Below, piece after piece: positions 1 to 36,129 of a DNA stretch of 36,129 bases (positions within the stretch are counted from its first letter, which is position 1; each line of letters begins with the position of its first letter). The stretch covers positions 1 through 36,129 of the forward strand of contig JAHIVG010000068.1 of assembly GCA_018816705.1 (NCBI GenBank), read 5' to 3'. Under the pieces are notes generated by a model, which saw nothing but the letters and a program-made list of their open reading frames with translations, did not search any database and had not been told where the DNA came from. The DNA comes from Nanobdellota archaeon. Lineage in GTDB: Archaea; Nanobdellota; Nanobdellia; Woesearchaeales; JAHIVG01. A program made the position numbers and the translations under genes.

Positions 1-552
1 CTAATCGACGAGAGCATGAGGGTCAAGCAGCTCGTCTTAAAAGACCTCATCCCGGACATCGAGAAGGCAGTAGAGATGATAATAGACTGCTTCGAGAAGG
101 GCGGCAAGCTATTGATCTGCGGCAACGGCGGATCGGCTGCTGACGCTTCTCACTTCGCCGGGGAGTTTGTGGCAAGATTCCTCAAGGAGAGGAAGGCCCT
201 GCCAGCCATAGCCCTGAACACAGACACATCCATCATCACAGCATGGAGCAACGATTACAGCTTCGACACCGTGTTCGAGAGACAAGTGGAGGCTTTGGGC
301 AGGAAAGGCGACATCTTCATAGGCATAAGCACCAGCTCGAACTCACCCAACATCATCAAGGCATCAGAATACTGCAGGAAAGCAGGCATAAAGACCCTGA
401 ACATCCTGGGCAATGACGGAGGCAAGCTGAAAGCGTTGTCAGACCACAGCATATTAGTCATGGACAAGAGCACGCCGAGGATACAGGAATCCCACATAAT
501 GATAGCCCACATCATATGCGAGCTCGTCGAGAAGCACTTCGCGGAGGGATGA
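1..552 (+). CDS. gmhA: Phosphoheptose isomerase-like SIS domain protein (GmhA family), 5' end truncated by window edge
   Basis: Frame is open to the window start (LIDES-MRVKQ...). SIS motifs LLICGNGGSAADASHFAGEFV, FERQVEALGRKGD and GISTSSNSPNI are GmhA-like. Confidence 0.85.
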   Translation, partial: LIDESMRVKQLVLKDLIPDIEKAVEMIIDCFEKGGKLLICGNGGSAADASHFAGEFVARFLKERKALPAIALNTDTSIITAWSNDYSFDTVFERQVEALGRKGDIFIGISTSSNSPNIIKASEYCRKAGIKTLNILGNDGGKLKALSDHSILVMDKSTPRIQESHIMIAHIICELVEKHFAEG

Positions 553-1022
553 AAATGGACTTCAAGAAGATAATGCTGGTCGTCTGCGACTTCGACGGCG
601 TCATGACCGACAACAAGGTCATCATGGACGAGAACGGGAAAGAATCTGTCGTGTGCAACAGAGGAGATGGGTTGGGCATAGACAGGCTCAAGGAAAATGA
701 TATCGAAGTGATCTGCCTGTCCAAGGAGAGGAACAAGGTCGTCGAGGCCAGGTGCAGGAAGGTAAAGATAGGATGCTGCCAGGGCATAGACGACAAGCCC
801 GAACTGTTCAAGAAGGAAGTGAGCAAGCGAGGCCTTACGATGGACCAGGTGTGCTTCATCGGCAACGACGTGAACGACATCGGATGCCTGAAAGAGGCAG
901 GGATCGGTGTCGCGACAAATGACGCCTACCCTGATGTCAAGAAGGTCGCTGACTTCATCACCAAGACCAACGGCGGGGAAGGGGTCGTGAGGGAGGTCTC
1001 GGACCTCATACTGAAAGGTTAA
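549..1022 (+). CDS. KdsC-like HAD phosphatase (sugar-acid phosphate phosphatase family)
   Basis: ATG at 549 overlaps the upstream TGA (ATGA). Motifs VVCDFDGVMTDNKV, ICLSKERN, GNDVNDIGCLKEAGIGVATNDA are typical of KdsC/NeuA-phosphatase HADs. The track start at 516 lies inside the upstream gene. Confidence 0.85.
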   Translation: MKMDFKKIMLVVCDFDGVMTDNKVIMDENGKESVVCNRGDGLGIDRLKENDIEVICLSKERNKVVEARCRKVKIGCCQGIDDKPELFKKEVSKRGLTMDQVCFIGNDVNDIGCLKEAGIGVATNDAYPDVKKVADFITKTNGGEGVVREVSDLILKG

Positions 1023-1055
1023 ATTATTTATATCATCTATACCCGGTGAACCATC

Positions 1056-2132
1056 ATGCAAGACATAAACTACTACATGCGGGCTTGGGAGACCAAGAAA
1101 AGGCTCCTGAAAGGCGAGAAGATAGAAGGGCTGCCTGAGCTCTGGGAAGGCTTTGTCTCGAAGAAACCTGTCGTCTTCCAGGTGGAGACCACAAACGTGT
1201 GCAACATGAAGTGCGTCATGTGCCCCCGGACGACGAAAATGAAGAGGGAAGCGGCCCACATGAAGCCGGAGACTTATAAGAAAGTGATGGACAATATTGA
1301 GCCGTTCAAACGGATCGACCTTCTGAATTACAGGAAGTTCCTCAGCCTGGAACTGGCAAAGAACGACATTGTCAACGAGGACGAGGACTTCTTCCACTTC
1401 GGGATCTCAGCGGAATCACTCACCATGCACGGCTTCGGAGAGCCTCCATTGGATCCGCATATAGTCGAAAGGGTGAAACTAGCTAAGGAAAAAGGTCTGA
1501 AGACCTACTTCTCCTGCAACCCGATGAACGTCAACGAGAAGGTGCTGAAAGGACTGCTGGAGGCAGGCCTGGACTACCTGAAATATTCCATAGACGGCCT
1601 CGACCCGAAGACGCTGGCAAAATACAGGGGCCGCGAAGTCACAAAGGAAGACATCTACGGCAAGATAGAGATGGCCCTGAAGATGATCAAAGAAGGAGAG
1701 CATGGCACCATGCTCGTGCTCACGATGCTCGGCTTCGGCGGCAACCAGGACCAGTGCAAGACCTTCATGAAAGACTGGAAGGACAAGAAGGTCTTTGCGT
1801 ACGTGAAGAACTGCCACAACAGATGGCTCTTCCAGGACGACGCACCCGAGAACACCGCACATTACATGAGGACATACTGCGAATACCCATTCCTGTGCGT
1901 CTGCCTCTTGCAGGACGGGACCGTAACACCATGCCCAGTGGATTACGACGGGCACCTGGCCATGGGTAACATCAACGAGCAAAGCCTTGAAGAGATCTGG
2001 AACTCCAAGAAGTACAAGGAATTCAGGAAGATGCACCTGCTGGGAGGCATACCGAAAGAACATTTCTGCATGGCGCAATGCGACGCGCCGATAATGGGGG
2101 ATGCGATAAATGGCATACGACCTAAAGGATGA
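1056..2132 (+). CDS. Radical SAM protein with SPASM-like C-terminus
   Basis: CNMKCVMC (CxxxCxxC) near the N-terminus; C-terminal Cys cluster CVCLLQDGTVTPCPVDYDG...CMAQCDAP. TATA-like TTATTTATAT about 27 nt upstream. Confidence 0.85.
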   Translation: MQDINYYMRAWETKKRLLKGEKIEGLPELWEGFVSKKPVVFQVETTNVCNMKCVMCPRTTKMKREAAHMKPETYKKVMDNIEPFKRIDLLNYRKFLSLELAKNDIVNEDEDFFHFGISAESLTMHGFGEPPLDPHIVERVKLAKEKGLKTYFSCNPMNVNEKVLKGLLEAGLDYLKYSIDGLDPKTLAKYRGREVTKEDIYGKIEMALKMIKEGEHGTMLVLTMLGFGGNQDQCKTFMKDWKDKKVFAYVKNCHNRWLFQDDAPENTAHYMRTYCEYPFLCVCLLQDGTVTPCPVDYDGHLAMGNINEQSLEEIWNSKKYKEFRKMHLLGGIPKEHFCMAQCDAPIMGDAINGIRPKG

Positions 2133-2862
2133 AGTCGTGGTGATAGCTGGAGGAGCAGGACTGATAGGCAAGGCCCTGTCAAAGGCCTTTGCGGAAGAAG
2201 GGGCAAAGGTCGTGATAGCTTCCAAGGAAGGGAAAGGATTTGCCCAAGAGATCGGTGCTGGATTCCACGAGCTGGACATCAGCGACGAATCCAGCGTGGA
2301 CAGGCTCATCAAGGACATGGACAAGGGACACGGAAAGATAGATGTCTTCATCAACTGCGCATGGCCCAAGACAGACGACTGGATGACCAATGTAGAAGAA
2401 GTCAAGTTCAAGTCCATACTGAAGAACCTAGAGATGCATCTCGGCGGCTATTGGCTGTGCTGCCAGAGGTTCGCGCTCTACATGAAGAAGCAGGGCCACG
2501 GCCGGATAATCAACTTCAGCTCGACACAGGGTGTGGTAGCACCAAACTTCTCAGTTTATGAGGGTACAAAGATGACCTCTCCACCAGCATATCCGCTCAT
2601 CAAGGGCGGTATCATCATGATGACAAAGTATTTTGCGACTTATTTCGCAAAGCATAACGTGCGGGTGAATTCTGTTTCGCCTGGAGGCGTGTACAACGAC
2701 CAGGACCCAGACTTCGTCAAGAGGTATTCCAAGCTGACACCGCTGGGAAGGATGGCCAAGGCAGAGGAGATCGTATCCCCTGTATTGATGCTGGCATCGA
2801 AGAAGAGCAGCTACATGACAGGCGAGAACATAATGGTAGACGGAGGCTGGACAACATGGTAG
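2110..2862 (+). CDS. Short-chain dehydrogenase/reductase (SDR)
   Basis: GGAGLIGKALSKAF Rossmann motif, NCAW, SVYEGTK (YxxxK-like), C-terminal MTGENIMVDGGWT. Confidence 0.9.
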   Translation: MAYDLKDEVVVIAGGAGLIGKALSKAFAEEGAKVVIASKEGKGFAQEIGAGFHELDISDESSVDRLIKDMDKGHGKIDVFINCAWPKTDDWMTNVEEVKFKSILKNLEMHLGGYWLCCQRFALYMKKQGHGRIINFSSTQGVVAPNFSVYEGTKMTSPPAYPLIKGGIIMMTKYFATYFAKHNVRVNSVSPGGVYNDQDPDFVKRYSKLTPLGRMAKAEEIVSPVLMLASKKSSYMTGENIMVDGGWTTW

Positions 2863-3521
2863 TCGTCACGATAATACCTGCCCGGGGCGGGAGCAAGGGC
2901 ATACCCAAGAAGAACATCAAGCCAATGAACGGCAAGCCCATGATAGCCTGGACCATAGAGGCCAGCATAAAGAGCGGCGTTGACAAGACATACGTGTCCA
3001 CTGATTCTTCGGAGATCGCAGAGGTGTCGAGGAAGTACGGAGCAGAGGTTATCGTCAGGTCCAAGGACCTGGCCGGTGACTTCACCTCCAGCGAAGACGT
3101 GCTGATACATGCTGTCGAGTATCTTGAGAAGGAGGGAGTGAAGCCAGAGCTGATAGTGTTCTTGCAGTGCACCTCGCCCACGCGGGAAGCAGACGTGATA
3201 TCTTCAGCAGTGAAAAAGATAGACGAAGGATATGATTCTGTCGTGGCCGTCTTCGAGACCACACGGTACTACGGCAAGTCCGATAGAGGTGTGTTCAAGT
3301 CCTTCAGGGGCAGCATCAAGAGGCGGCAAGACACAGAGAAATGGTACTGCGACTCGGGATCATGCTATGTTATGAAAACAGATGTGTTCATGAAGGAAAA
3401 AGACAGGTTCTGCGGCAAAGTAGGCTGGGTCGAGATGCCGGAGATGGACGGCTTCGAGGTCGACAACCTGTTCGACTTCTGGCTGATAGAGAGGATACTG
3501 GAATACAAGGACTTTCAATAG
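2856..3521 (+). CDS. Acylneuraminate cytidylyltransferase-like CMP-sugar synthetase (NeuA family)
   Basis: VTIIPARGGSKGIPKKNIKPMNGKPMIAWTIEAS and FLQCTSPTREADVI are NeuA/KdsB-type motifs. Overlaps the SDR end. Confidence 0.9.
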   Translation: MVVVTIIPARGGSKGIPKKNIKPMNGKPMIAWTIEASIKSGVDKTYVSTDSSEIAEVSRKYGAEVIVRSKDLAGDFTSSEDVLIHAVEYLEKEGVKPELIVFLQCTSPTREADVISSAVKKIDEGYDSVVAVFETTRYYGKSDRGVFKSFRGSIKRRQDTEKWYCDSGSCYVMKTDVFMKEKDRFCGKVGWVEMPEMDGFEVDNLFDFWLIERILEYKDFQ

Positions 3522-3772
3522 AACATTTTTTGTCGCTTCCTAATCCTGTTGTAGGCATAATCAAGCCCTGTCCATCTTGTAAGAAGAACAAAAGGGTGCT
3601 CGAGCATCTCCCTTGCCCTCAAGGCGTACATCGTCACCGCAGGACTCAATCCGCATTGGATCGGAAGAACATGCTCTCTGCCAGTGGATTCACTGATGAA
3701 CCGCTCCTGGTCATAGTATCTCCCTGCATAGTCAAAACCTACCAGGTGACTCAACAAATCCTTCAACTTCAT
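3515..3772 (-). CDS. Small hypothetical protein (85 aa)
   Basis: ORF MKLKDLLSHLVGFDYAGRYYD... with its own TATA-like box (CTTTTATATA, ~3797-3806) about 29 nt upstream; convergent with the cytidylyltransferase. Confidence 0.5.
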   Translation of the reverse strand: MKLKDLLSHLVGFDYAGRYYDQERFISESTGREHVLPIQCGLSPAVTMYALRAREMLEHPFVLLTRWTGLDYAYNRIRKRQKMFY

Positions 3773-3875
3773 GAAGGGAACGGAATCTCAAGGAAGTATA
3801 TAAAAGTTATTATTATCAGTAGTGAGGATGCCGGAGCATAAGGTAATATTTAAATAATGCAACAGTCCTCTGATT

Positions 3876-4844
3876 GTGGGGTTTCATATGAAACGAGCAC
3901 TGATCACAGGCATAACAGGGCAGGACGGCAGCTACCTGGCAGACTTCCTGCTGCAGAAAGGATACAAGGTCTACGGCATGGTCCGCAGGGCCAGTACCGA
4001 GAAATACGAGAGGATAGCCCACGCAAAGGATAAGATCACCCTGCTGCAAGGCGACCTGCTGGACCAGCTGTCGTTGGTGAATGCCGTGAAAGAGGCAGAC
4101 CCGGACGAGGTCTACAACCTGGCAGCCATGAGCTTCGTGCCCACGAGCTGGACACAGCCAGTGCTGACCGGAGAGTTCACCGGACTAGGCGTTACCAGGA
4201 TGCTGGAAGCCATTAGGCTGGTCAACAAGAACATCAGGTTCTACCAGGCTTCCAGTTCAGAGATGTTCGGCAAGGTGCGGCAGAGCCCGCAGAACGAGAA
4301 CACGCCATTCCACCCGCGGAGCCCTTACGGCGTGGCAAAGGCCTATGGCCACTTCATCACCGTCAACTACAGGGAGAGCTACAAGCTTTTCGCAACGTCA
4401 GGCATACTGTTCAACCACGAATCACCCAGGAGAGGCATGGAGTTCGTGACCCGGAAGATAACACATGCGGCTGCCAGCATCAAGCTCAAGCTGGCCAAGG
4501 AACTGAGGCTAGGGAATACTGATGCGAGGCGGGACTGGGGATATGCAGGAGATTACGTACAGGCCATGTGGCTCATGCTCCAGCAGGACAAGCCAGAGGA
4601 TTACGTGATCGGCACAGGAAAGATGCACTCAGTAAAGAACGTCATAGACGTGGCATTCAAGCACCTCGGCCTCGACCCCAAGCGTTACGTAAAGGTGGAC
4701 AAGAGGCTCTTCAGGCCGGCAGAAGTGGACATGCTATGCGCAGACTACACCAAAGCAAGGGACAAGCTAGGATGGGAGCCTAGGGTTACCTTCGAAGAGC
4801 TCATACGCATGATGGTCGACGCTGACATGGAGCGCCTGCAATGA
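3876..4844 (+). CDS. gmd: GDP-mannose 4,6-dehydratase
   Basis: [60 protein letters not shown]. Start is either GTG 3876 (TATA spacing) or ATG 3888 (family N-terminus). Confidence 0.92.
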
Positions 4845-5713
4845 AAGCGCTGATAACCGGAGCGGCCGGCTTTGTCGGTCCGTGGCTGAAGAAAGAGCTC
4901 GGCGAAGCCATCTGCCTGGACAAGAATTCTGGTGATCATCAAGCAGACATACTCGACAGGAAAGCCCTTATGGAAATCTTCGAGAAGGAACAGCCTGACC
5001 AAGTCTTCCACCTGGCAGCGCAATCATCAGTAGCAAAGAGTTGGCATGAGCCAGAAGAGACCATGAAGGTCAACGTGAAAGGCACGATGAACGTCTTGGA
5101 TGCGGTCCGGAAGCACTGTCCTCAAGCCAGGGTGCTGGTAGTGAGTTCTGCAGAGGTGTATGGCAAGCCGGAGAGATTGCCGCTGAAAGAGGACGATCCA
5201 TTGAAGCCTGTAAGCCCTTATGGCAAGTCAAGGGTGGCGCAGGAAGAACTCGTGGGCCAGTATACTAAGCTTGGTGTTAACGCAGTGGTCATCAGGAGCT
5301 TCTCACATACAGGGCCCGGGCAGAGCCCGAGCTTCGTGTGCTCAGAGTTCGCAAAGGCTGTTGCAGAAGGCGAGAAGTCAATAACCATAGGCGATGGCAG
5401 CATAAAGAGGGATTTCTCCGATGTGCGGGATGTTGTCCGAGGGTACAGGCTGGCGCTGGAAAGGTTCAAGCCAGGAACGTATAACCTCTGCTCTGGCAAG
5501 GCCTACTCGATAAAAGAGATACTGGACAAGCTCATCTCGATCAGCGGGGCTGAGATAAAGGTGGAGAGCGACGAGTCAAAGATCAGGAAGAACGACATAC
5601 CAGAGCTCTTGGGCAATAATTCTAAGTTCTCTGAAGCCTTCGGCTGGAAGCCTGAGATACCCTTCGAGAAGACGCTGTCTGACCTGCTCGAATATTGGCA
5701 GGCTAAAACCTGA
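4841..5713 (+). CDS. NAD-dependent epimerase/dehydratase, GDP-4-keto-6-deoxymannose reductase-like (Rmd-like)
   Basis: [62 protein letters not shown] overlap with gmd. Confidence 0.85.
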
Positions 5714-6389
5714 GCTTGAGAATCCTGATGAAGTTGCTGAAAAGTATCTTCACTCCGAGCTTTGATTTGCCAGAGGCGCGCTGCTTGAAGATGATAGGCA
5801 CTTCTGCTATCTTCAAGCGCTTCTTATGCGCCCGGTAGAGCACTTCGGTCACGATGAAAGGATCTTTCGCCTTCAATGTGCGGGGATTAATGGTTTCCAT
5901 GGCCTTCCTTGTGAAACAGCGATAGCCAGAAGTCGGGTCTGTAGCCTTGATGCCGAGGACTATGCGTATGTACAGCCGGGCGAAACCGCTCACAAATTTT
6001 CTTAATGCTCCGCGCTCGATGTCCCTTCCGCCTTTTATATTTCTTGAACCTAGTACGACGTCTGCCGTGTCAGCGGCTTTTATCAGGCTGGGAATGTACT
6101 TCGGGTCATGTGAGAAATCTCCGTCCATCTCGACAATCCTGTCTGCGCCGTGGTCGAGGCAATACATGAAGCCTTCCCTGCCGGCCAGGCCGCGGCCGCG
6201 GTTCTTCCTCCTCAGCAGGAGCTCGACATTCCTCTTCCTCATCCTCTGGACGAGCATCCATGTGCCGTCAGGCGAGATGTCGTCGACGACAACGATGCGC
6301 AGGTTTGGGATTTTCAGGTCAAGGATGGCCTTGATTAGCCTCTCTATGTTAGAAGCTTCATTGTAGGTCGGAATCATGACATATATCAT
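5703..6389 (-). CDS. GT2 family glycosyltransferase, polyprenyl/dolichyl-phosphate mannosyltransferase-like
   Basis: IPTYNEASNIERLI, VVDDISPDGT, EMDGDFSHDPKYIP, TDPTSGYRCF are DPM1-like motifs. 3' end overlaps the convergent reductase by 11 nt. Confidence 0.88.
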   Translation of the reverse strand: MIYVMIPTYNEASNIERLIKAILDLKIPNLRIVVVDDISPDGTWMLVQRMRKRNVELLLRRKNRGRGLAGREGFMYCLDHGADRIVEMDGDFSHDPKYIPSLIKAADTADVVLGSRNIKGGRDIERGALRKFVSGFARLYIRIVLGIKATDPTSGYRCFTRKAMETINPRTLKAKDPFIVTEVLYRAHKKRLKIAEVPIIFKQRASGKSKLGVKILFSNFIRILKLRF

Positions 6390-6415
6390 GGACAGAAGGA
6401 ATTGCCGGGCGATAT

Positions 6416-7414
6416 TTAAACGTTTCTGACCCTTTCAACTGCCTTAAGAATCATCTCAACAGTTATCGCGTCAGCACAGCTGGGCTGTGCTATCGGGTCT
6501 TTCTTGTAGCAGCAGTAGCATTCCACGTCTGCGTGGACTTTCTCGCCGAGGCCGTAGAGCTCGACCTCTGCTGCTGACGTGGGGCCGAAGAATGCCACAA
6601 TCCTCTTCTTCAGGGCAATCCTGATGTGGAGTGCGAGAGTGTCGCTGGTGATCAGGAGGTCGACTGCTGAAAGCTTGGCTGCGAACTGTCGCAGGGTGTT
6701 GTCTGTGCCGGCGTCGATGATGTCGCACTTGGCCTGTCCGATGATCTTTTTGTTGCGCTCGGTCTCTTCCGGGCCGCCGAACAGGACAATCTTGGCATCT
6801 TTTGAAAGGTGTTCTGCTAGCTTGACAGTCTTCTCTATAGACAATCGCTTGAGAGGCCACCTGCTGCCTGCACCCGTGTTGAAGCCAATGACATATCCTG
6901 GGCCAATCTTCTCCCTGAACTCCTCTGTCAGTTGTTCGTCGTCTTCAGTCATATAATAAAGGGTTTCTGACTTCTCTGGCTTGAGGCCGACTATGTCGAG
7001 CATGTGCTCTTGGTAGGTCTTCTTGTTCTCTTTCTTCAGCACATCGTTCTGCGGCTCGGGACCAAGAGCAGACATCATGAACCAGGGCTCAGCCCCTTCG
7101 GTGAATTTGACGCCTTCGTCCCAGTAGAAGCCCTTGAACTCTGCTCCGGATCTGAGTTTGGATGCGAACTTGCATGCCAGCTCGTCCTCGTCCAGGTTGA
7201 TGACCAGGTCAAAGCTGCCAAGCTGGGAGATGTCCTGGACTGCCACTACTTGTGATATGAGGGAATTGTAGGCCAGCAAGGGCTTGGAGAAAGGCTTTGT
7301 GATCCAAGTGATCCCTGCATCAGGGTGCTGCTCTTTCAGGCCCTGGAGGATACAAGTGGTCCTCAGTACGTCGCCTGCTGCGCCGAGCTTGATCATGAGT
7401 ATTGACTTGACCAT
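6416..7414 (-). CDS. GT9 (heptosyltransferase-like) glycosyltransferase
   Basis: SILMIKLGAAGDVLRTTCILQGLKEQHPDAGITWIT; GFNTGAGSRWPLKRLS; LLITSDTLALHIRIALKKRIVAFFGPTSAAEVELYG; C-terminal Cys motif CYCCYKK. Confidence 0.87.
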   Translation of the reverse strand: MVKSILMIKLGAAGDVLRTTCILQGLKEQHPDAGITWITKPFSKPLLAYNSLISQVVAVQDISQLGSFDLVINLDEDELACKFASKLRSGAEFKGFYWDEGVKFTEGAEPWFMMSALGPEPQNDVLKKENKKTYQEHMLDIVGLKPEKSETLYYMTEDDEQLTEEFREKIGPGYVIGFNTGAGSRWPLKRLSIEKTVKLAEHLSKDAKIVLFGGPEETERNKKIIGQAKCDIIDAGTDNTLRQFAAKLSAVDLLITSDTLALHIRIALKKRIVAFFGPTSAAEVELYGLGEKVHADVECYCCYKKDPIAQPSCADAITVEMILKAVERVRNV

Positions 7415-7487
7415 GGGTGATGGAGCATGGCTTGGCGATAAAAAGGTTTCGAAAAATTAATAAGAATAGCATGATTACCCCCTCATC

Positions 7488-7757
7488 ATGAAACAGCCGG
7501 AGGTCAAGTTTTTCAGAGTAGAATACCAGCACGGAAGGACCGAGTACATAGCGGCATCCTCGCAGCAGGCAGTCGAAGACCTTATAGAACAGTCGAATCC
7601 ACCTGTCGGACCTCCGATGTATAAGACTGATAGCTTGACCGAGGTTGAGGAAGATGAAGCAAAATGGGCTGACCTCTACCCGGCGTTCTCGAAAGACAAA
7701 GGCCTTTGCGGTGACGGGACTTTCATTCTCGGAACAACTAATGTGAAAGTCGACTAG
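7488..7757 (+). CDS. Small hypothetical protein (89 aa)
   Basis: Intact ORF with a TATA-like ATTAATAA about 28 nt upstream; no recognised domain. Confidence 0.65.
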   Translation: MKQPEVKFFRVEYQHGRTEYIAASSQQAVEDLIEQSNPPVGPPMYKTDSLTEVEEDEAKWADLYPAFSKDKGLCGDGTFILGTTNVKVD

Positions 7758-7792
7758 CAAACCTTAAATACTCTTGCTGCGTTCTGGCTTGC

Positions 7793-8803
7793 ATGAAAAT
7801 AGCCATACTCACACCCACATACAGCCACTTCTCGGGCATAGACAGGCTGGTGGAGATAAACACTGCTGAATACGTCAGGCAGGGCCACAAGGTCATGATA
7901 ATGTGCCTCAAGGCCACCATGAAGAGCGATAAGGCCAAAGTGGTGCAGCTGGGTATGCCCAAGTCACCTTTCTTCGAAAGGATGTACAGGCTGCTGTTCT
8001 TCCTCCATACTGCCAAGATTGACAAGGCAGTCAGGATGCTGAAAGGATACGACCTTGTTGTGTCGCATTTCTACCCGATGAACATAATCGCGAAGAGGGC
8101 GAAGAAGCTGCTGAAGATAAGGTATCAGTATTACAACGCAGGCGTCTCCTGGCCGAGGCTGTTCAAGAATCCGCTCGAAAGGCTCTACATGCAGGTCTTC
8201 ACCTGGCTTAGCAACTCCACGGCCAAAGGATGCGACGAGGCGATATCGATAAGCAACTTCATGAGGGAAGAGCTTCTCAGGGAGACAGGCATAGACAGTG
8301 AAGTCAAGTACATCCCGGTTGACAAAAAATTTAATGCGAAAGTCAGTGGAAAGGTGGTAAGGGATAAGTACAAGTTGGGAAAAGACCCTGTCCTGCTCTA
8401 TCTCGGCAGGATCTCACCCCACAAAGGCGTACATCTTCTCATAGAGGCCTACAAGCTGGCCAAGCAGAAGATACCAGGGCTGAAGCTCATGATAACAGGC
8501 AAGCACACCTTCCCGGCCTACAGCAGGAAGCTGAAGAGAATGGCGGATGAAGGAGTGATATTCACAGGGTTCGTGGCCGATGAGAAGCTTCCCGGACTAT
8601 ACGGAGCGTGCAGCCTCTACACCACAGCCTCGCTGTGGGAAGGCTACGACATCCCAGTGGTCGAAGCGCAGGCCTGCGGCAAGAAAGTCGTTGCCTTCGA
8701 CGCGGGCTCGCACAAGGAAGTTGTCAAGAAAGGCCTATTGGTGAAGTCAGGGGACGTGGAAGGGTTCTCTAAGGCAATAGTACGTCTTCTGCATAAGATT
8801 TAA
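7793..8803 (+). CDS. GT4-type glycosyltransferase (glycosyl transferase group 1)
   Basis: YLGRISPHKGVHLLIEAYKLA; LPGLYGACSLYTTASLWEGYDIPVVEAQACGKKVVAFDAGSHKEVV. TATA box TTAAATA about 26 nt upstream. Confidence 0.92.
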   Translation: MKIAILTPTYSHFSGIDRLVEINTAEYVRQGHKVMIMCLKATMKSDKAKVVQLGMPKSPFFERMYRLLFFLHTAKIDKAVRMLKGYDLVVSHFYPMNIIAKRAKKLLKIRYQYYNAGVSWPRLFKNPLERLYMQVFTWLSNSTAKGCDEAISISNFMREELLRETGIDSEVKYIPVDKKFNAKVSGKVVRDKYKLGKDPVLLYLGRISPHKGVHLLIEAYKLAKQKIPGLKLMITGKHTFPAYSRKLKRMADEGVIFTGFVADEKLPGLYGACSLYTTASLWEGYDIPVVEAQACGKKVVAFDAGSHKEVVKKGLLVKSGDVEGFSKAIVRLLHKI

Positions 8804-8829
8804 ATATCCCTGAAAATTGTCCCACCCTT

Positions 8830-9819
8830 ATGGCAAGATGCCTAGTGACAGGAGGGGCCGGCTTCATAGGCAGCCACGTGACAGATGAGCTGCTTAAGCT
8901 AGGCCATGAAGTGGTCGTATTAGATGATCTCAGCGGCGGCTTTGCGGAGAACGTCAACAAGGATGCGAACTTTGTAGAGGGCAGCATAACTGACTATGGG
9001 CTGATAAAGAAACTGTTCAAGGAGCACAAGTTCGATTATGTGTTCCACCTAGCTGCGTACGCCGCAGAAGGGCTGAGCCACTTCATCAAGCGCTTCAACT
9101 ACGACAACAACCTGATAGGAAGCATCAACCTCATCAACGCCTCTGTCAACCACGATGTCAAGTGCTTCATCTTTACCTCCTCGATAGCGGTGTACGGCAG
9201 GAACCAGCTGCCTATGAGCGAAGAGATGATCCCTCTGCCAGAGGACTCGTACGGCATAGCGAAATACGCTGTTGAGCAGGAGCTCAAGTCGTGCAAGGAG
9301 ATATTCGGCCTGAATTATGTGATCTTCAGGCCGCACAATGTCTACGGAGAGAAGCAGAACATAGGCGACAAGTACAGGAACGTAATCGGCATTTTCATGA
9401 ACAATATAATGCTAGGCAAGCCATTGCCGATATTCGGCGACGGAGAGCAGACCAGGGCGTTCTCTTACATAAGCGACGTTGCCCCCATAATCGCCAAATC
9501 ACCCTTTGTCAAGGGAGCTCTTAACAAGGTCTTCAACGTCGGGGCTGAGAAGCCATATTCCATCAATCAGCTCGCAGAAGAGGTATGTAAGGCCTTCGAC
9601 GCGAAGCCCGAAAAAGTCAACTATCCTGCGAGGAACGAAGTGGTGCATGCATACTCCTCGCACGAGAACGTGAAGAAGGTGTTCGGCATGGAAGAGCCGG
9701 TGCCTTTAAGCGAGGGAATAAAGAGGATGGCAGGATGGGCCAAAGAAGTGGGCTCGAAGAAGAGCAAGGAATTCGATGACCTAGAGATCAGGAAGAACCT
9801 CCCGCCGAGCTGGTCATGA
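8830..9819 (+). CDS. NAD-dependent epimerase (UDP-glucose 4-epimerase-like)
   Basis: CLVTGGAGFIGSHVTDELLKLGHEVVVLDDLSGG; FHLAAYAAEG; YGIAKYAVEQ; RPHNVYGEKQN. Confidence 0.9.
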   Translation: MARCLVTGGAGFIGSHVTDELLKLGHEVVVLDDLSGGFAENVNKDANFVEGSITDYGLIKKLFKEHKFDYVFHLAAYAAEGLSHFIKRFNYDNNLIGSINLINASVNHDVKCFIFTSSIAVYGRNQLPMSEEMIPLPEDSYGIAKYAVEQELKSCKEIFGLNYVIFRPHNVYGEKQNIGDKYRNVIGIFMNNIMLGKPLPIFGDGEQTRAFSYISDVAPIIAKSPFVKGALNKVFNVGAEKPYSINQLAEEVCKAFDAKPEKVNYPARNEVVHAYSSHENVKKVFGMEEPVPLSEGIKRMAGWAKEVGSKKSKEFDDLEIRKNLPPSWS

Positions 9820-10520
9820 TGTGGCAAGGCAACAAGATATCCATAGTGCTCCCGGCTTACAATGAAGGAGGGAACATCAGGAAGGCAATCGATGACTTCT
9901 ACAGCACAAAGGTCGTCGACGAGATAATAGTCGTGGACAACAACTCAAGGGACAACACGGCAGAAGAAGTCAGGAAGACGAAAGCCAGGCTAGTGCAGGA
10001 GAGAATGCAAGGGTACGGGTTCGCGCTCAGAAGGGGGCTGAAGGAAGCCAAAGGTAATTTCATCGTCATGTGCGAGCCGGACGGCACCTTCATGGCAAAA
10101 GACCTGTTCAAGCTCCTGACATATACAGACGACTTCGACGCTGTTTTCGGCACGAGGACCTCGAAGGAATGCATCTGGACCGGAGCGAACATGAACCTGT
10201 TCTTGAGGCTGGGCAACGAGTTCGTGGCAAAGCTCCTGGAATATTTCCATAATGGCCCTCAGCTAACGGACGTAGGGTGCACCTTCAAGCTGATAAAGAG
10301 GGATGCCCTTGGAAGGATACAGCACAAGTTCACAGTCGGCAAGTCGCATTTCTCGCCAGAATTCATGATCCTATGCATAAAGAACAGGATAAAGACCGTT
10401 GAGATACCGCTGAACTACAGGCCGAGGATCGGCACTTCGAAGATAACAGGCAAGTTCTGGAAGGCCTTCAAGCTCGGCCTGGTCATGATATGGCTGATAA
10501 TCGCCTACAAGTTCAAATGA
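9816..10520 (+). CDS. GT2 family glycosyltransferase (DPM-like)
   Basis: ISIVLPAYNEGGNIRKAI, IIVVDNNSRDNT, EPDGTFMAKDL, GTSKITGKFWKAFKLG. Start at ATG 9816 or 9819. Confidence 0.88.
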   Translation: MMWQGNKISIVLPAYNEGGNIRKAIDDFYSTKVVDEIIVVDNNSRDNTAEEVRKTKARLVQERMQGYGFALRRGLKEAKGNFIVMCEPDGTFMAKDLFKLLTYTDDFDAVFGTRTSKECIWTGANMNLFLRLGNEFVAKLLEYFHNGPQLTDVGCTFKLIKRDALGRIQHKFTVGKSHFSPEFMILCIKNRIKTVEIPLNYRPRIGTSKITGKFWKAFKLGLVMIWLIIAYKFK

Positions 10521-11125
10521 AGATCACGTCATTGTATAAAGGGCTCTGGCCCAAGATGTATGTTGTCCTCCGGAATGTCATCCTACCGTTCTCCAAGATA
10601 GAGCAGTTCTACCCCAAGAAGGGATTGATATATGACGTGGGGTGCGGCTTCGGAAGCTATTCCATCGCCTTGGCTTTAGGGTCAGAGGACAGGGAGGTCA
10701 TAGGCCTGGAGCTGTCAAAGGAAAGGGTCAAGAAGGCCAATGCGACTGCCAGCAAGATAAATAATGTCAGGTTCGAGGTGAGGGATCTCAGGAAGGACTC
10801 AGGGCTGAGGGATTGCGACTGCATATCACTTGTGGATCTGTTACACCACGTGCCCCATGAGACTCAGAAGGAGATAATACAAGAATGCTACAGGACCCTG
10901 AAGAAAGGAGGGATATTGCTGATAAAGGATATCGGCGACAGGCCGAGATGGAAATACCTGTATAATTATTTCCATGACCGGGTGATCATGCGGAACAGAG
11001 AGCTGTTCTTCATCAAGCCAGCTAAGCTGAGAGAGATGTGCCAGGAAGCCGGGTTCAGGGTGGTCATCAGGCGGATCAAGCACTGGACGCCCTTCCCGCA
11101 TGTGATGTTTGTGTGCAGTAAATGA
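10517..11125 (+). CDS. Class I SAM-dependent methyltransferase
   Basis: YDVGCGFGSYSIALALG (motif I), LVDLLHHVPHETQKEIIQECYRTLKKGGILLIKD. ATG at 10517 overlaps the upstream TGA (ATGA). Confidence 0.85.
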   Translation: MKITSLYKGLWPKMYVVLRNVILPFSKIEQFYPKKGLIYDVGCGFGSYSIALALGSEDREVIGLELSKERVKKANATASKINNVRFEVRDLRKDSGLRDCDCISLVDLLHHVPHETQKEIIQECYRTLKKGGILLIKDIGDRPRWKYLYNYFHDRVIMRNRELFFIKPAKLREMCQEAGFRVVIRRIKHWTPFPHVMFVCSK

Positions 11126-11160
11126 TACAATTTTATTGAATTTTATCTGATAGCAACAAT

Positions 11161-11355
11161 ATTATTGGCGGCGCTCACGGCTAGGCAGAAATTGCAGGCA
11201 ATTTCTGGATTGCAGAGCCGTACCGACTCTGCAACGACTTTTCTCCATTGTCGAAAAGACCGTCCTATCACCAGAAATTTGTACGGTTCAGGTCGGAGAC
11301 CTCTAAGAACCCACAAATTTCTGTTTCCTCAGCGCACCAGTGGTGTTGCCTTAAT
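11161..11355 (+). ncRNA. Candidate structured RNA of unknown family (multi-hairpin intergenic element); strand inferred
   Basis: Five consecutive hairpins: CAGAAATTG/CAATTTCTG 11186-11207; TTGCAGAG/CTCTGCAA 11210-11234; CTTTTC/GAAAAG 11238-11258; CAGAAATTTGT/ACAAATTTCTG 11272-11323 with nested GGTTC/GAACC and AGGTC/GACCT; CACC/GGTG 11335-11345. They are enclosed by CGCT 11172-11175/AGCG 11331-11334 and GGC 11167-11169/GCC 11348-11350. TATA-like TTTTAT at 11141 lies about 26 nt before the closing helix. Confidence 0.45.
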
Positions 11356-11405
11356 TGCTTCGATTCAAGAAAAGCTTATAAATCCCTCTTGGCTGCTGTT
11401 CTCGT

Positions 11406-13001
11406 ATGAAAAAGACGCTTGTCATTGCCCTGATCGTGGTTGCCGTAGTGCTGCGGCTGCTGGTCATGGGGGACCATCTCTACGAGGACGAGCACGCCTT
11501 CCTGGCCATGGCTGGGGACACGAGCGAAGGATTCTTCTCTTTCCACACGACGTATCACGGCGGGGACTTCTACTGGACGCATGAGCCCCTGTCCATCCTT
11601 GTGTACAGGACGTCATTGCTGCTCGTGCCGGATGAGACAATCGCGATGCGGCTGGTGCCGCTGCTGTTCGGTCTAATGACCGCTGCTGCTACCTTCTTGT
11701 TCGTCCGATATATGTATTCACGCAAGGCCGCGATGATCACGCTGCTGGTGATGCTGTTCTCATTCTGGCATTTCCTAGCATCCATGCAGGTGGACATTGA
11801 CGGCAGCGTGCTGATGTTCTTCTTCGCAGCGTCTATATATTGCTTCTTGATCGGGGAAAAGAAAGACCAGTGGAAGTGGTTCATGATGTCGGGCGTAGCT
11901 TTCGGCCTGGCGATGCTCAGCAAGCTGCCTGCAATAATAATATTGGCAATCCTGGGATTGTACGTCCTGTTTACCGGGCTGAAAAAAAGGAGATTCTATA
12001 GGTTGGTGGTGGTCGCCCTCATCGGCGGCCTGATGTACCTGCCTTTCCCATTGATATTCTCGTCCATGAATCCGGATGTGGTCTCTGAGACTTATAGTTA
12101 TGCTTCGGCCAAGGTGAATCTTGTGCCTTCGCTGATGCCTCTTGTCTATCTATTGCTGTGGGGGACTCCCCTGCTGGCAGGGGCATACTTATTGAGGCCG
12201 AAGAAGTCACTGCTGCCTTACATCTGGGCCGTGCTGCTGCCATTGGCTTACTTCTTCGTTACGAGCATGTCGCCCTTCGACAGATACCTCATGCCTGCCA
12301 TCCCTGCGCTTTGCATCCTTGCCGGAGTCGCGCTTGCGCGGATGAAGGTGAGGCAGGGCATCGCATTGATCGCAGGGATCGGGTCCATCATCTTCCTCGA
12401 GGTCGCTAATGCTTTCACTGTTATGGTACCGCATTCTATGGGAACTTACTATCAGCTTGCCAAGTCGTTCTCATGGAACTTCTTCCTGCCCCTGACAGGG
12501 CCGTCCGGGCCTGCAATCGGCATCAATTTCTTCAGCCTGGCAATCGTGCTGATATCGGCAGGGATCGGTCTCGGGATGACGTTCACCAGGAAGAAAGCTG
12601 TCGGAATCGGTATCTTCATCGGAGTGAGCCTGGCCCTGAATGTGTTCCTCATCCAGGAGCTGGTGTTCCATACCCATTACCCTGATGTCGGCAAGGTTAC
12701 TGGAGAGGTAATCGGGACTGCGCAGGGCCTGGAAGGCCCGTTCATGACCAACATAGTGTCGACAGAGTACTACCTTGACCGGGGCGGGGAGAACACCTAT
12801 CGCTTCTTGTATACCACGCCCGCCGCTAACATCACAAGGATGATTATGGAATCGGACACCGCAGTGATAGTGGACTTCCCCAAGCTGGATGACGGCCTGC
12901 TAGACCTGTTCGACAGATGTGAGTTGCGGAGAAGCATCAGCGATAATGGATTGATGATGGGCCATGTATACTCATGCCAGCAGACGCCTGAAGTCCCTTG
13001 A
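11406..13001 (+). CDS. Polytopic GT-C glycosyltransferase (ArnT/PMT-like, GT39/GT83-type)
   Basis: N-terminal TM then DHLYEDEHAFLAM acidic loop, many TM segments. TATA box CTTATAAAT about 27 nt upstream. Confidence 0.82.
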   Translation: MKKTLVIALIVVAVVLRLLVMGDHLYEDEHAFLAMAGDTSEGFFSFHTTYHGGDFYWTHEPLSILVYRTSLLLVPDETIAMRLVPLLFGLMTAAATFLFVRYMYSRKAAMITLLVMLFSFWHFLASMQVDIDGSVLMFFFAASIYCFLIGEKKDQWKWFMMSGVAFGLAMLSKLPAIIILAILGLYVLFTGLKKRRFYRLVVVALIGGLMYLPFPLIFSSMNPDVVSETYSYASAKVNLVPSLMPLVYLLLWGTPLLAGAYLLRPKKSLLPYIWAVLLPLAYFFVTSMSPFDRYLMPAIPALCILAGVALARMKVRQGIALIAGIGSIIFLEVANAFTVMVPHSMGTYYQLAKSFSWNFFLPLTGPSGPAIGINFFSLAIVLISAGIGLGMTFTRKKAVGIGIFIGVSLALNVFLIQELVFHTHYPDVGKVTGEVIGTAQGLEGPFMTNIVSTEYYLDRGGENTYRFLYTTPAANITRMIMESDTAVIVDFPKLDDGLLDLFDRCELRRSISDNGLMMGHVYSCQQTPEVP

Positions 13002-13886
13002 GGTCAGCTCGCGCTTCCTCTGGATGAGCCTGCGCTTGTCCTTCATGACGAACCGCTTCTTGTGCGCATCTTGCCAGGCATTGATGACCAGCCCGGCCTT
13101 GCCCTTGAAAAGGTACTTGAAGAAGACAGCAACCTGAAGCCCGAATATCAATGGGGAGTAAAGTATCAATGCAGGCAGGGGATAGTTCTTGTGGATGGTC
13201 CAGAGCCGGTTCCTTATGCCCAGGTAGATGCTCTTGTCAGACATCTTCATGGTGGCGCCATGATGGTGGTGCACGATGGCCTTCGGAGCTGAGGCGGATT
13301 TCCATTGCCTTGACCTCGCCCTTAGCCCAAGATCCACGTCCTCATAATAGATGAAATAATCCGAGTCATAGTGATCCTTGCCCAGCCTGATGTCTTCCAG
13401 CATCCTCTTCCGGTAGAACGCTGCGCCGCCGCACGGGCACAAGGGGATTTTACCTTCTGTCTTGATGTCCTCTGCCAAGCCCGACCTCCTGATCCTTAGG
13501 CCGAGGGTGTCTATCCGGCCGTCCATGTAGAGCATCTTGGGTGAGACCATCCCTGTCTTGTGCTTGCCTTCCACTGCCTTCATGAGCTCGAGCAGGCAGT
13601 CCTTGTCCAGGGTGGTGTCGTTGTTGAGGATGAAGACGAAATCTCCCTTTGCTGCAACTATGCCCCGGTTGTTGCCTGCTGCGAAACCGAGGTTCTTCTC
13701 GTTCCTTATCACTTTGATGCCAGGGAAGGTCTCCTTCACGTACTCTGCTGAGTGGTCCACAGAGCCGTTGTCCACGAGGATGACCTCGAAATGGGAATAG
13801 GATTGGCTGAGTATTGATGACAGGCAGTCCTGAAGAAATGGCTTTCCGTTCCAGTTCAGCACGACAACAGATATGCGCGGTTCCAT
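12972..13886 (-). CDS. GT2 family glycosyltransferase (rhamnosyltransferase-like)
   Basis: ISVVVLNWNGKPFLQDCLSSILSQSYSHFEVILVDNGSVDHS; NLGFAAGNNRGI; FVFILNNDTTLD; YYEDVDLGLRARSRQW. 30-nt convergent overlap with the upstream GT-C gene. Confidence 0.92.
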   Translation of the reverse strand: MEPRISVVVLNWNGKPFLQDCLSSILSQSYSHFEVILVDNGSVDHSAEYVKETFPGIKVIRNEKNLGFAAGNNRGIVAAKGDFVFILNNDTTLDKDCLLELMKAVEGKHKTGMVSPKMLYMDGRIDTLGLRIRRSGLAEDIKTEGKIPLCPCGGAAFYRKRMLEDIRLGKDHYDSDYFIYYEDVDLGLRARSRQWKSASAPKAIVHHHHGATMKMSDKSIYLGIRNRLWTIHKNYPLPALILYSPLIFGLQVAVFFKYLFKGKAGLVINAWQDAHKKRFVMKDKRRLIQRKRELTSRDFRRLLA

Positions 13887-14026
13887 GCAAGAGAGGAGCG
13901 GATGTAAGTTTAAAAGCTTTTTGTCGGCCTTGATGGAAAATAATATGTTTTTACCTTATTGTATATCTAATCACATCGTATAGAAAGGTATAATAACCGG
14001 CATGAACATTCATACAACATCACAAA

Positions 14027-15247
14027 ATGCGGATACCATTTAGAAGAAAAAAAGAAGATGCATATGAACGAGTTCTCAATAAAGCCTACAGTGTCGAGAA
14101 TCTCAAGAGAGAAATAACCGCGCTTACAACTCTTCTAAAACGGAAAGAACAACTTGACAAGACTCTGCGAGAAAGAGGGTTAGATGATTCCACCTGTCAT
14201 GCCATTGAAGAAACACTCGATGAAATAATCAACAGATTGCACCAATACCAACGGTACTTTTCAGCTGCCGAGCGGATAAGCAATAAGTTAGTGCATCAGC
14301 CAAAGCATTCTTCTCATTTGCTTGTCAAAGAGAAGGAGCGGCTTGAAAAGGAGTTCGGAGCGACATTTGATCAGGTCGTTGAATACTATGAAAAGAAAAA
14401 AATAGCTATCCAATCAAGAGATATATCATCGTATTTTAAAACATCGGATTTCCTGTCACCTGATTCCATGAAAACAGCCTTCAAACACATCCTATCCAAA
14501 GGCTTTTTTTCCTCAAAATTCGTGCTCATAGGCGGCACTCTTGTGCTGATAGCAATCGCTTCCCCCGCATACAAATCGTGTGAATTCCTATTCCGCCAAG
14601 TTTGGGAAATGAATGCGGACAACCAGACACCGGTTGAACAGGCATTCCATGGAGATACGGGAGTGCGCTTTTACTCTGATTCGGATGAAGAAGTCAATAC
14701 CTTGCATTTCCTGCTAAACAATATATACAACAATCCCGGATTATTGCATGATGTGGGTGTCAAACGAATCATCATAATTCGTGAGAACCTTATAATTAAG
14801 GCATCATATTGCGGGCTATTCGATGAAATCAACCTGCCAAAAATTGGACATGATAAATCCCGTTTTGTCTCGACATGTTTCCATGAGTTGGGACATGCTA
14901 TTGATGAGAATAATCCACGAAAAAACGCTTTTAGAAGAAAGGTGATAGGCATTTTCAAGAAGAGAAACAACATAAACCAGTTTAAAGCAAAGATGCGATC
15001 AGATGGATATGATCTTTTTGCAAGATACTTCGAATGGAAAAGAGAAATCATCGCCAATTTTTACGAAGCCAGGATGATGGATTTTTACTATTATTATGAA
15101 GAGCACGGAAGGCTACCAACCTTATCAGAGATATTAAATGAAAAGGAATATCAAAAATTTTCAATTGAACAGCGACAAGATTTTAGTGATCTAATGGTCC
15201 TCTATGCTCATTACGGCTTCTTTCCCGAGCATTTCAGCTTAAAATGA
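14027..15247 (+). CDS. Membrane-anchored zincin-like metalloprotease candidate (HELGH), AT-rich gene
   Basis: Charged/coiled-coil-like N-terminus, one hydrophobic segment (FVLIGGTLVLIAIASPAY), HExxH in STCFHELGHAIDENN, and a downstream EIIANFYEARMMDF that could supply a third ligand. Confidence 0.7.
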   Translation: MRIPFRRKKEDAYERVLNKAYSVENLKREITALTTLLKRKEQLDKTLRERGLDDSTCHAIEETLDEIINRLHQYQRYFSAAERISNKLVHQPKHSSHLLVKEKERLEKEFGATFDQVVEYYEKKKIAIQSRDISSYFKTSDFLSPDSMKTAFKHILSKGFFSSKFVLIGGTLVLIAIASPAYKSCEFLFRQVWEMNADNQTPVEQAFHGDTGVRFYSDSDEEVNTLHFLLNNIYNNPGLLHDVGVKRIIIIRENLIIKASYCGLFDEINLPKIGHDKSRFVSTCFHELGHAIDENNPRKNAFRRKVIGIFKKRNNINQFKAKMRSDGYDLFARYFEWKREIIANFYEARMMDFYYYYEEHGRLPTLSEILNEKEYQKFSIEQRQDFSDLMVLYAHYGFFPEHFSLK

Positions 15248-15356
15248 TAACTTCAGGGGAGTTGAAATCCTCGTTGTGTGGTGGCGGATTGCAAATCTTG
15301 ATATCCATATAGGACTGGGCAAACCTTTTTAAAGTAATTCCTGATTCTTGAGATGC

Positions 15357-16508
15357 ATGAAAATCCTCTACTCGGCCGAGGACCTGTGGCCCTATGTGGG
15401 CGGCGCGGAAGTCGGACTGGACGAGATGCTCGCGGAGCTGTCAAAGAAGCACGAGGTGCACGCTGTCTGGGTCGGCAAGGAGAAGAAGAAGGACACACCA
15501 TACCATCAGCACCCTCAGCCTTACAGCACTGTCTGGAAGAACGTGCCGTTGTTCAACAGGACCCTGGCCAGGCATTTCTATGCCAACAGCAGATGGACGA
15601 AGGTCCTGCAGAGATACATCGACAGATATAAGCCAGAGCTCATGCTCACGCAGCTGCAGTTCATGCCCGCGTCGATACTGGCAGCGATGCAGAACGGGAT
15701 GAAATCAGTCAGCTTCATCCAGAACTGGGAGCACTTCTGCCCATACCTGTTCATGAACCATGACCCGGAGGAATGCCTGAAGGATTGTTACAAGCACGTG
15801 CCTCTCAGCTATAAGATGCAGTGGCCGTACGTCAAGAAGATACAGAGGATGCATGCCCGAGCCTTCAAGAACACCGACGTGGTCTTCGGAGACTCCCAGT
15901 ACTGCTGTGACGTGCTCAAGATGTTCTACGGCGTCAAGGGATACCCTTTCCACCCGGTCGTGCACCTGGACAAATTCAAGATCGAGCAGAACACGAAAGA
16001 ATATGTCACTTTCATCAATCCCATCCTGACCAAAGGCATAACGACCGTGCTGGAGCTGGTCAGGAAGATGCCGGACACGAAGTTCCTGGTCGTCGGCGGA
16101 GGGAACGTCACGGCAAAGCCGTGGATAGAGAAGGTCAGGAAGGAGCCCAACGTCAAATACATCCCGTGGGAGGACGACATAAGGAAGGTATATTCGAAGA
16201 CCAGGCTGCTCATCGTGCCCTCTACGTGGCCAGAGCCCTGCGGACGGATCGTGTTGGAAGCCGGGATAAATGGGATTCCCACAATAGCAAGTGCTCGAGG
16301 CGGCCTTCCCGAAGCTGTCGGCAAAGGAGGCATATTGGTCAAGGACCATCTGAATGCCGACCTGTGGAAGAAGGCCATCGAGAGGTTCGATGATGATTAT
16401 TACAGGCAGAGATCAAAACTCGCGATTGAGAATGCCAAGGAGCATGACTTCGACCACCAGTTCAGCTACTTCAAGAAGACTTTGGCAGAGAAGGGCATCA
16501 ATCTATGA
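15357..16508 (+). CDS. GT4-type glycosyltransferase (group 1)
   Basis: MKILYSAEDLWPYVGGAEVGLDEMLAELSKKHEVHAV; FVVGG-like strand; STWPEPCGRIVLEAGINGIPTIASARGGLPEAVGKGG. ATG 15357 is 27 nt from TATA TTTTTAAAG (track start 15348 is TTG). Confidence 0.92.
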   Translation: MKILYSAEDLWPYVGGAEVGLDEMLAELSKKHEVHAVWVGKEKKKDTPYHQHPQPYSTVWKNVPLFNRTLARHFYANSRWTKVLQRYIDRYKPELMLTQLQFMPASILAAMQNGMKSVSFIQNWEHFCPYLFMNHDPEECLKDCYKHVPLSYKMQWPYVKKIQRMHARAFKNTDVVFGDSQYCCDVLKMFYGVKGYPFHPVVHLDKFKIEQNTKEYVTFINPILTKGITTVLELVRKMPDTKFLVVGGGNVTAKPWIEKVRKEPNVKYIPWEDDIRKVYSKTRLLIVPSTWPEPCGRIVLEAGINGIPTIASARGGLPEAVGKGGILVKDHLNADLWKKAIERFDDDYYRQRSKLAIENAKEHDFDHQFSYFKKTLAEKGINL

Positions 16509-17071
16509 ACATCTACTTCGACATGGGCGGCGTCCTTGAGACATGGAACAACAGGCTCTACATCAAGAGGCTCTCCAAGATGCTCAAGGCCGGCGAGGAG
16601 GAGACTACAAAGGCGTTCCTCGAGTTCCTTCCGTCGGTAGACAGGAACGACATCTCATCAAAGGAATTCCTCCGCAGGATGTGCGAGAAGGTGGACGGCA
16701 GCTGCAGCTATGATGACTTCAAGGAGCTGGGGATGAGCATGATAAAAAAGAAACCAGAGATGATATCATTCGCCAAGAGCCTGAAGGAAAAAGGCCACTT
16801 CATAGGCATATGCTCCAATGCGTGGGATTTTGCAGCCGAGCACTTCAGGCGGCAGCACTTCGAGTATGTCGACCACTTCTTGATAAGCTGTGAGGTCGGC
16901 GTGAGGAAACCTGATCCAGAGATGTATGCACTCATGGAAGAGCCTGACTTATTTATTGACGACTTCCACGAGAACATCGAGGGCGCAAAGAAGGTCGGAT
17001 TGGATGCGATAAAGTTCGAGGGGCTGAAGCACCTGGAAGAGGAGCTGAAGAAAAGGGGATTAAGTTACTGA
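16505..17071 (+). CDS. HAD-superfamily hydrolase
   Basis: IYFDMGGVLETW; GICSNAWDF; GVRKPDPEMYALM; FIDDFHENIEGAKKVGLDAIKF. ATGA overlap with upstream gene. Confidence 0.87.
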   Translation: MNIYFDMGGVLETWNNRLYIKRLSKMLKAGEEETTKAFLEFLPSVDRNDISSKEFLRRMCEKVDGSCSYDDFKELGMSMIKKKPEMISFAKSLKEKGHFIGICSNAWDFAAEHFRRQHFEYVDHFLISCEVGVRKPDPEMYALMEEPDLFIDDFHENIEGAKKVGLDAIKFEGLKHLEEELKKRGLSY

Positions 17072-17133
17072 ATGTCTCGGTTATCAATGTTAACCAAGAA
17101 GAAGAGTATAAGTTTTTCGGTTAATAGCGTTAT

Positions 17134-18546
17134 CTAAATCTTGATCTTGGACCGGATCACCGACTTCACCATGCCGGGACCGCGGATGAAGAACAGCTTG
17201 GCAAGGCCCTTGACACCAGATTCCTGATATATCATGCGCACGTATTTCTTGTACTGGCCGGAAGACAGGGCTTTCCTGTAGGTCGAGGATTGGCCGATCT
17301 CATAGATCTCCGTAAGCCCCTTGTTGTCCAGGCCGGGATACTCAAGGATTGCATCACAGATGCCATCATAATCATCCCAGTTCCTAGCTTTTAGCCAGCC
17401 TTCTTTCAGGGCCTCCTCATAAAGCGGGGTGCCTGGGAACGGTATTGTCAATGATATCTGGTAAGAGTCACCGTGCTTGATGGCGAACTTGACTGTGTCG
17501 CGCGCCGATTCGATCGTCTCTCCAGGCAGGCCGATGGTGTAGGTGCAATGGGTCCTTATGCCCAGCTCCTTGCAAGCCTTGAGAGTCCTGTTGATGACCT
17601 CTATGGTCGTACCCTTCTTCAGCAGCCTCAGCACCAGCGGTGAGACAGATTCCACGCCGAACTTCATGGCAACGAGGCCTGACTTCTTCAGAAGCTCCAA
17701 TGTCTCTCTCGTAATCGCAGTGTGGCCCATGGCAGACCACGGCACGTCAGGCAATTGCTCTATCTTCAGCCTGGCCAGCTCCTGCAGCATCTTAGGATTC
17801 CCGTTTATCATGTCATCATCGAAATAGAGCTCTTTTGGCTTATACTTCTTCATGGCAAACTTCATCTCATCGATGATGTCCTGCGGGTCTCTGAACCTGT
17901 AATTGCGGCCACCGAACATCAAGAAGATGTTGCAGTAAGAGCACCTGAAAGGGCAGCCACGGCTAGCCATGAACTGAACATTGGGATAGTTGTCGCAGAA
18001 TGCCTCGTTGTACTTGGACAGGTCGAACAGATGGCGGGCAGGCCAAGGGATGGAGTTGATGTCAGGCAGCTCCTTCAGCCTGATGATCTTTTCTTGGGTC
18101 TTGCCGCTGACCAGGTCGCGCAGGGTGAAGTCGTACTCACCGACGATGACATGGTCGATGAAAGTGTTCTTCGACACCTCTTCAGGCAGGGCGCTCGTGT
18201 GCTGGCCTACAGCAACGACCTTGCATCCGAGCTTCTGCTTGATATCCTTCAACAAGGACATATCGTTGGAATAGGATGGAGTCGATATCTCTGCTACCAC
18301 GAAGTCGGGTTTGGACATCCCCAACCTGTAGAAGAACTCCTTCTCAGACAGGTTATGGGCAAGGGCGTCAAGGATGGTAACTTTATGCCCTTCCTTCTCA
18401 AGGACCGCTGCTGATGTGGCCATGTAGAAAGGGAAGGCCCGGAAGCTCACAACAGGTGTCTTGTCGCTCGTATGTGCCCATCTTACGCCTGAACGGGCTG
18501 CGTATTTCTTGCCTCGCCAAGGGAGGTCAACATAAGTGATATTCAT
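17134..18546 (-). CDS. B12-binding-domain radical SAM protein (BchE-like family)
   Basis: N-terminal cobalamin-type Rossmann region; RGCPFRCSYCNIF (CxxxCxxC); YFDDDMINGN; HCTYTIGLPGETIESARDTVKFA. TATA about 26 nt upstream. Confidence 0.88.
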   Translation of the reverse strand: MNITYVDLPWRGKKYAARSGVRWAHTSDKTPVVSFRAFPFYMATSAAVLEKEGHKVTILDALAHNLSEKEFFYRLGMSKPDFVVAEISTPSYSNDMSLLKDIKQKLGCKVVAVGQHTSALPEEVSKNTFIDHVIVGEYDFTLRDLVSGKTQEKIIRLKELPDINSIPWPARHLFDLSKYNEAFCDNYPNVQFMASRGCPFRCSYCNIFLMFGGRNYRFRDPQDIIDEMKFAMKKYKPKELYFDDDMINGNPKMLQELARLKIEQLPDVPWSAMGHTAITRETLELLKKSGLVAMKFGVESVSPLVLRLLKKGTTIEVINRTLKACKELGIRTHCTYTIGLPGETIESARDTVKFAIKHGDSYQISLTIPFPGTPLYEEALKEGWLKARNWDDYDGICDAILEYPGLDNKGLTEIYEIGQSSTYRKALSSGQYKKYVRMIYQESGVKGLAKLFFIRGPGMVKSVIRSKIKI

Positions 18547-18618
18547 GTCAGCATGGTTGTCTGACTGTATTTAAAGTTTTCCAATAAGCTTTTAAACCAC
18601 ATGGAAATACTTGGAATG

Positions 18619-20415
18619 ATGCACTTAGTCATGTCCAAGAAAGGCAAGAGAACAACGGTTGCACTAGACAAAGGCACAAAGGCCGACAAGGAACTGGCCA
18701 GCTATGCTGGCGCGAAGCTCGAGGCAGAGACCATCAGCTGGTACAAGCGGCTTTCAAAGATGGATGTCAGCGGAAAGCCGCTAAGGGATCGCTTCTTGGT
18801 GGATGGCCTATCCTTCTGGTGGATAATGGAGTCATGGATGTTCGACAGCATCGCATACTATCCTCGGATGAGGGACATCCTGTGGAAGACCGGGGCTTAC
18901 ATCTCCTTGATAGACAAGGAGAAACCTGACATGATCACTTATCTTGGGGAAGAGAATCTTGATTACGCAGTCTTGAAAGAATGCTGCTCAGCGAGGAAAG
19001 TCAGGTTCAAAGCTGAACTAACCGGGAAAGAGGAAGTAAGCAGGCAGCGCATGGGCATGATATACCACTTCTTGAACTTCAGGTATGTCGTCAGGAAGCT
19101 TTACGGATATCTGCTGCCGGGAAAATCTTCTCCCGAGAGGCCGGTGCTGGTCTTCCCGCCGCATCACTGGAAGCACATCTTCGACCCCGTGAGCAAGAGG
19201 TTCATTGTGGGTGATCCTTACACCACACCTGTCGTCAACGCGCTGAAGAAGAAGGTCTCGACGCTGTCTGTGGACACTGCGGGCGAGCACATGAAGGAAT
19301 TCGGGCTAGGGAGGATGAGGCAGAAGAGGAACGGCCACACATGGTTCGAGAACTATCTTTGCTGGAGTGATTTCAGCGCTGCCCGCAAGGAGAGGAAGAG
19401 ACTGCAGAAAGAAGCTGAAAAGGCAAGCAAGAGCCTCAAGGACGTGGACTTCAATGGTGTCAAGGTGTGGAAGCTCTTCGAGAGGCAATTCTACGCATAC
19501 TTCGAGTACAGGCTGATGAACCACCTCATCATGCACCGCGTGATAGGGAGGATGCTGGACAAGGTCAAGCCCAGAGCCATATTCTTCTCAGCCGAGACAG
19601 GTGACTACGGCAAGATAATCTTCCATCTGGCTGCGAAGAGGGGGATTCCGGTCATTGCCATGCAGCACGGCGTGCTCAACCTGGACATCAGGTGCTTCAG
19701 GGAGAAGGATGATGGATGCCCGCTTCCAAGCGTGACAGCTGTCTACGGCCAGATGGACAAGGATTTTCTCGTGAAAGAGGGCAATTACGAGCCCTCGACT
19801 GTAATGCCCATCGGATCCCAGAGGTTCGATGTGATTGCCTTCAGCGACAAGCTGTATGACAAGAAAGAGATAAGGAAGGACCTAGGTTTGACCCAGAAGA
19901 AGACTGTGTTCATCGCCACACAGCCCATTCCCGAGCTGGAGATAAGGTATGGCTTCATACGCGAAGCATGCAATGTCTTGAAGGAACTGCCGGTCGACGT
20001 GATCATAAAAGTGCACCCGACTGAGGAAGAGGAGCCCTACAGGAAGCTTGCCAAAGAGATCGGGATCAAGAGATGCATCGTGACCAAGAGTTATGACAGC
20101 TATAAAGCGATGTATGCAAGCGATCTGGTCATAATCGCCACTTCTACCATCGGCCTGGAGGCCATGATAATGGGCAAGCCGGTCATGGTGGTGAACTTCA
20201 CAGGCAAGCCGGACGAAGTTCCTTACGCCTTGGAGGGCGCGGCGCTCGCAGCGAGGACACCCAAGGAAGTGAAGCAGCGCCTGGAGGAATGGCATGCTGG
20301 CAAGGCTGGGCTCGAAGCGGGCATGAAAAGGTATGTCAAGATGGCATGCGCATACACGGACGGCAAGTCCAGCCAGAGGATTGCAAAGCTGATTCTCAAG
20401 AAAATAAAGCCATAA
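18619..20415 (+). CDS. GT-B-fold surface carbohydrate/CDP-glycerol glycerophosphotransferase-like protein
   Basis: AIFFSAETGDYGKIIFHLAAKRGIPVIAMQHGVLN; DVIIKVHPTEEEEPYRKLAKE; SDLVIIATSTIGLEAMIMGKPVMVVNF. ATG 18619 is 26 nt from TATA CTTTTAAAC; 18601 is the longest ORF start. Confidence 0.75.
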   Translation: MHLVMSKKGKRTTVALDKGTKADKELASYAGAKLEAETISWYKRLSKMDVSGKPLRDRFLVDGLSFWWIMESWMFDSIAYYPRMRDILWKTGAYISLIDKEKPDMITYLGEENLDYAVLKECCSARKVRFKAELTGKEEVSRQRMGMIYHFLNFRYVVRKLYGYLLPGKSSPERPVLVFPPHHWKHIFDPVSKRFIVGDPYTTPVVNALKKKVSTLSVDTAGEHMKEFGLGRMRQKRNGHTWFENYLCWSDFSAARKERKRLQKEAEKASKSLKDVDFNGVKVWKLFERQFYAYFEYRLMNHLIMHRVIGRMLDKVKPRAIFFSAETGDYGKIIFHLAAKRGIPVIAMQHGVLNLDIRCFREKDDGCPLPSVTAVYGQMDKDFLVKEGNYEPSTVMPIGSQRFDVIAFSDKLYDKKEIRKDLGLTQKKTVFIATQPIPELEIRYGFIREACNVLKELPVDVIIKVHPTEEEEPYRKLAKEIGIKRCIVTKSYDSYKAMYASDLVIIATSTIGLEAMIMGKPVMVVNFTGKPDEVPYALEGAALAARTPKEVKQRLEEWHAGKAGLEAGMKRYVKMACAYTDGKSSQRIAKLILKKIKP

Positions 20416-20447
20416 TCTTTATAAATGACAGAAGGCAGAACATGAGC

Positions 20448-20720
20448 ATGGCAAATAAAAGAGGTCAGGGGCTGCCGATGAACACCATCGTCATCGCTGC
20501 AATAGCGCTGATGGTCATGATCGTTCTCATAATCATATTCGTCAACAAGATGAACGAAGGCGAGGACACCCTCAACAGCTGTGGCATATTCGCAAACGGC
20601 CAGTGCTATGATGGGGATAGCTGCCCCGAAGGCCATCAGATAGTCCCCAACGTCAAGGAATGCAGCCAGGGGAAGGTATGCTGCATACAGCTAAAAGACG
20701 ATGAAGAAGGCACAGACTGA
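20448..20720 (+). CDS. Pilin-like protein with class III-type N-terminus and six-Cys C-terminal head
   Basis: MANKRGQGLPMNTIVIAAIALMVMIVLIIIFVNK then NSCGIFANGQCYDGDSCPEGHQIVPNVKECSQGKVCCIQ. ATG 20448 is about 26 nt from TATA TTTATAAAT (20442 also possible). Confidence 0.7.
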   Translation: MANKRGQGLPMNTIVIAAIALMVMIVLIIIFVNKMNEGEDTLNSCGIFANGQCYDGDSCPEGHQIVPNVKECSQGKVCCIQLKDDEEGTD

Positions 20721-20820
20721 CAGCACCCTGCTGAACTGGATAATAATGCTCCTCATCATAGTCCTTGCTGCAGCCATAGTCATGATAATCCGGGGCGGGA
20801 TAAAGAAGGTGTCTTTCTGA
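20701..20820 (+). CDS. 39-aa single-TM microprotein
   Basis: MKKAQTDSTLLNWIIMLLIIVLAAAIVMIIRGGIKKVSF; overlaps the stop of the preceding gene and the start of the next; absent from the ORF track because of length. Confidence 0.6.
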   Translation: MKKAQTDSTLLNWIIMLLIIVLAAAIVMIIRGGIKKVSF

Positions 20821-21731
20821 TGCGAAAAGGGATAATAAACACGCTGCCAAACCTCATAATAGTCCTCATAGTGATAAGCCTGCTGTTCCTGTTCGGCTAC
20901 AAGCTTAGGGAGGTCATGGCGCCCGCAGGGGTAGACAGGGACATAGGGCCTTTCATCAACGCTTATCTGAGGGATCCGCTGATGAAGTTCGAGATACTGA
21001 AGCTGGAGTTCCCCATACAGACCAGATACATTGATCAGGATACGGTGGAGGATTGCGGGCCATACTGCATAGAGGGTGCCAATGAACAAGGATATTTCCA
21101 GCCTGAGTTCGACATGGACCCGAAGAAATATAACAAGCAGGTCGAAGACCGCCAGGTAGAGATATGGGAGCTGGCCATGAACGAGATAGTCGCGTATGAG
21201 ATGGAAGACTGCTGGCATGACATGGGAGAAGGCCGGCTTCCCTTGTTCGACAAGTGGTACTCGCGGATAAACAGGGAATGGCAAGGCCCGCCGAAGTACG
21301 AGGAATGGGTAGGGTACTACGGAAAGGACCAGCCGCCCGTGTTCTGCGTGATATGCGCACGCATCGAAGTGGACCCGGAAGTCTCTGCAGTGGTAGGCAA
21401 CGAGATAACCTCGCTACCAAGGTATCTGCAGAAGTTCCCCACCAAGCACAGGGAGGGACTGAGCATAATGAATTATATGCGCACAGCAGGAGAGAGTGCG
21501 CTTTACTCCAGGGACTACAAGTACAGCACCGACGAGCCATGGGCTGTGATATTCGCGAGGGTGAATACCCTCCAGACCACGAAGATATTCGATTGGTTCG
21601 CAAGCAAGAAAGTGCCGATAGTGAATTTCCAGATATCGAGGGATGAATATGACCATGAAGACAAGAGCGCGATGTTCCTCGTCCCGTACAGGGAAGTGGA
21701 TATGCTCTGCACCCACCTGGCTAACTCGTAA
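20820..21731 (+). CDS. Pilin-like/membrane-anchored extracellular protein (303 aa)
   Basis: MRKGIINTLPNLIIVLIVISLLFLFGYKLREVM followed by a soluble Cys-containing domain; start overlaps the preceding TGA. Confidence 0.8.
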   Translation: MRKGIINTLPNLIIVLIVISLLFLFGYKLREVMAPAGVDRDIGPFINAYLRDPLMKFEILKLEFPIQTRYIDQDTVEDCGPYCIEGANEQGYFQPEFDMDPKKYNKQVEDRQVEIWELAMNEIVAYEMEDCWHDMGEGRLPLFDKWYSRINREWQGPPKYEEWVGYYGKDQPPVFCVICARIEVDPEVSAVVGNEITSLPRYLQKFPTKHREGLSIMNYMRTAGESALYSRDYKYSTDEPWAVIFARVNTLQTTKIFDWFASKKVPIVNFQISRDEYDHEDKSAMFLVPYREVDMLCTHLANS

Positions 21732-21867
21732 GGGGACAGCCGGAGGGTGGCAGATAATAGTGATGCTGATACTGGGACTGGCGGCTGTGGCGTTCATAAT
21801 ATACGTCGCGGTCCAGATCAAGGGCGGAGGACTGGGTATAATTGAGTACATCAAGAAGACTTTTTAA
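21643..21867 (+). CDS. Small pilin-like membrane protein, start uncertain
   Basis: C-terminal part TRKGTAGGWQIIVMLILGLAAVAFIIYVAVQIKGGG resembles class III signal plus TM. In-frame ATGs only at 21643/21649/21655, inside the upstream gene. Confidence 0.45.
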   Translation: MNMTMKTRARCSSSRTGKWICSAPTWLTRKGTAGGWQIIVMLILGLAAVAFIIYVAVQIKGGGLGIIEYIKKTF

Positions 21868-24628
21868 GAAGGCTATCGCTGTAGAGCCGCTGATAGCGAT
21901 ACTGATCCTAGTGGTAGTGCTCGGCGGAGTGTACCAGAGCGAATCCCTCAAGAAGACAGCCACTGACCTGGCCAACAAGAGCCTGGAGAACCTGAAGAAA
22001 GAGCCGCCGGTCTTCGATCCCGAGCTGAACACTGAGGAGCAGGTCGTCATGGACTCTGTCAACGGCCTGATAAAGTCGATAAATTACTTGGTGAGCGGAG
22101 AGACAGTCAACAAGTTCTCAGACAGGGAGCTGAGCAGGAGCAGCCTCGTCGATGAAGGCTCGGTGGTGCACAGCTATGAGATAACCTACTATGCGGAGCT
22201 CCAGAAACCCACTGCAAGCATATGTAAGGCCAGCTTCAACAAGGATGACGTCACTATCACAAAACCTTATGACATCGAGGAGAAGTTCTCCCCTGTGATC
22301 GACCATTACATCTGGGCAGACTCCAAGAAGATGGACTGCAACGACAGGATTGAGTGCCTGGACAAGGTCTGTGGTGTTACTGAGGTCAATAACTTCAAGC
22401 TGACAACATATGACCAGGCAGGCAACATGCTCTGCCAAGTGGACACCATAGACAAGGGCGAACACAAGGACAAGGACCTGCAGGTGTGGGGACTGGCAAT
22501 AGGTGGAGGAGCTGCCAAGTTCTGCCCAGGCAACAGTGATTTCAGGCCGGGAGACGGGTGCGACAGGAACGGCAACGGCATCTACGGTGAGTATGGTCCT
22601 CGGTTTGACGGGGTAACTTGGCAAGACACGCTTGAAGGCGACCAGGACAAGGACAAGAAGATAGAGTTCTTAACATCCAGCGATGGAGACAGGCTGAGAG
22701 AGCTATACTTCCAAGGCGGAAGGGTGAAGGCAGGCTCTGGAGAGGGTTGCTTTGATTCTCCGACCTATCTTGAATGCACGGGTGTCAGGGTGTACTACTG
22801 CGGACGGTGGGGCAAGGGCAAGCAGAACCCCAATGAGAATGAGTACTTCAGGAAGACCTTTGACGAGAACGGCAACGAGGAATACCACAGCGCAGCAGGA
22901 GCCAAGTTCATGGCAGTGCTGGGCCCGAAGCTGACAGAAGAGACAGAGGCCTTCAACAGGTTGGGTGAAGAGAACATAGTGAAAAGGGTGAAAGGCAAAG
23001 GTGAAGAAAATTTTGTCGTGGGACAGCACAGCTTCCAGCGAGGCACGTTTGTTGACTATTTCACCAGCGGGGGTGCGGTGCACCCATTCAGCGGCGATGT
23101 AGACATGGCAGACTCGGCCACATTCTGCCAAGGCGGAAAGGTGGAGGGGGCTGGAAACGTCATGATCAAGTGCATGCCAGACATCCAGACCTGCGGCATG
23201 TGCGGCTTCCACCTGCCACAGGAAATTCCCCAGGGAGATGGAGCTGTAATAGACCACTTCAGCGGGGTCGGCGACCCGAAATACCTCATATATTACGAGT
23301 CTTTCCCCCTGGGTGAGGAAGAAGGCTGGGAGATGGAACCCTTCGAGATGAACCTGTACGGTGCTGCTGTCTATAATGTGGTCTGGAACTCCGTAGGTGC
23401 GGGCCTAAAGGTAGGCATCAATAAGGGCAGCAAGATTGTCAAGACCATACAAAAAGCCTTTGACCGGACACTCAGATTCGTAGGTAAAAAGCCGGCGAAG
23501 ACCGCTGCTCAGAAGCTGACTGAGAGACTTTCACTATTGGGATTGAAGGACTCTGATGAACTGGCTGAATACATAATAAAGAAACAAAAGGGAGTCAAGT
23601 TCTGGGCTGATGCCGGATTCCCTCATAACAAGGCTTTTGTAAATTTCTTTGATGATCCCGAATTCCAAAGGATGATTTCAAAAACATTACTCGACCTCGG
23701 GGATGACACAGCTGTGCAAACGGCTTCAGAAGCTTTTGTCAGCGCCTTCAGGGCTTCTGCAAAGAAAGGCATACCCTGGGCCCTGAGCAAGCAAGTGATG
23801 TTCCACACAGCAGCCTTCTACACGATAACTCATGAGATCATGCTAGAAGAGAGCAAGCTGGGGAAATTCGACCCCATCGGCTCGAACAATATCGGGAGCA
23901 AATCCCCCTTCCAAGGCACTATGGTGTCAGGCAACCAGTTCGAGGAACTGGACCCTGAAGTAGAGAAATACTTCCTCTCTTTGGTGAGGGACCACCGCAA
24001 TGGCGGACCGATTACCAAGACCCTCTATGACCAAGGTGACCAGAGGCTGTTCTTCGCCAGCCCGTGCAAGGCCAACCTCGCATTATGGATAGACAAGTGC
24101 GCGTGCTATGAAGTAGAAGGCCCGGACTTCCTCTATGTCAAGTTCACCGAGCCGCATGATTATTCCACAACCTTCGAAGACGGTTACACCCCGGTCTTCG
24201 CAGAGAGCATCAACCCGTACGACGAGATTCCCGAGCATAGGTATGAGAATGCCACCAAGGTCTGCCCAGGCGGGAGCTGGTTCAAGACCTTTAACCCGCT
24301 CAGCAACCCTGTGAACAAGGTGGACTGCGTCAGGGTGGACCCTGCGATAATCGAGGGATACTGCTACGGCGGGTCTGATGTTATTGCCCAAGTCGGGAGT
24401 GTTGCAATATATGGCGCCACCATGGTAGCCGTCGCAGCATCAGAGGTAGGGATCGGTGCATTGTCAGTTGCCGTAGGCGCAGGAACAGCAGGGACTGGCA
24501 CCATCATCGTGCAGACGATAGTGAAGTCAGCTGTCGCGACCAGTCTTGATTACGCGTCAGAGAGGCTCGTATATGAGCTCAACAAGGATTCCAAGTGGCC
24601 CAACCACCCAGGGCTGACAGCAGGATAG
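21842..24628 (+). CDS. Large pilin-anchored surface protein (928 aa), TTG start
   Basis: LFKKAIAVEPLIAILILVVVLGGVYQS N-terminus; Cys-containing ectodomain; glycine-rich hydrophobic C-terminal stretch; start overlaps the upstream gene end. Confidence 0.8.
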   Translation: MSTSRRLFKKAIAVEPLIAILILVVVLGGVYQSESLKKTATDLANKSLENLKKEPPVFDPELNTEEQVVMDSVNGLIKSINYLVSGETVNKFSDRELSRSSLVDEGSVVHSYEITYYAELQKPTASICKASFNKDDVTITKPYDIEEKFSPVIDHYIWADSKKMDCNDRIECLDKVCGVTEVNNFKLTTYDQAGNMLCQVDTIDKGEHKDKDLQVWGLAIGGGAAKFCPGNSDFRPGDGCDRNGNGIYGEYGPRFDGVTWQDTLEGDQDKDKKIEFLTSSDGDRLRELYFQGGRVKAGSGEGCFDSPTYLECTGVRVYYCGRWGKGKQNPNENEYFRKTFDENGNEEYHSAAGAKFMAVLGPKLTEETEAFNRLGEENIVKRVKGKGEENFVVGQHSFQRGTFVDYFTSGGAVHPFSGDVDMADSATFCQGGKVEGAGNVMIKCMPDIQTCGMCGFHLPQEIPQGDGAVIDHFSGVGDPKYLIYYESFPLGEEEGWEMEPFEMNLYGAAVYNVVWNSVGAGLKVGINKGSKIVKTIQKAFDRTLRFVGKKPAKTAAQKLTERLSLLGLKDSDELAEYIIKKQKGVKFWADAGFPHNKAFVNFFDDPEFQRMISKTLLDLGDDTAVQTASEAFVSAFRASAKKGIPWALSKQVMFHTAAFYTITHEIMLEESKLGKFDPIGSNNIGSKSPFQGTMVSGNQFEELDPEVEKYFLSLVRDHRNGGPITKTLYDQGDQRLFFASPCKANLALWIDKCACYEVEGPDFLYVKFTEPHDYSTTFEDGYTPVFAESINPYDEIPEHRYENATKVCPGGSWFKTFNPLSNPVNKVDCVRVDPAIIEGYCYGGSDVIAQVGSVAIYGATMVAVAASEVGIGALSVAVGAGTAGTGTIIVQTIVKSAVATSLDYASERLVYELNKDSKWPNHPGLTAG

Positions 24629-25330
24629 TTATCTTACCAGCACGTACGTGCCTTCTATGAACGACTCGTCAACTATAGAACTCTTGTCGAACTGGCTGAC
24701 GATGACTCCGCCCCAGACAGGGTTCTGGTCGATAATCCAGTCTATGTCTTCATCCAAGTAATCGATGTATACTCCGTTCTGCTGGAGCGAGAAGTCAAAG
24801 GTCTTCTCATGCAGGCCTGCCGAGTCCCTCAGGTCAGAGCCCCAGACTACATAAAGCTGGCTGCCAGAGCGCAGCTTCCAGTCGTCATCCACGAACATGT
24901 ACAGCATAGGCTTGCCTTCCTTCCTGGTGTAGACGGCGAAGAACTCCGGGATCCCATCATTGGGGATGGGCTCGTTGTGTATCCTGAACAGCACTGACTC
25001 ATCCTGCTTATAGATGTTGTTGAAAAAATTTCCTTGGTAAGCACCGGCAAATACTAGGACAGTCATATCTCCTGAAGGCTCAAAGTAGCGTTGGTGGCCG
25101 CCGCGCACATCGCCCCGAAGCTGCGTGGCCTCTGACACGTTAATGTGCTGGACATTTCCCTGCCTTTCAATCCAGTCAGGAGGATAATCAGACACAAAGG
25201 GATCCATAGGAGATACCAGCTCCGGCTCCCCCCGCAAGATGAGGACCATGAGGATGACTATGGCTGCGATAAGCACTGCGAAGAAGGCGAACACCATCTG
25301 ATGGTGCTTCTGCACTGCACCCCTTTTCAT
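24629..25330 (-). CDS. Single-TM-anchored extracellular hypothetical protein
   Basis: MKRGAVQKHHQMVFAFFAVLIAAIVILMVLIL then a soluble domain. ATG 25330 is 27 nt from TATA (GATTTAAA on minus). Confidence 0.75.
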   Translation of the reverse strand: MKRGAVQKHHQMVFAFFAVLIAAIVILMVLILRGEPELVSPMDPFVSDYPPDWIERQGNVQHINVSEATQLRGDVRGGHQRYFEPSGDMTVLVFAGAYQGNFFNNIYKQDESVLFRIHNEPIPNDGIPEFFAVYTRKEGKPMLYMFVDDDWKLRSGSQLYVVWGSDLRDSAGLHEKTFDFSLQQNGVYIDYLDEDIDWIIDQNPVWGGVIVSQFDKSSIVDESFIEGTYVLVR

Positions 25331-25446
25331 GGGCAACCTGAAACATCCTCGGTTTTTAAATCTTTTCGTAAATCATCCGAAATTCCTGGAATAACTCATC
25401 GTTTTCGACGGAAAAAGTTATAAAGAATAAAGACCATTGTCCCCCC

Positions 25447-25539
25447 ATGAGGAAAGAAGCCCTGCTCTTCATCACAATAGGTCTGCTGATAGTATTGGCT
25501 TCTATCTTGTTAATAATTCGGAGGGCCGGCCATGCGTAA
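25447..25539 (+). CDS. 30-aa single-TM microprotein
   Basis: MRKEALLFITIGLLIVLASILLIIRRAGHA; ATG 26 nt from TATA TTATAAAGA; stop overlaps next start at 25532. Confidence 0.6.
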   Translation: MRKEALLFITIGLLIVLASILLIIRRAGHA

Positions 25540-25810
25540 GAATCTGCTTGAACAGGTGGTCTTCTATGGCATACTCCTGTTAGGTCTGTATGTCACCTAC
25601 CAGATAATCAAGATATTGCTTGGCGGTTCATGGGCTGTGGAGGATGTGATACTTGCCCTTCTCATATTTAACCTAGGTTTAAGTGGGATGATACTTCGAA
25701 CCTCAACTGGAAATATGCATGACATCAAACACCTCGACCGCGGTTTCAAGGCACTTGCTAAGGACTTCAAGGATCACCGAGATCTGGTGGAGAAACATCT
25801 CATATCATAA
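25532..25810 (+). CDS. Small membrane protein (92 aa), two hydrophobic segments and charged C-terminus
   Basis: MRKNLLEQVVFYGILLLGLYVTYQIIKILL...VILALLIFNLGLSGMIL...; coupled to the upstream microprotein. Confidence 0.7.
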   Translation: MRKNLLEQVVFYGILLLGLYVTYQIIKILLGGSWAVEDVILALLIFNLGLSGMILRTSTGNMHDIKHLDRGFKALAKDFKDHRDLVEKHLIS

Positions 25811-25842
25811 GTTTTAAATAAATCACTTGGTCAGATATTCTC

Positions 25843-26049
25843 ATGAGAAAAGGCGACCTCAGCATGCAGACCCTGGCGATACTCATCCTGACCCTGATCG
25901 TGATAGTAGTCCTCGGCTATGTCTTCCGCACCCAGATAACAAAAACTCGCCCTAAAGGACAGGATATTCATCATCCCAAGAAAAATCTCGCGAAAGGCGA
26001 GATTTTCAATAATGCACTGGGCAGAGACCATATTCAACCTGGCGCCTGA
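25843..26049 (+). CDS. Class III signal-containing pilin-like protein, C-terminus altered by a small insertion
   Basis: MRKGDLSMQTLAILILTLIVIVVLGYVFRTQI; paralog of the 26104 gene; TATA TTTTAAATA 27 nt upstream. Confidence 0.7.
   Translation: MRKGDLSMQTLAILILTLIVIVVLGYVFRTQITKTRPKGQDIHHPKKNLAKGEIFNNALGRDHIQPGA
25940..26012. mobile_element. ~69-bp MITE-like/palindromic insertion plus one 4-bp ATAA flanking repeat
   Basis: Splits a 24-nt sequence that is contiguous in the adjacent paralog (CAGATAATGCACTGGGCAGAGACC at 26200-26223). Flanked by ATAA 25936-25939 and 26009-26012. Ends AAAAACTCGCC (25941-25951) versus inverted AAAATCTCGCC. Perfect 10-bp hairpin AAAATCTCGC-GAAAG-GCGAGATTTT 25982-26006. 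Confidence 0.65.
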
Positions 26050-26103
26050 AGTCGAGCCCCTGCAGCCGTAAGATTTAAATAACGAGCGCAGGTATAATCA
26101 GGC

Positions 26104-26307
26104 ATGGCTAAAAAAAGAGGGAACATGAGCATGCAGGCGCTTGCGGCGATCATCCTGACAATAATCGTCATCATTGTTGTCGGTTATATCTTCAGGACGC
26201 AGATAATGCACTGGGCAGAGACCCTCCTGGGCATCGGCGACAGCATAGCACCGGGCACAGACTGCCTGACGAACGCTGATGCCTGCAAGACAATACTGGG
26301 AGGTTGA
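26104..26307 (+). CDS. Class III signal-containing pilin-like protein (67 aa)
   Basis: MAKKRGNMSMQALAAIILTIIVIIVVGYIFRTQIMHWAETLLGIG; TATA TTTAAAT 27 nt upstream. Confidence 0.78.
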   Translation: MAKKRGNMSMQALAAIILTIIVIIVVGYIFRTQIMHWAETLLGIGDSIAPGTDCLTNADACKTILGG

Positions 26308-26309
26308 AG

Positions 26310-26750
26310 ATGCGCAAGGGCGAGACCTCGCACGAGATGTACTACACACTCGCATTCCTTCTTATCGGTGCCCTCATAATCGGCGGGGTGTTCGTGCCCA
26401 AGATACAGCGCATGAGGAACATGCTCCTCGAGAAGAACGAATGCCTCAACCCCCTAAACATGGTGGTCAACGAGATCTCTGAACAGTGCAAGCATGCTGA
26501 TATCGAGAAAGAGCAGAGGCTGGTGATGCCGTTAGACCTGTCCGAGGAATGCATCCTGGAAGTGGTGGAGGACAGGCTCTGCGTCTCGAGGCATGGCAGC
26601 ACACTGGAATGCAAGCAGCCAGAGCACTGCTACGACTTCTCCAGCGGTAACTTCCTGATGAAGGGCTTGCCCTACCTTTCCAGGGTCGAGATAGTAGTCA
26701 ACAAGGTTGATGGCAATAACATCGTCACGCTGACGGATATGTCGCGGTGA
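26310..26750 (+). CDS. Pilin-like protein (146 aa) with Cys-containing C-terminal domain
   Basis: MRKGETSHEMYYTLAFLLIGALIIGGVFVPKI... N-terminus (RKG-ETSHE). Confidence 0.75.
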   Translation: MRKGETSHEMYYTLAFLLIGALIIGGVFVPKIQRMRNMLLEKNECLNPLNMVVNEISEQCKHADIEKEQRLVMPLDLSEECILEVVEDRLCVSRHGSTLECKQPEHCYDFSSGNFLMKGLPYLSRVEIVVNKVDGNNIVTLTDMSR

Positions 26751-26770
26751 CAATTAACTGCGAAGGATTG

Positions 26771-27289
26771 TTACGAAGTGAATATTTCAAGTGCTTCATT
26801 TAGGATCTGAATCGGCCTTTTATCATCAACATCAATGATGATTTCATCCCTGACATTCTTAGAATACGTCTTGAGGTACAGTCCCTTGAGTTCTTTAGGG
26901 GGGATAATCATCGACCTCAAGGTATTGATATGCTCAACTGTCTTCCAACTTGCCTTCAACAGGATCTGATGCGTCTCTGAATTGTATTTTTTCCCCAAAC
27001 CAATCACTTTCCTCAGGCTTGTTGCTTGATCCTTGTGCTTCCTGATCCAACAATCTTCAGCAATAACAGTGTATCCTGATCCCAGATAATTCTCCAATGC
27101 ATGAAGAAAGTTGTCGAATGATATTTTATAATCATTTGCGTCCCTGTTCTCATGGGCTGTCATCACCCAGCGAAATTCGTCAACAATGAGCAAAGCGGTC
27201 TTTCCCATCAGTCTTTTAGCCAAATTCCTGGCCAAAGTACTCTTGCCAGATGCTGGAGGGCCTCTGATGATGATCAGTTTTGGTGCCAT
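26771..27289 (-). CDS. P-loop ATPase/kinase (AAA_33 / zeta-toxin-like nucleotide-binding fold)
   Basis: IIIRGPPASGKSTLARNLAKRL Walker A; LLIVDEFRW; TVIAEDCWIRKH. ATG 27289 is 27 nt from TATA TATATAAAT. Confidence 0.78.
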   Translation of the reverse strand: MAPKLIIIRGPPASGKSTLARNLAKRLMGKTALLIVDEFRWVMTAHENRDANDYKISFDNFLHALENYLGSGYTVIAEDCWIRKHKDQATSLRKVIGLGKKYNSETHQILLKASWKTVEHINTLRSMIIPPKELKGLYLKTYSKNVRDEIIIDVDDKRPIQILNEALEIFTS

Positions 27290-27412
27290 GATAATCACCC
27301 TGCTGTTAACGTATATAAATGTTGGTGCATGGGCATCACCACGACCGATAATTGTGTGTCTTAAAGGTGAGGTGGGGAAACCTTTTTATACGTCTCTGAC
27401 GATATTTGTAGC

Positions 27413-28294
27413 ATGCATGGCAAAAGAGGTGCACACACAGAGGAGATGGCCTGGCCCATCATAAGCATGATAATAGTCATCGTCGTCATCTTCATGGGCG
27501 TGGGCGAGAAGATCCACCACCTGGGTGATAGCGACGTCATGCTGGCAAATTTCTATGCGAGGGACATCGCATTGCTCATCGACGCTGCGGGAGCAGGTGT
27601 GAGCGATCTCTCGATGAGATATCCGCACGACCTCGAAGGCTTCACAGTGGAGCTGCAGGAACGCATGGTCATCGTCCGGAAAGGCGACACAGAAGGCTCA
27701 TACCCGGTCAGGAACCCGCATAATCTCAACGTGGAAGAGGGCACGAACGACCAGCCCTACCTGACCATCTACAGCGCCGGGGACAGGCTGGGCTTCGGCG
27801 ACAGAAGGCTGAACACGCTGAGGTGCCCCGATGTACAGCCGGCATACAAGGGATTCGATAAGGTGATCCTCGACCCGAGAGATGGGGTCATGGAAAAGGT
27901 GGCCCAATGGGCTATCAACAGGGTGAAAGGAGGCATAGAGACAACTGAAGCCCTCATGGAGACAGAGGAAAGAAGGCAGAAGATGGCTACCTTCAGGTTC
28001 GGGATTACCCTGGCGAGCGCTGAAGGGGACATGGTCAAGGCGTACATCGACGCGAGCGAGACCGGTTTCATTGAGAGGCAGGGGCTTGCCTGCAAGCTCG
28101 TCAACCACCTCGGTGAGCGCTTCGGATCAGTGGCCGTGGTCCCTATAGACATGGAGCTGCTGGACGAGGATGACCCCAGGCAGATACTACCTGCCACGCA
28201 GAGGGGAATTTACATCGAGATGGGCGAGAACGCAGAAGACCCGAAGACCGGTGAGGCCATAGTAGAGGCCTTGGAGGATTTCTTTGAGGGCTGA
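27413..28294 (+). CDS. Pilin-like extracellular protein (293 aa)
   Basis: MHGKRGAHTEEMAWPIISMIIVIVVIFMGVGEKIHH N-terminus with E residues before the TM; TATA 26 nt upstream. Confidence 0.78.
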   Translation: MHGKRGAHTEEMAWPIISMIIVIVVIFMGVGEKIHHLGDSDVMLANFYARDIALLIDAAGAGVSDLSMRYPHDLEGFTVELQERMVIVRKGDTEGSYPVRNPHNLNVEEGTNDQPYLTIYSAGDRLGFGDRRLNTLRCPDVQPAYKGFDKVILDPRDGVMEKVAQWAINRVKGGIETTEALMETEERRQKMATFRFGITLASAEGDMVKAYIDASETGFIERQGLACKLVNHLGERFGSVAVVPIDMELLDEDDPRQILPATQRGIYIEMGENAEDPKTGEAIVEALEDFFEG

Positions 28295-28751
28295 CAGGTT
28301 CCTCTACTGGATAGTCAGGCTGATGCTCATATTCGGGATAGTCTTCGGCATAGGGATATTCATCGGGATGTTCAGGGCGAAGTTCCTCGACACCAACAAC
28401 ACTGAAAGCCATATAATACTCTCAAGCATACCACCGCTGGCATCCATGCCACTGGAAAGATCGCTTGGTCAGGATTATGCTGTCATAAACCTTGCTGACT
28501 TCGGCAAGCACCAGTTCGGCCATCTAAACGTATCGAGGTACATAGGGGTGAGGATAGAGCTGCTCGGCCAGGATGGAATGCCCTTGGCAGAACCCATACT
28601 CCTCAACGACGAATTCGTGGAGCTGCACGAGGACCTCACCTTCGCCAGGCAGTGGGACTCATCAGAGATAAGGCAGCCTGTGGTCGTGATTGACGGCGAC
28701 CAGAAGAAGCCCGGAGTGCTGCATGTGAAAGGGGTGTTCAGGGTAGAATGA
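28284..28751 (+). CDS. Membrane-anchored protein (155 aa), TTG start
   Basis: MRADRFLYWIVRLMLIFGIVFGIGIFIGMF; overlaps the previous gene end by 11 nt. Confidence 0.7.
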   Translation: MRADRFLYWIVRLMLIFGIVFGIGIFIGMFRAKFLDTNNTESHIILSSIPPLASMPLERSLGQDYAVINLADFGKHQFGHLNVSRYIGVRIELLGQDGMPLAEPILLNDEFVELHEDLTFARQWDSSEIRQPVVVIDGDQKKPGVLHVKGVFRVE

Positions 28752-29188
28752 GAAAAGGCCAGCTCGTGCTGACGTTCGCAATCCTCGTACTTATCTTGAT
28801 ATGCGTGATAATGTTCGTAGTGCTGATGAACATGGGCAAGACCAAGGGCACGGTGGTCAAGAACTCCTTTGAAGACCTCAATGACGGATCATTTGCCATA
28901 GCGCTGATGAAGCAGGAAGTGCTGGGCCAGCAGCTCGGAGTGATGCTGGCAAGCGAGTTCGCAGGCAGCAAAGACTACGACCTGATAAGCGCTGCAGTCG
29001 GTGAGCTGTTTGAGGGTGTATACGGACAGAAAGTGTGCTTCGAGGTGAGTATAAGCGACGGAGTTGGCAGCGACTCCCTAAAGGATGAGGGAGAATGCCT
29101 CGGCGAGAAGCACAGGTCAACCTTGTTGCTGCCTCCGATGTTCGAGGAAGGAATGACACCATTGCAGGTGGAGGTGCAGGTCTGGTGA
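28748..29188 (+). CDS. Pilin-like protein (146 aa)
   Basis: MRKGQLVLTFAILVLILICVIMFVVLMNMGKTKG; ATGA overlap with the previous gene. Confidence 0.78.
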   Translation: MRKGQLVLTFAILVLILICVIMFVVLMNMGKTKGTVVKNSFEDLNDGSFAIALMKQEVLGQQLGVMLASEFAGSKDYDLISAAVGELFEGVYGQKVCFEVSISDGVGSDSLKDEGECLGEKHRSTLLLPPMFEEGMTPLQVEVQVW

Positions 29189-31266
29189 AGAAAGGCCTGT
29201 GGTTCGAACCCGTGTTCGTGACGGTTGTTTTAGTATTGTTCATCATGGCGGCAATGCAGCTCATCAAGGAGAAGAAGGACGTGGACCTCGCAATAGGACA
29301 GCTGCAGTCAGACGTGCTGAAACAGGACAGGGAGATGCAGCTCCTGACGCCGTATGTGAGCTCGATGGCAAAGCTGTCAGTCAGCTATGGGGTGAGCAGC
29401 TGGGCAGCTGACGGGATGAAGCACGATGACGGATGCGGAAGATATGGAGGATACAGCCTATGGCAGGTCAACAAGGACCTGAAGATCTGCTTCCCTAAGT
29501 CCATCCCTGCGCTTGCAGAGCATATCTCAGACTATTCCACTGATTACGTCCAGGCCCTGCCTTATGACAAGATAGAGTACGAGGTCAGCATCATCGGTAA
29601 AGAGGTGATAGGCGTGCCGTTGGGTAAGCTGTACAGCCCGCCGCGGGACAAGCAGAAGATCATCCAGATGCTGCCTGAAGAAGAGGCTGAGTGCATATCA
29701 AAAGGGCTCCTTCCGGACGTGAACTACGGCAGGTTCTTCGGGTGTGTAAAATGCCTGGCATGCAGGCATCAACCAATGAGATACTGCGTCCTGGACCCGT
29801 GCGGGCAAGGATGCGCCTGGCAAGGCGGCGAGTGCGTGGACGGCAAGGATGTGCAGGCATCTTTCTATCCGGCTTTTGAGGAACTGCTTGGCTTTGAGAC
29901 AGATGGATTCGATGAGTATCTTGACACGGTAAGAGAATTCTCCTCAAAAGTGTCATTATGCAACGGCGATATCGACAGCTGCATCGACCGTGAGCTGACA
30001 AGATTGAAAGGAAGTGGTGAGAGCTCAAACATTTACAGGGCTGAGGAATGTGAGACAGAAGAAGAGACAATATTCTATGAATCCGTCGGCAGGATGCAGG
30101 AGTGCCTGGCAAGCCTGGAAAATTGTTATTGCTCGTTGGAGCTGCCGGACATGAAGATGACTGTCGAGCCGGGAGAAGGGAAAAGCATCGTTTCCGGCTT
30201 TGTTGATGATGAGGTCAAGTTCGTGCAAGAACTGGATCATGAGCTGCCTGAGTTCGAGGGAGAGGGCAATACGGTGTATATGTATGAGGAAGAGGATGCG
30301 ATAATGATTGGTGATGCAGCTCCTGCTCTTGAGGAATGTATGCTCGAGGACAGGACAAGGAGGTTCTGTTCCTGGCTAGGTGTTGAGGAACTGGCATATG
30401 ATCCACTGACAGAGTCGACGACCAAGGAGAAAGTGGCTATCAAATTCGCATTGTTCATACCGAGGAACGACCCGCCACCGCCTCTGGAAAATCTTGAGGT
30501 TTTCGACCAGCAGCGGTCGGACAAGAAGCTGCTAGTCATGTGGGATAAAAGTCCTTCTGAAAATGTGGAAATGTACAAGGTCTATGTGGCAGAGGAGAGC
30601 TTCGAGGGAATACCGACATCAACGCTGGCAGGCAAGGAGCTTGTCTGGAAGACTGAGCTCACTGTGGAGGGCATGGAAGAGGTTGAGGCAGGTCTGAAAG
30701 AGCCGCTGTCATGCAGGTTCAAGGAGATAGGCAAGCCCTGTTCTTACGAGCTCAATGATGGCAGCAAGCTCGAGGCTGAGACAGGAAAGCTCTTCTTATT
30801 CCCGGGCGACAGGATGGGCGTAGTGATTGCGGTCGAGGAAGATGATGTCGAATACCATGTGGGTGCAACTGCTTTAGACAAGTGGGGTAACGAGATAGAT
30901 AACGTTGCCGAGAGGATGCCGATAATGACCGGAACATCGACTGACGGGCTGCCGCCAGGACTTGGCAGCATCGTGAACGGACCTATCCTCGAAAGCGGGA
31001 ACAGCTATTCTTTCACGCTGAGGATGCCGACTGAGAACGCTGACGGGAGTGAGCTCGGGGAAGAGGAACTAAGTGCTACGCTTCTCTATGGAACCAGCTG
31101 TCCTGGCACGAATCCTGTGTGGACAGGGAGCTCGGTATCCGGAGGCATCTTGGGAGCTGTGATCTCGCTTCCTGGAGCAGAAGGCTATTGTTTCAGCCTG
31201 CTGGTGAGCGACGGGCAAGGCAATCCTGACCTTGGTTGGGAAGAATACGGACTATTCCTCAGCTAG
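29185..31266 (+). CDS. Large pilin-anchored Cys-rich surface protein (693 aa), GTG start
   Basis: MKKGLWFEPVFVTVVLVLFIMAAMQLIKEKK; Cys-rich segment CVKCLACRHQPMRYCVLDPCGQGCAWQGGEC; C-terminal FnIII-like segment (PPPPLENLEVFDQQRSDKKLLVMWDKSPSENVEMYKVYVAEE). GTGA overlap with upstream. Confidence 0.78.
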   Translation: MKKGLWFEPVFVTVVLVLFIMAAMQLIKEKKDVDLAIGQLQSDVLKQDREMQLLTPYVSSMAKLSVSYGVSSWAADGMKHDDGCGRYGGYSLWQVNKDLKICFPKSIPALAEHISDYSTDYVQALPYDKIEYEVSIIGKEVIGVPLGKLYSPPRDKQKIIQMLPEEEAECISKGLLPDVNYGRFFGCVKCLACRHQPMRYCVLDPCGQGCAWQGGECVDGKDVQASFYPAFEELLGFETDGFDEYLDTVREFSSKVSLCNGDIDSCIDRELTRLKGSGESSNIYRAEECETEEETIFYESVGRMQECLASLENCYCSLELPDMKMTVEPGEGKSIVSGFVDDEVKFVQELDHELPEFEGEGNTVYMYEEEDAIMIGDAAPALEECMLEDRTRRFCSWLGVEELAYDPLTESTTKEKVAIKFALFIPRNDPPPPLENLEVFDQQRSDKKLLVMWDKSPSENVEMYKVYVAEESFEGIPTSTLAGKELVWKTELTVEGMEEVEAGLKEPLSCRFKEIGKPCSYELNDGSKLEAETGKLFLFPGDRMGVVIAVEEDDVEYHVGATALDKWGNEIDNVAERMPIMTGTSTDGLPPGLGSIVNGPILESGNSYSFTLRMPTENADGSELGEEELSATLLYGTSCPGTNPVWTGSSVSGGILGAVISLPGAEGYCFSLLVSDGQGNPDLGWEEYGLFLS

Positions 31267-32733
31267 ATCGTAGAGATAGAGCATGGCCCTGTTTTCGGAA
31301 TAAGAGGTTTCTTCGAGCAGATCGTAGTTGTTGTCAAGGTATGCCTTGAACAATCCTTCTGGGTCTGTGGCCTGGCCGCGGCTGACGACATACCATAACC
31401 GTGTCTTGCCCGCGAACTCATCTTCGAACAGGTGCTCGAAATTGCCCTGCATGACGATGTTATCCACGTCACTGTGCCTTGAGAAGGAGGTCATCATGTC
31501 ATCTGTCAGGTATTCATCAGGTATTCCATGAATCGGGGCCTCGCCTGTGTAGTAATGCCTGAGTACGAGGGTGAGAAGGTTCATGTGGACACCTATCACG
31601 TCGCCAGGCTGGTCGTTGTCTTCGATGTGGCCGGTCAGTCCTGGCCAGGCGATGTTGTCATAGGCATAGAAAGATGCGATGGGGACTGCCATCAGGGCCA
31701 CGACGACGATCAGGGAAGCTATCTGCAGCCTTCTGCTCAATGTCGAGATCCCATAAGCTATCATGGCGTACAAGCCGAGGGTGACGAAGAGGAAACGCTT
31801 GGGCTCTATCTGCATGTAGGAGAAGAAGGACATGAGCCAGACCAGCATCAATGGAAGAATTGTTGTGATGGCAAAGAAATGCAGGGGCTGTCTTTTCATC
31901 TTGAGGCCGCGATAGACCAGGTAAGCGAAGAAAATTAGTGAGATGGCCAGCAGCGGGAGCCAGGCCCAATCTATTGTGAAATTGGTCAGGTAAGGGGCGT
32001 GCGGGCCGAACAGGTACTCATAGAAGTTGTAGGGCAGTATTAGAATTCTCCATGACGGGTGGAGCTAAGGGCTGTACTCAGCCATGAAGCCCAGATAGTT
32101 CAGCTGGAAATAAGCGTATATCAGGTTGGGTATGAGCAGCAATGCGATGACGGCTTCTGAAATGATGAAATTCTTGAAAGACTTGAAATGCTTCTTGAAG
32201 AGGACAGCGACTAGGAGAAGAGCTGCCATCATCAGCACGGAGAAATGCGAGGTATAGCCTGACAGCACAGCCATGATGATGTAACCGGCCCAAGCTTTCT
32301 TGCTGTCTGTCCTCATGGCCTTGAGGAAAAAATACATCGAAGCGAAGACCAGCATGGGCTGTAGCATGTAAGGCCGTAGCTGCTGCGACATCTTGATGAA
32401 CAACGGCGAGATGGATACGAGGAAAGCGGTGATGAGTGATGCCTTCTCTGACAGGAGCTGACGGCATGCGAGGTAAGCGAACATGACTGTCGCGACGCCT
32501 GCAAACACCGAGAACAGGCGGAGGGCCCATACCTGACCGGTGAGATATCGGAAAAAGGATGCGAGCAGGTTGAACAACGGAGGATGCTCCTCAGCCGAGA
32601 AGGTGGCATGGAGGGCTGTGGAAGGGCTCTGCGCAACTGTGTAGGTGAAGGCCTCGTCCACGTAAAGAGGTTCTCCGATGCTTATCAGCCGTAGGATGAG
32701 CGCCAGCGCAAGGATGATTATGAGCTTCTTCAT
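31252..32733 (-). pseudogene. GT-C (GT39/GT83-like) membrane glycosyltransferase interrupted by one in-frame TAG at 32065-32067
   Basis: N-terminal half 32065-32733 (EPLYVDEAFTY...FMAEYSP) and C-terminal half, open from 32064 (LHPSWRILILPYNFYEYLFGPHAPYLTNFTIDWAWLPLLAISLIFFAYLVYRGLK-MKRQPLHFF...), are in the same frame with no indel. Confidence 0.7.
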
Positions 32734-34518
32734 CTACCTCACCCTGAAAAGGACATTCGGAGTGGGCTGGCCCTGGAATACAGATTGGTATTCTACAACC
32801 AGGCTTTCAGAGAGCTGCGCAAGCTTGTCCAAGGTCTCGTTGTCGCCGTAGTTGGCACGATAGAAGCTACCATCAAACCAAAGATAGCGATAGCCCTGCT
32901 CCTTGAGGAAATCGTTAATGCTGTCGGCATCAGCGTCATGGAATCCGGTCCTGAACTCGATGACTTCATCGCACCATTCGCAGGAATGCATGTTCATGCC
33001 GAACAGGAAGCTGTCCATCCTGGCCGGGAAGACCTTTGTGTTGAGAGGGAGGTTGTCCTTGATGTAAAGGAGGCCTGGCAGGACTTCGGGGTTGGCGCCG
33101 ATCCAGCCGCCAGGAGGCCACACATCAGTGTTCACCCTGTACTTCTGGTAGCCTGAGGTCATTACAAGGCCGAACAGGAGCATTGCGAGGACCAATATGC
33201 CTAATGGGCGGTAGAAACGCCTGGCCAGCGTAACAGACAGTATCAAGCCTTCTGCGGCCAATAGCGCTATCGGGATGGCGAGGACCATCCACATCCTGAA
33301 GGAGAAGAAGGATATTCCGAGAGCAACTCCATTCACGGTTATGAGAGCGAAGGCAAACCAGGCAATGGTCGTGTAATGCTTATCGCGGTTCTTTGACATC
33401 AACACAAAAACGAGTCCGACAAGGGCAAGGAGCATGGCGACTGCGCCGATTCCGATCGGGTTGTTTATCATATTCGTCGGTTTTGCCACGAAAAAATCTG
33501 CAAAGGTGTATATCCGGCTGGCGCTGCCCATGAGGTTCTCTGACGAGAATCCACCGAAATATTCCATGATGCCCTTGACACCGCCCCAGGAAAGCAGCAT
33601 TGGAAGCCACCACATCAACGAGAGCAGGCCTGCGAGGACCATTGAGGAAAGGAACCACCAGTCAAGCTTCTTCAATGCGCGGATGATCCAATAGATACCC
33701 AACAGGATGCCGAGGATAGGGCCTGTCGCAGGCTGGGTGCAAAGCATGCTCGCCAGGACCAATGCCCCTGCAAGATACCACCTCCTGTCCTGGTGGGTGT
33801 AACAGTACATGGCTATGAAGAACAAAGGCATGATCATGGCGATGGCCCAGATGAAATGGGAGAGGAAGCTCGGCAGCATGGCCAATATCAAGGTTGCATA
33901 GAAAGCCTTCTTACTGCTCCTCATCAGCCTGCGGGCGAAGAAGAAGAAGAACAGCACCGCAAGAGATATGGTGAGAGCGTTGAAGAACTTCATGGTCCAC
34001 ATCAGGTCAGGACTGGTCTGATGGAGATACGCAAGGAAGATGAAGTAAGAAGGGGGGTAGGGGTCGATATAGTTGGAAATCCTGACTCCTTCTGGCACGA
34101 AAGCTGTCTTCTCCACTGAGATGTACTTCACTGTCTTGGCTATGCCCCACGGGTCGTCATCCTCTAAGTAAGGGTAAGAGAAAGCGCCCTTGGCGTAGAT
34201 GAACATGGATAATAAGAATATTATCAGGGCACCGACAGCGTAGATAGAAGGTTTTCCTTTGGGTTGGAACTTCTTATCCTTGATCAGGTAGATGACCGGG
34301 CCGACCAGCGCTAGGGCTAGGATGACCTTGAAGTCCAGCGGCACGTGGATGAGGTTGAGGAAGATGCTCAGGATAGGCAGGATTCCCAGGCCCAGACCGA
34401 AGCGGATGACATGGCGCTCCACGAGCTCTTTGGGGAGGGTGACAAGCTTTGAGACAGAGAAGCCGAGTCCGTAGCAGTAGACTAAGTACAAGACGATAGT
34501 AAGCAGGCTCATCCCCAT
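32734..34518 (-). CDS. Large polytopic GT-C-like membrane glycosyltransferase (594 aa)
   Basis: Many TM segments with first-loop acidic motif YLEDDDPWGIAKTVKY; stop abuts the next start; TATA TTTATATAAAT about 25 nt upstream. Confidence 0.75.
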   Translation of the reverse strand: MGMSLLTIVLYLVYCYGLGFSVSKLVTLPKELVERHVIRFGLGLGILPILSIFLNLIHVPLDFKVILALALVGPVIYLIKDKKFQPKGKPSIYAVGALIIFLLSMFIYAKGAFSYPYLEDDDPWGIAKTVKYISVEKTAFVPEGVRISNYIDPYPPSYFIFLAYLHQTSPDLMWTMKFFNALTISLAVLFFFFFARRLMRSSKKAFYATLILAMLPSFLSHFIWAIAMIMPLFFIAMYCYTHQDRRWYLAGALVLASMLCTQPATGPILGILLGIYWIIRALKKLDWWFLSSMVLAGLLSLMWWLPMLLSWGGVKGIMEYFGGFSSENLMGSASRIYTFADFFVAKPTNMINNPIGIGAVAMLLALVGLVFVLMSKNRDKHYTTIAWFAFALITVNGVALGISFFSFRMWMVLAIPIALLAAEGLILSVTLARRFYRPLGILVLAMLLFGLVMTSGYQKYRVNTDVWPPGGWIGANPEVLPGLLYIKDNLPLNTKVFPARMDSFLFGMNMHSCEWCDEVIEFRTGFHDADADSINDFLKEQGYRYLWFDGSFYRANYGDNETLDKLAQLSESLVVEYQSVFQGQPTPNVLFRVR

Positions 34519-34600
34519 GGGAGTGAATATCTGATGGATTTATATAAATGTTTCGAGAGATACCAAAACTTAATAAACAAAACAAGGTTGTCAGGTTGGC

Positions 34601-35953
34601 ATGAGGAAGGGATGGTACATCATCGTTGGGGTTTTGCTGCTTGCGCTAGCGCTGCGGCTCTATCAGCTAGATGGGCAGAGCCTATGGTTCGACGAAGGCT
34701 ACGCAGTGTATGAGGCCAAGCAGGAAGGCCTAGGCGGAGTGATGGGTGCCACTTTGGAGAAGAGCGAGGGCACGCCGCCGCTATACTTCTTCATGCTGCA
34801 CTATTGGATCAAGCTCTTTGATGATGGATTGTTTGCCATGAGACTGCTGTCAGCGATATTCAGCGCCCTTGCAGTAGGGGTGCTATTCCTGTTCGCGCGG
34901 GAGGTCGCTGGCCGGAAGGTTGCGTTCTTGAGCAGCCTGATGATGGCGCTGTCCATGACCCACCTTGTGTATGCGCAGGAGATAAGGCCTTACGCCCTGC
35001 TCTCGCTGATGGTGCTGCTGTCGAGCTACTTCTATGTCAGGCTGCTGAAGACAAGGAAAGGGGCTGGCTATATCAGCGCGACGACCCTTATGCTTTATAC
35101 CCATTACCTGGGATTCTTCGTATTCCTCGTCCAAGTGCTTTATGCTTTATGGCGGAAGAAGCTTAGGCCGCTGCCGTATCAGCTGAGCGCTGGCCTGCTC
35201 TCGATACCCAGCCTCGTGATATTCATCAAGCAGTTATCCTTCAACCAGGCCGAGTTCCAGTCAGCGCTGACCGTCAAGCTGGGGCTGCCGGCATATCTTG
35301 GACAGCTCGGGCTGGTGCTGTTCGTGATGCCGTTCGCTGGTCTGGTTGTGTTGGGCTGGTACTTATGGAAGAAGAGGATTACCAAGATCAAGGACAGCTG
35401 GTTCTTCGTGGGTTGCATCCTCATCATGGCTGCGTATCTATTATTGTTGCCCCGGCTGATGAGCTCTGTCTTCTTGACGAGGTATTCGCATTTCCTGTTC
35501 CCGTTCGCGTATGTCGTCTTTGCATATCTCTTCCTGCGGATGAAAAAACCGATGTTGAAGAAGGCCTTGGCTGTCGTGTATATCGCGCTTGTGGTGGTCA
35601 CGCTAGCCAGCTATTATCTGGCAGATGACAGGAAAGAGCAGTGGACAGAGGCTGTCGGCCTCGTTGAGGGCGAACTGCAGGATAACGACATTGTGGTGCT
35701 CATCGACTCTGACTCAAGATTCATCTGGGAATACTACCAGCAGAAAGAGTACACGGTCCTGCCGATCAGGGGGAAGCTGGGAGAAGACCACTCAAGGCAC
35801 ATACAGTTGCTGAAGCAGCACGAGGGCAGGATATGGTTCGTCTTCTCACACGGATATGTGGCACAGCCGCTGTACGAGGAAGAGCTGGGTAGAGTGAGGC
35901 AGAAGGAATTCAGCAAGGAATTCAACGGCATTGAGATAGTAAGGTATAGTTAG
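34601..35953 (+). CDS. GT-C (GT39/GT83-like) membrane glycosyltransferase
   Basis: ALRLYQLDGQSLWFDEGYAVYEAKQ; EGTPPLYFFMLHYWIKLF; VYAQEIRPYALLSLMV; multiple TM segments. TATA TTAATAAA 27 nt upstream. Confidence 0.85.
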   Translation: MRKGWYIIVGVLLLALALRLYQLDGQSLWFDEGYAVYEAKQEGLGGVMGATLEKSEGTPPLYFFMLHYWIKLFDDGLFAMRLLSAIFSALAVGVLFLFAREVAGRKVAFLSSLMMALSMTHLVYAQEIRPYALLSLMVLLSSYFYVRLLKTRKGAGYISATTLMLYTHYLGFFVFLVQVLYALWRKKLRPLPYQLSAGLLSIPSLVIFIKQLSFNQAEFQSALTVKLGLPAYLGQLGLVLFVMPFAGLVVLGWYLWKKRITKIKDSWFFVGCILIMAAYLLLLPRLMSSVFLTRYSHFLFPFAYVVFAYLFLRMKKPMLKKALAVVYIALVVVTLASYYLADDRKEQWTEAVGLVEGELQDNDIVVLIDSDSRFIWEYYQQKEYTVLPIRGKLGEDHSRHIQLLKQHEGRIWFVFSHGYVAQPLYEEELGRVRQKEFSKEFNGIEIVRYS

Positions 35954-36061
35954 GACTTCTGACAAGCCTCATCACTATTGGCATATAAGGCGACCTGCAT
36001 GGGGGGATTAGGGGGACAGCGAATCGGGGAACAAGAACTATGATGGTCTGCGGGAACCCGT

Positions 36062-36129
36062 TCACTTCCTGGATTTCTTGGCAATCACTATGAGCTCGAA
36101 GGCGAACAAGGACTTCCACAGCATGGTAA
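36062..36129 (-). CDS. C-terminal fragment of a CDS running off the window, possibly a methyltransferase
   Basis: Minus-strand reading ...TMLWKSLFAFELIVIAKKSRK*; similar in style to C-termini of class I methyltransferases; too short to be certain. Confidence 0.35.
   Translation of the reverse strand, partial: TMLWKSLFAFELIVIAKKSRK

Follow-up and report, generated by a model that had tools for sequence, protein, structure and literature searches.

The pilin-like gene cluster

The window, the whole 36,129-nucleotide stretch analysed here, belongs to a genome of 1.74 Mb in 114 contigs. Between positions 20448 and 31266 it contains a cluster of 16 ORFs, designated p01 to p16, and all reported ORFs of this cluster were confirmed at their positions.

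p01 (20448..20720, plus strand): 90 aa, small, pilin-like and cysteine-rich, with the N-terminus MANKRG-QGLPMNTIVIAAIAL...
p02 (20701..20820, plus strand): 39 aa, small class III-like transmembrane (TM) protein with a positional counterpart in relatives
p03 (20820..21731, plus strand): 303 aa, pilin-like, with CW and CxxC motifs
p04 (~21703-21867, plus strand): short class III-like TM ORF in the gap between p03 and p05, lacking a convincing start codon
p05 (21842..24628, plus strand): 928 aa, with an N-terminal anchor, cysteine-rich beta regions and a helical middle
p06 (24629..25336, minus strand): 235 aa, anchored extracellular domain
p07 (25447-25539, plus strand): 30 aa, small TM ORF
p08 (25532-25810, plus strand): 92 aa, small TM ORF
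p09 (25843..26049, plus strand): 68 aa, pilin-like, MRKG-DLSMQ
p10 (26104..26307, plus strand): 67 aa, pilin-like, MAKKRG-NMSMQ
p11 (26304..26750, plus strand): 148 aa, MRKG-ETSHE, with the position and size of p11 in relatives
p12 (26771-27298, minus strand): P-loop kinase (AAA_33, E 1.5e-10)
p13 (27413..28294, plus strand): 293 aa, pilin-like N-terminus and an Amidase_3-like domain (~134-292)
p14 (28284..28751, plus strand): 155 aa, minor pilin-like protein
p15 (28748..29188, plus strand): 146 aa, minor pilin-like protein flanked by p14 and p16
p16 (29185..31266, plus strand): 693 aa, pilin-like N-terminus and a conserved C84/C102 domain

The sequence-only reading of this DNA had described about 14 consecutive pilin-like genes. 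N-termini were assessed with a simple pattern of our own, distinct from a FlaFind or SignalP prediction, in which [KR][GAS], located among the first 40 residues, is followed by an uncharged hydrophobic stretch of at least 16. This class III-like N-terminus is present in 13 of the 16 cluster ORFs and in none of the 20 ORFs of at least 110 aa elsewhere in the window, which confirms the pilin-like character of the cluster. Among the rest, p07 and p08 fail the test and p12 is a kinase. Both p06 and p12 lie on the minus strand, and the relatives of p06 have an ordinary N-terminal anchor. An artefact of reading hydrophobic ORFs as pilins is ruled out by the profile and synteny tests described below.

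Several subunits have recognisable positions or features in related loci. The p01 position is occupied by one to three paralogues, and p01 is a candidate major pilin; small TM ORFs are also found at the p04 position, while counterparts of p07 and p08 were not recognised in relatives' loci. Four cysteines of p03 are invariant (C131/C176/C179/C297), p05 ends in hydrophobic helices at its C-terminus, and p06 always adjoins p05, frequently on the opposite strand. The window p15 matches p15 of one relative (L053; blastp, E 4e-10), and a profile search did not detect sequence homology between the window p11 and p11 of relatives. Pfam and NCBIfam searches on the window p03, p05, p06, p13 and p16 returned weak noise only, p10 has a weak Pfam Flp1_like match below the cut-off (E 4e-4), and a PDB sequence search with p05, p03, p13 and p14 gave no significant match.

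The AlphaFold2 model of p14, the sole well-modelled subunit (pLDDT 87.7, pTM 0.72), predicts a 47-residue N-terminal helix (2-48) and a beta head, which corresponds to the long alpha-1 helix expected of a pilin and adds to the support for a pilin-like cluster. Foldseek found no match for this model in the PDB at E <= 0.001, including any pseudopilin fold of the GspI-J-K type, and the predicted head matches no solved pilin. For p05, a model built with 18 homologues was unusable (overall pLDDT 45) and gave no fold match, its Foldseek matches being no better than noise.

Conservation and assembly machinery

The cluster in the window represents a local copy of an operon that is conserved elsewhere. 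Window-free profiles recovered the window p03 (E 5.9e-44), p05 (E 2.4e-64), p06 (E 5.8e-46) and p13 (E 4.8e-17), as well as p14 and p16, with values for the six from 1e-14 to 1e-64 and far weaker values for reversed-sequence controls. The order of the gene set is kept across many families and several orders, and is collinear, with no inversion, in 29 of 36 loci. Other cluster genes adjoin p14 in all but one of the 39 p14 loci retrieved. The p14 profile has matches in 203 of the 279 genomes of the phylum (165/220 among good genomes), nearly always once per genome, making p14 a single-copy marker of the phylum.

No assembly genes accompany the cluster in this window, and operons in relatives point to the likely ones. 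Three loci of the same class (L176, L177, L181) are contiguous in the order ATPase-platform-p03-p11-p13-p14-(p15)-p16, and an Aenigmatarchaeon locus (L057) in the order ATPase-platform-p05-p16; the leading genes in all four encode a VirB11-type ATPase of 740-780 aa and a TadC-type platform of 650-730 aa. Homologues of both are found in the source genome on contig C25, with lengths of 774 and 705 aa. The PDB relatives of the ATPase are AfGspE, CpaF and FlaI. The L057 platform is above the T2SSF cut-off (E 4e-6) and the C25 platform matches weakly (E 0.03), but the latter is 34-52% identical to the cluster-linked platforms. In another genome with the cluster (G019), the sole T2SSE ATPase is of the 775-aa type. 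An A24 prepilin peptidase is encoded on contig C33 (PF01478 at G000:C33:15305-15628, E 3.1e-15).

Other candidate motors were considered. Synteny in other orders favours the ~775-aa ATPase over the type IV pilus (T4P) loci on C94 and C109, which for that reason were not adopted as the motor. The ATPase on C15 sits in another, different pilin-like cluster. Other T4P ATPases and platforms of the same genome could serve these pilins too.

The cluster very probably encodes a conserved pilus-like machine of DPANN archaea, in keeping with the multi-subunit pilus-like surface device of the sequence-only reading. Three outcomes named there as counting against such a device were looked for, namely a genome lacking peptidase and pilus ATPase, a gene set not conserved across relatives, and predicted structures lacking the pilin alpha-1 helix; none was found.

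Peptidoglycan-cleaving domains and the proposed machine

In many relatives p16 carries an M23, SLT, 3D, NlpC/P60 or DUF2272 domain. Peptidoglycan-cleaving domains are sometimes found on p13 as well, Amidase_3 is among the hydrolases on p16 or p13, and GH25 and a weak 3D match occur in the next ORF. Among 30 loci drawn with the M23 model alone, the domain is fused to p16- or p13-type N-termini in 13 and adjoins one in two more; p14 and M23 lie no more than 8 kb apart in 18 of 37 genomes. Contamination as the origin of the M23 matches was rejected, since many of the domains sit on archaeal pilin-like N-termini. The sequence-only reading did not anticipate the hydrolases, the dedicated motor or the phylum-wide spread.

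The window's own proteins differ from these. Its p13 amidase-like domain has DPRDG in place of the DPAHG of relatives and so is probably inactive, domain searches recognised no hydrolase domain in its p16, and intact catalytic residues were not found in either protein. M23 is absent from the source genome, whose sole SLT match is borderline and lies apart from the cluster, in a large extracellular protein ending at a contig edge. Because the p16 proteins of several orders are short and bare (L176, L177, L178, L181), wall cutting is, judged from sequence, neither an ancestral nor a universal function.

The explanation that best accounts for the whole, and that we consider reasonably probable, is a dedicated type IV filament with tip proteins that engage bacterial walls. 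The cluster would encode the pilin-like subunits of this machine; the A24 peptidase on C33 would cleave the prepilins, which the 774-aa ATPase and 705-aa platform on C25 would then assemble. Candidate shaft pilins are p01, p09 and p10. By analogy with minor pseudopilins, the conserved terminal set p13-p14-p15-p16 may form an initiation and tip complex in which p16 occupies the outermost place; the 693-aa protein, for which a tip or ectodomain role had already been suggested, fits this as a candidate tip subunit, given the enzymatic C-terminal domains of p16 in relatives. The filament would probably dock on bacterial partners or prey at their wall, which enzyme-bearing lineages would also open locally, because the exposed p16 and p13 ends of relatives are peptidoglycan-cleaving domains. 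In the organism studied here, these ends resemble modules for binding, not for cutting.

Archaea, to our knowledge, lack the peptidoglycan cell wall of bacteria. The machine looks like a tool to grip or breach bacteria because the end proteins of relatives cut walls of a kind that archaea do not have, and the bacterial wall is a little more likely than not to be its target. A stronger version, in which the filament tip is a set of interchangeable peptidoglycan hydrolases with which the archaeon pierces bacteria on contact to feed, kill or exchange DNA, is put forward only tentatively.

A general adhesion or host-attachment pilus, directed at archaeal or bacterial partners and with hydrolase domains serving incidentally as wall-binding lectins, is unlikely, and an adhesion role has also been proposed for other DPANN pili. 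It would suit the bare p16 proteins, the many p13 amidase domains of relatives that are degenerate, the very large secreted proteins that adjoin the cluster, and the C-terminal part of p16, which reads as FN3-like in alignments (with no Pfam match) in the window, L044, L050 and L052. However, a regular-expression search found the zinc-binding motifs HxGxD and HxH of M23 retained in 13 of 15 proteins, and zinc-binding motifs are also intact in some p13 amidases (L135, L166). The presence of several unrelated wall-cleaving families on one stem suggests selection for cutting. A modular weaponised peptidoglycan hydrolase would be expected to have a separate wall-binding domain, but Pfam searches found none in the scanned p16 proteins.

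The genes for RPA, directly 3' of p16, and often RadA in many families and other orders would fit a competence-like pilus for DNA or nutrient uptake that scavenges nucleotides from neighbours, on which DPANN frequently depend (PMC8204110, PMC9563170). This is quite improbable, as both are housekeeping genes that perhaps only mark an old chromosomal neighbourhood, and both are absent from this window. Type II-like secretion, in which a piston-like pseudopilus expels soluble proteins, is more improbable again: a fixed series of minor pilin-like subunits that ends with the largest recalls GspH-I-J-K, but the hydrolases form part of proteins that retain a pilin-like stem and are not encoded as separate secreted substrates, and archaea lack an outer membrane that would have to be crossed. 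That the cluster is no machine, and its products unrelated membrane-anchored surface proteins merely co-expressed, is hardly credible; the subunits do share low sequence identity and the window p11 lacks detectable sequence homology to p11 of relatives, but the order conserved over several orders, the motor and platform in the same operon and the single-copy distribution all argue against it.

How DPANN archaea attach to other cells is unsettled, their surface proteins being for the most part annotated as 'hypothetical'. A single-copy pilus system with its own motor, found in about three quarters of the sampled phylum, offers a concrete gene set to test. If a peptidoglycan-cutting tip is real, it would turn 'archaea that attack bacteria' from an enzyme list into a mechanistic question, and many uncultured lineages would be predicted to have bacteria as hosts or prey.

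Comparison with known systems

The apparatus had been called undescribed, and no prior description was found in the literature surveyed. The nearest systems are the archaeal T4P of ATPase clades 1-4 (Makarova, Koonin and Albers 2016, PMC4858521), which share the VirB11-type ATPase, the TadC-type platform, pilins with class III signals, several minor pilins and very large partner proteins, and whose pilin loci may sit apart from the ATPase loci, as here. That census did not treat Woesearchaeota and Aenigmatarchaeota. In contrast to those systems, the subunit families described here have no Pfam or NCBIfam match, both the ATPase and the platform are of unusual length, and peptidoglycan hydrolases are found on terminal subunits.

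In Methanococci and Thermococci, the clade 1 (EppA-dependent) pili are complex systems that comprise five or more minor pilins together with two large proteins (PMC4858521). Their TadC proteins form a pair, whereas here a single long platform ORF lies beside the ATPase in L057, L176, L177 and L181. No DUF2341 match was obtained for G049, G054 or G290 when their large proteins were scanned, nor for the window, where p16 has no Pfam match and p05 only an unrelated weak one. No archaellin Pfam match was found among the cluster proteins scanned.

In the GspH-I-J-K proteins of type II secretion, ordered small pilin-like subunits are followed by one large last subunit that is taken as the tip. The same arrangement with a presumed tip is seen here, but there is no sequence or Foldseek match, and the large subunit varies and in many cases has enzymatic domains.

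We know of no hydrolase-bearing subunits in the type IV pili of Saccharibacteria, which differ from the present system in being bacterial T4P. They offer a parallel in that these ultrasmall episymbionts reach a host by means of their pili (PMC12206443). Finally, peptidoglycan-cleaving domains have been reported in Nanoarchaeota, Woesearchaeota and Pacearchaeota and read as aimed at bacteria, as archaeal peptidoglycan hydrolases by Strock et al. 2025 (PMC12352652) and as module 98 transglycosylase proteins by Castelle et al. 2021 (PMC8204110). Pilins and pili are mentioned in neither study, whereas many of the enzymes described here sit on pilin-like stems within a T4P-type operon.

Composition and conservation of the cluster

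The ORFs claimed by the sequence-only reading are present at their positions, and are here named p01 to p16 in window order. That reading saw about 14 pilin-like proteins between 20448 and 31266; by a simple pattern test, 13 of the 16 ORFs there have class III-like N-termini, against none of the 20 ORFs outside, whereas p07, p08 and p12 fail. The p06 gene is on the minus strand, with relatives that resemble ordinary anchored proteins, and p04 is without a clear start codon. One insertion was annotated:

26771-27298, minus strand: p12, a P-loop kinase (AAA_33 / zeta-toxin / CPT type) that interrupts the run of pilin-like genes

No P-loop kinase like p12 was seen in the clusters of relatives. 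The window corresponds to contig C112 in a 1.74 Mb assembly (114 contigs, 94% complete), and the cluster flanks (1-16500 and 31252-35953) carry sugar-nucleotide, glycosyltransferase and PMT-like genes, the products of which could glycosylate the pilins.

Searches with p03 and p05 across 60 same-order genomes gave seven matches apiece, with neighbourhoods in common. A scan of named genomes yielded 13 loci, about half in genomes also covered by other searches, and the source genomes are Woesearchaeota and Nanoarchaeota MAGs, archaeon GW2011_AR15 (a complete chromosome) and two Aenigmatarchaeota. Profiles built from relatives only, with the window left out, detected p03 (5.9e-44), p05 (2.4e-64), p06 (5.8e-46), p13 (4.8e-17), p14 (4.8e-14) and p16 (1.3e-14), against a best reversed-sequence control value of 3e-4, from p11. 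Window p15 matches a relative's p15 in the same position at 4e-10, and the likeness of p11 to its counterparts is one of place and size only. The p14 profile has matches in 203 of 279 genomes, the weakest included as scored, and in 165 of the 220 good ones, almost always as a single copy; other cluster genes adjoin p14 in 38 of the 39 p14 loci fetched.

The fullest gene order begins with a gene for a large secreted protein, followed by a set of four pilin-like ORFs, of roughly 165, 336, 164 and 172 aa, and one to three copies of p01, continues with a small TM ORF, p03, a second small TM ORF, p05, p06 and SMQ-type pilins, and ends with p11, p13, p14, p15, p16 and RPA, often with RadA too. There are no inversions in 29 of 36 loci and one in each of the remaining seven, mostly arising from short cross-matches among hydrophobic N-termini. 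Because the p05 profile matched 20 of 236 genomes from the phylum, several weakly, and a complete genome (G010) has the rest of the cluster without p05 and p06, these two are considered accessory. The core of the system is the terminal set, p13 to p16. RPA (OB-fold, Rep_fac-A_C), often with RadA, is directly downstream of p16 in loci L055, L031, L050, L176, L181 and others, a linkage to the pilin operon that spans several families and orders; both are absent from the window.

One predicted structure shows the pilin alpha1 arrangement that the earlier reading called for. An AlphaFold2 model of window p14 (45-sequence alignment; pLDDT 87.7, pTM 0.72) has a helix at 2-48 followed by a beta head, and this modelled architecture is that of a type IV pilin. 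The head matched no solved structure at E <= 0.001, and the p05 model was unusable as a whole.

Motor, platform and peptidase

The source genome encodes several T2SSE ATPases and platforms, and the cognate pair was therefore sought by synteny. In L176 (genome G180), L177 and L181, which represent other orders within the same class, a single operon comprises an ATPase (~775 aa), a platform (~710 aa), p03, further genes, p11, p13 to p16 and RPA, and in the Aenigmatarchaeon locus L057 an ATPase (739 aa) and a platform (650 aa) are upstream of p05 and an M23-bearing p16. A complete genome with the cluster (G019) has the ~775-aa type as its sole T2SSE ATPase. The genome search proposed earlier for PilB/PilC-type parts and a peptidase finds homologues of the ATPase and platform on contig C25 (774 and 705 aa, the platform 34-52% identical to cluster-linked copies) and one A24 peptidase on C33. 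Among 115 genomes from the Aenigmatarchaeon's group, 111 have the platform family, and relatives of the ATPase include AfGspE, CpaF and FlaI.

A short coiled-coil-like gene directly adjoins the ~775-aa ATPase on C25 (L039, 15321-15761) and, in distant relatives, in L175, L176 and L181, often with a second, UBA-like gene nearby; both may encode cytoplasmic partners of the motor. Elsewhere in the genome, C15 (L038, 1-7005) has a separate pilin-like cluster next to a 567-aa PilB3-type ATPase, with a partial large secreted protein at the contig end, and C22 (L040) has a platform pair with no ATPase in view.

Peptidoglycan-cleaving domains and a possible function

Domains of p13, p16 and the following ORF in relatives (by locus)
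M23, p16 end: L031, L055, L057, L058, L067-L069, L087, L133, L137, L138, L140
SLT, p16 end: L047, L137, L138, L174
NlpC/P60, 3D and DUF2272, p16 end: L058, L052 and L131, respectively
Weak 3D, next ORF: L054
SLT, next ORF: L136
GH25, ORF after p16: AR15 (E 1e-48)
M23, p13: L071, L076
Amidase_3, p13: L135, L165, L136 (above cut-off); L047 (borderline)

By our count, nine of 21 loci with a complete p16, picked independently of M23, have a wall-cleaving domain in p16 itself or in the ORF that follows. M23 is found in 70 of 145 genomes from the order, against none in four control archaea; in 13 of 30 M23 loci taken, the domain is fused to a p16- or p13-type N-terminus, and in two more it lies beside one. 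Where a genome has both p14 and M23 listed, the two lie no more than 8 kb apart in 18 of 37 cases, and chance would give about 1%. By regex, HxGxD and HxH are retained in 13 of 15 M23 proteins checked, and the other two are without one or both.

In the source organism, a profile of relatives' p13 C-termini, several being Amidase_3 matches, matches the p13 C-terminal domain at 25.7 bits, with Arg replacing the first metal-binding His (DPRDG). Window p16 has no Pfam match, no M23 was found in the genome, and a borderline SLT transglycosylase domain (C28, 1984-2352; L184, L185) forms the end of a large extracellular protein that is cut off by the contig start and is at least 826 aa long. Given these features, a binding role is the more cautious interpretation here, ahead of wall cutting.

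Prepilins would be cleaved and then pulled by the ATPase and platform into a filament, probably initiated by p13 to p16, which would remain at the tip with p16 outermost; the exposed ends of the tip subunits would contact the bacterial wall. It is established that archaea have no peptidoglycan, and a peptidoglycan-specific enzyme would therefore point to bacteria.

The open-licence literature covered here describes no such apparatus, which does not prove priority. Neither Makarova 2016 (PMC4858521) nor the TFF survey (PMC6668835) covers the lineages studied here, and Vigneron 2022 (PMC9723730) proposes 'vampiristic' Woesearchaeota with no word on pili. Nanoarchaeota are prominent for peptidoglycan hydrolases in Strock 2025 (PMC12352652), where pili are nowhere mentioned, and Castelle 2021 (PMC8204110), reporting no pili, describes transglycosylase proteins of up to 3000 aa, which belong to a Woesearchaeota/Pacearchaeota module whose families are for the most part unknown.
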